From assembly GCF_016806835.2 (NCBI RefSeq), contig NZ_CP086111.1, forward strand, positions 4,395,471 through 4,459,470: 64,000 bases of DNA, in the 5' to 3' direction. Shown in pieces: positions 1-64,000 of this stretch. This DNA is from Skermanella rosea. GTDB taxonomy: Bacteria > Pseudomonadota > Alphaproteobacteria > Azospirillales > Azospirillaceae. The notes under the pieces are model-generated. The model was not told the DNA's origin, did no database searches, and saw only the letters and a program-made list of their open reading frames with translations. Positions within the stretch are counted from its first letter, which is position 1, and each line of letters begins with the position of its first letter. The translations under genes were made by a program, and so were the position numbers.

Positions 1-972
1 GCGGGCCCGCTCCAGGTCGCCCTTCGACACCGTGAAGGTGATGTCGGTGCTGGCGCCGTCCTCCGACACGTTCTGCACGATCATGTCGACGTTGACCGAC
101 GAGTCGGCCAGCGGGCCGAACAGGCCGGCGGCGACGCCGGGGCGGTCGGCCACGCCGATCAGGGTGATCTTCGCTTCGTCGCGGCTGTAGGCGATGCCGC
201 TGACCAGTTCCTGTTCCACGATTTCGTCCTCGTCCACAACCAGAGTACCGGGCAGCTCGCTGCCCGCCGCCTTTTCGAAGCTGGAAAGCACCTGCACCCG
301 CACGCCGTGCTTCATGGCCATCTCGACCGAGCGGGTCTGGAGCACCTTGGCGCCCAGCGACGCCATTTCCAGCATTTCCTCGTAGGTGATCTTGGACAGC
401 TTGCGCGCCTTCGACACGATGCGCGGGTCGGTCGTGTAGACGCCGTCCACGTCCGTGTAGATGTCGCAGCGGTCGGCCTTCAGCGCCGCGGCCAGCGCCA
501 CCGCCGAGGTGTCGGAGCCGCCGCGGCCCAGGGTGGCGATCCGGCCGTTCGGCGACACGCCCTGGAAGCCCGCGACCACGGCGACCTCGCCGGTCGACAG
601 CCGGCGCTCCAGCTCCCCGGTCTCGATCGAGCAGATGCGCGCCTTGGCATGCACGTCGTCGGTCCGGATCGGGATCTGCCAGCCCTGCCAGGATCGCGCG
701 GGAATGCCCAGTTCCTGCAATGCCAGGGCGGTCAGGCCGCTGGTCACCTGCTCGCCCGAGGCGACGACGGCGTCGTACTCCCGCGCGTCGTGCAGCGGGC
801 TGATGCCGGCGCAGTATTCCACCAGCTTGTTGGTGACGCCCGACATGGCCGAGACGACGACCGCGACCTGATGGCCGGCGTCGACTTCCGCCTTAACCTT
901 GCGCGCCACATTCTTGATGCGGTCGATGTCGCCGACCGATGTGCCGCCGAATTTCAAAACGATCCGCGCCAT
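1..972 (-). CDS. lysC: Aspartate kinase, 3' end beyond window
   Basis: This enzyme phosphorylates aspartate, the first step of the lysine/threonine/methionine pathway. The gene reads leftwards from ATG at 972 and leaves the window after 324 codons, so the C-terminal part is missing. The N-terminus has the amino-acid-kinase signature KFGGTSVGD (residues 7-15), then VVSAMSG. Further on come TLGRGGSDTSA, the nucleotide/aspartate-binding loop typical of aspartokinases, and TDVDGVYTTDP. From about residue 270 an ACT regulatory domain begins (ITLIGVADRPGVA). It is divergent from ubiG across about 260 bp, an arrangement common in Rhodospirillales. Feedback control by lysine and/or threonine is expected from the family and is not shown here. 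Confidence 0.95.
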   Translation of the reverse strand, partial: MARIVLKFGGTSVGDIDRIKNVARKVKAEVDAGHQVAVVVSAMSGVTNKLVEYCAGISPLHDAREYDAVVASGEQVTSGLTALALQELGIPARSWQGWQIPIRTDDVHAKARICSIETGELERRLSTGEVAVVAGFQGVSPNGRIATLGRGGSDTSAVALAAALKADRCDIYTDVDGVYTTDPRIVSKARKLSKITYEEMLEMASLGAKVLQTRSVEMAMKHGVRVQVLSSFEKAAGSELPGTLVVDEDEIVEQELVSGIAYSRDEAKITLIGVADRPGVAAGLFGPLADSSVNVDMIVQNVSEDGASTDITFTVSKGDLERAR

Positions 973-1231
973 TGCCTTGAAGCCCCACCACCTGACCAGT
1001 CTGCCCGCTGCCCGGCGGCCCTGCCCCAGTTCAAAACGGATCTGATGATCACGCATCCGGACCGATCCGCCGGGATCGATCGGGGACCGGTTTGATCGGG
1101 TACCGGCGAACAGGCGGTTCCATTGCCGCAGCAAGGCGGGGTATCCATACTATCTCGGGGGAAGCGAAGCAAGCTTGCCCCGACTGACTTCCAGTCGCAT
1201 CCGGCAGCAACCGGCACCCAGGAACATACCC

Positions 1232-2041
1232 ATGTCTGCCACAAGCACCGCCTCAGCAACTTCCCGCGTCTCCGCCTCCGCAGCAGCGCCTTCCGGCGGC
1301 ACGGTCGATGCCGGGGAGATCGCCCGTTTCAGCGCCATCGCGGCGCAGTGGTGGGACCCGCGCGGCAAGTTCAAGCCGCTGCACAAGTACAACCCCATCC
1401 GAATCGGCTATATCCGCGACGCGGTATGCGCCCGGTTCGGCCGCGACCCCGCCGCTCCACGGCCCCTCGAAGGACTGCGCTTCGTCGATATCGGGTGCGG
1501 CGGCGGCCTGCTGGCCGAACCGCTCGCCCGGCTGGGCGCCGAGGTGGTCGGCATCGACGCGGCCGAGCGGAACGTGAAGGTGGCGGCGCTCCACGCCGAG
1601 GAATCCGGCGTGAGCGTCGATTACCGCCACACGACGGCGGAGGACCTGGCCGAGTCCGGGGAACGGTTCGACGTGGTGCTGGCGCTGGAGGTGGTCGAGC
1701 ACGTGGCCGACGTGCCGCTGTTCCTGCGTTCCCTCTGCACCCTGATGAAGCCGGGCGGGGATCCGGGAAGCATGCTGTTCCTTGCGACCATCAACCGCAC
1801 GCCGAAGTCCTTCGCGCTGGCGATCGTCGGGGCCGAATACGTGCTCCGCTGGCTCCCCCGCGGCACGCATGACTGGCGCAAGTTCCTGAAGCCCTCGGAA
1901 CTGGCGGCGGGACTGCGCCCCCATGGGGTCAAGGTGCGCGACATCACCGGCGTGGTCTATAACCCGCTGCGGGACGAGTTCTCGATCAGCCGGCGCGATC
2001 TGGACACCAACTACATGCTGTGGGCCGGCGCCGACGCATAG
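1232..2041 (+). CDS. ubiG: Ubiquinone biosynthesis O-methyltransferase
   Basis: This SAM-dependent enzyme makes both O-methylations in ubiquinone synthesis. The 269-residue product has the class I methyltransferase motif DIGCGGG at residues 86-92, a downstream acidic loop (VVGIDAAE) and LALEVVEHV. The N-terminal [19 protein letters not shown] is the UbiG family signature. I chose ATG 1232 over an in-frame ATG at 1175 because homology to UbiG begins near it; about 25 poorly conserved Ala/Ser-rich residues precede the conserved core. The gene ends just before a strong hairpin at 2069-2093. Confidence 0.95.
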
Positions 2042-2068
2042 CCTGGGGAACCCGCGGCACCAAAAGCA

Positions 2069-2093
2069 AAGGCCTCGGAAGATCCGAGGCCTT
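2069..2093. terminator. Bidirectional hairpin terminator candidate
   Basis: A perfect 10-bp stem (AAGGCCTCGG/CCGAGGCCTT) encloses a 5-nt loop (AAGAT). It lies between the convergent ends of ubiG and the small minus-strand gene. The minus-strand reading is followed by TGCTTTTG, a weak U tract. The plus-strand reading has no U tract beyond the two Ts in the stem. Confidence 0.6.
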
Positions 2094-2119
2094 GCTATGG
2101 TCCGGCGGTTCGCCAGGAA

Positions 2120-2299
2120 CTATCCAAGCGCAACCCTCCGCTCAAGTTTACGACTCTGCAGCGACTGCATGCCCTTCAGTTCATCGAGACGTTCGAGGAG
2201 CTTGGCGTTGGCCGGGCGTTCGCCGGCAGGATTGGGGTGGTTCTGAAACAGCGTGGTAATCCGCTGCCCACTTGCCACCATTTCTTCAAGAGTCAGCAT
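2120..2299 (-). CDS. Small hypothetical protein (59 aa)
   Basis: I do not recognise this protein. It is 59 residues, charged and probably helical, with an N-terminal MLTLEEMVASGQ segment and a Leu/Arg-rich C-terminus (LLERLDELKG). The ATG at 2299 is preceded by a good ribosome site (GAGAGAGGTGG). It converges on ubiG with a shared hairpin between them. No membrane segment or signal peptide is visible. The gene call rests on the ribosome site, the clean frame and the terminator placement. Confidence 0.55.
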   Translation of the reverse strand: MLTLEEMVASGQRITTLFQNHPNPAGERPANAKLLERLDELKGMQSLQSRKLERRVALG

Positions 2300-2623
2300 C
2301 CCACCTCTCTCGATATCCGCACGATTTCCTGACGGAGGCCACGGCTGTCCGGCACGGTACTTGCCAATCAACCTGAATGTGATGTTAAAGATATTTTGTC
2401 TTCCCTTTATCGTCATGCCCGGACTTGATCCGGGTATCTCCCTGCACGGCGACGCTGATGAAGCCTGCAAGCGATGACCGGGCCAAGCCCGGTCATGACG
2501 ATGAACGGAGGAACGCTCCACCAAAAAAGCACCCTCTGATTGAGGCGGCAATCACCGTGCCGAATAGCCGTGGGCGCGGGCCGCCTGTAGGCGACAACCA
2601 TTTTACGCCAACCAGATGCCGGA
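2300..2623. other. Intergenic stretch with palindromic repeat pair
   Basis: No convincing gene is present. The stretch holds the promoter side of the small gene at 2120-2299 and an inverted pair of related palindromic units at 2411-2500, then runs into the end of the histidine kinase. Confidence 0.6.
2411..2500. repeat. REP-like inverted repeat pair
   Basis: The left unit (2411-2435, CGTCATGCCCGGACTTGATC onward) and the right unit (2474-2500, ATGACCGGGCCAAGCCCGGT onward) are imperfect inverted copies about 38 bp apart. Each is itself palindromic around CTTG/CAAG. A single related unit occurs at 43491-43523. This is typical of short mobile intergenic palindromes of alphaproteobacteria. Confidence 0.6.
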
Positions 2624-3697
2624 TCATGGCGTCATGGGCAGGGGCAGCTTCAGGGTGAAGCGGGTGCCGTCCTGCCGGGCGACGTCCAGGCGGCCCCCGA
2701 CCTGTTCGGCCATCGCCTTCACCACCTGCAAGCCCAGGCCACTGCCACGATACCAGTCGAAATCCGGGGGCAGGCCGCAGCCGTCGTCGGCGACCGTGAG
2801 TTCCACTCCGCCTCCGGCGGAGCGGCGGAAACATACCCGGACGCTGCCGGCCTCGTCGGCGAAGGCATGGCGGAAGGCGTTGGTGACCAGTTCGGCGGTT
2901 ATCAGCGCCAGCGGAACCGCGAGGTCCGTCGGAACCTCGATGGCATCGGCCTCGACCTCCAGCCTCCGCCGGCGGCCATCCACGCCCAGGGTCTCGCCGA
3001 GGAAGGTGCAGATCTCGTCCAGGTACTCGTGGAAGGCGACGCCTTCGGCACTGTTGCGGGCATAGAGCATGCTGTGGACCTGGGCGATCGCCTGGATGCG
3101 CATCACCGCGGTCTGCAGGGCCTGCCGGGTGGCGGCATCGGCGGCACTGCGCGCCTGGATCCGAAGCAGGCTCATGACCATCTGCAGGCTGTTCTTGACC
3201 CGATGGTCCACCTCGCGGATCAGCAGGTCCTTGCGGCCGATCAGGGCGTCACGCTCGGCCACGGCGAGGTTCAGGCTGGCGGTCCGCTCCGCCACCTGCT
3301 TTTCCAGCGTCTCGTTGGCCAGCCGCAAGGCGGCATTGGCGTTTTCCAGCTCTTCCGCGGTGACCTGAAGCTCCTCCAGGGAAACCTGCAGTTCCTCGTT
3401 CAGGATCGATATCTCGCCCTCCAGCCCTGTCTGGGGGCGCCGAGCGTTCCGGCCGACCGACACCTGGGCTTCCAGATAACGCGCGTGGCTCTGTGCCAAC
3501 AGATGGCGCAGATGGGCATTGTCGTTGATCAATTCCCTCCGCTCAGCCTGCAGCGAGGAATTCTCTTCGGCCAGGGCATCGAGACGCCTCGTCATGTCTT
3601 CGAGCGCGGTCTGGAGCTGTTCGTTTTCCTGACCGGTCGCCGCTTGGCGATGGCGTAGTTCCACCAGCTCGTCGGACTGCTGCCGAGGTCCATTCAT
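2624..3697 (-). CDS. Cytosolic sensor histidine kinase, HisKA_2 family
   Basis: This 357-residue kinase has no membrane segment. Residues 1-150 are a long coiled coil rich in Glu/Gln/Leu, including the EELQVSLEELQVTAEELENAN register also found in the neighbouring CheR-PAS protein. The phosphoacceptor box is REVDHRVKNSLQ with His165, the HisKA_2 form. A HATPase domain follows with the N box ELVTNAFRHAF, G1 DDGCGLP and G2 GSGLGLQVV. It lies in a block with two CheB-like proteins and a CheR-PAS protein, so it probably works with that methylation-type sensory module. No response regulator gene is adjacent. The start at 3697 follows GGTGACGG. Confidence 0.88.
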   Translation of the reverse strand: MNGPRQQSDELVELRHRQAATGQENEQLQTALEDMTRRLDALAEENSSLQAERRELINDNAHLRHLLAQSHARYLEAQVSVGRNARRPQTGLEGEISILNEELQVSLEELQVTAEELENANAALRLANETLEKQVAERTASLNLAVAERDALIGRKDLLIREVDHRVKNSLQMVMSLLRIQARSAADAATRQALQTAVMRIQAIAQVHSMLYARNSAEGVAFHEYLDEICTFLGETLGVDGRRRRLEVEADAIEVPTDLAVPLALITAELVTNAFRHAFADEAGSVRVCFRRSAGGGVELTVADDGCGLPPDFDWYRGSGLGLQVVKAMAEQVGGRLDVARQDGTRFTLKLPLPMTP

Positions 3698-3846
3698 GAT
3701 CCGTCACCGAATTCAATTTAGCAATCTAGCCTAAGAAATATTTACATCCATGGCAATCAAGTCGGGCACGATTGCCGCAGAAGCTGAATTTTCTGCCGGA
3801 TGAGATGAAATTTATTAGAACATACCGAATTTCCCCGCCAGGATCT

Positions 3847-4854
3847 TCAGATGCCAGCCTCTTCGGCACTGGGCGCCCTGATCCAGCCCTGCTCGAGAAA
3901 GCGCTGCAGCGCTTTCGCTTTTTCCTCTGCTTCCGCCCTTGCCTCGTCCCAGCGTCGCGAGGAAAGGTTATGCCCATTGTCCAGTGCCATTTCGGCCATC
4001 CGCCGACACAGCGCGGCACGCTCGTTCAAGGTTCGCAATGCGATCTCGAACGACTGCTCAAGCTTCTCGACCTGGCCGGCATCCATGTCGGCGATCGCGA
4101 AACGATGACCGATGTGGCAGGTATAGTAAGGCAACTGCCCGACCATTGTTTCCTTCAACGAGCCGCCGCAACCCGGGCAGGTCAGTGAAACCGGCTGCCC
4201 TATTTCGTATCTGCCTGTCACCTCGTCATCCTTTTCTGGTGCTTGCATGCTCTCGCCGTGCTCCTGCATACCTTCCGGAGCCTTGGCCTGGCCTGTGCCC
4301 GACAGGCGGACGACGAGTTCGGGGATATCCCCGACCGGCATGCAATGGTCGGCCCCAACATAGCGCAACGCATTGCTCGGCATGCCAGGATATTCAGCCT
4401 CATCCGGGTCCTGCACCACGGTGACGCCGCCGCACCGCTTGATCGCGCTGAAGCCGGCGGTGCCGTCGCTCAAGGTTCCGGACAGGATGATCCCGACGAC
4501 CCGCGGGCCATAGGCTTCGGCGGCCGATCGGAACAGCGGATCGACCGCCGGGCGGGTCCGGTTTTCCCGCGGGCCACGCGTCAGCCGCATGTGTCCGGGT
4601 TCGAGGAGGAGATGGTGATCCGGAGGCGCCACATGGATGTGCCCGTTGCGGATCTCTCCGCCGTCGATGGCTTCGGCGACCGGCAGCGGACTCGACGAAT
4701 TCAGGATCCGCGACGCGGCGCTGCGCCGCGCGCCGATATGCAGGACGATGAACACGGCTGCGGCAAGGTCCTGCGGCAAGCCACCGACGAAAATCTGGAG
4801 CGCCCTGAGGCCGCCGGCCGAGGCCCCCACGACGATGATGTCTCGACACTTCAT
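3847..4854 (-). CDS. CheB-like protein-glutamate methylesterase with zinc-ribbon tail
   Basis: The CheB catalytic domain fills residues 1 to about 190. Ser12 sits in GASAGG, the His is in VLHIGA and the Asp in SGTLSDGTAG. There is no N-terminal receiver domain, so activity is not controlled by phosphorylation in the usual CheB way. The C-terminal third has CPGCGG and, about 20 residues later, CHIGH, a likely zinc-binding knuckle, followed by helices rich in Ala/Glu/Arg. The start at ATG 4854 fits the family; the open frame continues far upstream, but that part is antisense to the next gene. No clear ribosome site was seen. The gene is divergent from a close paralogue across 132 bp. Confidence 0.85.
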   Translation of the reverse strand: MKCRDIIVVGASAGGLRALQIFVGGLPQDLAAAVFIVLHIGARRSAASRILNSSSPLPVAEAIDGGEIRNGHIHVAPPDHHLLLEPGHMRLTRGPRENRTRPAVDPLFRSAAEAYGPRVVGIILSGTLSDGTAGFSAIKRCGGVTVVQDPDEAEYPGMPSNALRYVGADHCMPVGDIPELVVRLSGTGQAKAPEGMQEHGESMQAPEKDDEVTGRYEIGQPVSLTCPGCGGSLKETMVGQLPYYTCHIGHRFAIADMDAGQVEKLEQSFEIALRTLNERAALCRRMAEMALDNGHNLSSRRWDEARAEAEEKAKALQRFLEQGWIRAPSAEEAGI

Positions 4855-4986
4855 GACATTCGACAACAGGCGAGGACGCCATCCATGGCGACGCGGCGTG
4901 AGGAATATGGGAGTATGGGCGTCGTGGCCCGACAGTCCAAACCCGCAAGGGCGTGCCGAGACATGCACGCATCGAGGTGATATCGC

Positions 4987-6018
4987 ATGGAACAGGCCCA
5001 CAGGCGGGACATCGTCGTCATCGCGGCGTCGGCCGGCGGCGTGAGCGCCTTGCAGATCCTGTGCGCAGGTCTGCCGAAGGATCTCGGGAGCGCCATCTTC
5101 ATCGTCCAGCATGTCAGCCCCGGCGCCAAGAGCATGCTGCCCGCGATCCTGGGCCGTACCGCGTCCCTGCCGGTGCTCCATCCGGCGGAAGGAGACGCGA
5201 TCCGGTCCGGCCACATCTACGTCGCGCCGCCCGACCGGCATCTCCTGGTCAGGCAAGGCTATCTGCTGGTCAGGAGGGGACCGAAGGAGAACAGGACGCG
5301 GCCGGCCGCGGACCCGCTGTTCCGCTCGGCGGCGGCGGCCTACGGCTCGCGGGTCGTGGGACTGGTGCTGACCGGCACCCTTGACGACGGAACGGCCGGG
5401 CTGCTGGCGGTGAAGCGCTGCGGCGGCATCGCCGCGGTCCAGGATCCGGACGATGCCGCCTGGCCCGACATGCCGCGCCATGCCATGCAGAAGGTCGCGG
5501 TCGACCACTGCCTTCCCCTGGAGCGGCTGGCGGATCTCATTCGCCGGCTGTCCCTGGAACCCGCCGGACCGCAGCCGCCGATACCGGCCGACATCGAGCT
5601 GGAAGCCCGCATCGCCGAGCAGGAAATGATCGCCATGATCGAAGAGACGAGTGACAACTCCATATCGGGCCGCCCCGCCCTGATCACCTGCCCGGACTGC
5701 GGCGGGGCGATGATGGAAGTGATGGACGGCCCCCTGCTCCGGTTCCGCTGCCATATCGGCCACGCATACAGCCCTGCGACGCTGGCCGAGGCGCAGGGCG
5801 AAGCGTTCGAGCAGGCCCTCGGGATGGCGCTCCGCACCCACCACGAACGCATCAAGCTGTTCGAGCGGATGGCGGAGAACGCCACGGCGCAGGGCCAGCA
5901 TCACGCGGCCGCGAAATGGACGACGGCGGCGGAGGAGGCCCGGGGCCATGTCGACGTGCTGCGGACCGTCCTGTCCAACCAGTCGCCCGCCGGCGCAGTC
6001 ACGCCTGAAGCGGACTGA
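4987..6018 (+). CDS. CheB-like methylesterase, paralogue of the divergent gene
   Basis: The 343-residue protein has the same layout as the divergent gene at 3847-4854. The CheB domain has Ser15 in AASAGG, a His in VQHVSP and an Asp in TGTLDDGTAG. A CPDCGG...CHIGHAYS metal-binding tail and helical C-terminus follow. No receiver domain is present. Shared segments such as ENRTRPA.DPLFRSAA.AYG.RVVG show clear paralogy. A good ribosome site (GAGGTGA) precedes ATG 4987. The gene converges on the CheR-PAS gene. The family demethylates or deamidates chemoreceptor glutamates, but the true substrate here is unknown. Confidence 0.87.
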   Translation: MEQAHRRDIVVIAASAGGVSALQILCAGLPKDLGSAIFIVQHVSPGAKSMLPAILGRTASLPVLHPAEGDAIRSGHIYVAPPDRHLLVRQGYLLVRRGPKENRTRPAADPLFRSAAAAYGSRVVGLVLTGTLDDGTAGLLAVKRCGGIAAVQDPDDAAWPDMPRHAMQKVAVDHCLPLERLADLIRRLSLEPAGPQPPIPADIELEARIAEQEMIAMIEETSDNSISGRPALITCPDCGGAMMEVMDGPLLRFRCHIGHAYSPATLAEAQGEAFEQALGMALRTHHERIKLFERMAENATAQGQHHAAAKWTTAAEEARGHVDVLRTVLSNQSPAGAVTPEAD

Positions 6019-6039
6019 CGCTCCGGCCGGCTGATCCGC

Positions 6040-8310
6040 TCAGGGCATTCCGCCCTGCTCCCGGGCACCGTCGGCCAGTTCGAGCTGCTGGCGCTCCGTC
6101 GTGTCGTGGACGATGGCGATCAGGATGGGCGGATCCTCGTCGTGCAGGTACTGCATGCAGATCTCGGCCGGATAGGGGCCGCGGTGCCGCGCATCGAGAA
6201 CGGTCTCGAAGACGACCTCCTCGCTCTCCTTGGAGATCAGCGGCGCCAGCAGCTCGCGCAGCCTCTTGCTGGAAACCTCGGGCATCAGTTCCGTCAGGGC
6301 CATCTGCTTGAGCTGGTCCAGCGGATAGCCCAGCTTCCGCTCGGCGCCTCTGTTCACCAGCTGGAAGTGGAGGGTATCGGGCGACAGGATATAGACCTCG
6401 TTCAGCGATTCGCCGATGATGCGGCCGAGATACAGGTTGAAATCCTGCGTGCGGCGGAGATCGGTGACGTCGTCGATCAGCAGGACGAGGCCGCGAAGAT
6501 CATTGGTGCCATACGCCAGGGGCAGTATCCGGAAACGGCAATCCAGCGTGCGGCCACGCCGATCGATCGCCTTGAACTCGATCGACTCCACTGCCTCGCG
6601 CTGGTCCAGGACCTGCCGCATCTCGGCGTTCAGCTTGAACAGGGGCAGCCCGATGTCGAGGCTGCCCAGGCGCTGGCCGATGACCTCCTCGCTCCGCAGG
6701 CCCCAGGTGTTCTCGTTCCAGCGGTTCCAGGATTTCACCCTCAGGTCGCAGTCGAGGACGATGATCCCGTTGTCCATGCTGCGCAGGACCGCTTCGGAAT
6801 AGAGCCGGTATTCGGCCGTCTCCTCGGACTGGCGGCGCATCTCCTCGTTGGTGGTCTCCAACTCCTCGTTGGTCGAGCGCAGTTCCTCGTTGGTGGTCTC
6901 CAGCTCCTCGTTGGTCGACTGGAGCTCCTCGTTGGTGGTCTCCAGCTCCTCGTTGGTCGACTGAAGCTCCTCGTTGGTGGTCTCCAGTTCCTCGTTGGAC
7001 GATTGCAGCTCCTCGACCGTGGTCTCCAGCGTTTCCTGGGTCACCTCCAGCTCCCGCTGGAGCAGGCGGGCCCGCGTGGTGTCATTGAACCCGAGCAGGG
7101 TCGCCATGAGCTGCCCGTCCTCGCCATGGATCGGAGAAATGTCGATCGTCAGCCAGATCGGATCCGCCGGCGGGCGGTGATAATTCTGATTGTCCAGCCG
7201 CAAGGAGCGGTTCGTGATCTGTACCTCGTCGATGCGGCTGCGCAGTTCGGTCGGGCGATAGGATATGGCGAGATCCTGGAAGGGTTTGCCGATATCCCCC
7301 GGCCCGATATCGAGCAGGCGCCGGGCCATGGTGTTGGCGAGCAGGACGTGGCCCTGGGGGCTGACCGCCAGGTAGGCCGTGGCGCTGCAGTCCACGATCG
7401 CTTCCAGCAGGCGGTTCTGGTTGACCTTGCGCACCGGGTTGTTCTCCGTCGTGACGGCCAGGCTTCCGCCGAGGCTGCGCTGCCATTCCTGGCCGACCTT
7501 CTTGAAGATCCGGCTCTTTAGATTGACCGATTCGAACAGCTTGGACCGGGCGAGCTGGGTTTCGGCCTTGCCGAGGAACAGGAAGCCGCCGGTGTTCAGC
7601 GCGTAATGCAGCCTGGGCAGGACGGCGGCCTGGGTCTTGGTATCCAGATAAATCAGCAGGTTGCGGCAGATCAGCAGGTCCACGCGGGAAATCGGGGCAT
7701 CATGCACGATGTTGTGGCGCCCGAAGATGACGCACTTCCGCAACTCGCGATGGAAGACATAGTGGTTGCTGGAGCGTTCGAAATACTTGTCGAGCAGAGC
7801 AGGCGGCACGCCCTCGACATCGCGCGGGACATATGTGGCGAGCCGCGCCGTCCGCAGCGCATCCTCATCCAGGTCGTTGGCATAGATCTTCACGGACCGG
7901 CAGAAATTCTCGATGCCCAGCGCTTCGGCGAACAGCATGGCCGCCGAATAGGGCTCTTGTCCGGAGGCGCAACCGACGCTCCAGATCCGGATCGGGTGCT
8001 TGTCCTTCCTGCGCTCGATGATCTGCGGAACGACCTCCTCCTGCAGCACCCTCCAGGAGTCCGGATCGCGGAAGAAGGACGTCACGTTGATCAGCACGGT
8101 GCTGAGGAGGTTCGAGACTTCCTTGGGGTCGCTGTCGATCAGCGCGCGGTAGGTCGCGTAGTCCGGACACTCGACCTCGGCCATCCGCTGCTGGATCCGC
8201 CGTTGAAGGCTGGTCCGCTTGTATCCGCGGAAGTCGACCTGGCGCATCTCCTGCAGGTGATGGATCAGGTCTTCCAGTTCAGGGTTCGAGGGCTTCTCGT
8301 CAACCATCAT
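6040..8310 (-). CDS. CheR-type methyltransferase fused to coiled coil and PAS domains
   Basis: The N-terminal 280 residues form a CheR protein-glutamate methyltransferase. They include the CheR_N segment (FRGYKRTSLQRRIQQRM), TSFFRDP, the SAM site IWSVGCASGQEPYS and ICRNLLIYLD. A PAS-like region follows (AIVDCSATAYLAVSPQG). Next comes a coiled coil of repeated EELQSTNEELETTN units, then two more PAS domains ending in HDTTERQQLE. No kinase domain is present. ATG 8310 (MMVDEKP) is preferred over a GTG at 8412, which lacks a ribosome site; 8310 has GAGG. Similar proteins are often fused behind CheB; here CheB is separate and convergent. Confidence 0.88.
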   Translation of the reverse strand: MMVDEKPSNPELEDLIHHLQEMRQVDFRGYKRTSLQRRIQQRMAEVECPDYATYRALIDSDPKEVSNLLSTVLINVTSFFRDPDSWRVLQEEVVPQIIERRKDKHPIRIWSVGCASGQEPYSAAMLFAEALGIENFCRSVKIYANDLDEDALRTARLATYVPRDVEGVPPALLDKYFERSSNHYVFHRELRKCVIFGRHNIVHDAPISRVDLLICRNLLIYLDTKTQAAVLPRLHYALNTGGFLFLGKAETQLARSKLFESVNLKSRIFKKVGQEWQRSLGGSLAVTTENNPVRKVNQNRLLEAIVDCSATAYLAVSPQGHVLLANTMARRLLDIGPGDIGKPFQDLAISYRPTELRSRIDEVQITNRSLRLDNQNYHRPPADPIWLTIDISPIHGEDGQLMATLLGFNDTTRARLLQRELEVTQETLETTVEELQSSNEELETTNEELQSTNEELETTNEELQSTNEELETTNEELRSTNEELETTNEEMRRQSEETAEYRLYSEAVLRSMDNGIIVLDCDLRVKSWNRWNENTWGLRSEEVIGQRLGSLDIGLPLFKLNAEMRQVLDQREAVESIEFKAIDRRGRTLDCRFRILPLAYGTNDLRGLVLLIDDVTDLRRTQDFNLYLGRIIGESLNEVYILSPDTLHFQLVNRGAERKLGYPLDQLKQMALTELMPEVSSKRLRELLAPLISKESEEVVFETVLDARHRGPYPAEICMQYLHDEDPPILIAIVHDTTERQQLELADGAREQGGMP
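6838..7030 (-). repeat. Coding tandem repeat, about 42-bp unit
   Basis: About four and a half near-identical 42-bp units encode EELQSTNEELETTN (14 residues, two heptads). The units differ mainly at QS/RS and at synonymous sites. They form the coiled-coil linker of the CheR-PAS protein. Confidence 0.85.
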
Positions 8311-8493
8311 GGCCTCGGCGGTGGCAGGGGCGCGGATACTAGCGCAAGGGTTTCCAATGGCCAAATCGGCTTGCGTCCGCAAAACCAGCCGGCGTTCACG
8401 CGCCATTGACACTTCGGAGCGCGGTCATCCACAGTCGGCTTCAGCGAAGGTGGAGAATGGACCACCAATAACAACAATCGACGGGGGGATATA

Positions 8494-9993
<1,500 letters not shown>

Positions 9994-10121
9994 CCCTGAA
10001 AAGAAGTTTAGAATGCGTCTCAACCGGCGGATGGTCATCGAAGCTTAATCGAACCGTCACGGCGGAGACATAGCGGAGGGCTAACCATTTGGCCCATCGT
10101 GAAAATCGGGAGACGAGACAA

Positions 10122-11447
10122 ATGCAGCGCATCCACGCGACGATCGCCGTTTCGGCGTTCGCCCTTCTTGCCATGACGGTCGCCGGCACGGCCCCCGCGC
10201 ACGCCCAGACCGAGATCCAGTGGTGGCACGCCATGTCGGGCGCCAACAACGAGACGGTCGAGAACCTCGCGAAGGAATTCAACGCCACGCAGAGCGAGTA
10301 CAAGGTCGTCCCCGTCTACAAGGGGACCTATCCGGAGACCCTGAACGCCGGCATCGCGGCCTTCCGCGCCCGGCAGCCGCCCCACATCATCCAGGTGTTC
10401 GACGTCGGCACCGGCGTGATGATGGGTGCGCGCAGCGCGATCAAGCCGGTCGCCGAGGTGATGAAGGAAGGCGGCGAGAGCTTCGACAAGTCCAAATACC
10501 TGGCGGGCATCGTCTCGTACTATAGCGCCGCCGACGGCACCATGCTGTCCTTCCCGTTCAACAGCTCGTCGCCGATCCTGTACTACAACAAGGCGAGCTT
10601 CCGGAAGGCCGGCCTCGACCCCGAGGCGCCGCCCAAGACCTGGCCGGAAGTTTTCGAGGCGGCCAAGAAGATCAAGGCTTCGGGCCAGTCCTGCGGCATG
10701 ACCACGACCTGGCCGACCTGGATCCACCTGGAGAACTTCAGCGCCTGGAACAACCTGCCCTACGCCACCGACCAGAACGGCCTGACCAGCCTGACGCCGG
10801 AACTGAAGATCAACGGCCCGCTCAACATCCGGCACTTCTCGACCCTGGCGGAGCTTCAGAAGGACGGCACCTTCCAGTACGGCGGCCGCACGTCGGAGGC
10901 AAAGGCCAAGTTCCTGAACGGCGAATGCGCCATGCTGCCGGAATCGTCGGGCGGCATCGGCGACATGGTCAAGGCCGGCCTGGATTTCGGCACCGGCAAC
11001 CTGCCCTATTATCCGGAAGCGGCGGGAGCCCCGCAGAACACCGTTCCCGGGGGCGCGTCCCTGTGGGTCTTCGCCGGCAAGCCGGCCGCCGACTACAAGG
11101 GCGTCGCCCAGTTCTTCACCTACCTGTCGAAGACGGAAGTCCAGTCCAGGCTGCACCAGGTGTCGGGCTACCTGCCGGCCACCATGGCCGCCTATGAGGC
11201 GACCAAGAAGGAAGGGTTCTACGAGAAGAACCCCGGCCGGGAGATCCCGATCCAGCAGATGATGGGCAAGGAGCCGACCGAGAACTCGAAGGGCATCCGC
11301 CTCGTCAACATGCCGCAGGTCCGCGACATCCAGAACGAGGAGATCGAGGCCCTCCTGAACGGCAGGCAGGATGCCAAGACCGCGCTGGACAACGCCGTCC
11401 GGCGCTCCAACGAGGCGATCAAGGAAGCGGCCAAGGCCTACCAGTAA
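10122..11447 (+). CDS. ugpB: sn-Glycerol-3-phosphate ABC transporter, binding protein
   Basis: This periplasmic solute-binding protein has 441 residues. A Sec signal peptide (about residues 1-27, cleavage after AHA) leads into TEIQWWHAMSGANNE, the UgpB N-terminal motif. PPHIIQVFDVGTG and FPFNSSSPILYYNK are also typical of the UgpB/MalE-like family. I chose ATG 10122 over an upstream in-frame TTG because the signal peptide begins there and GGGAGACGAG precedes it. It is the first gene of ugpBAEC. The family also takes up glycerophosphodiesters, and Pho control is common, though I did not find a clear Pho box. Confidence 0.93.
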   Translation: MQRIHATIAVSAFALLAMTVAGTAPAHAQTEIQWWHAMSGANNETVENLAKEFNATQSEYKVVPVYKGTYPETLNAGIAAFRARQPPHIIQVFDVGTGVMMGARSAIKPVAEVMKEGGESFDKSKYLAGIVSYYSAADGTMLSFPFNSSSPILYYNKASFRKAGLDPEAPPKTWPEVFEAAKKIKASGQSCGMTTTWPTWIHLENFSAWNNLPYATDQNGLTSLTPELKINGPLNIRHFSTLAELQKDGTFQYGGRTSEAKAKFLNGECAMLPESSGGIGDMVKAGLDFGTGNLPYYPEAAGAPQNTVPGGASLWVFAGKPAADYKGVAQFFTYLSKTEVQSRLHQVSGYLPATMAAYEATKKEGFYEKNPGREIPIQQMMGKEPTENSKGIRLVNMPQVRDIQNEEIEALLNGRQDAKTALDNAVRRSNEAIKEAAKAYQ

Positions 11448-11467
11448 ACCCGGCGGCCATCCCCGCA

Positions 11468-11565
11468 CCGTAGGTCGGCCTTCGCCGAAGGCGAACGCCG
11501 ACGCCATGCCCCGGCATTCCGGCATGGCGTCGGCGTCGCCCCTCCGGGTCGAGGCCGACCTACGG
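11468..11565. repeat. Large palindromic repeat (GTAGGTCGG family)
   Basis: The outer 13-bp arms are perfect: CCGTAGGTCGGCC (11468-11480) pairs with GGCCGACCTACGG (11553-11565). The inner 15-bp arms are also perfect: CGCCGACGCCATGCC (11496-11510) pairs with 11521-11535 around a 10-nt loop. The element fills the ugpB-ugpA gap. In the transcript it would form a stable structure and could reduce expression downstream of ugpB. Related elements lie at 43572-43653 and, in part, 35876-35902. Confidence 0.85.
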
Positions 11566-11597
11566 CGCGGCTCCGCTCGCCCTTTTCACGGATCTTC

Positions 11598-12482
11598 ATG
11601 TCAAGACGCGTCGTCTTTCCCAACCGGCTGCTGCCGTACCTGCTGCTGGCCCCCCAGATCGCCATCACGCTGGTGTTCTTCTTCTGGCCCGCCTTCCAGG
11701 CGGTCCGCCAATCGCTCTACCGGGACGATCCTTTCGGCTTCAGCAGCCGCTTCGTGGGGTTGGACAATTTCGAGCTGGTGCTGTCCGATCCCAACTACAT
11801 CAACTCGCTGAAGGTGACGGTCGTCTTCAGCCTGTCGGTCGCCGTCGTGGCGCTGGTGGTGGCGCTGCTGCTGGCGGTCATGGCCGACCGGGTGGTCAAG
11901 GGCAAGGGCGTCTACCAGACCCTGCTGATCTGGCCCTACGCCGTCGCCCCCGCGATCGCCGGCATGCTGTGGCTGTTCCTGTTCAGCCCGGCCATGGGCA
12001 CGCTGGCGGTGATGCTCCAGCGCGCCGGGTTCGACTGGAACCCGCTGCTGAACGGCAACCAGGCCATGGCCATGGTCGTGGGCGCCGCCGCCTGGAAGCA
12101 GATCAGCTACAACTTCCTGTTCTTCCTGGCCGGGCTCCAGGCGATCCCGAAATCCCTGATCGAGGCCGCCGCGATCGACGGCGCCGGGCCCGGACGGCGG
12201 TTCTGGACCATCGTCTTCCCGCTGCTGTCGCCCACATCCTTCTTCCTGCTGGTGGTCAACACCGTCTACGCCTTCTTCGACACCTTCGGCATCATCCACG
12301 CGGTGACCGGCGGCGGACCGGCGCGGGCGACCGAGACCCTGGTCTACAAGGTCTACAACGACGGCTTCGTGAACCTGAACCTCGGGGCCTCCTCCGCCCA
12401 GTCGGTGATCCTGATGGTGATCGTCATCGCGCTGACCGTCGTCCAGTTCAAATATGTCGAGCGCAGGGTGCATTACGCATGA
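11598..12482 (+). CDS. ugpA: sn-Glycerol-3-phosphate ABC transporter permease
   Basis: This is a 294-residue inner-membrane permease with six predicted transmembrane stretches. The cytoplasmic EAA loop that contacts the ATPase is visible as [36 protein letters not shown] is a UgpA-type segment. It follows ugpB after 150 bp occupied by a palindromic repeat and precedes ugpE by 12 bp. Confidence 0.93.
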
Positions 12483-12494
12483 TCGAGCCCCACA

Positions 12495-13340
12495 ATGATT
12501 GAAAGGCGTCCCCTGGGCGTTCTGCTCGCCCACTTCATCCTGATCCTCGGCATCCTGATCGTCGCCTTCCCGATCTACTACACCTTCGTCGCCTCGACCC
12601 TGACCACGCCGGAGATCATGGCACCGCCCATGCCGCTGGTGCCGGGGCCGCACTTCCTGGAGAACTACGGCGGCGCCTTCGGAGGCATCGGGACCATCGG
12701 CGGCGTCGGCGTCGGCCGGCTGTTGCTGAACACGCTGGTCGTGGCGCTCGCCATCGCGGTCGGCAAGATCATCATCTCGATCCTGTCGGCCTACGCGATC
12801 GTGTTCTTCAGCTTTCCCGGCCGGATGCTGTTCTTCTGGATGATCTTCATCACGCTGATGCTGCCGGTCGAGGTGCGGATCCTGCCGACATACCAGGTGA
12901 TCGTCGACCTGGGGCTGATCGACACCTACACCGGCCTGACGCTGCCGCTGATGGCGTCGGCGACCGCGACCTTCCTGTTCCGGCAGTTCTTCATGACCAT
13001 CCCGGACGAGCTGATCGAGGCCGCGCGGATCGACGGCGCCGGGCCGATGCGGTTCTTCAAGGATATCCTGCTGCCGCTCTCCTACACCAACATCGCGGCG
13101 CTGTTCGTCATCCTGTTCATCTATGGCTGGACCCAGTACCTGTGGCCGCTGCTCATCACCAACGACAACGAGATGAACACGATCATCATCGGCTTGCGGA
13201 AGATGATCTCGTTCGTGGACGCGGACACGCAGTGGAACCTGATCATGGCGATCACGATCCTCGCCATGATCCCGCCGATCGCCGTCGTGGTCTTCATGCA
13301 GCGCTGGTTCGTCAAGGGCCTGGTCGATTCGGAGAAGTGA
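12495..13340 (+). CDS. ugpE: sn-Glycerol-3-phosphate ABC transporter permease
   Basis: This is the second permease subunit, 281 residues with about six membrane spans. The EAA loop reads [30 protein letters not shown] and the C-terminal [14 protein letters not shown] are UgpE signatures. It forms the translocation channel with UgpA and is separated from ugpC by only 6 bp. Confidence 0.93.
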
Positions 13341-13346
13341 AGAAAA

Positions 13347-14426
<1,080 letters not shown>

Positions 14427-14438
14427 GGCATTGCTGCC

Positions 14439-14470
14439 GGAGGGGCGGCGTGGCGTCGCCCCTCCTTCTT
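14439..14470 (+). terminator. Intrinsic terminator of the ugp operon
   Basis: The perfect 9-bp stem GGAGGGGCG/CGCCCCTCC is followed by TTCTT. It lies 13 bp past the ugpC stop codon and directly abuts the end of the convergent phaZ gene, so it may serve both strands. Confidence 0.8.
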
Positions 14471-14471
14471 C

Positions 14472-15737
14472 CTACTCCGCCGCGACCTGCTGCGACGCCG
14501 GAGGCGCGAAGCGGCCGGAGGTGTCGTGGGTCAGCATGAAGTCGCGGACCTTCGGCAGGATCTGCTCGCGCCACCGGCGGCCGTTGAAGATGCCGTAATG
14601 GCCGACGCCCTTCTGCAGATGGTCGCCGCGCTTCTCGGCCGGCAGGCTGGAGACGATCTGGTGGGCGGCGCGGGTCTGGCCGGGGGCCGAGATGTCGTCC
14701 AGTTCGCCTTCGACCGTCATCATCGCGGTGTGCCGGATCGCCGAGGGATCGACGCGCTGGCCCTGCCACTGCATGGTGCCCTTGGGCAGAGAGTGCTTCT
14801 GGAACACGTTCTCGACGGTCTGGAGGTAGAATTCCGCCGGGAGATCCATCACCGACAGGTACTCGTCGTAGAACTTGCGGTGCTGCTCGGCGCTGTCGCC
14901 GTCGCCCTGGATCAGGTGCTGGTACAGCTTGACGTGCTCGCCCACATGGCGGTCCAGGTTCATCGACATGAAGCCGGTGAGCTGGATGAAGCCGGGATAG
15001 ACTTGGCGCAGGCCGCCGGGGTAATAGGCCGGGACGGTCTGGATGACGTTGCGCTCGAACCAGCTCAGCGGCTTGTTCTCGGCCAGCTCGGTCACGACCG
15101 TCGGCGCCGCCGTGGTGTCGATCGGGCCGCCCATCAGGATCATGCTGGCGGGCTGGTTCGGATCGTCGTTCTGGGCCATCAGCGACACCGCGCACAGCAC
15201 CGGCACGGTCGGCTGGCAGACAGCCATCACATGGGTGTGCGGACCCAGGTGCCCCATGAACTCGATCAGGTAGCTGATATAGTCGTCCAGGTCGAACTTG
15301 CCGCGTGACAGCGGGATCTTGCGGGCGTCGAGCCAGTCCGTGATGTAGACGTCGTGCTCCGGCAGCAGGGCCTGGACCGTGCCGCGCAGCAGGGTGGCGT
15401 GGTGGCCGGACATCGGCGCCACGACCAGCACGGGGGGATGCACCTTGTCGGTGTCCCGCTCGAAATGGATCAGGTCGCAGAACGGCTTGCGAAGCACGGG
15501 GACTTCCCGGACAGCCACCTCGACGCCATCGACTTTGGTGGTCGGAAGGCCGAATTCCGGTTTGCCGAACCGCCGCGTCGTCCGCTCGAACAGCTCGGCC
15601 CCGGCGGCGATCGTGCGCCCGATCCGGGTGTAGGAGGCCGGCATGAACGGATTCTGGAAAGCGGTCTGGGTGGCCTCCGCCATCAGGCGTACGGGATACC
15701 AGGCCGCGTGCTGGAGATCATAGAGCTGGTAGAGCAA
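14472..15737 (-). CDS. phaZ: Intracellular polyhydroxyalkanoate (PHB) depolymerase
   Basis: This enzyme mobilises stored poly-3-hydroxybutyrate granules in the cytoplasm. The alpha/beta-hydrolase-fold protein matches the type i PhaZ family. It has PPVLVVAPMSGHHATLLRGT, DVYITDWLDAR and the catalytic nucleophile region VMAVCQPTVPVL; Cys replaces Ser, as is usual in this group. The C-terminal GVGHYGIFNGRRW carries the catalytic His. The frame opens at GTG 15755, but family members start near LLYQLYDLQHAA. A TTG at 15737 with AGGGGA just upstream is my preferred start. No signal peptide is present. Confidence 0.92.
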   Translation of the reverse strand: MLYQLYDLQHAAWYPVRLMAEATQTAFQNPFMPASYTRIGRTIAAGAELFERTTRRFGKPEFGLPTTKVDGVEVAVREVPVLRKPFCDLIHFERDTDKVHPPVLVVAPMSGHHATLLRGTVQALLPEHDVYITDWLDARKIPLSRGKFDLDDYISYLIEFMGHLGPHTHVMAVCQPTVPVLCAVSLMAQNDDPNQPASMILMGGPIDTTAAPTVVTELAENKPLSWFERNVIQTVPAYYPGGLRQVYPGFIQLTGFMSMNLDRHVGEHVKLYQHLIQGDGDSAEQHRKFYDEYLSVMDLPAEFYLQTVENVFQKHSLPKGTMQWQGQRVDPSAIRHTAMMTVEGELDDISAPGQTRAAHQIVSSLPAEKRGDHLQKGVGHYGIFNGRRWREQILPKVRDFMLTHDTSGRFAPPASQQVAAE

Positions 15738-15755
15738 GATTCCCCTCACATACAC

Positions 15756-16097
15756 CGTTTGAGTGACGCCGCGGCGTTCGTTTTTTGCTGCGCTGCGATC
15801 CTGCGACTTGTTGCCGCTTACCCTTGCGAACAGCTTGATGTAGCAATTGTTTCATAGTCGTAAATATGAACTATCGAACCATTGATAGCCGCAGCGCAGC
15901 TTAAATGTGCCGCAGAGCAGGAAAGTTGCGCGCTGCCGGCATATCCCGCAACAAAAAAGTTCGGCATTTGATCGGTCTTAATGCCGCATGGTCATGCCGA
16001 CCCCAACAACCGTAGCACCAACGGATATGTCGCGGGTGCGAAGCAGTTCACACCCTTTTGCCGTATGCTTTGGATCGGGTTACGGGATCTGCCAGTG
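15756..16097. other. Intergenic region upstream of phaZ, no gene seen
   Basis: This stretch of about 340 bp is AT-richer than its surroundings and has no credible coding frame. It must hold the phaZ promoter. Several TGCTGCG/CGCAGC-type words occur (for example around 15786-15796 and 15890-15900). They recall PhaR-type sites, but the match is too weak to call. Confidence 0.4.
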
Positions 16098-16877
16098 TCA
16101 GGCGACCATACGCCAGGCCATGTAGCCGAGCACGCCGGCATTGGCCGCCATGATCAGCGGGGCGACCCGGGCGACCACGCCGCGGAAATTCCGCCCGGCC
16201 ACGTGCCCGGCCAGCCCGACCGCCAGCAGGCTCGGCACCGTGCCGGCGGCGAAGGCCACCATGCCGAAGGCGCCGGCCACCGGGCTGCCGCTGGCCGCTG
16301 CGACCGCGACCGCGCCATAGAGCAGCCCGCAGGGGATGAAGCCCAGCGCCAGCCCGAGGCCGTAGCCGCGCCAGCCGGTCGGCCGGCCGAACAGCGGCTT
16401 GGCCAGACCGCTCACATGGTCGGCCCACCGGCGCCGGACCCTGCCGCCGGAGCTCTTGCCCGAGCGGGGAGCCCGGCCGAGGAGGCCGCCCAGGGCCTGG
16501 ACCAGGAAGAACAGCGCGGCGAAGACCAGCAGCGCCCCGGTGACCCAGCGCAGGCCCGGCACGGCGCCGATGCCGCCGGCCAGCAGCGCCGCCGCCGCGC
16601 CGATCCCCGCATATGTCGTTGCGCGCCCGAAATGGTACGGCAGGACCGCGGCGCCGGTCAGCCGGTGGAACTCGGTCATCCGGCTGGCGGGGACCCCTTC
16701 GAGCCGCGTCGCGACCTGGGCCAGGACGAAGGGGCCGCACATCCCGGCGCAGTGGGACCAGCCGCCGACCAGGCCGGCCATGAACAGGCTGGCGAACAGC
16801 CCGCCGTCGCGGCCGAAATCCACCCCGCATTGCTGCAGGCCCGCGTCGATCAGGGTCAGTACGGTATGCTGGTCCAT
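16098..16877 (-). CDS. SafE/UreH-like integral membrane protein
   Basis: The protein has 259 residues and about six hydrophobic spans. GGWSHCAGMCGPFVLAQ near residue 40 and GFIPCGLLYGAVAVAA near 180 are hallmarks of the sulfite-exporter/UreH-like family (DsbD/CcdA-related two-repeat fold). The Cys residues within the two repeats fit a metal- or redox-linked membrane role, for example copper delivery or cytochrome oxidase maturation; no cco or ure gene is nearby to decide this. I placed the start at ATG 16877 (MDQHTV). An upstream ATG at 16916 adds a basic, unconserved leader. Confidence 0.8.
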   Translation of the reverse strand: MDQHTVLTLIDAGLQQCGVDFGRDGGLFASLFMAGLVGGWSHCAGMCGPFVLAQVATRLEGVPASRMTEFHRLTGAAVLPYHFGRATTYAGIGAAAALLAGGIGAVPGLRWVTGALLVFAALFFLVQALGGLLGRAPRSGKSSGGRVRRRWADHVSGLAKPLFGRPTGWRGYGLGLALGFIPCGLLYGAVAVAAASGSPVAGAFGMVAFAAGTVPSLLAVGLAGHVAGRNFRGVVARVAPLIMAANAGVLGYMAWRMVA

Positions 16878-16950
16878 CGTGCCGGTTCGTCTCGCTGCGG
16901 GATACCCGCCCCACATCAGCGTATCGGGGCGCCGGGAACAATGACGTACG

Positions 16951-17601
16951 TCAAGGCCGGAGACCGAACCGCCCGCGAAAATGCCGGAAAGGCAGGACCA
17001 GGATCGTTCCGGTTATGAAACCGCCGAGATGCGACCACCAGGCGACCATGGCCTCCAGGTCTCCGGCCACCGCTTCCAGGCCCTGGATGCCGAGCCAGCC
17101 GCCGAGCGCCACGTAAACAGGCACGGGCAGGGAAATCCGCCTTCCCGGCAGGACCAGGATCAGCCACGCCTTGGGATGGAGCATGACGGCGGCGGCCAGC
17201 AGGCCGGAGATCGCGCCGCTCGCCCCGACCACCGGATCGATCGAGGCGGGGTCATGCAGGATCTCCGCGCCCGCCCCGCCCAGCCCGCACAGCAGGTAGA
17301 ACAGGCCGTAGCGGACATGGCCCAGGGCCATCTCGACGCTGTCCCCGAACAGCCACAGGAACAGCATGTTGCCGGCCAGGTGCCAGACGTCGGCGTGCAG
17401 GAACATGGAAGACAGCAGGCTGAAGGCCCAGCCCAGCGACGGAACGTCGGGCGGCAGCAGGCGGGCGCCGGTGACCACGGCCGGAACCATCGAGAAGCCG
17501 AGCACGAAGTTCCATGCCGCGGGTCCGGACAGGGCCTCCTGGACCAGGAAGGCAAGGACGCACAGGGCGACGATCGTGACCGTCGCATAGGGCGGCCTCA
17601 C
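16951..17601 (-). CDS. Rhomboid-family intramembrane serine protease
   Basis: The 216-residue protein has about six membrane spans. FLHADVWHLAGNMLFLWLFG contains the HxxxN oxyanion motif, GASGAISG contains the catalytic Ser, and WWSHLGGFITG contains the catalytic His. The start is GTG 17601, which overlaps the stop of the upstream winged-helix gene in a GTGA junction, so translation is probably coupled. Upstream in-frame sequence is antisense to other genes and not part of this protein. Substrates are unknown. Confidence 0.88.
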   Translation of the reverse strand: MRPPYATVTIVALCVLAFLVQEALSGPAAWNFVLGFSMVPAVVTGARLLPPDVPSLGWAFSLLSSMFLHADVWHLAGNMLFLWLFGDSVEMALGHVRYGLFYLLCGLGGAGAEILHDPASIDPVVGASGAISGLLAAAVMLHPKAWLILVLPGRRISLPVPVYVALGGWLGIQGLEAVAGDLEAMVAWWSHLGGFITGTILVLPFRHFRGRFGLRP

Positions 17602-17852
17602 GCCGGCCCGCTCCCCTCGTCGAGGTCCAGCGCCTCCCGCCCCAGATCGGTCAGCCGCCATCCCGCCCCGTCGCCCTCGATCAGCTTCGCCCTGCCGGTC
17701 TCCCGCACGGTGGCGCGGACCCGGTGCAGCGGCAGCCCGGCCGCCGCCGCGATCTCCTCCGGCGCCGCGAACGCCGCGCCGCGGCGGGCCATGTCGGCCA
17801 GCACGCGGCGCGCCACCTCCGTCAGGGTGCCGTCGGGGTTGATGCAGGCCAT
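17598..17852 (-). CDS. Small winged-helix protein (84 aa)
   Basis: The sequence suggests a compact winged helix-turn-helix: EVARRVLADMARRGAAFAAPEEIAAAAGLPLHRVRATVR followed by a basic wing (GRAKLIEGDGAGWRLTDLGREAL). I cannot assign a specific family. It starts 15 bp after the peroxiredoxin stop and its stop overlaps the rhomboid start by 4 bp, so the three genes form one transcription unit. It may be an autoregulator of this operon, which is inference from position only. Confidence 0.7.
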   Translation of the reverse strand: MACINPDGTLTEVARRVLADMARRGAAFAAPEEIAAAAGLPLHRVRATVRETGRAKLIEGDGAGWRLTDLGREALDLDEGSGPA

Positions 17853-17867
17853 GCGCCCGGCGCCCGC

Positions 17868-18551
17868 TCAGCCCTTCGAGCCGGGAGCCGGCACGGTGGT
17901 CTTGCAGAACCACCAGTCCGTGCACTCGTAGCCCAGACCCTTGCGCGCCTCGGCGTCCTCGACGGTGCGCGGAGGCGGGACGATCACGGACTCTCCGGGC
18001 CGCCAGTTGGCCGGGGTGGCGACCCTGTGCCGGTCGGTGGTCTGGAGCGCATCGATCAGCCGCAGGATCTCGTCCGTGTTGCGGCCGGTGGTCAGCGGAT
18101 AATAGATCATGGCGCGCAGGACGCCCTTGTCGTCGATGACGAACAGGCAGCGGCTGGTCTCGGTGGAACTTTCCTCGGGGTTGATCATCCCATAGAGCGA
18201 TGCGACCTCCCGGTTGCCGTCGGCGATCACCGGGAACGGGATCTCGACGCCGAACTTGTCGCGGATCGCCTGGACCCAGGCGAGATGGCTGTAGATGCTG
18301 TCGATCGACAGGCCCAGCAGCTCGGTGTTCCGCTCCTTCAGGGCCGGGGCCATGCGGGCGAACTCGATGAACTCGGTGGTGCAGACCGGCGTGAAGTCGG
18401 CCGGATGGGAGAACAGGACGACCCAGGTCCCGCGATAGTCCTCCAGGGCCAGCCGCCCCTGGGTGGTCTCGGCCTCGAAGGCGGGCGCCATGGCGTTCAG
18501 GCGCGGCAGGGCGGTCTGGATGTGATAGTCGCCGGTGGTGCTGTGTTCCAC
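17868..18551 (-). CDS. 1-Cys-type peroxiredoxin (AhpC/TSA family, Prx6 group)
   Basis: This enzyme reduces peroxides. The 227-residue length and the peroxidatic Cys in SHPADFTPVCTTE (about residue 56), with RGTWVVLFS before it, place it in the Prx6 group. A conserved Arg is in ETSRCLFVIDD. The long C-terminal arm includes PANWRPGESVIVPP and ECTDWWFCKT, which carries extra cysteines. The start is GTG 18551 behind a strong GGAGGAA ribosome site. It is first in an operon with a winged-helix protein and a rhomboid protease. A 13-bp inverted repeat sits at the edge of its ribosome site. Confidence 0.92.
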   Translation of the reverse strand: MEHSTTGDYHIQTALPRLNAMAPAFEAETTQGRLALEDYRGTWVVLFSHPADFTPVCTTEFIEFARMAPALKERNTELLGLSIDSIYSHLAWVQAIRDKFGVEIPFPVIADGNREVASLYGMINPEESSTETSRCLFVIDDKGVLRAMIYYPLTTGRNTDEILRLIDALQTTDRHRVATPANWRPGESVIVPPPRTVEDAEARKGLGYECTDWWFCKTTVPAPGSKG

Positions 18552-18560
18552 TGTGTTCCT

Positions 18561-18613
18561 CCGCGGGCTCGGGCTGGTACCGTATCGGCACCCGCTTTTA
18601 CCCGAGCCCGCGG
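18561..18613. promoter_or_regulatory. Inverted repeat in the peroxiredoxin leader
   Basis: The perfect 13-bp arms CCGCGGGCTCGGG (18561-18573) and CCCGAGCCCGCGG (18601-18613) are separated by 27 nt. The arm nearer the gene overlaps the Shine-Dalgarno edge of the peroxiredoxin gene by about 2 nt. It could be an RNA hairpin affecting translation or an operator. It could also be the terminator of the upstream minus-strand gene ending at 18649. Confidence 0.45.
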
Positions 18614-18648
18614 CCGAAAGGTATGCGCTTATCGGGGGTGGTGCCGGA

Positions 18649-19281
18649 TCACGCGACCGTGCCGGTCGCGGCGGGCGCCGGGTCGGCCTTGGCGACCTCG
18701 TGGACCTCGACCGGGCGGCTGGCGTGCTTGCGCAGGATGCCGGTCACCTTGGCCTCGTCGGCGGTTCCCGGCTTCCCGGGACTGTCCAGCGTCACCCACA
18801 TCAGGATACCGCCCTTGTCCAGGTGTTCCTGAAGCCAATCGTTGCGCTTGTCGCCGATCCATTGGGACATCACCGATCCCAACGCGCCGCCGCCGACACC
18901 GGCCGCCGCGGCTCCCAGTCCCGCCACCAGGGCGGTGCCTCCGGTCGCGACGATGGCCCCGGCGGCGACCAGCGCGCCGATATAGGCGGGGGCGGCCATG
19001 GCGGCGCCCACCCCATTGCCGACCTCCTCCGGGGCGACATAGGACTGGCGCGGCGCGTTCGGGTCGTCCTTCGCCTCGTCGACGGTCCGGTAGGTACGCC
19101 CGAGCTTTTCGGTCACGGCCGCGTCGCTGGACATCAAGCTGATGGCGGCGCCGTCGACCCCGGACAGGGTCAGTTCGTCGACCGCGGCTTCAAGCGATTC
19201 GGTGCTGCCGAAAACGGCTATGGCTTCGCGCACCGAGGGCAGGTCCGTACCGCCGGACGCGGTGCCGTTGGCGTATGTCAT
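18649..19281 (-). CDS. Glycine-rich stress-type protein of unknown function
   Basis: The 210-residue protein starts with an IAVFGSTESLEAAVDELTLSGVDGAAISLM segment, resembling the small domain of YflT/DUF1269-like stress proteins. It is followed by a long Gly/Ala-rich hydrophobic stretch (about residues 90-140) and a soluble C-terminal half (ILMWVTLDSPGK). The start at ATG 19281 has a strong GGAGGA site. An EcfG-type promoter lies 20-50 bp upstream, supporting a general stress role. No enzyme motif was seen. Confidence 0.72.
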   Translation of the reverse strand: MTYANGTASGGTDLPSVREAIAVFGSTESLEAAVDELTLSGVDGAAISLMSSDAAVTEKLGRTYRTVDEAKDDPNAPRQSYVAPEEVGNGVGAAMAAPAYIGALVAAGAIVATGGTALVAGLGAAAAGVGGGALGSVMSQWIGDKRNDWLQEHLDKGGILMWVTLDSPGKPGTADEAKVTGILRKHASRPVEVHEVAKADPAPAATGTVA

Positions 19282-19308
19282 TCCAGATCCTCCGTTTCGG
19301 TCCCGTAG

Positions 19309-19333
19309 GACGCTTGCGGAGGCAATTGGTTCC
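19309..19333 (-). promoter_or_regulatory. EcfG-like general-stress promoter
   Basis: Read on the minus strand, GGAAC (19329-19333) and CGTC (19309-19312) are separated by 16 nt. This matches the alphaproteobacterial EcfG consensus GGAAC-N16-17-CGTT with one mismatch. The predicted transcript start falls about 20 nt before the ATG at 19281, which carries its own ribosome site. Confidence 0.5.
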
Positions 19334-19361
19334 CGATGGCCGGCTTGCAAGCCGCCCCCTA

Positions 19362-19523
19362 TCATGCGGCCGGAACGGGGACGGCCGGACGCTCCCAACC
19401 CGTACGCGGGACCATGGGCGATGGCTTGGGAGCCGGCCAGAGGACGTACAGCGCCGCCACGACGACCGCGACCTTAAGGATCAGCGCAAGCGCCACCTTG
19501 ATGAGGAATGGAGTATTCGGCAT
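19362..19523 (-). CDS. Mini membrane protein (53 aa)
   Basis: This is a 53-residue product with one clear transmembrane helix near the N-terminus (LIKVALALILKVAVVVAALYVLWP) and a Pro-rich tail. ATG 19523 follows AGGATGG at good spacing. It lies 44 bp after the MgtC-family gene on the same strand, so co-expression is likely. I do not recognise the family. Confidence 0.6.
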   Translation of the reverse strand: MPNTPFLIKVALALILKVAVVVAALYVLWPAPKPSPMVPRTGWERPAVPVPAA

Positions 19524-19567
19524 GCCGCCATCCTGACGGCAGGATCGGGCCGGCGCCTTGATCTCCG

Positions 19568-20044
19568 TCAATCGCTCCGGTCCTGGTGGAACACCCATTT
19601 CTCCACGAAATGCAACCCGGTCAGGATCACCGCCGCGAAGATCGTGATCATCAACGCCAGGGCGTGGAGCCCCGCTCCCGCTCCGACCCCAACGGCGCTG
19701 CACAGCCAGATGTTGACGGCGGTGGTGAGGCCATGGACGTCCCGCCGGGCCTGGATGATGACGCCGGCGCTGATGAAGCCGATGGCCTGGGCCAGTCCCT
19801 GGACGATGCGCAGCGGGTCCATGTCGGTATGGCCCGCCGCCTTCAGCATCTCGAAGATCTCCAGGGTGACCAGCGTCGTGCCGGCCGAGCTGAGCGCCAC
19901 CAGCATGTGGGTGCGCAATCCGGCCGACTTGCCCCGGATCTCCCGGTCGATGCCCAGCACCATGCCGCAGAACGATGCCACCGCGAGCCGGAACGCCATT
20001 TCCGACAGCGGCGTGATGGTCCGGAACTCCGCCGCGAAGTCCAT
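19568..20044 (-). CDS. MgtC/SapB family membrane protein
   Basis: The 158-residue protein has four to five hydrophobic spans. The family core is visible in FCGMVLGIDREIRGKSAGLRTHMLVAL, followed by GFISAGVIIQARRDVHGLTTAVNIW. In pathogens MgtC relates to magnesium limitation and acid survival; in other bacteria the role is unclear. It lacks the C-terminal ACT-like domain of full MgtC, so it is the short SapB-like form. The ATG at 20044 follows AAGGGTGAT. Confidence 0.88.
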   Translation of the reverse strand: MDFAAEFRTITPLSEMAFRLAVASFCGMVLGIDREIRGKSAGLRTHMLVALSSAGTTLVTLEIFEMLKAAGHTDMDPLRIVQGLAQAIGFISAGVIIQARRDVHGLTTAVNIWLCSAVGVGAGAGLHALALMITIFAAVILTGLHFVEKWVFHQDRSD

Positions 20045-20127
20045 CGATCACCCTTCGCGTTTGCCGTGGATTTGACTCAATGGGGCGGTCATCTACACTC
20101 CTTGATGAAGGTTCGGTGAAAGCGCTG

Positions 20128-21759
20128 ATGGCCCCTGTATCCAGAGCACCCTCCCCGGTAACATTTGTCTCAACCTTCGGGTTCCTGCTCGCCTGGGCCT
20201 ATCTCAGCCTGGTGCTGAACATGCCCAACTGGACCGGCGATCTGCTGGGCCCCAACCATGTCAGCCCGTCGCTGGAGGTCGCCGCGATCTTCGGCCTGTT
20301 GGCGCTGGCATCGGCCGCCGGGGGCCGGGCCGGCCGGGGCCTCAGCGTGGCGCTGGCCTGGGCGGCGCTGCTCCTGGGGGCGCTGCGCCTCGCCGACATC
20401 ACCAGCCACATGCTGATCGGCCGGCCCGTCAACCTGTCGCTCGACCTCATGCTGCTGCCGGCGATCCTGGAAGTGCTGGCCGGGGCCGCCAGCGTCCCGG
20501 AACTGGTCGCCGCCGCGGCGGCGGTGCCGGCACTCCTGGCCGCGCTGTTCCTCCTGAACCTTCTGGCGATCCGGACGGCCGCGAGGTTCCTGGAACGTCG
20601 GCCGAACCGGCTGCTGTTCGCCGGGGCCTTGTCCGCCCTGGCGGTACCGACCCTGTTCGGCCTGCACCCCTATGCGCCGCTCGACCAGGGATCGGTGGCG
20701 CTGCTCCGCTGGCAGGTCGCCCAGGCCGCGAGCGCGTCGGCGCTGCGGGCGGAGCATCTCGCCGGCTTCCGGACCGATCCGTTCGCCGGCCTGTCCGACG
20801 ACGCCGTGCTGGCGCACCTGGGGCGGCGGGATGTCCATGTCATGTTCTTCGAGTCCTACGGCGAAACGGTGCTGGTCGATCCGCGCTACCGTTCCGTGAT
20901 CGAACCGACCCTGGCGGATTTCGACCGCGCCCTCTCGGAGGAGGGATTCGGCGTGCGCTCCGGGCTGATCGAGTCGCCGATACGGGGCGGGCAGTCCTGG
21001 CTGGCCCACGGCACCTTCCTCAGCGGCGCCCGGCTCGGCGACCAGGGGCTCTACAACCTGATGCTGGAGAGCGGCCGGCAGTCGCTGACCCATTATTTCA
21101 GGCGCGCCGGCTATGAGACCATGGCCGTCATGCCGGCCCTGTCCCGGGCCTGGCCGGAGGGCGGCTTCTGGGGCTTCGACCGGATCTGGAGCACCGACGA
21201 CATGGGCTATGCCGGGCCGCCCTTCGGCTGGGCCGCGATCCCCGACCAGTACACGCTCGATTTCATCCACAGGCAGAAGCTTCGCCAGCGCGACCGGCCC
21301 CTGTTCATCGAATACGCCCTGATCAGCAGCCACGGCCCCTGGGAGCCGCTGCCCCCGCTGCTGGACGACTGGGACGGCATCGGCGACGGCTCGGCTTTCG
21401 AGGGCATGGCGGCGCCGGTCCCGGCCGACCGGCAAGGCTGGAGCGGCATGACCCGCAACTATGCCGACTCGGTCGACTACACCCTGAAGGTCCTGCGCGA
21501 CTACATAACCCGATACATCGCAGACGATGCGCTGATCATCGTCCTGGGAGACCACCAGCCGGCACCGCTGATCACCGGCGACGGCGCGTCGCGCTCGGTC
21601 CCCATCCATGTCATCAGCCGGGATCCCGAACTGCTGGCCCCGTTCGAGGAGTGGGGCTTCAAACCCGGCATGATTCCGGAACCGGAACGGCCGCCCGTAC
21701 CCATGGAGCAGTTCCGCGACCGCTTCCTGGCGGCGTTCAGCGCACGCGAGACCGGCTGA
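20128..21759 (+). CDS. Membrane-anchored sulfatase/phosphoglycerol transferase-like protein
   Basis: The N-terminal 210 residues contain about five membrane helices. A periplasmic alkaline-phosphatase-fold domain follows, as in LTA synthase, OpgB and EptA relatives. Visible metal and active-site elements are VHVMFFESYGET, the GGQSWLAHGTFLSG nucleophile region and IIVLGDHQP with the late Asp/His ligands. The probable role is transfer of a phospho-alcohol group to an envelope glycan or lipid; the substrate is unknown. I placed the start at ATG 20128, with GGTGA upstream. GTG 20116 with GAAGG four bases upstream is a real alternative. Confidence 0.8.
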   Translation: MAPVSRAPSPVTFVSTFGFLLAWAYLSLVLNMPNWTGDLLGPNHVSPSLEVAAIFGLLALASAAGGRAGRGLSVALAWAALLLGALRLADITSHMLIGRPVNLSLDLMLLPAILEVLAGAASVPELVAAAAAVPALLAALFLLNLLAIRTAARFLERRPNRLLFAGALSALAVPTLFGLHPYAPLDQGSVALLRWQVAQAASASALRAEHLAGFRTDPFAGLSDDAVLAHLGRRDVHVMFFESYGETVLVDPRYRSVIEPTLADFDRALSEEGFGVRSGLIESPIRGGQSWLAHGTFLSGARLGDQGLYNLMLESGRQSLTHYFRRAGYETMAVMPALSRAWPEGGFWGFDRIWSTDDMGYAGPPFGWAAIPDQYTLDFIHRQKLRQRDRPLFIEYALISSHGPWEPLPPLLDDWDGIGDGSAFEGMAAPVPADRQGWSGMTRNYADSVDYTLKVLRDYITRYIADDALIIVLGDHQPAPLITGDGASRSVPIHVISRDPELLAPFEEWGFKPGMIPEPERPPVPMEQFRDRFLAAFSARETG

Positions 21760-21814
21760 CCGATCGAACGGCCGGCTTGCCCGGGGGAGCGGCGCTGGGG
21801 TACACCATGACCCC

Positions 21815-22996
21815 ATGTCCATCCCTCCCGTCTACGCCTCCTTCGAGCCGGCCGATCTCGACCGGATGACGATGCTGTTCCGGCACGCCTTCGCCTCGAC
21901 GGCGGACGGTGTCCGCTTCTACATGTCGATCATCGGGGACGACAATTTCCGGGTGATGCGCCGGTCGGGCGCCGCCGTGGGCACCCTGGCGCTGCTCGAC
22001 ATGGCCCAGTATTTCGGCGGGCGCGCCGTTCCCTGCCGGGGGATCGCGGCGGTCGCGGTCGAGCCGGGCGAGCGCGGGCGCGGCACCGGCGGCCGTATGA
22101 TGGCCGCCATGCTGGAGGAGGCGCGCGCCGACGGCATGCCGATCTCGACCCTCTATCCCGCGACCCTGCCGCTCTATTCCAAGGCCGGCTACGGCATGGC
22201 CGGCGACCGCTTCACCTACCGCATCCCGTTCGGAATCCTGCGCGGCCTCCGTCCCGACCCGGCGCCCCGGCTGGCCTCGCCGCCGGACCGCGCCGTCCTG
22301 GCCGGGCTTCAGCGGGAGCGGGCGCAACGGACCAACGGGCTGCTGGAGCGTTGCGAACTGATGTGGCAACGGGTGCGCGGCACCGCCGACAAGCCGCTCG
22401 ACACCTTCCTGATCCCGGGCGACGACGGCCCCGAGGGATACCTGACGGTCGGCCCGCGGGCGCCGGACCGGACTCTCCACGTGGAGGACTGGGTCGCGCT
22501 GACCCCCCGTGCCGGGCGGGCGATCCTGGGCTTCCTGGCGGGCTGGCATTCCCAGGCCAACACCGTCACCTGGGGCGGCGGCCCGGAGGATCTTCTTCTC
22601 CACCTGCTGCCCGACGTCGGCGGCTCCATCGCCTCGTGGGAGCAGTGGATGCTGCGCGTCACCGACGTGGCCGGCGCCCTGGCCGCCCGCGGCTGGCCCA
22701 ACGGGATCCGGGCCGAACTGACGCTCGCCGTGGCCGACCCCCTGCTGCCCGACAATGCCGGCCGCTATAGGATGGAGGTCGCCGACGGCGAGGCTTCGGT
22801 CGAGCGGACCGGCGACGCCGGCTCCGGACCCGCCGACATCGAATTCGGCATCGACGCCCTGGCGACGCTCTACAGCGGCCATCTCGGCCCCGGCACCCTG
22901 GCCGGCCTCGGCCGCCTCCGCGCTTCTCCCGAGGCGCTCGCCACCGCGACGGCCTTGTTCGCAGGACCGCGGCCGTGGCTGGCGGACATGTTCTGA
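21815..22996 (+). CDS. Eis-type GNAT N-acetyltransferase
   Basis: The 393-residue protein matches the 'enhanced intracellular survival' family in length and order. The N-terminal GNAT domain has the acetyl-CoA loop VEPGERGRGTGGRMM (about residues 83-97) and LYSKAGYGMAGDRFTY. A second degenerate GNAT-like middle follows, then a C-terminal SCP2-like domain (LTLAVADPLLPDN). Eis proteins acetylate lysines or aminoglycoside amines; the natural substrate here is unknown. The product ends in a free-carboxylate-type tail (PWLADMF) typical of Eis. Confidence 0.85.
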   Translation: MSIPPVYASFEPADLDRMTMLFRHAFASTADGVRFYMSIIGDDNFRVMRRSGAAVGTLALLDMAQYFGGRAVPCRGIAAVAVEPGERGRGTGGRMMAAMLEEARADGMPISTLYPATLPLYSKAGYGMAGDRFTYRIPFGILRGLRPDPAPRLASPPDRAVLAGLQRERAQRTNGLLERCELMWQRVRGTADKPLDTFLIPGDDGPEGYLTVGPRAPDRTLHVEDWVALTPRAGRAILGFLAGWHSQANTVTWGGGPEDLLLHLLPDVGGSIASWEQWMLRVTDVAGALAARGWPNGIRAELTLAVADPLLPDNAGRYRMEVADGEASVERTGDAGSGPADIEFGIDALATLYSGHLGPGTLAGLGRLRASPEALATATALFAGPRPWLADMF

Positions 22997-23018
22997 AACC
23001 TCCCTGAACCGGAGGGGA

Positions 23019-24104
23019 TCAGGATCCGCGGTGCTTCCGGGCCGTCTCCGCCGGTTCGGGCGCCACCGCGAAATAGTCGAACCGCCCTTCGGGCTCCGGC
23101 CGCTTGGGCAGCATGTCCAGGGCCTTTGCCATCTGGCGGCGCCCCGCCGCCCAGCGGTCCCGGATCGATCCCGGCGAGAAATCGAACAGTTTCCCGGCGA
23201 GCTCCAGTTCCGGCGCATCATAGATGACGTGGACCAGCGTCACCCGCGACCCCCGGGGTTCGTACCGATCGCGCAACGCGTATTCCCGCCGGAGCCCGGC
23301 GATGTTCCGCCTCCCCTGGCTGGAGAACACGAGGTCCTCCGTCCGCTGGAACGCGGCGTTCAGGCGCTTCGGGCGATCGCCGCGCATGCTGTGCAGGTCG
23401 GACGCGAAACAGACCATGTCCCGTTCGGGCGGATCCTCCAGCACGCGGTCCACCGGCAGGTTGTTGCCCAGCCCCGCGTCGCACAGCAGGCGCCCGTCGA
23501 CTTCCACGGGCTGGAATATCGGCATCAACGCCACGGCCGCCAGCAGGTGCCGGGCGTCGATCCGGTCCTGGGTATTGTCGAACAGCACTTCCTCCCCTGT
23601 TTCCACGTCGATGCAGACGAAGGAGAGCCGCGTCTCGGCCCGGTTCAGCAGATCGAAGTCGATCAGCCGCTCCAGGGTCCTGCGCAGCGGAGCCTGGTCG
23701 TAGAGCGCGACGTCGTTGGGCAGCCAGGGCAGTGCCGAAAGCGCTCCGGGGAAGCGGTGCCGGTAGATGCCGGGCCGCCCGAAAGCCAGCGCGTTGACGA
23801 TATGGGCGGCGCTGTAGAACTCGCGCAGCCGCGCGTCGTCCGTCGGGATCGGCCAGAAACTGGCCTGCGCCGCCTCTTCCCAATACTGGCGAAGCCGTTC
23901 CTGGCGGTGCTCGGGACGGTTGCCCGCCAGGATCGCGGCCGTCAGGGCGCCCACGGAGGTTCCGGCCACCCAGCCGGGCCGGATGCCGCGCGCCTCCAGT
24001 TCCTCGTGGACGCCGCCGTGATAGGCGCCCAGCGCGTTGCCGCCGCTCAGCACGAGCGCCGTTTCGACCGGCTTGCCGGTCCCGGATGGGATCGATGCTG
24101 TCAT
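23019..24104 (-). CDS. Patatin-like phospholipase with DUF3734-type C-terminus
   Basis: The 361-residue cytosolic lipid hydrolase candidate carries the oxyanion motif SGGNALGAYHGG, the nucleophile elbow GTSVGALTAA and the catalytic Asp in CDAGLGNNLPVD. The C-terminal 110 residues (RVTLVHVIYDAPE...KLFDFSPGSIRDRWAAGRRQM) match the domain often attached to bacterial patatins. It starts 18 bp after the SIR2-like gene ends, on the same strand, so both are probably translated from one transcript. No signal peptide or membrane span was seen. Confidence 0.87.
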   Translation of the reverse strand: MTASIPSGTGKPVETALVLSGGNALGAYHGGVHEELEARGIRPGWVAGTSVGALTAAILAGNRPEHRQERLRQYWEEAAQASFWPIPTDDARLREFYSAAHIVNALAFGRPGIYRHRFPGALSALPWLPNDVALYDQAPLRRTLERLIDFDLLNRAETRLSFVCIDVETGEEVLFDNTQDRIDARHLLAAVALMPIFQPVEVDGRLLCDAGLGNNLPVDRVLEDPPERDMVCFASDLHSMRGDRPKRLNAAFQRTEDLVFSSQGRRNIAGLRREYALRDRYEPRGSRVTLVHVIYDAPELELAGKLFDFSPGSIRDRWAAGRRQMAKALDMLPKRPEPEGRFDYFAVAPEPAETARKHRGS

Positions 24105-24122
24105 CGGGTACCTTTTGCACTG

Positions 24123-24995
24123 CTACGGAAACTGGCCGGCCCGGGCCTCTTCGAGGCCTTCCCTCAGCTTGGTGAGGAACGATACCAGCGCCCGGTCAGG
24201 CGTCTCCGCCTCCTCGCTCAGGACGCGGATGCCCCACTGGTTCAGGACCGCCTCCTCGACCGGGTTGCGTTCGATCATGAAGACGAAGGATTGCGGCCGA
24301 TCCACTTCGTAGCCGGACTGCCTCCATGTCTGCCAAAGGCGGTGCAGCAGCAGCCTGATGTTCATGTCGTGCATGCTGTATCCGATGAACAGGATCGTCT
24401 TTCCGAACGCATCGGACCGGAACTTGATATCGAGGGGCGAGTCGAACGACAGACGCCTGAAATAGTCGCTCTCGGTTATGACCAGCGACTGGTCGTCGTC
24501 GAAATCGCCGTGGAACTTGATGATCTGCGTGACGCCCTCCACGGTCTTGGCCATGTCGCGGGCGTTGATGACCTTGATGAAATCCCGGTCGTACAGCGCA
24601 TAGGCGACTTCCAGGTTGCGGTCGTAGTTGGTCGTGTAGATGATCGGGAAATCGAGCTGCACGATCAGCTCATGGACCTTGGACTCCCGGATCCTCTGCT
24701 CCGACACGCACCAATTGCGATCCATCCAGCTCCTCAGCGGGCCGATGCTGCCCTGGCGCAGGCGGTAATACTCGGCCAGGACTGGATAGTCGACGCCCAG
24801 GCCGTAGCGCAGCCCCTCGTCGAACCCGAACTCCCTGCCCATGCGGGCGATCAGTTCCCGCCATGGCGGCAGGCCCGCGTTGATCGATACGCCCGCCCCC
24901 GCGAACAGGATCGCACGGCGGTCCTTCAATGCATGAACCAGCTCCTGGATCGGCGACATCGATACGGCGGTTGCTCCGGCAGTGGTTTGAGACAT
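24123..24995 (-). CDS. SIR2-like domain protein (predicted NAD-binding/NADase)
   Basis: The 290-residue protein is built around one SIR2-like fold. FAGAGVSINAGLPPWREL binds NAD, TTNYDRNLE carries the conserved Asn/Asp, KFHGDFD carries the catalytic His, and LFIGYSMHDMNIRLLL closes the fold. It lacks the zinc-binding Cys of true sirtuin deacetylases, so NAD hydrolysis or binding is more likely. ATG 24995 has a strong AAAGGTGAG site. The downstream partner is a patatin phospholipase. SIR2-like NADases are effectors in several anti-phage systems; that role here is inference. Confidence 0.85.
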   Translation of the reverse strand: MSQTTAGATAVSMSPIQELVHALKDRRAILFAGAGVSINAGLPPWRELIARMGREFGFDEGLRYGLGVDYPVLAEYYRLRQGSIGPLRSWMDRNWCVSEQRIRESKVHELIVQLDFPIIYTTNYDRNLEVAYALYDRDFIKVINARDMAKTVEGVTQIIKFHGDFDDDQSLVITESDYFRRLSFDSPLDIKFRSDAFGKTILFIGYSMHDMNIRLLLHRLWQTWRQSGYEVDRPQSFVFMIERNPVEEAVLNQWGIRVLSEEAETPDRALVSFLTKLREGLEEARAGQFP

Positions 24996-25080
24996 GGGCT
25001 CACCTTTCAGCCGGAGAACAGGCTCATCCCGAGTTGCGTTCCTCGCGACGGGACACCGGGCCGACGCTGCGAGGCGTCCG

Positions 25081-27306
25081 CTACAGGATCGCTCCGTAAG
25101 TCGCCGGCATCGGCTGCCCGGGCCTGAATTCCGTGGCATCGGCGGCGGATCGGGAAGACCGCTCCGGACGGCTCTCCCCCGCCCCCTCCTGTATCGCGGC
25201 CTGGATCTTCCGGTTCAGCTCGGCGCCGGAGTAGGGTTTGGCGATCATCGCGTAGCCCCGGTCGGTGCCGTCCTCGTTGGCGACCGCATGGCCGGCGAAT
25301 CCGGAGGTGAGGAGGATCGCGAGGCCGGGGCGCAGGCGTTGCGCCAGGCGGGCGAGTTCCGCCCCGTTCATGCCGGGAGGCATGACGATGTCGCTGAACA
25401 GCAGGTCGATGGGCTGTTCTCCCCGCAAGACCACCAGCGCCTCGTTGGCGTTGGCGGCGCCGGTCACCCGGTGTCCCTGATCCTCCAGGGTGGACATGGC
25501 GGCCACGCGGATCAGGGCATCGTCCTCGACCAGCAATATGTCCAGCGGGCGGACGGCGCCCGGATGGGCCGACTGCCTTGACGGCCGGCGTACGACCCGG
25601 TCCCGCGGAAAGCGGACCGTCGCGGTGGTCCCGCTGCCCACGACGCTGCTGAGCTGGATGGTGCCGCCGTGCAACTCGACGAGCCGGCGGGTCAGCGGCA
25701 GGCCCAACCCGGTTCCCTCGACATCGCGGGCTCCGGCGTCGTCGGCGCGCCAGAAGGATTCGAACATGCGGCTCAGGTTGTCCTCGGCGACGCCGATTCC
25801 GGTGTCCACGACCGACAGGACCAACCCTCCGAAGGCGTCCAGGTCGACCATGATATCCACCTTCCCGCCGCTCGGAGTATATTTGACCGCGTTGGAAATC
25901 AGGTTGAGCAGGATCTGGCGCAGCCGCTTCTCATCCCCGCGGATGAAGCGCGCCTCGGCCTCGACCGCGGCCGACAGGGACAGGCCGGCCCGTTTGGCCC
26001 GGGGCTCCAGCATCCGGGTGCAGAAATCGACCGCCTTCAGCAAATCGACGTCTTCCTCCTGAAGGGCCAGCTTGCCGGCCTCGGCCTTGGCATGGTCAAG
26101 GATCTCGTTGATCAGTTCGAGCAGGTGCTGGCCGCTGTCGCAGATATCGTTAGCCCATTCCCGGTAGCTCGGATCGCCGAGCGGTCCCGAAACCTCGTTC
26201 CGGGTCATGTCGGCGAAACCGATGATGGCGTTGAGCGGGCTGCGCAACTCGTGGCTCAACCCGGCGAGGAACTCGCTCTTGGCCTGGCTTGCGGCCTCGG
26301 CGGCGTCCTTGGCCCGCTGCAGTTCCGCAGCCGTGCGCTTGCGCTCCGAGATATCCCGCATGATCCCGGTGAAGTGCCGCTGCCCGTCGCCGCTCTCCCA
26401 TTCCGCGATCGACAGGTCGAGCGGAAAGACGCTGCCGTCCCGGCGCCGCCCCTGCACCTCGCGCCCGACACCGATGATTCGCTGCTCCCCCGTCGCCAGG
26501 TAGCGGGCGAGATGGCCGTCATGGGCCGAGCGGCCCGGCTCGGGCATCAGGATGCCGACATTCTGCCCGATCACGTCGGCCGCGGCGTAGCCGAACATGC
26601 GCTCCGCGGCCGGATTGAACGCGACGAGCCTGCCCTGGTGGTCGATGATCGTGATCGCGTCGACCGCGGTATCGAAGATGGCCCGGTGCCGGGCCTCGCT
26701 TGTCCGGAGGGCGTGGATGCTGTCGATCCGTTCCCGCTCGCGGGAGAGCATGGTGCCGAACAGCAGGATCCCGCCGGTCGTCATGATCGCCAGCGGCAGC
26801 GCGGCGGTCGAGAACGTGTGGATCGCGTCGGCCCAGGACGGCAGCAGGAAGACGCTCAGCACCTGGGATGACGCCATGATGCCGAGAACCAGGAAATGCC
26901 CTGTCCGGAGCCGGCCGAGGGACCTCCGGAACATCAGGACGAAGACGATGCCGGCGAGCGAGCACAGCATGACGCCGGCCGTCCCGGCGAGCGCCCCGAT
27001 GCCGCCGCTCCAGAAATAGCGGTACGCTCCGGCGACGGCCCCGGCGAGGACCGCGGCGGGGATCCCGCCGAATGGAGCGGCAAGGCCGAGCATGATGCTC
27101 CGCGCATCGATGAGCACTCCGGGAATGATCTGGATCGGCGCCAGCATCGAAAGCACGGCGCCGCCGCCGAAAAGAATACCGCAGGCCAGGGTCCGCAAAC
27201 GCGGCCGCTTATCGACCCGCCTCAAGGCGTTGGTGTAGGCAGCGAGTATCAATCCGAGCAGGCCGGCGCTCTCGGCGAGGGAAAACAGGACACCAAAAAA
27301 GGACAT
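25081..27306 (-). CDS. Membrane hybrid histidine kinase (5TM-PAS-HisKA-HATPase-REC)
   Basis: The 741-residue sensor starts with five to six membrane helices of the 5TMR-LYT type (GLAAPFGGIPAAVLAGAVAGAYRY). A PAS domain follows (about 205-325, HRAIFDTAVDAITIID...). HisKA is next with His in FLAGLSHELRSPLNAIIGFAD, then HATPase (NLISNAVKYTPSGG, GTGLGLPLTRRLVELHGG). The C-terminal receiver has LVEDDALI, the phosphoacceptor Asp in LLFSDIVMPPGMNG and the conserved Lys in IAKPYS. It is a self-contained phosphorelay sensor; no partner output protein is adjacent. The upstream leader is AT-rich with no obvious ribosome site. Confidence 0.9.
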   Translation of the reverse strand: MSFFGVLFSLAESAGLLGLILAAYTNALRRVDKRPRLRTLACGILFGGGAVLSMLAPIQIIPGVLIDARSIMLGLAAPFGGIPAAVLAGAVAGAYRYFWSGGIGALAGTAGVMLCSLAGIVFVLMFRRSLGRLRTGHFLVLGIMASSQVLSVFLLPSWADAIHTFSTAALPLAIMTTGGILLFGTMLSRERERIDSIHALRTSEARHRAIFDTAVDAITIIDHQGRLVAFNPAAERMFGYAAADVIGQNVGILMPEPGRSAHDGHLARYLATGEQRIIGVGREVQGRRRDGSVFPLDLSIAEWESGDGQRHFTGIMRDISERKRTAAELQRAKDAAEAASQAKSEFLAGLSHELRSPLNAIIGFADMTRNEVSGPLGDPSYREWANDICDSGQHLLELINEILDHAKAEAGKLALQEEDVDLLKAVDFCTRMLEPRAKRAGLSLSAAVEAEARFIRGDEKRLRQILLNLISNAVKYTPSGGKVDIMVDLDAFGGLVLSVVDTGIGVAEDNLSRMFESFWRADDAGARDVEGTGLGLPLTRRLVELHGGTIQLSSVVGSGTTATVRFPRDRVVRRPSRQSAHPGAVRPLDILLVEDDALIRVAAMSTLEDQGHRVTGAANANEALVVLRGEQPIDLLFSDIVMPPGMNGAELARLAQRLRPGLAILLTSGFAGHAVANEDGTDRGYAMIAKPYSGAELNRKIQAAIQEGAGESRPERSSRSAADATEFRPGQPMPATYGAIL

Positions 27307-27448
27307 GAAACTACTCGCGAAAAGATCTTCGGCGAGTGTGCTGCCTAGGTCTTGAAGATTTGATAACGCGGCGCCTGCCGGGCCGCGGACCCTGTCCCGG
27401 ACAAGTAAACGAAGTCACGGCAACATGAACATATATTGTTATGAATTT

Positions 27449-28573
27449 CTAACGATTTTGCTTGGAATCGCAAAATTCCCCGATCGGGTGCCGTCCGAGC
27501 ACGGCCTCGATCTGCTTCGCCGTCTCACGGGCGGTCCGCATGACGCCGATCAGCGTCGCCGAAGCGATCCCGGTCCACTCGCCGTAGCCGACCAGCCAAA
27601 GGCGCGGCTCCCCCGTGGACCGCGTGCCGTCGACCCGGACCCTGCCGTCCGCCTCGACGACGCCGAGCCCTTTCAGCGGGTCCAGGGCCGGCCGGAACCC
27701 GGTGCACCAGATCACGGCATCCGCCTGCGTTTCGGTACCGTCGCGCCACACCACGCCCGACTCGGTGAACCGCACGAACGGCCGCACCGATGTCAGCACG
27801 CCGCGGTCCCGCGCCTCGCGGACCGGCGGCACCATGACGATGTCGCCCAGCCCTCCCTTCGGCGTCTCCACCGTCCGCCCTTCCTGCAAAGCCCGCCAGC
27901 GGTCGGTGGCGCGCTCGAACAGGACCCGCCCGTCCACATCGTTGGGCAGGAACGACGGCGGGTCGATCGTCACCCAGAGCGTCCGCGCCACCTTCGAGAC
28001 TTCCGCCAGGATCTGCGCGCCGGAATTGCCGCCGCCGACGATCAGGACGGTGAGGCCGGCGTAATCGTCCGGGCGGCGATAGTCCGCCGAATGCACCTGC
28101 CGGCCCCCGTACTCGTGCCGCCCGGGATAATCCGGAACGAACGGCCGGCGCCAGGTCCCGGTGGCGCTCACCACCGCCCGGCCCCGCCAGTCGCCGCGGT
28201 CGGTGCGGACCAGCAGGCCGTCGCCGGCCCGGACCACCGTCTCCACCCTTGCGGGACGGACGACGGGAAAGCCGTAGCGGGCCTCATAGCGCGCCAGGTA
28301 ATCGATCACATGGTCGCGGCGCGGATACTCCTCCCCGGCCGGGGGCATCGGCCACCCGGGAAGCGAACTCCACTGCGCCGGAGAGAACAGGCGCAGCGAC
28401 TCCCAGCCATGCCGCCACGCACCGCCCGCTCCATCCTCCCCGTCGAGGATGACGAAGGACAATCCCGTCCGGCGCAGAAAATACCCGACGGCCAAGCCGG
28501 ACTGCCCACCGCCGATCACCACGACATCGCATGCCCGGGCCTGCCGTTCGGCCCCGATCGGCTCGCCGTCCAT
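27449..28573 (-). CDS. Flavin-dependent monooxygenase (FAD/NADPH, ArsO/FMO-like)
   Basis: The 374-residue enzyme has an N-terminal FAD Rossmann motif ([17 protein letters not shown]) and a second NADPH motif ([13 protein letters not shown], about residue 170), with ATGTW and WCTGFRP between and after them. This layout matches small single-component FMO-like proteins, including ArsO of arsenic operons. No ars genes are nearby, so the substrate is open. The C-terminus is short compared with Baeyer-Villiger enzymes. Confidence 0.85.
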
Positions 28574-28923
28574 CGCTCGACTCCCTCCATGGAACTTCAG
28601 GCCCGACGGCGGGGCCTTGCGGGCGGTTCCCGCACTTTAGGGCAGTGCGCGCGGGTCCATCAACACTCCGGCACCGGAGAGATCGCGGGGCGGTTTCACA
28701 TGAATGAAAATCGCGAGCTCACAAAATCCCGACGAGTAAAGGCGCCTTTTTGATACACCAATACTGAAGTCTTCTCTTTAGGTGCTGCACCGATACGTTG
28801 GGTCTCCAGGGAAAATATGTGAACCGGATCACTGTGAGCCAGGTCTCATCTTCGTAGCCTCGGCCATCGCACCGGATAGCCGGGATCTTCCATAGCCCGG
28901 ACACCTCTCGATAGGAGCCGACC
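28574..28923. other. Divergent intergenic region, no gene seen
   Basis: This stretch of about 350 bp lies between the divergent monooxygenase and ferritin-like genes. It is AT-richer in 28690-28860, includes a poly-T run near 28745, and must hold both promoters. No convincing small frame or RNA was seen. Confidence 0.4.
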
Positions 28924-30285
28924 ATGCTCGAACACGGCAAGCGCGCGCGCCTGAAGTCAGGCGCGGTCCGATCCGTCGACGGATTGCCCGACGCTACCAG
29001 ACGCACGTTCCTGCGAACGGTCGCGGTCCAGGCGGTCGCCCTTCCGGCGGCCTCCGTCCTGGCCGCCCACGGCGGCTCTCTCGCCGCCGCCACCTTGGGT
29101 CCCGGCACAGCCCCGTCGGTGCCGGGCTCCGGGGACGGCACCGTGCGTCCGATCGTCCGGGAATTCGCCGATCCCTGGCTGGAACTCGTCCGGCTCCTGC
29201 GCGAAGCGGCCGAGGTCGAGCATGCCCTGATGGTCCAGTACCTGTACGCCGCCTTCTCGCTGAAGCCGGCCTATGCCGCCATCGCCGGATACGGTGCTCC
29301 CAACGCCGACGACCTGCTCGGGGTCGCCGTCCAGGAGATGCAGCACCTGGGAGCGGTCAACCGCTTCCTGGTCGCGATCGGCTCCTGTCCCCACCTGGAG
29401 CGGCAGGATTTCCCCTACGAGCCGGCGATCTATCCCTTCGCCTTCCATCTGGAACCGCTCAGCCGGCACAGCCTGGCGAAATACGTCTATACCGAGGCGC
29501 CTCCCGATGCGCTCGACAGGACCGGTGCCGGCCCGGAGGATGCCCGGTTCATCGACGAGGTGTTCGCGGCACTGGGCACGGAGCGGCGGCCCAACCATGT
29601 CGGCAGCCTCTACGAGCAGATCATCGCCCTGGTCGGAGAGCTGAGGCAATCCGGCTCCGCCCCGAAGCATGTCGATTTCGACGGATGGGCCGCCGCCTTC
29701 GAGGCGATCAAGGACGAGGGCGAGATCGACCATTATCTATTCTTCCGCAGGCTCTTCACCGGCCGGCACGAAGGCTTGGCCGCGGCCATGGGCGGGGCGG
29801 GGAATGCCTGGGACCTGCCCAGGAGCGATCCGCGCTATCCGGCCTTCGATATCGCGATCGATCCGACCGCGTTCATCGGGCATCCCGGGCAGATCATGGA
29901 CGGGACCGCGCTGCGCATCGCCTGGCTCGGGAACCTGGAGTACTGGACGGTCCTGTGCCTGCTCGACGACCACTACCGCGAAGGCGGCGACTGGGCTGTC
30001 GAGCGCGCCAGGGCGCACATGGTCGGCGCCATGCTGCCGATCGCCCGGACCCTGGGCGCCCGGGGTACCGCCCTGCCCTTCGACGCGCTGAGCATGGGCT
30101 ATGCGCCCGGCACCGACGGCGCCCTGTCGCGGCTCGCGATCCTGCGGCTGGTCAGGGAGGCGCAAGCTGTCGCCCGCTCCCTCGGGCCGGACCTGCCGGG
30201 CGACTTCCCGTGGGACGTCCACGCGGACACCATCGCGGCGATCGAGGGCGACGTCGTCCTCGCCGGCTTCGGCACGCGGAGGTGA
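28924..30285 (+). CDS. Ferritin-like domain protein, VioB/PF12902 type, Tat-like leader
   Basis: The 453-residue protein has a twin-arginine-like leader (TRRTFLRTVAVQAVALPAASVLAA, residues 25-48). A four-helix ferritin-like domain follows, with diiron-type ligands in EVEHALMVQYLYAAF (Glu97/Glu99/His100), VQEMQHLGAVNRFL (Glu138/His141) and EGEIDHYLFFRRLF. The domain is the one found in the iminophenyl-pyruvate dimer synthase VioB and many unassigned proteins. Here it is stand-alone and apparently exported; no violacein-type genes are present. AGGAGCC precedes ATG 28924. A patatin gene follows on the same strand after 73 bp. Confidence 0.8.
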   Translation: MLEHGKRARLKSGAVRSVDGLPDATRRTFLRTVAVQAVALPAASVLAAHGGSLAAATLGPGTAPSVPGSGDGTVRPIVREFADPWLELVRLLREAAEVEHALMVQYLYAAFSLKPAYAAIAGYGAPNADDLLGVAVQEMQHLGAVNRFLVAIGSCPHLERQDFPYEPAIYPFAFHLEPLSRHSLAKYVYTEAPPDALDRTGAGPEDARFIDEVFAALGTERRPNHVGSLYEQIIALVGELRQSGSAPKHVDFDGWAAAFEAIKDEGEIDHYLFFRRLFTGRHEGLAAAMGGAGNAWDLPRSDPRYPAFDIAIDPTAFIGHPGQIMDGTALRIAWLGNLEYWTVLCLLDDHYREGGDWAVERARAHMVGAMLPIARTLGARGTALPFDALSMGYAPGTDGALSRLAILRLVREAQAVARSLGPDLPGDFPWDVHADTIAAIEGDVVLAGFGTRR

Positions 30286-30358
30286 CATCGGACCGCCTCC
30301 GGGGGCTTGCCTTTTGGCGGCGCAGCATAGGAATATCCCGGCACAAGGGGAGATCCGC

Positions 30359-31480
30359 ATGAAGCCCGAGGCATACGCCACCAAGACCATCAATCTGGCG
30401 CTTCAGGGCGGAGGCAGCCACGGCGCCTTCACCTGGGGCGTGCTGGACCGCCTGCTGGACGAAAAGCGCCTGGTCATCGACGGAATCAGCGGGACCAGCG
30501 CCGGCGCCATGAACGCGGCGGCGCTTGCCCAGGGCTGGACGCGGGGCGGACGCGCGGGAGCGAAGGCGACCCTGGACCAGTTCTGGCGCAGGACCTCCGA
30601 GCTGTCGCACTTCAACCCGATCCGGCGCAGCCTCGCCGACCGCCTGCTCGGCCGGTGGAACCTGGACCATGCGCCGGCCACCAGGGTGCTGACATGGTTC
30701 CAGCACCTGCTGTCCCCGTACCAGAGCAATCCGCTAGGCCTCAATCCGCTGCGCACCGTGCTGAGCGAGCTGATCGACGAGCCGGACATCCAGGGCTGCT
30801 CGGGCATCAGGCTGTTCATCGCCGCGACCAACGTGGAGACCGGCCGGGCCCGCGTCTTCTGGCGGCACGAGGTCACGCTGGACGTGCTGCTCGCCTCGGC
30901 CTGCCTGCCCTTCACGTTCCAGGCGATCGAGATCGACGGCGTGCCCTACTGGGACGGCGGCTACATGGGCAATCCCGTGATCTGGCCGCTGATCTACCAC
31001 TGCGACAGCCGCGACGTCGCGGTCGTGCAGATCAATCCCCTGGTCCGCAAGGGCACCCCCCGCACGTCCATCGAGATCATGAACCGGGTCAACGAGATCA
31101 GCTTCAACGCGTCGCTCATGGCGGAGATGCGGGCCATCGCCTTCGTCCAGCGGCTGATCGAGGAGGACGTGGAAGGCGGGTCGAGCAGCCGGCTGAAGCG
31201 GATGAACATCCACATGATCGGCGACGAGGAACGCATGCGCGCGCTCGGCGCCACCAGCAAGATGAACGCCGAACTGGATTTCCTGCTCCATCTCAAGTCG
31301 CTCGGCCAGAACGCGGCCGACGCCTGGCTGACCGAGAACTGGGGCCATATCGGCCAGCGGTCGAGCATCGACCTGCGCCGCATCTTCCTGGCGGCCCAGC
31401 CCTCCGGAAGCCCGTCGCCCTCCGCCGGACCCGGCGGTCCCGATCCGGCGCTGCCCCAGAAGGTCGCGGGGCAGGCATAG
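30359..31480 (+). CDS. Patatin-like phospholipase (second copy)
   Basis: The 373-residue protein has oxyanion motif LALQGGGSHGAFTWG (residues 13-27), nucleophile GTSAGAMNAAAL and catalytic Asp in WDGGYMGNPV. It differs from the patatin at 23019-24104: it lacks the DUF3734-like tail and has a SSSRLKRMNIHMI region and a Pro/Ser-rich C-terminus. ATG 30359 has AAGGGGAG upstream. The frame is open further upstream, but that part overlaps the ferritin-like gene and is not conserved patatin sequence. Confidence 0.87.
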   Translation: MKPEAYATKTINLALQGGGSHGAFTWGVLDRLLDEKRLVIDGISGTSAGAMNAAALAQGWTRGGRAGAKATLDQFWRRTSELSHFNPIRRSLADRLLGRWNLDHAPATRVLTWFQHLLSPYQSNPLGLNPLRTVLSELIDEPDIQGCSGIRLFIAATNVETGRARVFWRHEVTLDVLLASACLPFTFQAIEIDGVPYWDGGYMGNPVIWPLIYHCDSRDVAVVQINPLVRKGTPRTSIEIMNRVNEISFNASLMAEMRAIAFVQRLIEEDVEGGSSSRLKRMNIHMIGDEERMRALGATSKMNAELDFLLHLKSLGQNAADAWLTENWGHIGQRSSIDLRRIFLAAQPSGSPSPSAGPGGPDPALPQKVAGQA

Positions 31481-31548
31481 CGCCGGCCGGAACCAAACCC
31501 GGACGGGTCCTGTTGCCCTCGCCAGACCACGACTTTCGGAGTTCCGGC

Positions 31549-32124
31549 ATGGGCACGCGACGCACATTCTCTCCCGGCATGGCGGCCCTCGCCGTGGGCG
31601 GCGCGCTGGCGCTGAGCGGGCTTTTCAGCCGGCGCTACAGCCCCGACCCGACCCATCCCGACATCCGGGACTGGTACGACAGCCTGGAAAAACCCTCCTA
31701 CAAGCCGCCCGATCCGGTTTTCGGGGCGGCCTGGCCCGTGCTGAGCACCCTGCTGGGCATCGGCGCTTACCGGCTGATGAGGTCGTCCCCCAGCCCCGAG
31801 CGCGACGCCGCGCTGGCATTAGCGGCGCTCGACATCGCCGTCATGAGCGGATGGGCAAAGGTCTTCTTCGGCGAGCGCAACATCACGGGCGCCGCCATCG
31901 ACAGCGCCGTGCTGGTCGCCGGAGCCGCCGGCTATGTGGAGCGGGCGTCGAAGGTGGACGGCGTCGCCGCCGCCCTGGGCGTGCCCTTCGCCGCCTGGAG
32001 CCTGTTCGGCGGCGTCATGACGGAGGATCTGCGCGAGCGGAACAGGGATCTCGACGGCCGCGACGCGGGCCGGCGTCCGCCAGGGCGGCGAAGGCCGGTC
32101 CGGTCGGCGCGGACTCAGTGGTGA
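31549..32124 (+). CDS. TspO/MBR family protein
   Basis: The 191-residue membrane protein has about five hydrophobic spans. The family core DWYDSLEKPSYKPPDPVFGAAWPVLSTLLGIGAYR is clear, as is SGWAKVFFGERN. TspO proteins bind tetrapyrroles and modulate porphyrin or stress responses. The Arg-rich C-terminal tail (about 25 residues) is longer than usual. The start is at ATG 31549 with CGGAG upstream. The 3' end overlaps a convergent small gene by 10 bp. Confidence 0.82.
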   Translation: MGTRRTFSPGMAALAVGGALALSGLFSRRYSPDPTHPDIRDWYDSLEKPSYKPPDPVFGAAWPVLSTLLGIGAYRLMRSSPSPERDAALALAALDIAVMSGWAKVFFGERNITGAAIDSAVLVAGAAGYVERASKVDGVAAALGVPFAAWSLFGGVMTEDLRERNRDLDGRDAGRRPPGRRRPVRSARTQW

Positions 32125-32213
32125 GCCGCCCCAGTCTTCTCCGATCTCATCATATCCAGAAACGCGACCACGGTGGGAACACCAATAAGGACGAGCGCGA
32201 ACAGCAATCCCAT
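32115..32213 (-). CDS. Mini membrane protein (32 aa)
   Basis: A very short frame starts at ATG 32213 behind AGAGGTG at good spacing. It encodes a 32-residue product with one hydrophobic helix (GLLFALVLIGVPTVVAFLDM) followed by a charged RSEK segment and a His-ending tail. It lies between convergent TspO and the cyclase gene. The layout resembles single-helix accessory subunits of membrane complexes (KdpF- or CcoQ-like size), but no partner is evident. Confidence 0.5.
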   Translation of the reverse strand: MGLLFALVLIGVPTVVAFLDMMRSEKTGAAHH

Positions 32214-32362
32214 GATGACACCTCTTCAATGAGCCGGAACGACCGGTAATCCGCCTAGCATAACCGCATCCGGGCCGTCCGGTCTCGCCCGAGGTGACGT
32301 CATACCCCGTTTGCCGCGACCCCTGATCGATTTCGCTCCGACCGGACCGGAACCGGCCGTCG

Positions 32363-35300
32363 TCACGTCCAGGACAGGACCGCCCGGGCGTTCCTCAGGT
32401 CGCGGGTATCCAGACCTTCCCGGAACCATGAATAGATCGGCTCCAGGAGCTCCCGCGCTTCCCGGCGTCGGCCCCGGCGGCGCCACAGGCGGGCGAGGCT
32501 GGTCGCGGCGCGCAGTTCGCGCATCCGGGCGTTCTGCCGGCGGGCGATGTCCAGCCCCCGGCGCAGGGCCGCTTCGGCCGCGGCGACCTGGTCGACCGCG
32601 ATCAGCAGCTCGCCCCGGCGCCACTGCAGTTCCGCCTGCGACCCGAGCTCCCAGCGCTCCGCCCGCTCGATCGCCTCGTCGATGAGCACCAGTCCTTCGG
32701 ACGCCCGCCCCGCCTTGCTCAGGGCTTCGGCGAACAGGGCGAGATGGAAGGGAATGCCGAGTTCGCCGCGGGTCGCCCGATAGGCCGTCATTCCCTCCTG
32801 CATGATCGGCATGCCTTCGGCGATCCGGCCCAGATGGACCAGCGCCCATCCCCGGAGAATCCGACCCGCGGCCAGCGCCGAGGCGAAGCCGCAGTCCGAC
32901 GCCAGCCCGATCAGTTCCCCGGTCAGGTCGGCCACCTGCTCCGGAGCCCCCGCATAGGCGGAGAAGTCGCTGGCCTGTTCGAGCGCGAAGGCAAGGGTGG
33001 CCGGGTGCGACAGAAGCCTGGCCCGGGTGAGCGCCTCCCGCTGCCGCTCGACGGCCCTGTCGGGATAGCCCTGGCTGAACAGGTTCCAGGACAGGAACCC
33101 GAGGCATTTGATGCGGTGGTTGTAGGGCTGCACCAGGGGAAGGTACCGGTTCTGCGGCAGGTCGTGGAGCGCTATCGCCTGTTCCAGGTGCCTGCCCGCG
33201 GCTTCGAGCTGTCCGAGGTAGAAGGAGATGACGCCGACCGCGCTGTGGCCCGTCAGCCGGGCCGGCGTTTCCCGCTGCTGCTCGGCCTCGGCCAGCAGCT
33301 CCTTGGCGATGGCGAGCGCATGCCTCAGTTCGGCGCGGCCGAGATGGAATTCGGTCTGGCCGTAGAGGACGGTCAGGAGCTGCGCCCTTTCGCCGATCTG
33401 TTCGCACAGCTGCCGCGCCCGGGCATAGGCTCCGCCCACCTCCGGGGCCGCCAGACCCTTGGTGGCGGCGAGGGCCGCCCCGAGCGTGATCTGAAGCGGG
33501 ATCTCCAGGCGATCCCGCCCGGTCCCCTCGGGCAGTCCGGCGAGGAGGCGCAATCCCTCGTTCACCTGCTCGACGGCTTCGAGGCTGCCCGCCTGGGCCA
33601 GCGCCCTTTGCCCGGCGATCAGCCGATACCGGGCGGCTTCCCGGAACTGGCTGGATTCCTCGTAATGGCGGGCGACCAGTTCGGGCCGGCTCCGGACGGT
33701 ATCCGGAAACTGCTCGACGAGGGTCCGGACGATGCGGCCATGCAGCTGCTGCCGCTTGCCGCGCAGCAGCGCTTGGTAGGCGGTCTCCTGGATCAGCGCG
33801 TGCTTGAAACTGTAGGTCGCCCCGGGCGGAGTCCCGTGGGACAGCAGGAGTCCTCCTCCGGTGAGCTGGTCCAGGGCATCGCGCAGGGCGCGGTCGTCCA
33901 GGTCGGAGACCGCGGCCAGCATATCGTAGGAGAACTCCCGCCCGATCACGGCGCCGATCTGCGCCACCTCCTTGCCCGGGGCCAGCCGGTCGAGGCGGGC
34001 CATCAGCAGATCCTGCAGGGTGGCGGGAATCGTCGTCGCCGCAAGGCCGGGATGCCCGCTCCCGTCGCCGGGAACGCTGGCTTCGATCACCGCCTTCGTC
34101 AGTTCCTCGATGAACAGGGGGACGCCGTCGGCCCGGCCGATGATCCTGCCGACCACCCCGTCGGGCAGCGTTCCGCAATGCGCGACGCTGTTCACCAGCA
34201 TCGCCGACTGCGCGGGAGTGAACCGTTTCAGCACGACGCCGGTGACGTTGGGCCGGGCGTCCTCCGTCCAGGGCGGGTCGAAGTCCAGCCGGAACGTGAC
34301 GATCACCATCAGCCGCGACGACCGGGCGCGATCCATGATCAGCGTCAGCAGGTCCAGGGTGCTCGGGTCGGCGGCATGCACGTCCTCGAACTGCAGCAGC
34401 AGGGGCCGGCGGGAAGCCAGCCCCGCGAAATGGGCCGCCAGGGCTTCGAGCATCAGTTCCCTGCGCTGGCTCGCCTCCTGGACGACCGGCCGGCCCCGAT
34501 CGTCGACCGGGATCGACAGCAGGGACGCGATCGGCTGCAGCGCTCCGTCGCCAAGGCAACCCGACCGGGCGAGCATGGCCCTCAGCTTGTCGAGCCGGCG
34601 ATCCGGCCTGTCGTCGGCCGCGAACCCGGCCTCCCGCTCAAGCGTCTCGATCACGGGAAAGAAGGCGGTATGCCGGAACTGCGGACTGCAGGAGAACTCG
34701 AGCCGGCCGTCCGGAGGGATGTCGAGGTTGCGCGAGAGTTCATGGAGCATGCGCGACTTGCCGATGCCGGGTTCTCCGCCGAGCAGCACCACCTGGCCTT
34801 CGCCCCTCTCCGACCGGCGCCAGCGGTCCGCCAGCAGCGCGAACTCCTCCTCACGGCCGATCAGCGGAGTCGCTCCCGTTTCGTGAAGGGCGGCGAAACG
34901 GTTTGCCACGTTCCTTTCGCCGTCCACCCGCCAGACCCGCACGGGTTTCGCGAAGCCCCTCAACTCCCGGTCGCCCAGGTCGGCGCAGTCGAACAGCCTG
35001 CCGATCAGCCGGCGCGTCGTCTCCGCGATGACCACCGAATTCGGCTCGGCCAGCGTCTGCAGGCGGGCCGCCAGGTTGAGCGGACCTCCGATGACCATCC
35101 GCTCCTCCAGGGCGGACCGGTCGGCCGGATCGTCCACGACCACCAGGCCAGTCGCGATTCCGACGCGGACGCGCAGGCCGGTCCTCGACGGCAGCACCAG
35201 TCCGGCGACGGCCCGGACCAGGCCCAGGCCGGTGCGGACCGCCCGCTCGGCGTCGTCCTCCTGGGCCGCGGGATAGCCGAAATAGATCAGGATGCCGTCA

Positions 35301-35575
35301 CCCAGATGCCGGGCGATCCAGCCGTCGAACCGCTCGACGACACCGGTGCAGGCGTCACGGTATGCCCGGATGACATTGACCATGTCCTCCGGGTCCAGCT
35401 GCTCCGACAGGGCGGTCGATCCGACGATGTCGCAGAACAGGGCCGTGATCTGCCGGCGCTGCCCTTCCGGCCGCAGTGCCTCCCCGTCCCGGCTCCGGGT
35501 CCTCAAGGCCGTCCCGCAATGGCGACAATAGAAATCCCCGCGCTGGTCTTGATGGCCGCAGGCAGGGCATTTCAT
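32363..35575 (-). CDS. Class III adenylate/guanylate cyclase with zinc ribbon, AAA-type ATPase and TPR-like region
   Basis: The 1070-residue protein opens with a zinc ribbon (CPACG...CRHCG, residues 3-21). A class III cyclase domain (about 40-215) follows, with metal-binding Asp in LFCDIVGST and GDGILIYFG. Next is a STAND/AAA-like ATPase with Walker A GGEPGIGKSRM and Walker B-like LLLQFEDVHAADP. The C-terminal 450 residues are helical repeats (TPR-like). It probably makes cAMP in response to a signal sensed through the ATPase/TPR part. ATG 35575 was chosen because the zinc ribbon begins there; GAGAGA lies upstream. Confidence 0.9.
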   Translation of the reverse strand: MKCPACGHQDQRGDFYCRHCGTALRTRSRDGEALRPEGQRRQITALFCDIVGSTALSEQLDPEDMVNVIRAYRDACTGVVERFDGWIARHLGDGILIYFGYPAAQEDDAERAVRTGLGLVRAVAGLVLPSRTGLRVRVGIATGLVVVDDPADRSALEERMVIGGPLNLAARLQTLAEPNSVVIAETTRRLIGRLFDCADLGDRELRGFAKPVRVWRVDGERNVANRFAALHETGATPLIGREEEFALLADRWRRSERGEGQVVLLGGEPGIGKSRMLHELSRNLDIPPDGRLEFSCSPQFRHTAFFPVIETLEREAGFAADDRPDRRLDKLRAMLARSGCLGDGALQPIASLLSIPVDDRGRPVVQEASQRRELMLEALAAHFAGLASRRPLLLQFEDVHAADPSTLDLLTLIMDRARSSRLMVIVTFRLDFDPPWTEDARPNVTGVVLKRFTPAQSAMLVNSVAHCGTLPDGVVGRIIGRADGVPLFIEELTKAVIEASVPGDGSGHPGLAATTIPATLQDLLMARLDRLAPGKEVAQIGAVIGREFSYDMLAAVSDLDDRALRDALDQLTGGGLLLSHGTPPGATYSFKHALIQETAYQALLRGKRQQLHGRIVRTLVEQFPDTVRSRPELVARHYEESSQFREAARYRLIAGQRALAQAGSLEAVEQVNEGLRLLAGLPEGTGRDRLEIPLQITLGAALAATKGLAAPEVGGAYARARQLCEQIGERAQLLTVLYGQTEFHLGRAELRHALAIAKELLAEAEQQRETPARLTGHSAVGVISFYLGQLEAAGRHLEQAIALHDLPQNRYLPLVQPYNHRIKCLGFLSWNLFSQGYPDRAVERQREALTRARLLSHPATLAFALEQASDFSAYAGAPEQVADLTGELIGLASDCGFASALAAGRILRGWALVHLGRIAEGMPIMQEGMTAYRATRGELGIPFHLALFAEALSKAGRASEGLVLIDEAIERAERWELGSQAELQWRRGELLIAVDQVAAAEAALRRGLDIARRQNARMRELRAATSLARLWRRRGRRREARELLEPIYSWFREGLDTRDLRNARAVLSWT

Positions 35576-35971
35576 CGGGGAATCTCTCTCGCTACACTGG
35601 ACTAGGATACACCTGACTCTGGAAGAAAGCGTCGCGCCATGGTCGTCGGCAGCGTACCGCACGCTTCGACCGGCATCCTATTCCGCTTTCGGCGTGTCAC
35701 CAAAGAGCAGGTGGCTGGTCAGGACGATCCGGCGGGACCGATGGTCTCCTTGAAAATAGGCCTCTCCACTTCGGTACATACAACCAATTCCATGAATATC
35801 TTGGGCCGGTTTGATAGTAACAATCTCGAATACATATGCCTCAGACAGTAACCGTGCAGCCTTGAGAAACCGTCCGTCGGGCAAAGCGAAACCGCACCCG
35901 ACCCGCGGAACCCAAGGATCCCCATGAGCGCTCGACTTGACGCAGTACAGTCTTTCCATCCCGGAGGGATC
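35576..35971. other. Divergent leader region between cyclase and GMC operon
   Basis: This 396-bp stretch has no credible gene and is AT-rich at 35750-35860. It includes a half-copy of the GTAGGTCGG-family palindrome (35876-35902). It also has a candidate EcfG-type promoter, GGAAC at 35907-35911 and CGCT at 35929-35932 with a 17-nt spacer, about 40 nt before the first gene of the downstream operon; the -10 match is imperfect. Confidence 0.4.
35876..35902. repeat. Partial copy of the GTAGGTCGG-family repeat
   Basis: GTCGGGCAAAGCGAAACCGC and the following ACCCGAC closely match one arm of the element at 43572-43653 (GTCGGGCAGAGCGAAGCGGC then ACCCGAC). The second arm is absent. Confidence 0.55.
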
Positions 35972-36994
35972 ATGACGTTTGCCACCATTGTCGAAACGAC
36001 TGACGACGATCATGTCCTTGATCTGTGCGCGAAGCACTTGGCGCGGCTGAACTCCGACCTCCGGCATTCCTACAACGGGCACCTGGCCGGGGATCCGCGG
36101 GGACGCTTCAGCGAAGGCTGGCGCTTTCCGGCCATCGAGTCCGACCGGCAGCCGGAGTTCAACCAGGTCACCTTCGTCTGGCGCCGGGAAATGGACGAGC
36201 CTCGCCCCGACGCCGTCGGCCTGATCGGGACCTTCCGAGCCCTGTACGACCGGATCCCGCTGCGCGAGATCCCGGATTCCCTGTACTGGCATGTGACGCT
36301 CCGGATCCCGAAGCGGACCTGCCACAGATACCTGTTCCAGGTCGGTGGCGCCTACCATCAGGACCGCATCAACCCGCAGACCGAGACGGACGGCGACGGT
36401 CGGGTCTGGTCGCGTTTCTTCACGGAGGAAACGACCACGCCGCTGGTCCTGCAGATCCATGAGCGCCGGCTCCTGGGCCGGTTCGTGCAGCATATCCTGC
36501 CGTTCCGGACCGATGCCGCGGAGGAGTTCCTCCGGTCGCCGGGCAATCCCTTGCCCAAGGATGTCTACGAACTGGACCAGGCCGTGGGGGTCGTCAACTT
36601 CATCGACAAGGTGCTGGCCCGGGAGGAGCGGCACAACCGGATCGACTATGCGATCTGCCTGCGGGAGATCGAGAAGATCCTGCGCCAGCGGGAGCCCTAT
36701 TCGGAGCCGGAGAAGGTGAGCAAGGATGCCTTCACCAGGCTCTACGGCGAAATGTGGGGCCAGGTGCCGGGCTGGAACGCGTCGGCCTACGAGAACCCCT
36801 CGCACTTCCTCCGCATGGTCCGCAGGCACGTCTTCCTCGGCGCCTTCTCCCATCCGAAATACGGCGGCAACGCGATGGCCCTGGGCTGGCGCTTCCTGGA
36901 GGAGCGCTTCCGCGATCAGGCCGGCAACAGCGTCTTCGACTGGCGCAAGGCCATCGAGAAGCCGCTCGGGACCAACAACGAGTATGTGGGCTAG
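35972..36994 (+). CDS. GMC dehydrogenase small-subunit-like protein fused to an N-terminal beta-domain
   Basis: The 340-residue protein appears to have two parts. Residues about 45-190 (GRFSEGWRFPAIESDRQPEFNQVTFVWRR...) look like an all-beta, CBM48/esterase-N-like module, a tentative call from pattern only. The C-terminal 140 residues match the gluconate 2-dehydrogenase subunit 3 family, with its diagnostic GAFSHPKYGGNAMALGWRFL. Family members usually carry a Tat signal; none is seen here. ATG 35972 has a strong GGAGGG site. The stop codon lies in the ribosome site of the GMC flavoprotein gene, so the two are probably co-translated and form a complex. Confidence 0.75.
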   Translation: MTFATIVETTDDDHVLDLCAKHLARLNSDLRHSYNGHLAGDPRGRFSEGWRFPAIESDRQPEFNQVTFVWRREMDEPRPDAVGLIGTFRALYDRIPLREIPDSLYWHVTLRIPKRTCHRYLFQVGGAYHQDRINPQTETDGDGRVWSRFFTEETTTPLVLQIHERRLLGRFVQHILPFRTDAAEEFLRSPGNPLPKDVYELDQAVGVVNFIDKVLAREERHNRIDYAICLREIEKILRQREPYSEPEKVSKDAFTRLYGEMWGQVPGWNASAYENPSHFLRMVRRHVFLGAFSHPKYGGNAMALGWRFLEERFRDQAGNSVFDWRKAIEKPLGTNNEYVG

Positions 36995-37007
36995 GAGGGC
37001 CGGGCGC

Positions 37008-38876
37008 GTGGCTGAGACATACGACATCGTCATCATCGGCAGCGGCGCCGGCGGCGCGCCGATCGCGGCGGAACTGGCGGCCCTGCAAGGCCGGGCCCTG
37101 CGCATCCTGGTCCTCGAGAAGGGCCCGAAGCTCCGGACGCAGGAGGACAATCCGGCCGGCGGCTTCAGCGACTTCAAGCGGGACGAACTGCTCAACGCCG
37201 GGCCGGAGAAGCGCATCAACTGGGGCGGCGTCGGCAACACGAACCGTCCTTTCTATTCCAGCCACATCGAGCCCGACCTGAACGACGAGCCGCACCTGTG
37301 GTCCGGGCATGACGAGCAGGACCCCCGCGTCACGGTCGAGGGCTATACCGCCCAGGTCGTCGGCGGCGGGACCCAGCTCTACGGCGCCGTTTCCCTTCGT
37401 TTCCCGGAGCGGGACTTCAAGCTGGCCTCGGCCGACCGTCCCGCCGGGCTGCCGAACGATCCCTACGCCGATCCCGACGTGGACATCCGGGACTGGCCCA
37501 TCGGCTACGACGACCTGCTGCCCTATTACGAGAAGGCGGAGACGCTGGTCGGCATCAACGGAACTGTCACCGACGTGCAGACCGGCGCGCAAGCCCAGGA
37601 GAAGAAGTTTCCGAAGAACTGCTACCAGACGCCGGTCGCTCCGAACCCGATCAGCGACTTGGCCCTGAGCGGGATGAAGAGCATCGGCGCCCAGGTCTAC
37701 CGCACGCCGCTGGCCGTCATCACCGAGGCCCACGCCCCCAGCGGACGGCCGACGCCGGGCTGGGTCAAGACGGGCTATGTCAACCGCTACGGCGACCCCT
37801 TGGGCTACAAGTCGAACACCTGGGTCTCCCTGCTTCGCCCCGCCATGCGGACGCATCCCGGCCGGATCGACCTGCGGGCCAACTGCACCGTCACCCACCT
37901 GGAGGCGAGCGGCAAGCGCATCTCCAAGGTCCATTACCGCGACGCCAGCGGGTTCCCGAAAAGCGTCGAGGGGAAGATCGTTGTGGTCGCCTGCTCTGCG
38001 ATCGAGTCCGTGCGGCTGCTGATGCTGTCGGCGGAAGAAGACCCCACCGGACTGGGCAAGCTCCTGCGCCACGACGAGGACGGCACTCCCCTCGGCCGGT
38101 ATTTCCTGACCCACTGCTTCGGCGGCGCGGAGGTCAGCATCCCGGACGGCAGGCGGTTCGACAAGACGCAGTCCCTGGACAGCGACTACGCCACGGACTG
38201 GACGAGCCGGCTCGACTTCCTGCGCGACAAGAACCTGTGGGCCGGCGCCGCCATCTACAACAACACGTCCGACCAGTCCCTGCCCGTCACCCTGGCGCGG
38301 ACGGACGGAGCCAACGACCTGGATACCTGGTGGCAGGGCTTCGACAACGACCCCGCCAAGACCGGCGAGGGCATCCTCGACTGGATGAACGCCGATTTCG
38401 GCACCCGGCTGAGCGTCAGCTTCATGGCCAACCAGGTCCCCTGGCGGAAGAACCGCATCCGGCTGAGCGACGTGCGCGACAAGTGGAACCGCAAGAGCGC
38501 CTGGGTCGTCAAGGACTGGCACCCCCATGACGGCCACGTCATGGACACCCTGGCCCGCGTGTGCGAGGACATCCTCTTGGCGGGCATTCCCGGAACCATG
38601 CGGGAGGGCCAGAATATCCCGTGGAACAGAGGCGTCATCGGCGAAGGCAGCGTCTACGGCCAGGGCGTCCGCATCGCGAACCACATCCTGGGCGGGGCGC
38701 GCTTCGGCACCGACCGCGCGACGTCGGTTCTGGATCCCGACTGCCGCGTCTGGGACATCGACAATCTCTACGTCACCGACGGCTGCTTCATGCCGACGTC
38801 GGGCGGCGGCAACCCGACGCTGACGATCCAGGCGAATTCGTTCCGCGTCGCCGACATTCTCAAGCAGGTGATCTAA
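37008..38876 (+). CDS. GMC-family FAD oxidoreductase, large subunit
   Basis: The 622-residue flavoprotein has an N-terminal FAD motif (IVIIGSGAGGAPIAAEL, residues 7-23), QVVGGGTQLYGAVSLRFP, an NAG-like internal region (VVACSAIESVRLLML) and the C-terminal GMC signature (NLYVTDGCFMPTSGGGNPTLTIQAN). It is closest in style to the dehydrogenase branch that pairs with a subunit-3 protein, here the upstream gene. GTG 37008 follows AGGAGG. No signal peptide and no cytochrome c subunit gene is present, so the complex looks cytosolic with an unknown electron acceptor. The substrate is probably a sugar alcohol or a glucan-derived alcohol, by inference from neighbours. Confidence 0.88.
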   Translation: MAETYDIVIIGSGAGGAPIAAELAALQGRALRILVLEKGPKLRTQEDNPAGGFSDFKRDELLNAGPEKRINWGGVGNTNRPFYSSHIEPDLNDEPHLWSGHDEQDPRVTVEGYTAQVVGGGTQLYGAVSLRFPERDFKLASADRPAGLPNDPYADPDVDIRDWPIGYDDLLPYYEKAETLVGINGTVTDVQTGAQAQEKKFPKNCYQTPVAPNPISDLALSGMKSIGAQVYRTPLAVITEAHAPSGRPTPGWVKTGYVNRYGDPLGYKSNTWVSLLRPAMRTHPGRIDLRANCTVTHLEASGKRISKVHYRDASGFPKSVEGKIVVVACSAIESVRLLMLSAEEDPTGLGKLLRHDEDGTPLGRYFLTHCFGGAEVSIPDGRRFDKTQSLDSDYATDWTSRLDFLRDKNLWAGAAIYNNTSDQSLPVTLARTDGANDLDTWWQGFDNDPAKTGEGILDWMNADFGTRLSVSFMANQVPWRKNRIRLSDVRDKWNRKSAWVVKDWHPHDGHVMDTLARVCEDILLAGIPGTMREGQNIPWNRGVIGEGSVYGQGVRIANHILGGARFGTDRATSVLDPDCRVWDIDNLYVTDGCFMPTSGGGNPTLTIQANSFRVADILKQVI

Positions 38877-38899
38877 CCAGGACGGATCGAGGAACGGCC

Positions 38900-40078
38900 A
38901 TGGATTTCCGGTTCCAGAAAATCTTCAACGACCCGAGCGCAAGCGTCTTCCAGGTCGTGTTCTTCCCCGACCGCATCTACCACGACCAGTACCTCAACGC
39001 GACGCGGTCCGAACGCTACCGCTACAATGTGCAGGAGGTCCGCACCAAGGCGGACATCACCGTCCTGAAGGGCGAGGTCTACAAGGACTCGGTCCTGTAC
39101 ACCAACTTCCTGCGGGTCGAGTACCGCTCGGCCCGGCTGGTCGAGGCGATGCGGGTGAAGAACCGCCTGGGCGGATCGGCGGTCCGGGCGCGCATCCGCC
39201 TGTGGCTCGACGATGAGCAGCGCGACCTGAGCCAGGCCCAGTTCCTGAACCAGGACGATCCGGTCATCCGGCTCTATTACTGCCCCTGGGTCGACGCCTA
39301 CCAGGTCGAGCTTTGGAACACGCTGGAACCCGGCGAGGGCGACCATCACGACATCGAGGTGCTGACCCAGATGGGCCGCAACGGCGCCATCACCAAGATC
39401 CCCAAGCTGTCGGCCAGGATGGCGGACATGAAGCTGATCCGCGAGGTGGACCTGGAGTTCCTGGAGGACGACGTCACCGAGACCTCCGGCTATTTCCTGC
39501 CCGACACCGAGGTGGCGAAGGACAATTTCTATTTCCGCAATCTCCAGGTCCCGAACACGAACGACCCCAGCAGCGACGGCAACACGATTCAGAAAGGGAC
39601 CTACACCCTGAACTTCCGCCGGGGCTTCTTCATCCCGGACGTCAAGAAGGTGGCGCCGGTCCGCTACCGCAACGCCATGATGCTTCCCGGCAACCCGGAC
39701 GCCAGGGATGACAACATCCTGGAGATGCGCTGGCTGCTCCAGGACGAGTTCTCCTCCTCCATGGTCTTCTTCCACGAGGTGGCGGTGCCGCCCGGGGTGG
39801 TGGAAGGCACGCACCAGCATATCGGCAGCGAGGAGCTCTACTTCGTGTACGAAGGCGAAGGCATCGCCTACATGGGCGCCGCCGACCATCCCGATCTGCC
39901 GGACACCCACCCGGTCGAGGACCGCCACGTGTTCGGGCTCGATCCCAAGCAGGTGCGGCCGCTCGACGTGAAGGCGGGCTCCGTCATTTTCACCAAGAGC
40001 GGCGGCGTCCACGGCATCCGGAATACCCACGCGACCCAGACCCTGCGGTTCGTCGCATTCCTCTACCAGAGCGCCTGA
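38900..40078 (+). CDS. Cupin-domain protein with unusual N-terminal domain (I)
   Basis: The 392-residue protein has a C-terminal cupin barrel with metal ligands in EGTHQHIGSEELYFVYEG and a late His in SGGVHGIRN. The N-terminal 260 residues are unlike any domain I recognise but share a pattern with the next gene: an IR-x-W strand, then Y-P-x-x-D-x-Y-x-x-E-x-W. GAGGAAC precedes ATG 38900. The gene follows the GMC flavoprotein by 23 bp. It could be an epimerase, isomerase or dioxygenase acting on the oxidised product. Confidence 0.72.
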   Translation: MDFRFQKIFNDPSASVFQVVFFPDRIYHDQYLNATRSERYRYNVQEVRTKADITVLKGEVYKDSVLYTNFLRVEYRSARLVEAMRVKNRLGGSAVRARIRLWLDDEQRDLSQAQFLNQDDPVIRLYYCPWVDAYQVELWNTLEPGEGDHHDIEVLTQMGRNGAITKIPKLSARMADMKLIREVDLEFLEDDVTETSGYFLPDTEVAKDNFYFRNLQVPNTNDPSSDGNTIQKGTYTLNFRRGFFIPDVKKVAPVRYRNAMMLPGNPDARDDNILEMRWLLQDEFSSSMVFFHEVAVPPGVVEGTHQHIGSEELYFVYEGEGIAYMGAADHPDLPDTHPVEDRHVFGLDPKQVRPLDVKAGSVIFTKSGGVHGIRNTHATQTLRFVAFLYQSA

Positions 40079-40112
40079 ACAAGAGCCCCCGACCCGGCAC
40101 AGGATGACGTCC

Positions 40113-41483
40113 ATGCAGATCTTCGAAGCCGAAATCCGGAACAACATCGCGGTTTCCCCGGGACAGGGTCCCGACTACCAGGAGCGGAACCCGATCCTGA
40201 GGATGATGGAGGTCTGGGCGAAGGCGGAACTGGCGGCCGACCGCGAGCATTACGACGCCGGCAGCCTCGACTTCCTGTTCCCCTTCAAGGATCTGGCGCT
40301 CTACGGCCCCAGGCCGCCGAACTCGGGCGTGCTCGACCCGCGGAGCCAAGACGAGAAGCAGGATTTCCAGAAGCAGAACGTCGCCGACTTCAATCTGGAG
40401 GATTGCTGGCTCGCCCGGGGCTATGCCAGCGCCGATCCCTGGGAGGGCAGCTTCCTCAAGCTCTCCTATTCGGCCAGCCCCTTCACCCGGCTCGCCACCA
40501 AGGCGGCAGAGGCGGGTTCGCCGCTGAAATCGACCATCCGCGCCTGGATCAAGGTCGGCGGCAACGCCACCTCCTTCCCCATCCTGGTGCCCTACAATCC
40601 GCGCACCGACCGCTACGAGATCGAGATCTGGGCCTATCCGGGCCGCGACCTGTCCGGCCGGCTGGGCGACAAGGGCCGCGCGGCCCTCGAGACCGGGGCG
40701 ATCGTCGCCGACGCCTCCCTCGTCCGCGGCGAGCGCTCGGCCTTCCACGGGCCTGCCGTCAGCGGGGAGCGCGACCAGGCGAACCGGGCGATCGCCCAAA
40801 CCAACGATCCCGCCCCGGTCGACATGATACAGCGCGCCACCGACCACACCCTGCATCCGGTGCTCCCGGTGACGGTGGAGGTCGCCTGGGCGAACGACTC
40901 CCTCCAGGTCTGGGACAACAATGGCGGCGGCAACTATACCTACAAGTTCAACATGCTGTTTCGCGGGTGGCGGAACTACCTGCAGGTCGGGCAGAGCCGG
41001 CATCCCCACGGCGGCGTCGGCTTCCTGGAATACCGCAACCTGCTGTCGAACTATTTCTCGCTGGAGGACAGGCGCAGATCGGTGCTGGGCAACCGCTGGG
41101 AGCCCGAGTTGGGCCGCGAGCTGAACTCCTGGAACTTCGGCGCCGAGGCCTGGAACGGCCAGCAGGCCGCGGGACCCAAGCCCGCCGGCCCGAAGCTGGA
41201 GCGCTTCATGGCCGTCGATTACATGGACCTGCACCTGCTCAACAGCCGCTGCGGCATCGGCATCCACCGTCACCGCGACAATCAGGAGGTGTTCCTGCTG
41301 ATGGAAGGCAGCGCTCTGATGCTGGTGGGCGACTGGTGCAAGTTCCCCGACCGGGAGCGCGCGTTCGAGCTGCGCCAGATGGAGGCGGGCGACCTTGCCG
41401 TCTGCAAGACCGGCCAACTGCACGCCCTGTACAACCATACGGACGAGCAGATCAAGCTGTTCATGTTCGGGGGGTACGACTGA
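40113..41483 (+). CDS. Cupin-domain protein with unusual N-terminal domain (II)
   Basis: The 456-residue protein is a distant paralogue of the preceding gene. Its N-terminal half includes STIRAWIKVGG and YNPRTDRYEIEIWAYP. The C-terminal cupin barrel has CGIGIHRHRDNQEVFLLMEG as metal site and TGQLHALYN carrying the last His. ATG 40113 is preferred over ATG 40104, because AGGA sits at proper spacing only for the former. Two cupins in a row suggest a heteromer or two successive steps. Confidence 0.72.
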   Translation: MQIFEAEIRNNIAVSPGQGPDYQERNPILRMMEVWAKAELAADREHYDAGSLDFLFPFKDLALYGPRPPNSGVLDPRSQDEKQDFQKQNVADFNLEDCWLARGYASADPWEGSFLKLSYSASPFTRLATKAAEAGSPLKSTIRAWIKVGGNATSFPILVPYNPRTDRYEIEIWAYPGRDLSGRLGDKGRAALETGAIVADASLVRGERSAFHGPAVSGERDQANRAIAQTNDPAPVDMIQRATDHTLHPVLPVTVEVAWANDSLQVWDNNGGGNYTYKFNMLFRGWRNYLQVGQSRHPHGGVGFLEYRNLLSNYFSLEDRRRSVLGNRWEPELGRELNSWNFGAEAWNGQQAAGPKPAGPKLERFMAVDYMDLHLLNSRCGIGIHRHRDNQEVFLLMEGSALMLVGDWCKFPDRERAFELRQMEAGDLAVCKTGQLHALYNHTDEQIKLFMFGGYD

Positions 41484-41487
41484 TCCG

Positions 41488-43422
41488 ATGCCCGCATCCC
41501 AGCAACACATCACGCCGGCGACGCCCATGGGGGCGAACCTGGTCCAGGACGGCGCCACGTTCCGCGTCTGGGCGCCGCGCGCGAGGATGGTCCATGTCTG
41601 CGGCGACTTCAACGGCTGGGTCCGGGACGACTCCTCCCTCCTGGTCAGGCAGGGCGACGGCCGCTGGACCGGGTTCGTGCCGAACGCGCGGGACGGCGAC
41701 AAGTACAAATTCTACGTCACCGGCGACGGCACCGAAGGTTTCAAGCGGGATCCCTACGCCCGGGAGCTGACGGTCGCCTGGCCCAACCCCGACTGCATCC
41801 TCCGCTCGGCCGGCAGCTTCCCCTGGCAGGACTGGAGCTGGCGCACGCCGGATTTCCGCGACCTGATCATCTACCAGCTCCATGTCGGGACCTGGTACGG
41901 CCCCGACCGACCGAACCGGGTCGCGAAGTTCCTCGACGTCCTGGACCGGATCGAATATCTGGCCGACCTGGGCATCAACGCGATCGAGCCGCTGCCGATC
42001 GTCGAATACAGCACCTCGCGCAGCATGGGCTACAACGGCTCAGACCTGTTCTCGCCCGAGATGGACTATCAGGTCGGGGATGCCGAGCTGGACCGGTATC
42101 TCGCCTTGGCGAACCGGCTTCTCGCCCAGAAGGGCAAGGCGCCGCTGACCCGCGCCGTGCTCGCGGTCGGAATCAACCAGTTCAAGGCGCTGGTCGATAT
42201 CTGCCACCATTACGGCATCGCGGTCCTGCTCGACGTGGTCTACAACCATGCCTCGGGCGACGTCAGGTCCCAGCCGGAATCGATCTATTTCTTCGACCGC
42301 GCCGCCGGCACGGACCCCAACGACAGCCTCTACTTCACGGAGCAGGACCATACCGGCCCGGTCTTCGCCTTCTGGAAAGGCGACGTGCGCCAGTTCCTGA
42401 TCGACAATGCCCGGTTCTTCCTGGACGAATACCATGTGGACGGCTTCCGCTACGACCAGGTGACCGTGATCGACCGCCAGAACGCCGGCTCCGGCTGGCT
42501 GTTCTGCCAGCACCTGAACGAAACGCTCACCCATCAGGACCCTTCCGCCATCAACATCGCGGAATATTGGGGGCCGGACCCCTCGGTCGTCCGCCCGCAG
42601 GACCAGGGCGGCGCCGGATTCCATGCCAACTGGCACGACGGGCTGCGCACCGCGATCCGCGGCGTCATCCAGCAGGCGGCAGGCGGCCGGGATGCCTTCG
42701 TGGACTGGCAGCCGGTCGTGGACCAGCTCCGCGCCCCCGGTTTCCGGGACGCCTGGCGCGCCGTCCAGTACATCGAGAGCCACGACGAGGTTTACCGCGA
42801 CCGCAACGCCCGAATCCCTTCCCTCGCCGTCGGCGGCAGCCGGCAGACCCGCACCTGGTATGCGACCAGCCGGTCACGGGTGGCGACCGGCCTCGTCCTG
42901 ACCGCCCCCGGCATCCCCATGCTCTTCATGGGCCAGGAGTTCTACGAGGACAAGCGCTGGGCCGACGACCCGCCGAACCACCGCGACGCGCTTCTCTTCT
43001 GGGACGGCCTGGGCACCGACAGGACCATGATCGACTTCCACCGGTTCACCCGCGAACTGGCCTGGCTGCGCCGCAAGCATCCCGCCCTGAGGGGCGAAGG
43101 GGTCCGCACCGTCTCCATGGAGAACGGCCCCCGCGTGCTGGTCTTCCAGCGATGGGTGGAGGGCGTCGGCCGCGACGTGATGGTGGTGGCGAGCCTGAAC
43201 GAGGCGACCCTGTACGGCTACCGGATCCCGATGCCGGCCCCCGGCCGGTGGTTCGAGGTCTTCAACAGCGACCTCTACGAAACCTGGGTGAACCCGAACG
43301 CGGCCGGCAACGGCGGATCGGTCCTGGCCGACGGCCCCGGCCTGAACGGCCTGCCCTGGTCGGCCGCCATCACGGTCCCGGCCAACGCCTTCCTCGTATT
43401 CGCCCGCGACCAGGGGGATTGA
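41488..43422 (+). CDS. GH13 alpha-glucan branching-type enzyme (CBM48 + GH13)
   Basis: The 644-residue enzyme opens with a CBM48 module (FRVWAPRARMVHVCGDFNGW, residues 25-44). A GH13 barrel follows: region I DVVYNHA, region II DGFRYD with the nucleophile Asp, region III NIAEYWG with the acid/base Glu, and region IV ESHDE. The overall order resembles GlgB or trehalohydrolase-type enzymes, though the glgB/treZ subfamily cannot be fixed by eye. It ends the five-gene operon and has only 4 bp between the previous stop and its ATG. It would act on an alpha-glucan or its oxidised derivative. Confidence 0.88.
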   Translation: MPASQQHITPATPMGANLVQDGATFRVWAPRARMVHVCGDFNGWVRDDSSLLVRQGDGRWTGFVPNARDGDKYKFYVTGDGTEGFKRDPYARELTVAWPNPDCILRSAGSFPWQDWSWRTPDFRDLIIYQLHVGTWYGPDRPNRVAKFLDVLDRIEYLADLGINAIEPLPIVEYSTSRSMGYNGSDLFSPEMDYQVGDAELDRYLALANRLLAQKGKAPLTRAVLAVGINQFKALVDICHHYGIAVLLDVVYNHASGDVRSQPESIYFFDRAAGTDPNDSLYFTEQDHTGPVFAFWKGDVRQFLIDNARFFLDEYHVDGFRYDQVTVIDRQNAGSGWLFCQHLNETLTHQDPSAINIAEYWGPDPSVVRPQDQGGAGFHANWHDGLRTAIRGVIQQAAGGRDAFVDWQPVVDQLRAPGFRDAWRAVQYIESHDEVYRDRNARIPSLAVGGSRQTRTWYATSRSRVATGLVLTAPGIPMLFMGQEFYEDKRWADDPPNHRDALLFWDGLGTDRTMIDFHRFTRELAWLRRKHPALRGEGVRTVSMENGPRVLVFQRWVEGVGRDVMVVASLNEATLYGYRIPMPAPGRWFEVFNSDLYETWVNPNAAGNGGSVLADGPGLNGLPWSAAITVPANAFLVFARDQGD

Positions 43423-43648
43423 GCTAAGAAAACTCCCCTTTCGACAGGGCGGACTTGGAAGTACAAAACATGGTAGCAACACCCCTTTTCTTCATGACCG
43501 GGCTTGACCCGGTCATCCACGCGCGAATTACATCGCGCCGTCTTGCACATGGATGTACGGATCAAGCTCCACGTAGGTCGGGCAGAGCGAAGCGGCACCC
43601 GACAAAGCCCGACGCACGGGTGTCGGCTGCCGTTTCGCCCTAGCTGAC
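43423..43648. other. Intergenic repeat-rich stretch
   Basis: No gene is seen. The stretch carries a single palindromic unit at 43491-43523 and most of a larger palindrome at 43572-43653. Confidence 0.6.
43491..43523. repeat. REP-like unit, same family as 2411-2500
   Basis: TTCATGACCGGGCTTGACCC and the following GGTCATCCACGCG form a self-palindromic unit (GACCGGG-CTTG-CCCGGTC) closely related to the pair at 2411-2500. Confidence 0.6.
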
Positions 43649-43653
43649 CTACG
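43572..43653. repeat. GTAGGTCGG-family palindromic element
   Basis: The outer arms CGTAGGTC (43572-43579) and GACCTACG (43646-43653) match perfectly. The inner arms GCGAAGCGGCACCCGAC and GTCGGCTGCCGTTTCGC pair with two mismatches. The right edge includes the stop codon of the degraded Rpn copy. Confidence 0.75.
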
Positions 43654-44079
43654 GTTGACCGCCGGATTCCGGGTGGAGTTCAAGGAAGACGTCGCCCGGC
43701 GCGCGGGCATCCATCAGGCGGTACATGTAGTCGTCGAACTGTTCCGCCGTCGCGTCCTCGATCAGGCTCTCCGCGCCGGCCGGCAGGGCGCCGAAGCGGC
43801 GGGTGAGCTGGCGCCGGAGCATCGCGGCCCGGCCCTCATGACCTCGGCTCTTCCCTCCGCGAAGCCTTCGGCGAAGCCTTTGGCGAGCAGTTCCTTTTCC
43901 CACTTCTTGATGCGTTCCGCCAGCATGCCCTGAATCCCCTCCATATCCATCGGCACCGTTGCGGCCTGCGGGCCGCCGAACAGACCCATGACCGCGTGCG
44001 CCACCACCTCGCCGAACGCCAGCCGTAACGTGGCGTGCCCGGGATGGTCGGCAAACCGTTCCTGTTCCCGCCTTGACAT
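43649..44079 (-). pseudogene. Decayed C-terminal copy of an Rpn-family nuclease gene
   Basis: Only the C-terminal 140 residues remain, with no nuclease core. In one frame the text reads DHPGHATLRLAFGEVVAHAV...MLAERIKKWEKELLAKG. Near 43840 the match shifts into another frame and continues as LRRQLTRRFGALPAGAESL...YMYRLMDARAPGDVF to a stop at 43649. Both halves match the intact gene at 44161-45150 closely. This is a partial tandem duplication with a frameshift. Translation from ATG 44079 would give a product that leaves the conserved frame. Confidence 0.75.
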
Positions 44080-44160
44080 TTGGTTCCAGGCGTTGGGCCT
44101 TGGCCCAACGCATCGCAGGACATGAAGTGGGGAGTCGTCCGATTCGGCCGGAGAACCGGG

Positions 44161-45150
44161 TCACTCGCCGGGGCGGAGGAGGCCGGGGAAGACGTCGCTC
44201 GGCGCCTGGGCGTCCATCAGTCGATCCATGTAGGCGTCGTGCTGGTCCGGCGTCGCGGTATCGATCAACCGTTCCACATCCTCCGGCAGAGCCCCGAAGC
44301 GTCGGGTGAACTGGCGCTTGAGCAGGGCGGCCCTGCCCTTGGCCTCGCCCCTGGCCTCGCCTCTGGCTTCGCCCTTTGCGACCAGCTCCTGTTCCCACTT
44401 CTTGATGCGTTCCGCCAGCATGCCCTGAACCTCCTCGATATCCATCGGCACCGTTGCGGCCTGCGGGCCGCCGACCAGCCCCGCGACCGCGTGCGCCACC
44501 ACATCGCCGAACGCCAGCCGCAGCGTCGCGTGGCCCGGATGGTCCTTGAACCAGGCCACCGCCTGGGTGACCAGGCCGGGCAGGTCCTCCGGCCGGTCGC
44601 AGATCTCGATCCGGAACAGCAGCGCCACCAGGCTGTCGTGCCGGGCCAAGTCCTCGGCGCGCAGCCGTCCCTCGTCGATCAGATGATAGCGGACCTGCGG
44701 CTGCCAAGGCCAGAGCGGCGAGTCCTCGGGCAGGGCCACCAGGTCGGCGGTGTCGGCGGGGCAGTCCCAGCGGGCCTCGCCGGCGTAGAGCACGATCGGC
44801 AGCAGCGGCGGCAGCCGGCCGCCCGGGGCGAGGGCGCGCCCGGCGATGATCTGCTGCCAGAGCAGGCCGGAATAGACCTGCACCCGCACCGGCATGAACC
44901 GCTCCGGGGTCGATTGGAACTCCAGCAGCAGGTAGATGTGGACCATCTCGCCGGCCAGCGTCGGCACGCGCCAGATCACGTCGCCCTCGCGCCGGTCGCC
45001 GCGGGCGGCATGGAACTTGGCGTTGACCCGTTCGAGCCGGGTGAAGTCCAGTATGGCGGCGATCCCGGCGGGCAGGAAGCCGCGCACGAGCTGCTCGATC
45101 ATCACCGGGTCGGAGAACAGGCGGTGGTACAGGGAGTCGGAGGCTTGCAT
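44161..45150 (-). CDS. Rpn-family recombination-promoting nuclease (PD-(D/E)XK)
   Basis: The 329-residue protein matches the Rpn/YhgA-like family. LYHRLFSDPVMIEQLVRGFLP opens it. The nuclease core is in DVIWRV...VHIYLLLEFQSTPERFMPVRVQVY (D...ExQ pattern), and the second half is conserved (PIVLYAG, HPGHATLRLAFGD, RFGALPEDVE). The C-terminal part has a Glu/Lys/Ala/Gly stretch (KGEARGEARGEAKG) that is repetitive at DNA level. Family members raise RecA-independent recombination and some act against phage. ATG 45150 was chosen because upstream residues are not family-like; no strong ribosome site was seen. A frameshifted C-terminal copy lies immediately downstream. Confidence 0.85.
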   Translation of the reverse strand: MQASDSLYHRLFSDPVMIEQLVRGFLPAGIAAILDFTRLERVNAKFHAARGDRREGDVIWRVPTLAGEMVHIYLLLEFQSTPERFMPVRVQVYSGLLWQQIIAGRALAPGGRLPPLLPIVLYAGEARWDCPADTADLVALPEDSPLWPWQPQVRYHLIDEGRLRAEDLARHDSLVALLFRIEICDRPEDLPGLVTQAVAWFKDHPGHATLRLAFGDVVAHAVAGLVGGPQAATVPMDIEEVQGMLAERIKKWEQELVAKGEARGEARGEAKGRAALLKRQFTRRFGALPEDVERLIDTATPDQHDAYMDRLMDAQAPSDVFPGLLRPGE

Positions 45151-45578
45151 CGTCGCGTGTGCCCGGAAGGAAGTGCTCGCGCGATCAGCAGCACACTCCC
45201 GCAACCATCGGCAAGGCCCGGCCGGTTGCTGCGACCTTCTGACCCGATGAATTTGCCCCACGGCGCGGTGTGGGAGCGCTGGCTCCGAGGCAATCGGCAT
45301 CGGAGCGCCACATCAACCTGCTTCCGAGCACCCCGGATCAATACAGTTGTTCCCCGACTACCCGGCACAGCATAGTTCTCGGCTTTGGTCTTGGGTGTCC
45401 TGAGCGTGTCTTCCCGGGCAGAAATGCTCGAGCCTTATTGAAACCCGCCGAGGATCGCGTGCTCCTCGTTAATCATCATGCCCGCCCAACCCGACGCCCC
45501 CAGCCAAAAACGTTGCATTCGCGCTTAACGCTGGGTAATGTTCCCTAATTGTTCTCATCCGGCCAAGGCGCTCCAGCC
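45151..45578. other. Intergenic region upstream of Rpn and terminase-like genes
   Basis: This is a 428-bp divergent gap. I found no supported gene, repeat or RNA. It contains the leaders of both flanking genes. Confidence 0.4.
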
Positions 45579-46337
45579 ATGCTCGACCACAGCTCCCCGG
45601 CACCCGACGCACCCTCCCCGCCCGCGATCCACCCCGCGACCGCGCCCGTGATCCTCCTGTCGCCGCGCCACGAGGCGTTCTGCAAGGCCATGGCCTGCGG
45701 CGTCGGCGCGGCGGAGGCGGCGCGGCGGGCGGGGTATTCGCCTTACGGGGCGAAGCAGCGCGGCGCGGTCCTGACAGCCCGGCCGGAGATCCGCGTCCGC
45801 ATCGACCAGCTCCGGACCGACCGGCAAGCCTGCCACCAGGACGCCCTGGACCGCGCCGCCGCCCTGGTCGAGACGATCGGGACCGAGGCGCTGGAGCGCA
45901 AGAGCCTCGGGCTGGCGCTGCGCGCGGTCGAGCTGGGCCTCAAGCTCCGCGGCGTGGTCCAGGACAAGCGCATTCCGCACCACTACCTCGGCGACAGGCC
46001 GCACCCCGACGCCGACCTCGAGATCATGTACTGCGACCCGGAGGAGGAAGCCGACCACGCCACCGTCGGCGGGGCGCCCGAACCGGGTCCGGACCAGTCC
46101 CCCGGCACGCGGCAGGCTCCCCCGCCGGCCGAAGCCGCCGCCGCGCCCGAACCCGCGCCGGCCGCAAAGCCCGCAGCGACGACGGCCGCGGTGCCCGCCG
46201 CCATGCCGGATAGTGACCTTTCGACCGTTTCGATAGTGACCCGCCCCGCCAGGCCCGCCCCCGCCCTGCTCGGCTCGACCTCACTGTCCGAGCCGTCCGC
46301 GCCGGTGCCGCCCTTCCGGGTGCCGGCCGCCGCCTGA
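45579..46337 (+). CDS. Terminase small-subunit-like protein (orphan)
   Basis: The 252-residue protein has an N-terminal DNA-binding segment typical of phage terminase small subunits: SPRHEAFCKAMACGVGAAEAARRAGYSPYGAKQRGAVLTARPEIRVRI (about residues 28-76). An oligomerisation-like helix follows (ALERKSLGLALRAVELGLKLRGV). The C-terminal 100 residues are Pro/Ala-rich and disordered. No large terminase, portal or capsid gene is nearby, so this is either a phage relic or a domesticated DNA-binding protein. I used ATG 45579; a TTG at 45549 opens the frame earlier. Confidence 0.72.
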   Translation: MLDHSSPAPDAPSPPAIHPATAPVILLSPRHEAFCKAMACGVGAAEAARRAGYSPYGAKQRGAVLTARPEIRVRIDQLRTDRQACHQDALDRAAALVETIGTEALERKSLGLALRAVELGLKLRGVVQDKRIPHHYLGDRPHPDADLEIMYCDPEEEADHATVGGAPEPGPDQSPGTRQAPPPAEAAAAPEPAPAAKPAATTAAVPAAMPDSDLSTVSIVTRPARPAPALLGSTSLSEPSAPVPPFRVPAAA

Positions 46338-46465
46338 CGGTGACCATGCCGAAAAGCCCGGCGCGGCAATGGACATGACGCTGGAATCCACCGCCCAGGT
46401 CGGCGATACTCATCAGGTAAGGCATACCGAGGGAATCCATCGACACTGTCCGGCGGAGACGGGTG

Positions 46466-46909
46466 ATGCGCGGGTCCTTTGCCTTCTTGGCGGCACTGCT
46501 GTTGGGGCCGGCCACGGGTCTTGCCAACTGGGAGTTCACCCGGTGGGGAATGACCGTGGACGAGGTTCAGCGGGCGTCCCGCTACGACGCCATCCTCAAC
46601 GGCCAGGGGTTCGGCTGCCTGCTGGAGATGCCCGGCCCCATCCGGTTCCAGGGCAGCCGCTTCGACAAGGTACTGTTCTGCTTCGACGACGACACGCTGC
46701 TGAGGCGGGTGGAACTGGTCGCCGATGCGAGCGCCTATGCGGCCATCGAGAGAACCCTTCAGCAGGCTTACGGCGCCCCCAGGCTCCGGCGCAGCCTCGA
46801 CATGCCCGAGCGCTACTGGAGCCACCCCGAAAGCGGCGACATGGTCCAGCTGTCGCTGGAGGAGAACGCCGTCGTCACCTACCGGGAAGCCCCGGCGGGA
46901 TCGAACTGA
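46466..46909 (+). CDS. Secreted hypothetical protein
   Basis: The 147-residue product has a Sec signal peptide (RGSFAFLAALLLGPATGLA, cleavage near residue 20), then WEFTRWGMTVDEVQRAS, a motif seen at the start of many small periplasmic beta-rich proteins. Two Cys are present (GCLLEM, LFCFDD). No enzymatic residues were recognised. ATG 46466 is preferred, with GGAGACGGG upstream. Confidence 0.65.
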   Translation: MRGSFAFLAALLLGPATGLANWEFTRWGMTVDEVQRASRYDAILNGQGFGCLLEMPGPIRFQGSRFDKVLFCFDDDTLLRRVELVADASAYAAIERTLQQAYGAPRLRRSLDMPERYWSHPESGDMVQLSLEENAVVTYREAPAGSN

Positions 46910-46925
46910 CGCATGAGCCGACGGG

Positions 46926-47111
46926 TCAGCTGTCGCCCGGCTTGGCCGGCTTGAGGTTGGGATCGGCCTTGCCCTTCGGGGCCTGCGCCGCGCCCTTCCC
47001 GGTCTCCGTCGTCGTGTCCTGCTTGCCGGACTCGCCGCCGCCCTGCGGGATGGCGGTGTCGCCCTTCAGGCGCTGCTGGTCCTTGGCCGCGGCTTCGCTT
47101 TCGCTGGTCAT
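46926..47111 (-). CDS. Small hydrophilic protein (61 aa)
   Basis: The product is Lys/Gly/Pro-rich with no hydrophobic core (SESEAAAKDQQRLKGD...KPAKPGDS) and probably disordered. ATG 47111 has GGAGAGA upstream at good spacing. It converges on the secreted hypothetical gene. The function is unknown. Confidence 0.5.
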   Translation of the reverse strand: MTSESEAAAKDQQRLKGDTAIPQGGGESGKQDTTTETGKGAAQAPKGKADPNLKPAKPGDS

Positions 47112-47243
47112 CGTCAGTCTCTCCACCGGTACGGGATGCTCGACGGGGAACAACAGTCCGATACGCTGTTATGTCCCGAAAACCGGCCGCTTGACACGGC
47201 CCCGCCCCGCGGCTTGAACATCCTGGAGAAAACCGGAGGAAAC

Positions 47244-48680
47244 ATGCCGACGCCGTCCGACGCCGCCTTCGTCCCCCTTGCAGATGCCCTCGCGGACGCC
47301 CTCGGCCCCGCCGTGGTCTCGACCGACCCTGCGGACCGGGAGCGGCATGCCAGCGACTGGAGCGGCCTCCAGGGAAGCCGGCCCCGCGCCGTCCTCCGTC
47401 CCCGCACCACCGAACAGGTCTCGGCCGCACTCCGGCTCTGCTCCGCCGCCGGGCAGCCGGTGGTCGTCCAGGGCGGGCTGACCGGCCTGGCCGGAGGCGC
47501 GTCAGCCCAGGAAGGCGAGGTGGCGCTGTCGCTGGACCGGATGGCCGGCGTCGAGGCGATCGACCGGGCCGCCATGACCATGACGGTGAAGGCGGGAACC
47601 ACGCTCGCCGCGGTACAGGCCGCCGCCGAGGAAGCCGGCCTGTTCTACGCCGTCGATATCGGCGCCCGCGGCTCCTGCACGATCGGCGGCACCATCGCGA
47701 CCAATGCCGGCGGCATCCGGGTCGTGCGCTACGGCATGACCCGGATGCAGGTGCTGGGCCTCGAAGCCGTCCTGGCCGACGGGACGGTGCTCAGCGACAT
47801 GGGCGGAATGCTGAAGAACAACACCGGCTTCGACCTGAAGCAGCTTTTCATCGGCGCCGAAGGGGCGCTGGGCGTCGTCACGCGGGCCGTTCTCCGCCTG
47901 CAGCCGGCACCCAGGGCCCGCGCGACGGCGTGGCTGGCGGTCGCCGACGACTCATCCCTGATCACGCTCCTGTCGGCGGCGCGCCAAAAGCTCGGTTCGA
48001 ACCTCGCCGCCTTCGAGGCGATGTGGCCCGGCTACCTGTCGGCGATCACCGCGCGCGGGGCGCACTACCGCACGCCCCTTGCCGACATCGCCACGCCCGC
48101 CGTCCTGATCGACGTCTTCGGCGACGACCCCTCCGCCACCGATGCCGACCTGCGCGAGCGCCTGGAGGGCTTCCTGGCCGACGCCCTGCAGCAGGGCTGG
48201 CTGAACGACGCGGTGATCGCCGAAAGCATTGACCAGTCCCGCCGCCTGTGGGCGATCCGCGACGAGGCCCCGGCCGAATACTCGACCCTCTTCCGGAGTT
48301 CCAAGGGCTATGACGTGTCGATCCCGATCGGCCGCATGATCGACGCGGTCCGGGTCCTGGAAACCGCCCTGTCCGGAGCGGTGTCCGAGGCCGCCGTCCT
48401 GATCTACGGTCACCTCGGCGACGCCAACATCCATGTGGTCATAGGCTTCGACGCCCCGGTGGAGAAGGCCGTCTACGGGCGCGTCGACGACCTGCTCTAC
48501 GGCACGGTGCGGGACTTCTCCGGCTCGGTGTCGGCCGAGCACGGGATCGGCGTCCTGAAGCGCCAGTGGCTCGGCTTCACCCGGTCGGAGGCGGAGATCG
48601 CGACCATGGAGCGGCTGAAGGCGGCGCTCGACCCGTCCGGCATCCTCAACCCGGGCCGGGTGGTCGCCGCTCCCTCATGA
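47244..48680 (+). CDS. FAD-linked oxidase (GlcD/D-lactate dehydrogenase type)
   Basis: The 478-residue flavoenzyme has the PCMH FAD-binding fold: VVVQGGLTGLAGGA (about 72-85), then DIGARGSCTIGGTIATNAGGIRVVRYG, which holds the pyrophosphate. The C-terminal cap domain includes YGHLGDANIHVVI, SAEHGIGVLKR and DPSGILNPGR, diagnostic of the GlcD/D-2-hydroxyacid dehydrogenase group. It probably oxidises a D-2-hydroxyacid. A strong GGAGG precedes ATG 47244. The 3' end overlaps the convergent MFS gene by 6 bp. Confidence 0.9.
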   Translation: MPTPSDAAFVPLADALADALGPAVVSTDPADRERHASDWSGLQGSRPRAVLRPRTTEQVSAALRLCSAAGQPVVVQGGLTGLAGGASAQEGEVALSLDRMAGVEAIDRAAMTMTVKAGTTLAAVQAAAEEAGLFYAVDIGARGSCTIGGTIATNAGGIRVVRYGMTRMQVLGLEAVLADGTVLSDMGGMLKNNTGFDLKQLFIGAEGALGVVTRAVLRLQPAPRARATAWLAVADDSSLITLLSAARQKLGSNLAAFEAMWPGYLSAITARGAHYRTPLADIATPAVLIDVFGDDPSATDADLRERLEGFLADALQQGWLNDAVIAESIDQSRRLWAIRDEAPAEYSTLFRSSKGYDVSIPIGRMIDAVRVLETALSGAVSEAAVLIYGHLGDANIHVVIGFDAPVEKAVYGRVDDLLYGTVRDFSGSVSAEHGIGVLKRQWLGFTRSEAEIATMERLKAALDPSGILNPGRVVAAPS

Positions 48681-50297
48681 CCCCGCGCCCACCGTCGGCG
48701 CCAGCAGATGGGAGACTAGCGGCGGCTCGGCGCCGCGGTGGAACGCGCGCGCCCGATCCTGGAGGGCCTGGTCGGTCCGGCTGACCCGCTCGTGCTGGCG
48801 CAGATGGTCGAGCCAGGATTGCAGGATGAAGTATTCCAGGTACCGCCCCTGCGCGGCGGCGTCCTCGAACACCCCCCAGGACAGGGCGCCGGACCGCCGC
48901 CGCGCCCGCCTCAGCTCCGCCATGGCGGCGGCGAAGGCGGCCGCGTCGGCCGGATCGATCCGGTACTCCACGGTGACCATGACCGGCCCGCGGTCCGGCT
49001 CGGGGTCATGGTCGACCATCGGCGCGGGCCAGTGCATCGAGGGCGCGAGGTCGAGGCCCGCGCCGCCGCCGAGCGGGAAACGCAGCGCCGCCGCCGATCC
49101 CAGCACGAGGCCCGCCGCCGCCAGCGCCAGGGCCGTCGGCGTGCCGGCCAGGGTCGCGACCTGCCCCCAGACGGCGCTGCCCCCCGCCATGGACCCGAAG
49201 AAGACCACGAGGAAGACCGACAGCGCCCGCGCCTTGACCCAGCCGGCGGTCGCCTGCTGCGCCCCGACATTCAGGGTGGACAGCATCGCGATCCAGGAGA
49301 ACCCGGCGGCCAGCATGGCGACGGCCACCAGCTCGTAGGTCCTGACGAAGGCCAGCGCCAGCGTCGCCGCCGCGAACGCCCAGGTGGCCAGCACCGTCAG
49401 CCGGTCCGCCGAAAGCCTGGCGCGGAAACGGGGCAGCAGCAGCGCGCCGGCCACGGCGCCGACTCCGATGCAGGCGAGCAGGATCCCGTAGCCTCCCGGT
49501 CCCTCCCCCAGCTCGTTTCGGGTGACGATGGGCAGCAGGGCCCAGGCGGCGCTGCCGAAGGCGAAGAAGGAGACCGCCCGGACCAGGACCGTACGCAGGG
49601 CGGGCGCTTCGCGGACATAACGCAGGCCCGCCCGCATCGCCGGCACGAAATGCTCGGGCGGCAGACGGTTCGGCGTCGGCTCGCGCTTCCAGGCCAGCAG
49701 CACGGCCAGCACGCCGAGGAAGGAAAGCGCGTTCATCAGGAACACGGCGGCCGGGCCGGCGAAGGACAGGATCGCGCCGGCCAGCGCCGGGCCGATCGCC
49801 CGGCTGACATTGATGCCCATGCTGTTCAGCGCCACCGCCGAGGACAGCTCCTCCTTAGGCACCAGTTCGGGCACGATCGCCTGGAAGGCGGGCGCGTTCA
49901 TGGCGGCGCCGGCGCCGAGCGCGAAGGTCGCGGCGAGCAGGATGCCGGGGCCGACCAGCCCGAGAAGCGCAAGCGTGCCGAGGGTCGTCGCGACGGCGAG
50001 CCCCCAGAGCTGGGCGGCGATCAGGAACCTGCGCCGATCCACGATGTCGGCGAGCACTCCCGACGGCAGCGCGAACAGGAACATCGGCAGCGTGGTCGCG
50101 GCCTGGACCAGCGCCACCATGAAGGGGCTGGGCGACAGCGAGGTCATGAACCAGCCCGCGCCGACATCGTGCATCCAGGTGCCGATGTTGGACGCGACGG
50201 TCGCGATCCACAGCGCCCGGAAGGTCCCGTGCCTGAACGGGCTCCAGGCCCCGGCGCCGGAGGCAGGCGCCGGGGTTCGTTCGACGGCGGCCGTCAT
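48675..50297 (-). CDS. MFS transporter with fused C-terminal monooxygenase-like domain
   Basis: Residues 1 to about 415 form a 12-helix major facilitator of the EntS/DUF894 type (FRALWIATVASNIGTWMHDVGAGW; GVLADIVDRRRFL). The last 110 residues (MVTVEYRIDPADAAAFAAAMAEL...) form a soluble domain resembling the antibiotic-biosynthesis-monooxygenase fold. ATG 50297 has GGAGGATA. It follows the amidohydrolase gene by 13 bp and is likely part of that operon; it may export or import the product of the two hydrolases. Confidence 0.85.
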   Translation of the reverse strand: MTAAVERTPAPASGAGAWSPFRHGTFRALWIATVASNIGTWMHDVGAGWFMTSLSPSPFMVALVQAATTLPMFLFALPSGVLADIVDRRRFLIAAQLWGLAVATTLGTLALLGLVGPGILLAATFALGAGAAMNAPAFQAIVPELVPKEELSSAVALNSMGINVSRAIGPALAGAILSFAGPAAVFLMNALSFLGVLAVLLAWKREPTPNRLPPEHFVPAMRAGLRYVREAPALRTVLVRAVSFFAFGSAAWALLPIVTRNELGEGPGGYGILLACIGVGAVAGALLLPRFRARLSADRLTVLATWAFAAATLALAFVRTYELVAVAMLAAGFSWIAMLSTLNVGAQQATAGWVKARALSVFLVVFFGSMAGGSAVWGQVATLAGTPTALALAAAGLVLGSAAALRFPLGGGAGLDLAPSMHWPAPMVDHDPEPDRGPVMVTVEYRIDPADAAAFAAAMAELRRARRRSGALSWGVFEDAAAQGRYLEYFILQSWLDHLRQHERVSRTDQALQDRARAFHRGAEPPLVSHLLAPTVGAGS

Positions 50298-50310
50298 GGG
50301 ATATCCTCCG

Positions 50311-52272
50311 TCAGAAAGCGAAGCAGTTGCAGCCCAGGGCGCCCCAGAACCGGCTCTTGTCGGAGACCGGCAGCGGGGTGGACCAGGCGATGTGGTGGGC
50401 ATGGCCGTGGACGCCGCACTGGTCGGCGCAGCCGCACGCCGAGGACAGCGCCATGGCGTTGGTGGCGCTCGCCGGCCTCCCCTCCGCCCGGCGCCAGTGC
50501 CCGCCGAAGGTCCGGGCCGGCGACCAGTCCGGCGACGGCGGCGGGGGCGCCGGGTCGCGGCCGCGGAACTCCGCCGCGGCGTAGACGATCCTGCCGCCGA
50601 GCACGGTCATCACGGACTCGATGTCCTTGATGGCCTCGCCCGGGACCGAGAAATAGTCGTCGGACAGCACGGTGATGTCGGCGTATTCGCCGGGCGCCAA
50701 CGCACCCTTCACGCCGGCCTCGCCGGAGAACCAGGCGCTCCCCTTGGTCCACAGCCGCAGCGCCGCTTCCCGGTCCAGCCGGTTGCGTTCGGGAGTCAGC
50801 GTCAACCCGCCCAGCGTCTTGCCCTGGGTCAGCCAATAGAGGGCCACCCACGGATTGTAGGAGGAAACGCGGGTCGCGTCGGTGCCGGCGCCGACCGGAA
50901 CGCCCGCTTCCAGCATGCGGGTGATCGGCGGCGTCGCCTCGGCGGCATCGGCGCCGTACCGGTCGACATAATATTCGCCCTGGAAGGCCATGCGGTGCTG
51001 CACCGCGATGCCGCCGCCGAGTGCCGCGATACGGTCGATGTTCTTCTGCGTGATCGTCTCGGCATGGTCGATGATGAAGCGCAGACCGTCGAAGGGGACG
51101 TCCCGGTCCACCCGCTCGAAGACGGTGAGGAAACGGTCGATCGACTCGTCGTAGGTCGCGTGGATGCGGAACGGCCAGCGGTTCTCGGCCAGCAGCCGGA
51201 CGACGCTCTCCAGCTCCGCCTCCATCACGGGCGCCAGGTCCGGGCGCGGCTCCAGGAAATTCTCGAAGTCGGCGGCCGACCAGGCGAGGTTCTCGCCGCC
51301 GCCGTTCATGCGCAGGAACGCGTCGCCCTCGCCCGGCTTGACCATCCCGGTCCAGCGCCGATAGTCCGCCAGCTCCTCGCCGGCCTTCTGGGCGAACAGG
51401 TTGTAGGCGACCCGAACCGTCATCTGCCCGTCACGATGGAGCGCCCGGATGATCTCGTAGTCGTCGGGATAGTTCTGCCCGCCCCCACCGGCGTCGATCA
51501 CGGACGTGATGCCGAGGCGGTTCAGCTCGCGCATGAAGTGCCGGGTGGAATTGGCCTGGTCCTCGGGATCGAGCTTCGGTCCTTTGGCCAGCGTGGAATA
51601 GAGGATCAGCGCCGACGGCTTCGCCACGAGCAGCCCGGTCGGCTCCCCGGCCGCGTCGTGCTCGATCACGCCGCCCGGCGGGTTCGGCGTGTCGCGGGTG
51701 AAGCCGATCGCGCGCAGGGCCGCGCGGTTGAGCAGCGCCCGCCCGTAGAGATGCAGGATGAACACCGGCGTGTCGGGGGCGGCGGCGTTGATCTCGTCCA
51801 GCGTCGGCATGCGCCGCTCGGCGAACTGGAACTCCGACCAGCCGCCGACCACCCGAACCCATTGCGGCGACGGCGTGCGCCGGGCCTGCTCCCGAAGCAT
51901 GCGCAGGGCATCGGCCAGGCTCGGCACCCCTTCCCAGCGAAGCTCCAGGTTATAGTAAAGCCCGCCGCGGATCAGGTGGGTATGGCTGTCGTTGAGCCCC
52001 GGGATCGCGCGGCGCCCTTTCAGGTCGATCACTTCCGTCCCGGCCCCGGCCAGGGGCATGATCTCGTCGGCGCGTCCGGCGGCGAGGATGCGGCCGTCGC
52101 TGATCGCGATGGCCTCCACCTCGGGCTTGGTGCGGTCGAGCGTCGTGATACGGCCGTTGGTCAGGATCAGGTCGGGTGCGGTCGTCATGGCTCCCTCGGC
52201 GTGACGGATGCCCGTGCCCAGAAGGGCGGCGGCGCCAACGGATTTCAGCAAGGTGCGGCGGGTCGGGGTCAT
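50311..52272 (-). CDS. Metal-dependent amidohydrolase (YtcJ-like) with twin-arginine-like leader
   Basis: The 653-residue enzyme has a TRRTLLKSVGAAALLG leader, then the amidohydrolase barrel: GLNDSHTHLIRGG carries the metal-binding His pair, IHATYDESIDRF, FIIDHAE and GTDATRVSSYNPW carry later ligands. The Cys/His-rich tail (CGCADQCGVHGHAHH...GCNCFAF) is usual in this subfamily (COG1574). The substrate is unknown. It sits between an isochorismatase-fold hydrolase and an MFS transporter on the same strand. ATG 52272 was chosen for the leader; MTTAPDL about 28 residues in would be a leaderless alternative. Confidence 0.87.
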   Translation of the reverse strand: MTPTRRTLLKSVGAAALLGTGIRHAEGAMTTAPDLILTNGRITTLDRTKPEVEAIAISDGRILAAGRADEIMPLAGAGTEVIDLKGRRAIPGLNDSHTHLIRGGLYYNLELRWEGVPSLADALRMLREQARRTPSPQWVRVVGGWSEFQFAERRMPTLDEINAAAPDTPVFILHLYGRALLNRAALRAIGFTRDTPNPPGGVIEHDAAGEPTGLLVAKPSALILYSTLAKGPKLDPEDQANSTRHFMRELNRLGITSVIDAGGGGQNYPDDYEIIRALHRDGQMTVRVAYNLFAQKAGEELADYRRWTGMVKPGEGDAFLRMNGGGENLAWSAADFENFLEPRPDLAPVMEAELESVVRLLAENRWPFRIHATYDESIDRFLTVFERVDRDVPFDGLRFIIDHAETITQKNIDRIAALGGGIAVQHRMAFQGEYYVDRYGADAAEATPPITRMLEAGVPVGAGTDATRVSSYNPWVALYWLTQGKTLGGLTLTPERNRLDREAALRLWTKGSAWFSGEAGVKGALAPGEYADITVLSDDYFSVPGEAIKDIESVMTVLGGRIVYAAAEFRGRDPAPPPPSPDWSPARTFGGHWRRAEGRPASATNAMALSSACGCADQCGVHGHAHHIAWSTPLPVSDKSRFWGALGCNCFAF

Positions 52273-52363
52273 AAGCTCCGGCCTCCTGTCAGTCATGTCC
52301 CGGTCCGGGCCGCGCACGGTGACGCGCGCAGCCCGGCAAGCCCGGTCTCGTTCGGAAGACCGG

Positions 52364-53050
52364 CTACTCGGCGGCGATCGGCGCCAGGGCCTCGTTCGGC
52401 TCCCTGGTGCGCTGCGGCGCCTTGTGGACCATGGTGTAGGCATAATCGACGCCCATGCCGTAGGCGCCGGAATGCTCGCGCACCAGGGCCATGACGGCGT
52501 CATAGGTATCCCGGCGCGCCCAGTCGCGCTGCCACTCGAGCAGCACCTGCTGCCAGGTCACCGGGACGACGCCGACCTGGATCATGCGCTGCATGGAATA
52601 GTCGTGCGCCTCCTTCGAGGTGCCGCCGGACGCGTCGGCCACCATGTAGATCTCGTACCCGCCCTCCAGCATGGCCGACAGGGCGAAGGAATTGTTGCAC
52701 ACCTCCGTCCAGAGACCGGAGACGACGACCTTCTTCTGTCCGTTCGATGCCAGGGCGTCGCGCACCTTCTGGTCATCCCAGGAGTTCATGGAGGTCCGCT
52801 CCAGCAGCTTCTTGCCGGGGAACACGTCCAGCAGTTCGGGATAGGTGAAGCCGGAGAAGCTTTCGGTCTCGACGGTGGTGATCGTGGTCGGGATATTGAA
52901 GATCTTCGCGGCCTTGGCCAGCGCCACGGTGTTGTTCTTCAGGACCTGGCGGTCGATCGACTGCACCCCGAACGCCATCTGCGGCTGGTGGTCGATGAAG
53001 ATCAGCTGGCAATTGGACGGCGTCAGCAGGTGGAGCTTCGTGTCGGTCAT
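52364..53050 (-). CDS. Isochorismatase-like (YcaC-type) cysteine hydrolase
   Basis: The 228-residue alpha/beta hydrolase of the cysteine-hydrolase superfamily has the Asp in IFIDHQPQM (about residue 20) and the Lys/Asn region MNSWDDQKV. The nucleophile Cys is in VVSGLWTEVCNNSFAL. The YcaC-like subgroup has an unassigned substrate. A ribosome site (GGGAG) precedes ATG 53050. It is the first gene of the hydrolase/amidohydrolase/MFS set, although a 91-bp gap separates it from the next gene. Confidence 0.88.
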   Translation of the reverse strand: MTDTKLHLLTPSNCQLIFIDHQPQMAFGVQSIDRQVLKNNTVALAKAAKIFNIPTTITTVETESFSGFTYPELLDVFPGKKLLERTSMNSWDDQKVRDALASNGQKKVVVSGLWTEVCNNSFALSAMLEGGYEIYMVADASGGTSKEAHDYSMQRMIQVGVVPVTWQQVLLEWQRDWARRDTYDAVMALVREHSGAYGMGVDYAYTMVHKAPQRTREPNEALAPIAAE

Positions 53051-53104
53051 CTCTCTAGTCTCCCTTGTCGGATCATGTTCTTGAGGGGGTGCCCGCGGTC
53101 CGGA

Positions 53105-53491
53105 TCAGCTCGGCCTCCCGGTTCCCTGGGCGAAGGCCGAGCGGATGCAGCCGAGCAGTTCGTCGGGTTCGAACGGCTTGGCCAGATAGCTCCCGACCCC
53201 CGCCTTCAAGGCGCGGGCACGGGTCGTCTCATCGGGAAAGGCGGTGACCAGGATGGTCGGGATCGGCGTGCCCGACGCGACCAGATGGCGGTGCAGGTCG
53301 AGCCCGCCCATGCCGGGCATCCTCACGTCCGTGATCAGGCAGACCGTCCGCGCCATCTCGCCGGAATCCAGGAATTCGGCGGCGCTCCGAAATCCCGACG
53401 CCGCGAACCCCATTGCCCTGACGAGGCTGACCGCGGCCTCCCGAGCCGAATCGTCATCGTCGACGACCGCAATCAGCAGGTTCGCGGACAT
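53105..53491 (-). CDS. Single-domain response regulator (FixJ-type receiver)
   Basis: The 128-residue protein is one receiver domain: VVDDDDSAREA (acidic pocket), phosphoacceptor Asp in ITDVRMPGMGG, Thr in LVTAFPD and Lys in YLAKPFEPDEL. There is no output domain, so it is a phosphate shuttle or decoy. It lies just downstream of a FixL-like/FixJ-like pair; a hairpin sits between. The start at ATG 53491 fits the domain edge; longer upstream frame is unconserved. Confidence 0.82.
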   Translation of the reverse strand: MSANLLIAVVDDDDSAREAAVSLVRAMGFAASGFRSAAEFLDSGEMARTVCLITDVRMPGMGGLDLHRHLVASGTPIPTILVTAFPDETTRARALKAGVGSYLAKPFEPDELLGCIRSAFAQGTGRPS

Positions 53492-53512
53492 CCCGTCGCT
53501 TTCCCCGTTCTT

Positions 53513-53540
53513 CCCCGACGCAAGCGTTCCTGCGTCGGGG
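53513..53540. promoter_or_regulatory. Hairpin between FixJ-like and receiver genes
   Basis: The perfect 10-bp stem CCCCGACGCA/TGCGTCGGGG has an 8-nt loop and lies 22 bp before the receiver start on the transcribed (minus) strand. No U tract follows, so partial termination or mRNA processing is possible. Confidence 0.45.
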
Positions 53541-53594
53541 CGAACCATGGGGAAAGTCGTGGGATGGGAACAATCATACTGTAGTATCGAAGGC

Positions 53595-54221
53595 CTAATG
53601 CCTGGCGGTACCGGCACCCAGCCTGTCCGCGATGCGCACCAGGTCCGGCAGCGATTTCGCCTGCATCTTGCGCATCACCTGGGCACGGTGGACCTTCACC
53701 GTGACCTCGCTGAGCTGAAGCTCGCCGGCGATCTGTTTGTTCATCTGGCCGGCGGCGACCATCGCCATGATCTCCTGTTCGCGCGGCGTCAGCGTCGCGA
53801 AACGCTCCCGCAGTTCCGCGAGCAAGGCCAGTTCCGCCCGGCGGCTGCGGTCCAGCTCGATACCCCGGTGGACCGCGTCGAGCAGATCCTGGTCCCGGAA
53901 GGGCTTGGTCAGGAATTCGAGCGCGCCCGCCTTCATCGCGGCCACCGACATCGGGATGTCGCCGTGCCCGGTTATGAAGACGATCGGAATGCTGATGCCC
54001 GATCCGGCCAGGACGCGCTGGAACTCCAGCCCGCTGGAGCCGGGCAGCCTGACATCCAGGATGAGGCAGCCGGGCGCGTCGATCCTCTCTCCGAGCATGA
54101 AGGCTTGCGCCGTCTCGAACGCCTGGACCGAGTGGCCGACGGAGCGCAGCAGGCTCCGGATCGACTCCCGGACGGAGGGATCGTCATCGACGACGAAGAC
54201 GACGGAGGGCGGCTGACTCAT
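53595..54221 (-). CDS. FixJ-family response regulator
   Basis: The 208-residue protein has an N-terminal receiver (VVDDDPSVRESIR; Asp in LILDVRLPGSSG; Lys in FLTKPFRDQDLLDAV) and a C-terminal LuxR-type helix-turn-helix (LTPREQEIMAMVAAGQMNKQIAGELQLSEVTVKVHRAQVMRKM). It is a transcription factor activated by the upstream sensor kinase. Its ATG overlaps the kinase stop codon by 4 bp (ATGA), so the pair is translationally coupled. Confidence 0.9.
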   Translation of the reverse strand: MSQPPSVVFVVDDDPSVRESIRSLLRSVGHSVQAFETAQAFMLGERIDAPGCLILDVRLPGSSGLEFQRVLAGSGISIPIVFITGHGDIPMSVAAMKAGALEFLTKPFRDQDLLDAVHRGIELDRSRRAELALLAELRERFATLTPREQEIMAMVAAGQMNKQIAGELQLSEVTVKVHRAQVMRKMQAKSLPDLVRIADRLGAGTARH

Positions 54222-55837
54222 CGGGCCTGCTCCCCGACCGGCCAGACGCCGTCGTCGCTGCCCGGCAGCGTGAACCGGAAGACCGCGCCGTGCGGGACAT
54301 TGTCGTCCGCCCAGAGCCGTCCGCCGCCGGACTCGATGATCAACCTGCAAAACATCAGTCCCATGCCCATTCCGTCGGGTTTCGTCGTGAAGAACGGCTC
54401 GAAGATCCTGCCCCTCAGCTCCGGATCGACGCCGGATCCGGAGTCCTCGACGGAGACCATGACCTCGCCGGGAACCTGCGATCGGGACGTGACCCGCAGC
54501 ACGCGCGCCCTGCCCGTCACCGGGCACATGGCGTCGATCGCGTTCGAGACCAGGTTGGACAGGACCTGCTGGAGCTGGATCGGGTTGCCGGTGACGGTCG
54601 GCAGCCCCGGCTCCAGCGCCGTTTCGACGGTCACGCGGCCCAGGCGGGCATCGTCCCGGCAGCGGCCCAGGACCTCCTCGATCAGCTGGTTGACGTCCAG
54701 CGGAACGCGATCCCGGGTGTCCTTCTTGAACATCGTCCTGATGCTCTCGATCACCGTCCCGGCGCGGTGGCCGTCATTGACGATCCGTTTCAAGGCCGCC
54801 TGCACCTCGCCGAGGTCGGGGTCCTTCTTTTCGAGCCAGCGGAGCCCCGCGGCCGCATTGGTCACCATGCTCGCCAGGGGCTGGTTGATCTCGTGGGCGA
54901 TCAGGGCAGACAGGGCCTCCATCGCGGTAAGCCTCGTCTCGCGGGCGCGGCGCTCGGCGGAAACCGACCGGGCGACCCGGGCATAGAGGGTCGTCGATTC
55001 CGACAGCAGGACGAGCAGGACGATGCTGGCGGAGGCCAGCCCGTAGGACCTTCCTCCCCACCACCCCACGCTCAGGCGGATGCCGGCACTGATGTAGGAG
55101 AGCAGGATGATCTCGATCAGCAGCGTGCAGAGCACGACCATCAGCCAGAGATCGAGGACCGACCGTCGGCGGACGAACAGGACGGCGAGCGCCGTCAGGT
55201 AGAGGAACACCGCCATGGTCGGGACATACAGCCACAAATCGGTGACGTTCCTCGCGTTCCTCATGAAGTTCGGCAGCGAATCGTCGTTGGCCAGGATGAA
55301 CCAGGTCAGCCCGCCGGCGGCGGCGAGCGTGCCGGCGACGCTCCCGACGATCGCCTTCCGGACCGAACCCTGGAACCTCGGCGCCGAAGTCGCTCCATCC
55401 TTCGACAGCGCGTAGGCGAGCACGAACAGGGGGAACCCCAGGCGGCGCAGTGCGGCGATCGACGCGGTGGCCTGCAGTCCCGCGTCCAGGCCCAGCGCGT
55501 CGAACACGTCGGGAAAGGTGAGCATCCACGGCACCACCATCAGGCCCGAGAAGAGGTAGCCTATCGCCAGGACGAGGACGGCCCGTGACTGCTGGACGGA
55601 GAACAGCGCCAGCAGCAGGGCCGAGGTGATCAGCTCGATCAGCAGGATCGCCGCCCCGTATGCCGGCAGCAGGACTTCCGTACCGGTCAGGGGAATGCGC
55701 GCGAACGGCATCGTGACCAGCAGTTCGACGACCAGGACGACGAGCACGCAGACGGCCAGCCGCTCCTGGTTCCGGGACGGCGGCGATGTCGAAAGCAGGA
55801 ACGGATGGTCGCCCTGCACACGCCTCGGTGATCTCAC
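54218..55837 (-). CDS. Membrane sensor histidine kinase, MASE4-like and FixL-like
   Basis: The 539-residue kinase has seven to eight N-terminal membrane helices of MASE4-like pattern (residues about 25-285) and a kinase core. That core has the H box ALIAHEINQPLASMVTNAAAGLRWL, typical of FixL/DctB-like proteins, N box NLVSNAIDAM, G1 DSGSGVDPEL and G2 GMGMGLMFCRLIIESGGG. I chose GTG 55837 because GGGGAGA lies just upstream; the frame opens earlier at 55909 without a site. It pairs with the overlapping FixJ-type regulator. Confidence 0.88.
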   Translation of the reverse strand: MRSPRRVQGDHPFLLSTSPPSRNQERLAVCVLVVLVVELLVTMPFARIPLTGTEVLLPAYGAAILLIELITSALLLALFSVQQSRAVLVLAIGYLFSGLMVVPWMLTFPDVFDALGLDAGLQATASIAALRRLGFPLFVLAYALSKDGATSAPRFQGSVRKAIVGSVAGTLAAAGGLTWFILANDDSLPNFMRNARNVTDLWLYVPTMAVFLYLTALAVLFVRRRSVLDLWLMVVLCTLLIEIILLSYISAGIRLSVGWWGGRSYGLASASIVLLVLLSESTTLYARVARSVSAERRARETRLTAMEALSALIAHEINQPLASMVTNAAAGLRWLEKKDPDLGEVQAALKRIVNDGHRAGTVIESIRTMFKKDTRDRVPLDVNQLIEEVLGRCRDDARLGRVTVETALEPGLPTVTGNPIQLQQVLSNLVSNAIDAMCPVTGRARVLRVTSRSQVPGEVMVSVEDSGSGVDPELRGRIFEPFFTTKPDGMGMGLMFCRLIIESGGGRLWADDNVPHGAVFRFTLPGSDDGVWPVGEQAR

Positions 55838-56068
55838 GCACGTCTCCCCAATCTGCCGCCCTGCGGGCCGGAGGATTGCAGCGAAAGTCGGACGGACGCA
55901 ACAGGACACCTTTGGAAATGGCCGGTGCCATCGCCGATCGACCGCGATCGCTTCGAACCTCCCCGCTTCGGTTGCTATCCTCTCCCGGACGGACTATGGC
56001 AGTGGGAAACGGATCGGCTTTGGAAGTCAAAGCCGCGACCTGCGTCATCTCGGGAGTTGGATGCGGAT

Positions 56069-56857
56069 ATGGCTGACGAAGCGCAGAGGGTGGCATTGGT
56101 GACAGGTGCTGCCCGGGGCATCGGTCTCGCCGCGGCGAGACGCTTTCTGGCCGGCGGCTGGCGCGTCGCGCTCCTCGACATCGACGGCGGGACGCTCCGG
56201 GAAGCGGTCGCCGGGACCGGCGCGCCGGAGGCGACGATGGCGCTCGTCTGTGACGTCGCCGACCCCGACGCCGTGAATGGCGCCGTGGAGGATCTCGGCA
56301 GCCGGTTCGGTCGGCTCGACGCCCTGGTGAACAATGCCGGCATCGCCGTCTTCAAGCCGATCCTGGAGACGTCGTTCGAGGAGTGGTCGCGCGTCCTGGC
56401 GGTGAATCTGAGCGGTCCGTTCCTGTGCACCCAGAAGGCCGCGCCGCTGATGGCCGAGACCGGCGGAGGCGCTGTTGTGAACATCACGTCGATCTCCGGT
56501 ATGCGGGCCTCCACACTCCGGGTCGCCTACGGCACGAGCAAAGCCGGGCTCGCTCACCTGACGAAGCAGCAGGCGGTCGAACTGGCTGGTCTCGGCATCC
56601 GCGTCAACGCCATCGCGCCCGGCCCGGTCGACACGGCCATGGCCAAGGCGGTGCACAGCCCCGCGATCCGGGCGGACTATCGCGACGCCATCCCGCTTGG
56701 CCGCTACGGACTCGAGGAGGAGCTTGCCGAAGCGATCTTCTTCCTGTGCAGCGATAGCGCCAGCTACATCACCGGGCAGACGCTCGGCGTGGACGGGGGT
56801 TTCGGCGCCACAGGCATCGGGTTGCCGACGCTGCGCGGTGAAGCGCGCAAGGACTGA
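56069..56857 (+). CDS. Short-chain dehydrogenase/reductase
   Basis: The 262-residue NAD(P)-dependent oxidoreductase of the classical SDR type has TGAARGIGLAAARRF (cofactor), the Asp in LLDIDGG favouring NAD(H), NNAGIAV, the catalytic Ser in ITSISGMRA, and Tyr/Lys in YGTSKAGL. It ends with the usual GQTLGVDGGF. The substrate cannot be told. It is divergent from the sensor kinase across 231 bp, so the two-component pair could control it. ATG 56069 begins the conserved fold; the frame opens further upstream. Confidence 0.87.
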   Translation: MADEAQRVALVTGAARGIGLAAARRFLAGGWRVALLDIDGGTLREAVAGTGAPEATMALVCDVADPDAVNGAVEDLGSRFGRLDALVNNAGIAVFKPILETSFEEWSRVLAVNLSGPFLCTQKAAPLMAETGGGAVVNITSISGMRASTLRVAYGTSKAGLAHLTKQQAVELAGLGIRVNAIAPGPVDTAMAKAVHSPAIRADYRDAIPLGRYGLEEELAEAIFFLCSDSASYITGQTLGVDGGFGATGIGLPTLRGEARKD

Positions 56858-56949
56858 TGGCGGAGTCCGGGCTCTCTATAGGGCGAGGGCCGGCGGTGGT
56901 CGGTTCGCCGGGGACGGCAGCGTCGCCCGGACCGGTTTTGTGAACGCGC

Positions 56950-56963
56950 TTGACCGAGGTCAA
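56950..56963 (+). promoter_or_regulatory. NNR/FNR-type box upstream of nnrU
   Basis: TTGACCGAGGTCAA is a perfect dyad matching the Crp/FNR-family consensus TTGAC-N4-GTCAA. It lies about 80 nt before the nnrU start. In denitrifiers such boxes bind NNR/DNR, which respond to NO, or FNR, which responds to low oxygen. Confidence 0.7.
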
Positions 56964-57043
56964 CAAGGCCTCTCCCGTTCCGATGTCTTATGGAGGGAGA
57001 TTGCCTGAGGCACCTTTCCGTCAGCACCACCGATTTGTTCACC

Positions 57044-57679
57044 ATGGAAACCCTGATCCTCGCCACGCTCTTCCTGGTCGGAAGCCACGTCGTTCCCGGG
57101 CTGCCGGGGATGCGTTCCTCGCTGATCGAGGCACTCGGGCGCCGGATGTTCCTCGCGGTCTATTCGATAGTCTCGCTGGCGGCCCTTGTCCTGTTGGTCT
57201 GGAGCTACCGGACGGCCGATGCCGGGACGTGGCTCTATCTTCCGTCGGTCGAGGCGCGGACCCTGGCGGTGCTCGCGATGCCGGTCGCCCTTTTCCTGCT
57301 GGTCGGCAGGCTCACCACGCCGGCCGGATCGCCGGAACCCGTCGGCATCTATCGGATCACCGCCGTGCCCGGCAGCCTGTCGGTCCTGCTCTGGACCCTG
57401 CTGCACCTCGCGGTGCTGGGAGGAACGCGGCAGGTGATCGTCTTCGCCGGCATGGCCGCCATCGCCCTGTTCTCCCTCGTCAGGAACTGGCAGGCCGCCT
57501 CGCCGGCTCGCCGCCGGGCCGGCATCCTGCCGTTTTCAGGCATGATCCGGGGCCGCGAGAAGTTGGTCTGGAACGAGATCGGCTGGGGCCGGCTTCTCCT
57601 GGCCCTCGCTGTCTGGGCGGCACTGCTTCTGCTCCATCCCGTCGTGATCGGCCCCGATCCCCTCGCGTACCTGCTCTGA
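57044..57679 (+). CDS. nnrU: NnrU family membrane protein
   Basis: The 211-residue integral membrane protein has about six helices. Family features include GSHVVPGLPGMRSSLIEALGRR near the N-terminus and the C-terminal WNEIGWGRL. NnrU is needed for full nitrite/NO reductase activity in some denitrifiers, but its biochemical role is unclear. I chose ATG 57044 (METLIL) as start; an upstream ATG at 56990 gives a polar 18-residue extension. The NNR-type box upstream fits control by NO. Confidence 0.85.
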   Translation: METLILATLFLVGSHVVPGLPGMRSSLIEALGRRMFLAVYSIVSLAALVLLVWSYRTADAGTWLYLPSVEARTLAVLAMPVALFLLVGRLTTPAGSPEPVGIYRITAVPGSLSVLLWTLLHLAVLGGTRQVIVFAGMAAIALFSLVRNWQAASPARRRAGILPFSGMIRGREKLVWNEIGWGRLLLALAVWAALLLLHPVVIGPDPLAYLL

Positions 57680-57733
57680 CACGCCCGGCCGTCACCATGC
57701 GGCACCATGGCAACCAGATCACCGGAGTTGATG

Positions 57734-58561
57734 ATGAGCTTGCGGACACATTCCCTCACCCCCGACATGCTGCTGGTCGACGCGATAGCCGGACGGCCTG
57801 AAACGATCGCCAGGCTGACCGCCCTCGATCCGGCATTCGCCGGGCTGTTGGATCCGGACCACGGGAAGCCCATGGCCGGACAGATCCGTTTGGACGAGGC
57901 AGCCCGGGTCGCCGGCGTCCGGTTCGAGACCCTGCGCGGAGTGCTGCAGGGCGAATTGTCCCCATCGGACGTTTCCCGCGGCGGCGTTGTCGACCAGCCC
58001 GCCGATGCGGGGCGCGGAACGAGCGGCGACTGGTTCGATCAGGCCGAGCGCCTGTCGGCACCCCATCTGGATGTGCGGCCGCTGCTCGCATCGGGACAGG
58101 ATCCGTTCGCCCAGGTGATGTCCCTGGCGGCCCGGGTGCCCGGAGGCAGCTTCATGGTGGTGGACGCGCCCTTCGATCCGGCTCCGCTGCGCCGGGTGCT
58201 CGCCGGAAAGGGTTTCACCTCGATCGGCCGCCAGCTCGGCCCCGGCCACTGGCGCATCTGCTGGCGCCGCGAGGAGCCCCAGGAAACGGAGCCTGCGGCC
58301 GAGGAACCCATGGCGCGCCAGGGCGCCGAACCCTGGAACGCGGCCGACGGCACCCACCTGGACGTACGCGGCCTGCAGCCGCCGGAACCGCTGACACGGG
58401 TGCTCGACCTGATCGACCAGGGCGGAATCGATCGGCTGGTGGTTCATCACGACCGCGAACCCGTCTTCCTCTATCCCATGCTGGCCGAGCGGGGCTGGTC
58501 GTGCCTGTCGGTCGATCATCTGGAGGGCGAGGTCCGGATCAGGCTGGCCCGGGAGGCTTGA
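57734..58561 (+). CDS. DUF2249 tandem-domain protein (NO-cluster associated)
   Basis: The 275-residue cytosolic protein appears to hold an N-terminal DUF1858-like part (LTPDMLLVDAIAGRPETI) and two DUF2249 copies, each starting HLDVR (residues about 115 and 215) and ending in a strand with GLxxx-type turns (GHWRICWRR; RGWSCLSVDHLEGEVRI). DUF2249 proteins are frequent in denitrification and NO-response clusters, with proposed sulfur or metal-linked roles, unproven. Of two adjacent ATGs, 57734 has better spacing to CGGAG. Its stop overlaps the next start (TGATG). Confidence 0.82.
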   Translation: MSLRTHSLTPDMLLVDAIAGRPETIARLTALDPAFAGLLDPDHGKPMAGQIRLDEAARVAGVRFETLRGVLQGELSPSDVSRGGVVDQPADAGRGTSGDWFDQAERLSAPHLDVRPLLASGQDPFAQVMSLAARVPGGSFMVVDAPFDPAPLRRVLAGKGFTSIGRQLGPGHWRICWRREEPQETEPAAEEPMARQGAEPWNAADGTHLDVRGLQPPEPLTRVLDLIDQGGIDRLVVHHDREPVFLYPMLAERGWSCLSVDHLEGEVRIRLAREA

Positions 58562-59838
58562 TGATCGCCCCAGGATCCAGGCTGCTGCCGGCAACGATCC
58601 CGTTCCGCTTCCTGACGGCCGCCCTGCTGTTCCACCTCCTGGGCTGGACGGCGCTGGCGGCCGGAGCCCCGATCCTCGCCGCCTCGGAGGGCGGGCTGGG
58701 CCTGCCGGTCGCGGCGCTCCACCTGATGACGCTCGGCGTGCTGACCGCCACGGCCATGGGAGCCGGGTTCCAGTTGCTGCCCGTGGCGATCCAGGCGGAT
58801 CTGCCCGCCGTGTGGCCGTGCCGGCTGGCCAGCTGGTCGCTGCTGCCGGGCATCCCGGTGCTGGCGTGGGGCATGATGACGGCCGACCTCTGGTTGCTTG
58901 GCATCGGCGGAAGCGCCGTCGCGCTGGCCCTGCTGCTGTTCGCCGGGATCGTCGGCCTCGCGCTGTGGCGCGCGGACACCGCCAAGCCGCAGGTCCGGCT
59001 CGTCGGTCGTTACCTGTGGGCATCCTTGGCCTGCCTGGTGGCACTGGCCGTACTCGGCCTTGCCCTGCTCGGCGATTTCGCGCACGGCTACCTGGACGAT
59101 CACCGGACCGTGTCCGTAGTCCATCTGGCGGTCGCCTGCTACGGCTTCCTGGGGCTGCTGGCCGCCGGGTTCGTGCAGGTGCTGGTCCCCATGTTCGCCC
59201 TGGTGGCACCGCAACCAGAACGCCCGGTCACCATCGTGCTCGTCCTCGCCGTCGCGGCACTTGCCCTGGCCGGCGTCGGGGCCTTCGTGCCGGCGGCCTG
59301 TGTCGGCCTGGGAGGGACATGCCTGCATGTCCATGGAATGGCCGGCCTGATGCGCCGGCGAAACCGCCGCGATCTCGGCACCTCCTTCCTCCTGATCCGG
59401 CTTTCCTGGGCCATGCTGCCCGTCAGCCTCGTGCTGGGGCTGCTCCTGGCGCTCGATCTCCTGCCCGCCCGCGGTGGCGGCCTGTTCGTGTTGGCGATTG
59501 TCGTCGGCTGGCTGCTCAGCCTCGTGCTCGGCATGCTCCAACGGATCCTGCCGTTCCTGAGCGCGATCCACGCAGCCAGGGCCGGCCGGCGAATTCCCAA
59601 GGTATCGGAGCTTGGCGACGACCTGATGCTGCGGATCCAGGCGGCGTGCCATGTCGGTGCGCTGGCCGCGGTCGGGGGAGGCATGGCGCTCGACCTGGAG
59701 GTGCTGATACGCGGAGGCGCCTTGGCCGGGGCGGCGGGTGCCGCGGCCTTCATCATCTACGCGCTCGATCTTTACCTGCGGATCAGGGCCCTGCCCCGGG
59801 CCCGCCCCGTCGCGGCGAAAGAAGGAACCATCCCATGA
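58561..59838 (+). CDS. Polytopic membrane protein, NnrS/heme-copper-like
   Basis: The 425-residue protein has about eleven to twelve membrane helices. Conserved-looking His sit within helices: LHLMTLGVLTATAMGAGFQLLPVA, VVHLAVACYGFLGLLAAGF, CLHVHGMAGL. Such spacing recalls heme-binding membrane proteins of NO metabolism, but the exact family is not certain. It overlaps the DUF2249 gene by 1 bp and the DUF59 gene by 4 bp, so the three form one translational unit. Confidence 0.72.
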   Translation: MIAPGSRLLPATIPFRFLTAALLFHLLGWTALAAGAPILAASEGGLGLPVAALHLMTLGVLTATAMGAGFQLLPVAIQADLPAVWPCRLASWSLLPGIPVLAWGMMTADLWLLGIGGSAVALALLLFAGIVGLALWRADTAKPQVRLVGRYLWASLACLVALAVLGLALLGDFAHGYLDDHRTVSVVHLAVACYGFLGLLAAGFVQVLVPMFALVAPQPERPVTIVLVLAVAALALAGVGAFVPAACVGLGGTCLHVHGMAGLMRRRNRRDLGTSFLLIRLSWAMLPVSLVLGLLLALDLLPARGGGLFVLAIVVGWLLSLVLGMLQRILPFLSAIHAARAGRRIPKVSELGDDLMLRIQAACHVGALAAVGGGMALDLEVLIRGGALAGAAGAAAFIIYALDLYLRIRALPRARPVAAKEGTIP

Positions 59839-60149
59839 AATCCGAAGAAGCCATTTCCGCCGCCCGCGAGGCGCTGGCCCAGGTCATCGACCCCGAAACG
59901 GAGCTCAGCGTGCTCGATATGGGGCTTGTCTACGGCATCGAGGAATCGGCGGACGGCCTGCGCGTCATGCTGAGCCTGACGCATCCGAGCTGCCCGATGG
60001 GCGGGCTGATCGTGGAGCAGGCCGAAGCCGCGCTGGCCGGGGTTTCCCATCCCGATTACCCGACGCGGCTCGAACTCACCTTCGACCCGCCCTGGACTCC
60101 GGACCGGATCACCGCAGAGGGCCGCCGCCAGTTGGGCAGTCCAGGGTGA
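59835..60149 (+). CDS. DUF59/MIP18 (PaaD/SufT-like) Fe-S assembly factor
   Basis: The 104-residue product has the family core VIDPETELSVLDMGLVYGIE and HPSCPMGGLI with the conserved Cys, followed by ELTFDPPWTPDRIT. Such proteins help mature Fe-S or metal enzymes. The start ATG overlaps the preceding stop (ATGA), with AAGGA at proper spacing. Its position in the NO block suggests repair of clusters damaged by NO (inference). Confidence 0.85.
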   Translation: MKSEEAISAAREALAQVIDPETELSVLDMGLVYGIEESADGLRVMLSLTHPSCPMGGLIVEQAEAALAGVSHPDYPTRLELTFDPPWTPDRITAEGRRQLGSPG

Positions 60150-60191
60150 CCCGCCGGAATCCCTGCGCCAGCCCCCACGCCTCCTCGAAAA

Positions 60192-60208
60192 GCCGGGATC
60201 ATCCCGGC
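60192..60208 (-). terminator. Intrinsic terminator of nnrS
   Basis: The 7-bp GC stem GCCGGGA/TCCCGGC has a 3-nt loop. On the minus strand it is followed by TTTTC. It overlaps the nnrS stop codon and lies between the convergent DUF59 and nnrS genes. Confidence 0.65.
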
Positions 60209-61401
60209 CGACCGTCCACTCGCGCGCCGGTCAGGATGGGAACATACTCGACCAGGTAGAAGGCGAAGGCGACCGCCCACAGCATACCGGACAGGGCGAT
60301 CACGGGAACCGGAAGACCCGGTGCCATAATCGGGCCGAAGACCCGGACGAGGGCGGCGAGGTTCATGATGGCGAAGGCCGCGGTCATCAGGCGGGTCGCT
60401 TCGATCGCCCGACCGGTATGGCCGCGGGCGGTGCGGGCCATCATGCCAAGGGTCAGGACGCCGATGCCGCCGATGGTGAACGCATGGTCGGGCGCGCTGG
60501 CCGGCAGGTCGAGCCCGAGATCCAGCGCCGCGCGCAGGAACAGGGCCACGGCGATCCAGGCATGGCCGGCGTGCAGCACCCAGAGCATCGGCACGTCACG
60601 CGTTTCCCAAGGTTTCCAGGGCAACGCCCGGGCCACCAGCAGCAGCGCCGAGGCGAGGGCCGTGATGCCGCTCGCCGGTGTCAGCGGTGCCAGGACGGAA
60701 AGCACAGCGGCCAGCACGGTCGCCGCCGTGGCAAGGGTATCCAGCCGCTCGCTGCGGTCGGCGCCTGCCGCGGGCAGGCGGTTCTTCGTGAAGAACGGGA
60801 TCACCCGCCCGCCCATGATCACCAGGATCACCAGCAGGGCTCCGAGCACCGCGCGGGTGGCTTCGGTCCCCAGCAGAAGGACGCCGCCCGCGTCCAGGTG
60901 AAGGACGAGGTTCGCCAGGGCCAGGCCGAGCAGGACGAAAGGAAAAGCGATGTTGCGCCGGTTCCGTGCCGCCACCAAAGGCGGCAGCATAGTGACGGCA
61001 GCGACCGGCAGGAAGGCTACATCCACTGCGGCGGCCATCTGCCATGGCACGGCGTCGCCCGCCAGCATGACCACGCGGCCCGCCACCCAGAGCGCGGCCA
61101 GCCCGGCGAGCTTCAAGCCGGTGGCCGTCGGCCGGCCGGTCCAGTTCGGAATCGCGGTCAGCAGGAAGCCGACCAGGACGGCCGAGGTGAACCCGAACAG
61201 CATTTCGTGGGTGTGCCAGCCGACCGGACCGAACCCGCTCGGGATGGTGAAATGCCCATGCCAGACCATGACCCATAGCGGGATCCAGGACGCGGCGAGG
61301 CCGGCGGCGAGCAGGTAGAAAGGCCGGAAGCCCAGGGCAAACAGGACATGGCGCCGGCGGAGCCGATCCTGACCGGCTTGGGTGAGGGCGGTGTTGGTCA
61401 T
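60199..61401 (-). CDS. nnrS: NnrS family heme/copper membrane protein
   Basis: The 400-residue protein has twelve predicted helices. NnrS hallmarks include RPFYLLAAGLAA, HTHEMLFGF with its His pair, GRVIPFFTKN and HAGHAWIAV. NnrS relieves NO toxicity and binds heme and copper in studied species. The start ATG has GGAAGAG upstream. A perfect NNR-type box lies about 66 nt upstream of the start, fitting NO-induced expression. Confidence 0.92.
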   Translation of the reverse strand: MTNTALTQAGQDRLRRRHVLFALGFRPFYLLAAGLAASWIPLWVMVWHGHFTIPSGFGPVGWHTHEMLFGFTSAVLVGFLLTAIPNWTGRPTATGLKLAGLAALWVAGRVVMLAGDAVPWQMAAAVDVAFLPVAAVTMLPPLVAARNRRNIAFPFVLLGLALANLVLHLDAGGVLLLGTEATRAVLGALLVILVIMGGRVIPFFTKNRLPAAGADRSERLDTLATAATVLAAVLSVLAPLTPASGITALASALLLVARALPWKPWETRDVPMLWVLHAGHAWIAVALFLRAALDLGLDLPASAPDHAFTIGGIGVLTLGMMARTARGHTGRAIEATRLMTAAFAIMNLAALVRVFGPIMAPGLPVPVIALSGMLWAVAFAFYLVEYVPILTGARVDGRPG

Positions 61402-61466
61402 GATACGCTCTTCCGGATGGTGGCGGACATCAGGACGCATCATCCACCGTCGCAGGGCTGCGGACC

Positions 61467-61480
61467 TTGATCATGGTCAA
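61467..61480 (-). promoter_or_regulatory. NNR/FNR-type box upstream of nnrS
   Basis: TTGATCATGGTCAA fits the TTGAT/C-N4-G/ATCAA consensus. The box is symmetric, so it could also serve the divergent norCB operon, but it lies about 490 nt from the norC start. Confidence 0.65.
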
Positions 61481-61973
61481 GGCCGCGATCCGCCGCCAAG
61501 CGCGTTCCAGCGCGGGTCAGGAACCTCTCCATGGAAAGAATTTGGATCAGAATACACGAACCGGAACCCGATCCATCCCTCCCCAAGCGCGAGAGCGAAG
61601 AAGCGACGTCGAGTGAAACCGTATAAAAATTGGAATCACCCTGTCATCCGATTTGACGCCAATGCCATGGACCGATGCACGACGGTCCATTCGACTGACA
61701 ATGCTGGAAAAAGTTGAAAACTTTGCTTTGGAGCAAGGTTTCGCATCCTCGTTGGTGCTTACGTATCCGGCGTTCGCCACTCTCGGAGAATGGATCATGG
61801 TTGCCGCCCACCCCAGGCCCCTTTTCTTGAATGCGGGCATGGTGATAGCTCCATACGCAACCAACCCACCCTTGAGAGCGCTGGAATGGCATTTGCCAAC
61901 CTGGAAAAGCCACTGATCACCACGGACGCGAATCCAGATCAAAAACCCGGCAGCGTTCAATTGAGGTTAGTTG
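61481..61973. other. Long AT-richer leader upstream of norC
   Basis: I see no supported gene in this stretch of about 490 bp, though several short open frames exist on both strands. Base composition is clearly lower in GC than the flanks between about 61600 and 61970. No second NNR-type dyad was found near norC. It may be a long leader or a decayed insertion. Confidence 0.45.
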
Positions 61974-62426
61974 ATGGCCGAAAGATTCACGAAATCAGCT
62001 GCCCGTAATATCTTCTACGGCGGCTCCGCATTCTTCCTGGTCACCTTCGTGGCACTCACGATCCACAGTCACTATTACATACGGACGGTCAGCACCGACG
62101 AGTCGACGCTGACCGAGGGTGTCGCGCGCGGCAAGCATGTCTGGGAAAGGAACGCCTGCATCAACTGCCACTCCATACTCGGCGAGGGTGCCTATTTCGC
62201 GCCGGAGTTGGGCAACGTCTGGGTCCGTTACGGCGGCCGCGACGATCCGGAGGGTGCCCGCGCGGCCCTGGTCGCATGGATGCAGTCCCAGCCCAGCGGC
62301 ATCGAGGGGCGCCGTCAGATGCCGCAGTTCAACCTGACCGACCAGGAACTGAACGATCTCGCGGATTTCCTGGAGTGGACCAGCCGGATCGATACCCAGG
62401 GATGGCCGCCGAACGACGCAGGTTGA
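61974..62426 (+). CDS. norC: Nitric oxide reductase, cytochrome c subunit
   Basis: The 150-residue membrane-anchored protein has an N-terminal helix (residues 14-35, FYGGSAFFLVTFVALTIHSHYY) and a c-type heme site CINCH (about residue 64), with the axial Met in RRQMPQF. It passes electrons to NorB for reduction of NO to N2O. GAGGTT lies upstream of ATG 61974. It precedes norB by 64 bp. Confidence 0.95.
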   Translation: MAERFTKSAARNIFYGGSAFFLVTFVALTIHSHYYIRTVSTDESTLTEGVARGKHVWERNACINCHSILGEGAYFAPELGNVWVRYGGRDDPEGARAALVAWMQSQPSGIEGRRQMPQFNLTDQELNDLADFLEWTSRIDTQGWPPNDAG

Positions 62427-62490
62427 CGGGGCCTGGACTGCCGATCGGACTTGCGATGATCACGACGGTGGCTGCAGGGGGAGCCAACGA

Positions 62491-63840
62491 ATGAAATACG
62501 ATACCCAACGGATCGCCTACTGGTACTTCGTCTGCGCGATGACGCTGTTCGTCGTCCAGGTACTGGTCGGGGCGCTCGCGGCGACGGTCTACGCCGTGCC
62601 GAACTTCCTGGCCGAGATCCTGCCTTTCAACATCCTGCGGATGATCCACACCAACGCGCTGATCGTGTGGCTCCTGCTGGGCTTCTTCGGCTCGGCCTAC
62701 TATCTGGTTCCCGAAGAGACCGAGCGCGACATCGAGAGCCCCATGCTGGCCTATATCCAGCTGGCGATCCTGATGGTCGGCGCCCTGGGCGCGGTGATCG
62801 GCTACACCTTCGGCATCCACGAGGGCCGCGAATTCCTCGAGCAACCGCTCTGGGTCAAGATCGGCATCGTCGTGGCGGCCCTGATCTTCCTCTACAACAT
62901 TTCCATGACCGTCCTGAAAGGCCGCAGGACCGCGGTCTCCAACGTCCTGCTTCTGGGCTTGTGGGGAATCGCGGTCTTCTTCCTGTTCGCCTTCTACAAT
63001 CCCGTCAACCTGGGGGTCGACAAGCTGTACTGGTGGTACATCGTCCATCTCTGGGTCGAGGGGGTCTGGGAACTGGTCATGGCCTCGGTTCTCGCCTTCC
63101 TGGTCATCAAGATGACCGGCGTCGATCGCGAGGTGGTGGAGAAGTGGCTTTACGCCATCGTCGGCCTGGCGCTGTTCTCCGGCCTGCTCGGCACCGGCCA
63201 TCACTACTACTGGATCGGCGCTCCGGCCTACTGGCAGTGGATCGGATCGATCTTCTCGACGCTGGAAGTCGCCCCGTTCTTCGCCATGGTGCTGTTCGCC
63301 TTCACCATGGCCTGGAAAGGACGGCGCGACCACCCGAACAAGGCGGCCTTCCTGTGGACGCTGGGCACGCCCGTCTTCGCCTTCTTCGGCGCCGGCGTGT
63401 GGGGCTTCATGCACACCCTGTCCTTCGTCAACTACTACAGTCACGGCACCCAGGTCACCGCGGCACACGGCCACCTCGCCTTCTTCGGCGCCTACGTGAT
63501 GCTGAACCTCGCGATCATCAGCTACGCCATGCCGCATCTGCGGGGCTACGCGCCCTACAACCAGGTGCTCAACATGTGGAGCTTCTGGATCATGACCTCC
63601 GCCATGGCCTTCATGACCTTCGTGCTCACCTTCGGCGGCGTCGTGCAGATCCATCTCCAGCGCGTCATGGGGATGAACTACATGGAGGTCCAGGAACAGC
63701 TGGCGCTGTTCTACTGGATGCGCCTCGGGTCCGGAATCTTCGTCGTGATCTCGGTACTCATGTTCGTCTATGCGATGTTCGGCCCGGCCCGCGAGCAGGC
63801 ACCGGCCCGCATCCAGGCCTCCGTCGCCCCGGCCGAATGA
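62491..63840 (+). CDS. norB: Nitric oxide reductase, catalytic subunit
   Basis: The 449-residue heme-copper-family membrane protein has twelve helices. Ligand-bearing segments include [12 protein letters not shown] (low-spin heme His), [20 protein letters not shown] (metal-site His and Glu), [10 protein letters not shown] (two adjacent His) and [18 protein letters not shown]. This is the cNor type that works with NorC; no quinol-oxidising extension is present. A strong GGGGAG precedes ATG 62491. Its stop overlaps the norQ start (TGATG). Confidence 0.96.
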
Positions 63841-64000
63841 TGGCCGCGGCGATGGGCGACCCGATCGGGGGAACGGCGGCATCCGCCGCCGTTCCCTTCT
63901 ACGCGCCGACCGGCAACGAGGTGGCGCTGTTCGAGCATGCCTACCGGAACCGGCTGCCGCTGCTGCTCAAGGGGCCGACCGGGTGCGGCAAGACGCGGTT
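63840..64000 (+). CDS. norQ: NorQ/CbbQ-type AAA+ ATPase, N-terminal part only
   Basis: Only the first 53 codons are inside the window. The product begins [11 protein letters not shown], has [17 protein letters not shown], then Walker A GPTGCGKT near residue 45, as in NorQ/NirQ/CbbQ. These ATPases with NorD activate the reductase. The start overlaps the norB stop codon. The gene is cut by the window edge. Confidence 0.88.

Follow-up and report, generated by a model that had tools for sequence, protein, structure and literature searches.

A conserved five-gene unit encoding a GMC oxidoreductase, two related cupins and a GH13 enzyme in Skermanella rosea, with a tentative role in cytosolic sugar oxidation

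The five genes and their products

The locus at positions 35972-43422 of the window (the entire analysed stretch of the Skermanella rosea genome, 64,000 nucleotides) consists of five tightly spaced open reading frames, all on the plus strand. The genes are listed below, with the evidence for each assignment in parentheses.

35972-36994, plus strand: g1, GMC small subunit (Pfam, PDB profile searches, alignment, N-termini)
37008 (GTG start) or 36984 (ATG start, overlapping g1) to 38876, plus strand: g2, GMC flavoprotein (Pfam, NCBIfam, PDB profiles, alignment)
38900-40078, plus strand: g3, first of the twin cupins (Pfam, alignment, Foldseek search with a low-confidence model)
40104-41483 (alternative start 40113), plus strand: g4, second twin cupin and paralogue of g3 (Pfam, alignment, hhalign)
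41488-43422, plus strand: g5, enzyme with CBM48 and GH13 domains (Pfam, NCBIfam, alignment)

The intergenic gaps amount to 13 bp between g1 and g2 (or an overlap, with the earlier g2 start), 23 bp between g2 and g3, 25 bp between g3 and g4 (34 bp with the start at 40113) and 4 bp between g4 and g5. In a scan for promoters and terminators, the number of sites did not exceed that in shuffled sequences.

The g1 protein is a fusion of a CBM48/Enterochelin_N-like beta-domain (~36164-36445) with a Gluconate_2-dh3 domain (~36554-36895; Pfam E 2.3e-9), and PF13618 is present in all 11 g1 orthologues. The beta-domain, which a preliminary description of this DNA had noted as an extra module of the small subunit, yields a CBM48-type signal: AMPK1_CBM is matched in 5 of the 11 orthologues (best Pfam E 2.1e-5), the sole match of the window copy being to Enterochelin_N at E 0.013, below the cut-off of that family. 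Matches of g1 in PDB profile searches are weak (AMPK beta-2, E 0.41-0.73; ferulic acid esterase, E 0.12). The aromatic positions compared in g1, which we take to be the glycogen binders of the AMPK CBM48, are not kept: the glycogen-stacking Trp positions vary across the 11 g1 rows, and therefore this domain may be structural rather than glycogen-binding. Ten of the 11 rows, for which the starts were chosen manually, have no twin-arginine pair within residues 1-40, and the lone RR (locus L040) lies upstream of the first ATG of that row.

The flavoprotein g2 matches GMC_oxred_C (E 5.9e-22) and GMC_oxred_N (E 3.2e-7) in Pfam. His559 and Asn602, presumably the GMC catalytic pair, are invariant in 11 of 11 rows, and the respective stretches align with those of 6a2u/8hdd; the closest solved GMC structures are sugar dehydrogenases, namely FAD-glucose dehydrogenase and fructose dehydrogenase. 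The g2 loop that aligns with the 3Fe-4S loop of FAD-glucose dehydrogenase contains no Cys in any of the 11 rows. The 3Fe-4S ligands of BcGDH are given as Cys212, Cys218 and Cys222 (PMC6719666). In this genome, GMC_oxred_C is matched 13 times.

Both g3 and g4 consist of an N-terminal region (some 230-290 and ~370 amino acids, respectively), which has no convincing family match, and a C-terminal cupin (~39776-40060 and ~41256-41465, respectively) that is matched by Cupin_2 of Pfam at E 2.8e-7 in g3 and, below the cut-off, at E 2.5e-5 in g4. Invariant in all 11 rows are H305, H307, E311, E312 and H371 of g3, which we take to be cupin ligand positions, and H388, H390, E395 and H440 of g4; the two proteins carry the HxH...E...H ligand set of metal cupins, and both are predicted to bind metal. 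The preliminary description had called the two cupins related, and hhalign identifies them as paralogues (probability 97.4%, E 1.5e-11, ~280 aligned columns). AlphaFold models built from four-row alignments (mean pLDDT 55.8 for g3 and 40.0 for g4) are too weak for the N-terminal domains; with the g3 model, cupin-type proteins are among the best 50 of 1500 Foldseek matches, and the g4 model has no Foldseek match at E 0.001.

The g5 protein combines CBM_48 (Pfam E 3.8e-16, ~41524-41760) with Alpha-amylase (E 9.4e-14). Asp323, Glu359 and Asp433, presumably the GH13 catalytic positions, are invariant in 9 of 9 rows (the L040 row being excluded), and at the clan level the CBM48 together with the catalytic Asp/Glu/Asp places g5 in GH13. 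Its nearest relatives are GlgB and TreZ, with which it shares the domain order and catalytic residues; however, it scores below both curated NCBIfam cut-offs (224.4 bits against a cut-off of 741 for the best GlgB model, and 184.4 against 538.8 for TreZ, TIGR02402) and forms an ortholog group of its own, the next-ranked plasmid relative being 30.4% identical.

Conservation and transfer of the unit

A g3 homologue was found in 12 loci, 10 of which contain all five genes; of the remaining two, L017 ends at a contig edge inside g4 and L045 is decayed. The carriers are three congeners, another genus of the same order, a Microvirga plasmid, Bradyrhizobium and a gammaproteobacterial MAG. The domains, strand and small gaps reported in the preliminary description are confirmed, and so is five-gene synteny over distant taxa, which it had named beforehand as support for a unit. 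Scattered homologues, which would count against one, were sought in 72,556 plasmid records, and for g1, g3 and g4 none was found save one short cupin match. Identity to g2 reaches 60-80% in six of 481 plasmid records, Microvirga among them, and one of the six matches is limited to a C-terminal GMC stretch of 58 residues; within the first 364 residues of g2, Microvirga alone stands out at 58.9%, the next-ranked plasmid record reaching 30.4%. Whole-genome searches for single members used g3 as the query. A first scan of named genomes with g3 alone gave no loci, and a scan with the alignment gave three, using two N-terminal peptide patterns that may miss others. Besides the seed, the gammaproteobacterial matches (11 of 12) are short stretches in or beside the cupin part, and the class sample gave four matches, two of them weak and partial.

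All five genes have dN/dS values of 0.10-0.22 against two congeners, and the pairwise identities of g1 to g4 correlate at 0.93-0.985 (55 non-independent pairs). What emerges is a conserved five-gene unit whose catalytic and ligand residues are intact. Three Bradyrhizobium loci have a g5 that is inverted and of different ancestry but still lies next to g1-g4. The g5 tree rejects a clade of Microvirga with L015, L041 and L042 (p-AU 2.4e-6). Among the genes subjected to the AU test, the conflict with the g5 tree is firm for g4 (p 0.008) and weaker for g2 (p 0.075); a careful nine-row tree of g2 does not group L014 with L015, L041 and L042, and FastTree support for that grouping in g3 is only 0.527. 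That the five genes are chance neighbours with no common function is hardly credible: the GMC and GH13 families are common, as the GMC_oxred_C count of this genome illustrates, but the set is kept in most loci, in several genera and between unrelated flanks, and the GH13 gene is retained despite its inversion and different ancestry.

Among the ten complete loci, shared flanking DNA is confined to the three congeners, except for a single 43-base match linking two Bradyrhizobium loci, and the unit is patchily distributed. Because the flanks are unrelated between genera and the presence is patchy, horizontal transfer of the five genes as one unit is supported. The preliminary description had also favoured acquisition as a unit, on account of palindromes at the edges of the region. 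These palindromes exist (35876-35902 and 43577-43603); however, they are copies of a repeat dispersed over the genome (35 copies at ≤3 mismatches), and the 19-kb operon-bearing loci of two congeners contain no match to them; they are therefore rejected as marks of acquisition. Integration linked to tRNA genes was likewise rejected as a rule, with one tRNA in the 8 loci scanned, ~5 kb off the unit. None of the loci examined revealed a recurrent transporter or regulator gene beside the unit.

The patchy presence could also suit a role in stress, antagonism or defence, for which an oxidase in the cytosol would burn glycogen ends to yield peroxide or a reactive keto-sugar. The Microvirga copy lies amid DUF4365 and DUF3578 genes, which are common in defence islands, and a LodA_N gene and a ferritin-like gene follow the unit in L041. 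We nevertheless regard this role as highly improbable given that the flanks differ between lineages and the five proteins contain no effector, nuclease or sensor domain. Anti-phage defence was rejected with PADLOC, which at E 0.01 matches nothing except the GH13 protein to its GlgB model.

A candidate oxidative route and its alternatives

The pairing of g1 and g2 resembles the FAD-dependent direct-electron-transfer dehydrogenases (Burkholderia cepacia FAD-glucose dehydrogenase, 6a2u/8grj; fructose dehydrogenase, 7w2j), in which a GMC large subunit adjoins a small subunit of the Gluconate_2-dh3 (hitchhiker) type. In contrast to these complexes, g2 lacks the 3Fe-4S loop Cys, and g1 lacks the twin-arginine pair and bears the added CBM48-like domain; cupins and a GH13 enzyme take the place of the heme subunit, and Pfam detects no multiheme cytochrome c subunit among the five proteins. 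For electrode glucose sensors, the combination of a GMC enzyme and a Gluconate_2-dh3 partner is described as promising (PMC9727119).

We tentatively infer that the unit is a mobile, rarely held metabolic module for an oxidative route via an alpha-glucan oligomer or a glucoside in the cytosol. In favour of this route are the invariant GMC His/Asn, GH13 Asp/Glu/Asp and cupin ligands, the sugar dehydrogenases as nearest solved GMCs, the CBM48 signal in both g1 (in just under half of the orthologues) and g5, and the g2 loop devoid of Cys. Under this model, g1 and g2 would form a cytosolic FAD-dependent sugar oxidase or dehydrogenase, with the CBM48-like domain of g1 docking the alpha-glucosidic substrate or the GH13 partner. 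The complex would oxidize a secondary hydroxyl (C3 or C2) of a glucosyl residue, with O2 or a soluble acceptor receiving the electrons instead of a cytochrome reached via a 3Fe-4S cluster. The putative metal cupins g3 and g4 would then act in sequence on the unstable keto-sugar by elimination, hydration or isomerization, and g5 may supply, transfer or clip the alpha-glucosidic substrate. The preliminary description had suggested that an alpha-glucan or glucoside is oxidized and remodelled in the cytosol. This suggestion agrees with the domains, with the absence of a visible export signal and with the missing 3Fe-4S cysteines; the AMPK glycogen-binding aromatics, however, are not kept in g1.

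The levoglucosan pathway (LgdA-LgdB1-LgdB2-LgdC) offers a precedent for two proteins acting in sequence: C3 oxidation is reported to be followed there by elimination and then hydration, carried out by two similarly annotated proteins, both labelled sugar phosphate isomerases (PMC7676230). The five-gene unit differs in that the follow-up proteins are cupins rather than of the sugar-isomerase type and that it includes no reductase. A more specific version of the proposed route, which we consider possible though doubtful, is a mobile pathway based on a cytosolic flavo-oxidase that is tethered by CBM48 and acts on the glucosyl residues of an alpha-glucan; two cupins of a new N-extended family would eliminate and hydrate in place of sugar-isomerase-type proteins, and the GH13 enzyme would represent a new subgroup. 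No precedent for such cupin chemistry was found in the accessible part of the open-access literature; the one paper found there that combines cupin, 3-keto, glycoside and elimination is a polyphenol review.

The same logic, as in the Lgd enzymes and the glycoside 3-oxidases (PMC10646112), could instead serve the catabolism of one glycoside apart from storage glucan, similar to levoglucosan or a C-glycoside: C3 oxidation would labilize the bond, the cupins would eliminate and hydrate, and the GH13 enzyme would be an alpha-glucosidase. A distant GMC and subunit-3 pair in Mesorhizobium indeed adjoins genes for a sugar ABC transporter, an isomerase/epimerase and Gfo/Idh proteins. However, the five-gene unit contains no transporter, isomerase/epimerase or Gfo/Idh gene, none is annotated nearby on the Microvirga plasmid, and the two CBM48-type domains together with the GH13 domain point to alpha-glucans, which makes this alternative rather unlikely.

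There is also a likeness of g2 to the bacterial glycoside 3-oxidases and pyranose oxidases, FAD-dependent GMC enzymes that act on sugars with O2: pyranose oxidase TIGR02462 is its third-best NCBIfam match (E 1.8e-11). The score lies far below the family cut-off (43.6 against 544.9 bits), and we know of no Gluconate_2-dh3 partner of these oxidases. Aldos-2-ulose dehydratase contains cupin domains. Pyranose 2-oxidase and aldos-2-ulose dehydratase are described as converting glucose to cortalcerone (cited in PMC11650716). By analogy with these fungal enzymes, the unit might produce a small oxidized sugar, with the GH13 enzyme freeing glucose or maltose, the GMC enzyme oxidizing C2 and the cupins dehydrating the osone, to give a secreted antimicrobial or signal. 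The rare, patchy presence suits an accessory metabolite of this kind, but apart from the low oxidase score, the g3 and g4 cupin profiles did not match the fungal aldos-2-ulose dehydratase in a PDB sequence search (a fold comparison relies on the poor models), and the unit includes no exporter or tailoring gene; this biosynthetic role thus appears unlikely.

Returning to the oxidative alpha-glucan or glucoside route, the preliminary description had found that the gene mix matches no familiar pathway, and in keeping with this, no description of the five-gene set was found in the accessible part of the open-access literature. At all intact loci found, a GMC variant that lacks the 3Fe-4S Cys and is joined to a carbohydrate-module-like domain is accompanied by two cupins and a GH13 enzyme, which suggests a route of sugar oxidation that has not yet been described. 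The fixed gene set makes the role of the cupins directly testable by stepwise reconstitution with the five proteins.

Gene content, conserved residues and electron acceptor

The five open reading frames of the preliminary description were confirmed, with small spacing and one possible overlap. The unit (g1-g5) and the neighboring features of the window are as follows:

~11610-14080: matches plasmid-borne glycerol-3-phosphate transporter genes (ugpA/ugpE/ugpC) from rhizobia and their relatives (~75-78% identity)
32363-35662, minus strand, adjoining the unit: regulator-like protein (Adenylate/guanylate cyclase, AAA_16 and TPR)
35876-35902: 27-base palindrome
35972-36994, plus strand: g1, GMC small subunit
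37008 (or 36984)-38876, plus strand: g2, GMC flavoprotein
38900-40078, plus strand: g3, cupin
40104-41483, plus strand: g4, cupin
41488-43422, plus strand: g5, CBM48-GH13 enzyme
43577-43603: 27-base palindrome
43649-45300, minus strand: tandem related ORFs with direct repeats 77-83% identical, presumably resembling Rpn-family proteins

In the Pfam searches, g1 contains a Gluconate_2-dh3 domain, g2 the GMC domains, g3 a Cupin_2 domain (the Cupin_2 match of g4 is below the cut-off), and g5 the CBM_48, Alpha-amylase and Alpha-amylase_C domains. The two cupins are paralogous across ~280 aligned columns. The additional domain of g1 is predicted from its sequence to be CBM48-like. It matches AMPK1_CBM in 5 of 11 g1 orthologues (best E 2.1e-5), and in the window protein the sole Pfam match of this domain is Enterochelin_N (E 0.013, below its cut-off). 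Against PDB, g1 profiles weakly match AMPK beta-2 (E 0.41-0.73), and the top-ranked match of the larger profile is a ferulic acid esterase (E 0.12). The Trp positions characteristic of glycogen-binding CBM48 are not kept in g1.

The GMC catalytic residues His559/Asn602 are present in 11 of 11 g2 sequences, the GH13 catalytic residues Asp323/Glu359/Asp433 in 9 of 9 g5 sequences (leaving out the row of L040, a locus from another genus of the order, where the coordinates used ran past the stop although the g5 frame of 640 residues is open), and the cupin ligand positions are invariant in g3 (11/11) and g4 (11/11). Three features of DET dehydrogenases, the 3Fe-4S cysteines, the TAT signal and the cytochrome, were not seen in the unit: in all 11 g2 sequences, the loop that aligns with the 3Fe-4S loop of the closest relatives of solved structure is free of Cys, the first 40 residues of g1 include no twin-arginine pair, and there is no cytochrome gene among the five. 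In BcGDH, the 3Fe-4S cluster is ligated by Cys212, Cys218 and Cys222, and export of the small subunit follows the TAT hitchhiker mode (PMC6719666). Because of these three absences, g1-g2 is probably a cytosolic enzyme with an electron acceptor other than that of its 3Fe-4S relatives; O2 would be the simplest guess.

Conservation and sporadic distribution of the unit

A search for the same gene order in other genomes, proposed in the preliminary description, gave 12 loci with a g3 homologue, ten of which carry the complete set of five genes: the window, two congeners (L012 and L013), the Microvirga plasmid pMVF16-5 (L014), L040 and five Bradyrhizobium loci (L015, L041, L042, L043 and L044). The locus of a gammaproteobacterial MAG (L017) carries g1-g3 and most of g4 before the contig end, and L045, from a genome of the genus Bradyrhizobium, is a decayed copy in which g2-g5 persist as fragments, those of g3-g5 in pieces, while g1 gives no match at E 1e-5. 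Gene order is collinear in 7 of the 10 complete loci; in L015, L041 and L042, g5 is upstream and divergent.

When the ten complete loci (L017 and L045 left out) were compared with blastn over flanks of at most 4.5 kb in either direction, flanking DNA was common only to the three congeners, the one other match being 43 bases between L015 and L044, both Bradyrhizobium; no flank match was detected between different genera. The DNA at 32363-35662 is kept along with the unit in two congeners, and in the two congeners without the unit the matches to this stretch are only short and scattered. In L013, DNA matching the window from 46437 onward begins ~250 bases past the operon. Downstream of the unit in L041 (13070-18323) are ferritin-like (PF12902), LodA_N and FAD oxidoreductase genes, a group resembling the LodA/LodB oxidase cluster; in L043, a Thiaminase-1 domain gene (16289-17542) lies ~2.6 kb from the unit.

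The palindromes at the edges, previously taken to fit acquisition as a unit, do not bear this out. They belong to a dispersed, REP-like family that, allowing 3 mismatches, has 35 genomic copies, many of them in facing pairs ~44 bases start to start. As two operon-carrying congeners lack any match to them in their 19-kb loci, the sequence comparison indicates that the palindromes were gained or lost independently of the operon.

Full-length g3 homologues are rare in all the genome samples, which overlap one another.

Full-length g3 homologues in genome samples
Relatives: 3/59
Order: 4/82 (the window's genus 3/5, another genus 1)
Phylum: 1/398 (the window's own)
Class: 2/385 (window and one congener; two more matches weak and partial)
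Genus of Bradyrhizobium sp. Rc3b: 6/265 (one decayed, hence in two pieces)
Genus of Microvirga sp. VF16: 1/48 (the seed itself)
Class of the gammaproteobacterial MAG: 1/369 (the seed itself)

In the other two congeners, whose genomes are drafts in 190-280 contigs, g3 is absent; one stretch from each shares with the window only a gene at ~30.35-31.44 kb, to which one adds a 204-base match. In a set of 72,556 plasmid records, the Microvirga plasmid is the only one matched by g1, g3 and g4, except for one short cupin match (g4). For g2, the next record after Microvirga has 28.6% identity over 95%; 6 of 481 records fall at 60-80% identity, including Microvirga and one 58-residue C-terminal stretch, and over the first 364 residues Microvirga has 58.9% and the next-ranked record 30.4%. 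For g5, the next after Microvirga has 30.4%. The GMC and subunit-3 pair on Azospirillum argentinense plasmid p5 (L023, 3405-11569) represents a different GMC cluster, adjoining HAD hydrolase, glycerophosphodiester phosphodiesterase and amidohydrolase genes.

Evolutionary history of the GH13 gene

Between congeners, dN/dS is 0.10-0.22 for each of the five genes. From g1 to g4, the pairwise identities correlate strongly with one another (0.93-0.985; 55 pairs, not independent), whereas the correlation of g5 with them is lower (0.84-0.92; 36 pairs, not independent). For g1-g4, identities are 53.0, 72.5, 62.5 and 53.8% between L014 and L015 and 41.7, 56.3, 48.4 and 45.1% between L015 and L043; g5 reverses this order (50.7 and 63.5%, respectively). 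In AU tests, which covered g2, g4 and g5 with clades picked after the identities were known, the g5 tree rejects a clade of L014, L015, L041 and L042 (p-AU 2.4e-6), and the g5-like clade is rejected by g4 (p 0.008) and not firmly by g2 (p 0.075). FastTree support for L014 with the L015 group is 1.000, 0.966, 0.527 and 0.997 for g1-g4; in the careful g2 tree, L014 falls outside the congeners plus the L015 group. Given this conflict of g5 identities and tree with g1-g4, we read g5 as having been exchanged in the inverted clade, yet retained beside its partner genes.

Proposed activity and relation to known systems

The g1-g2 enzyme may oxidize a glucosyl residue, the two metal cupins would then act on the keto-sugar, and the GH13 enzyme would provide or clip the alpha-glucosidic partner. 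The closest published logic found is that of the levoglucosan pathway (PMC7676230), together with the glycoside 3-oxidases (PMC10646112). In the levoglucosan pathway, once the 3-keto sugar has formed, two proteins, each annotated as a sugar phosphate isomerase, carry out elimination and hydration; the word "cupin" occurs 0 times in that account (PMC7676230). The g5 protein scores below the GlgB and TreZ cut-offs and g2 below that for pyranose oxidase. No description of the five-gene set was found in searches of open-access literature, most subscription papers being outside this coverage. We file the cassette with the GMC/small-subunit sugar-oxidizing clusters, as a differing form.
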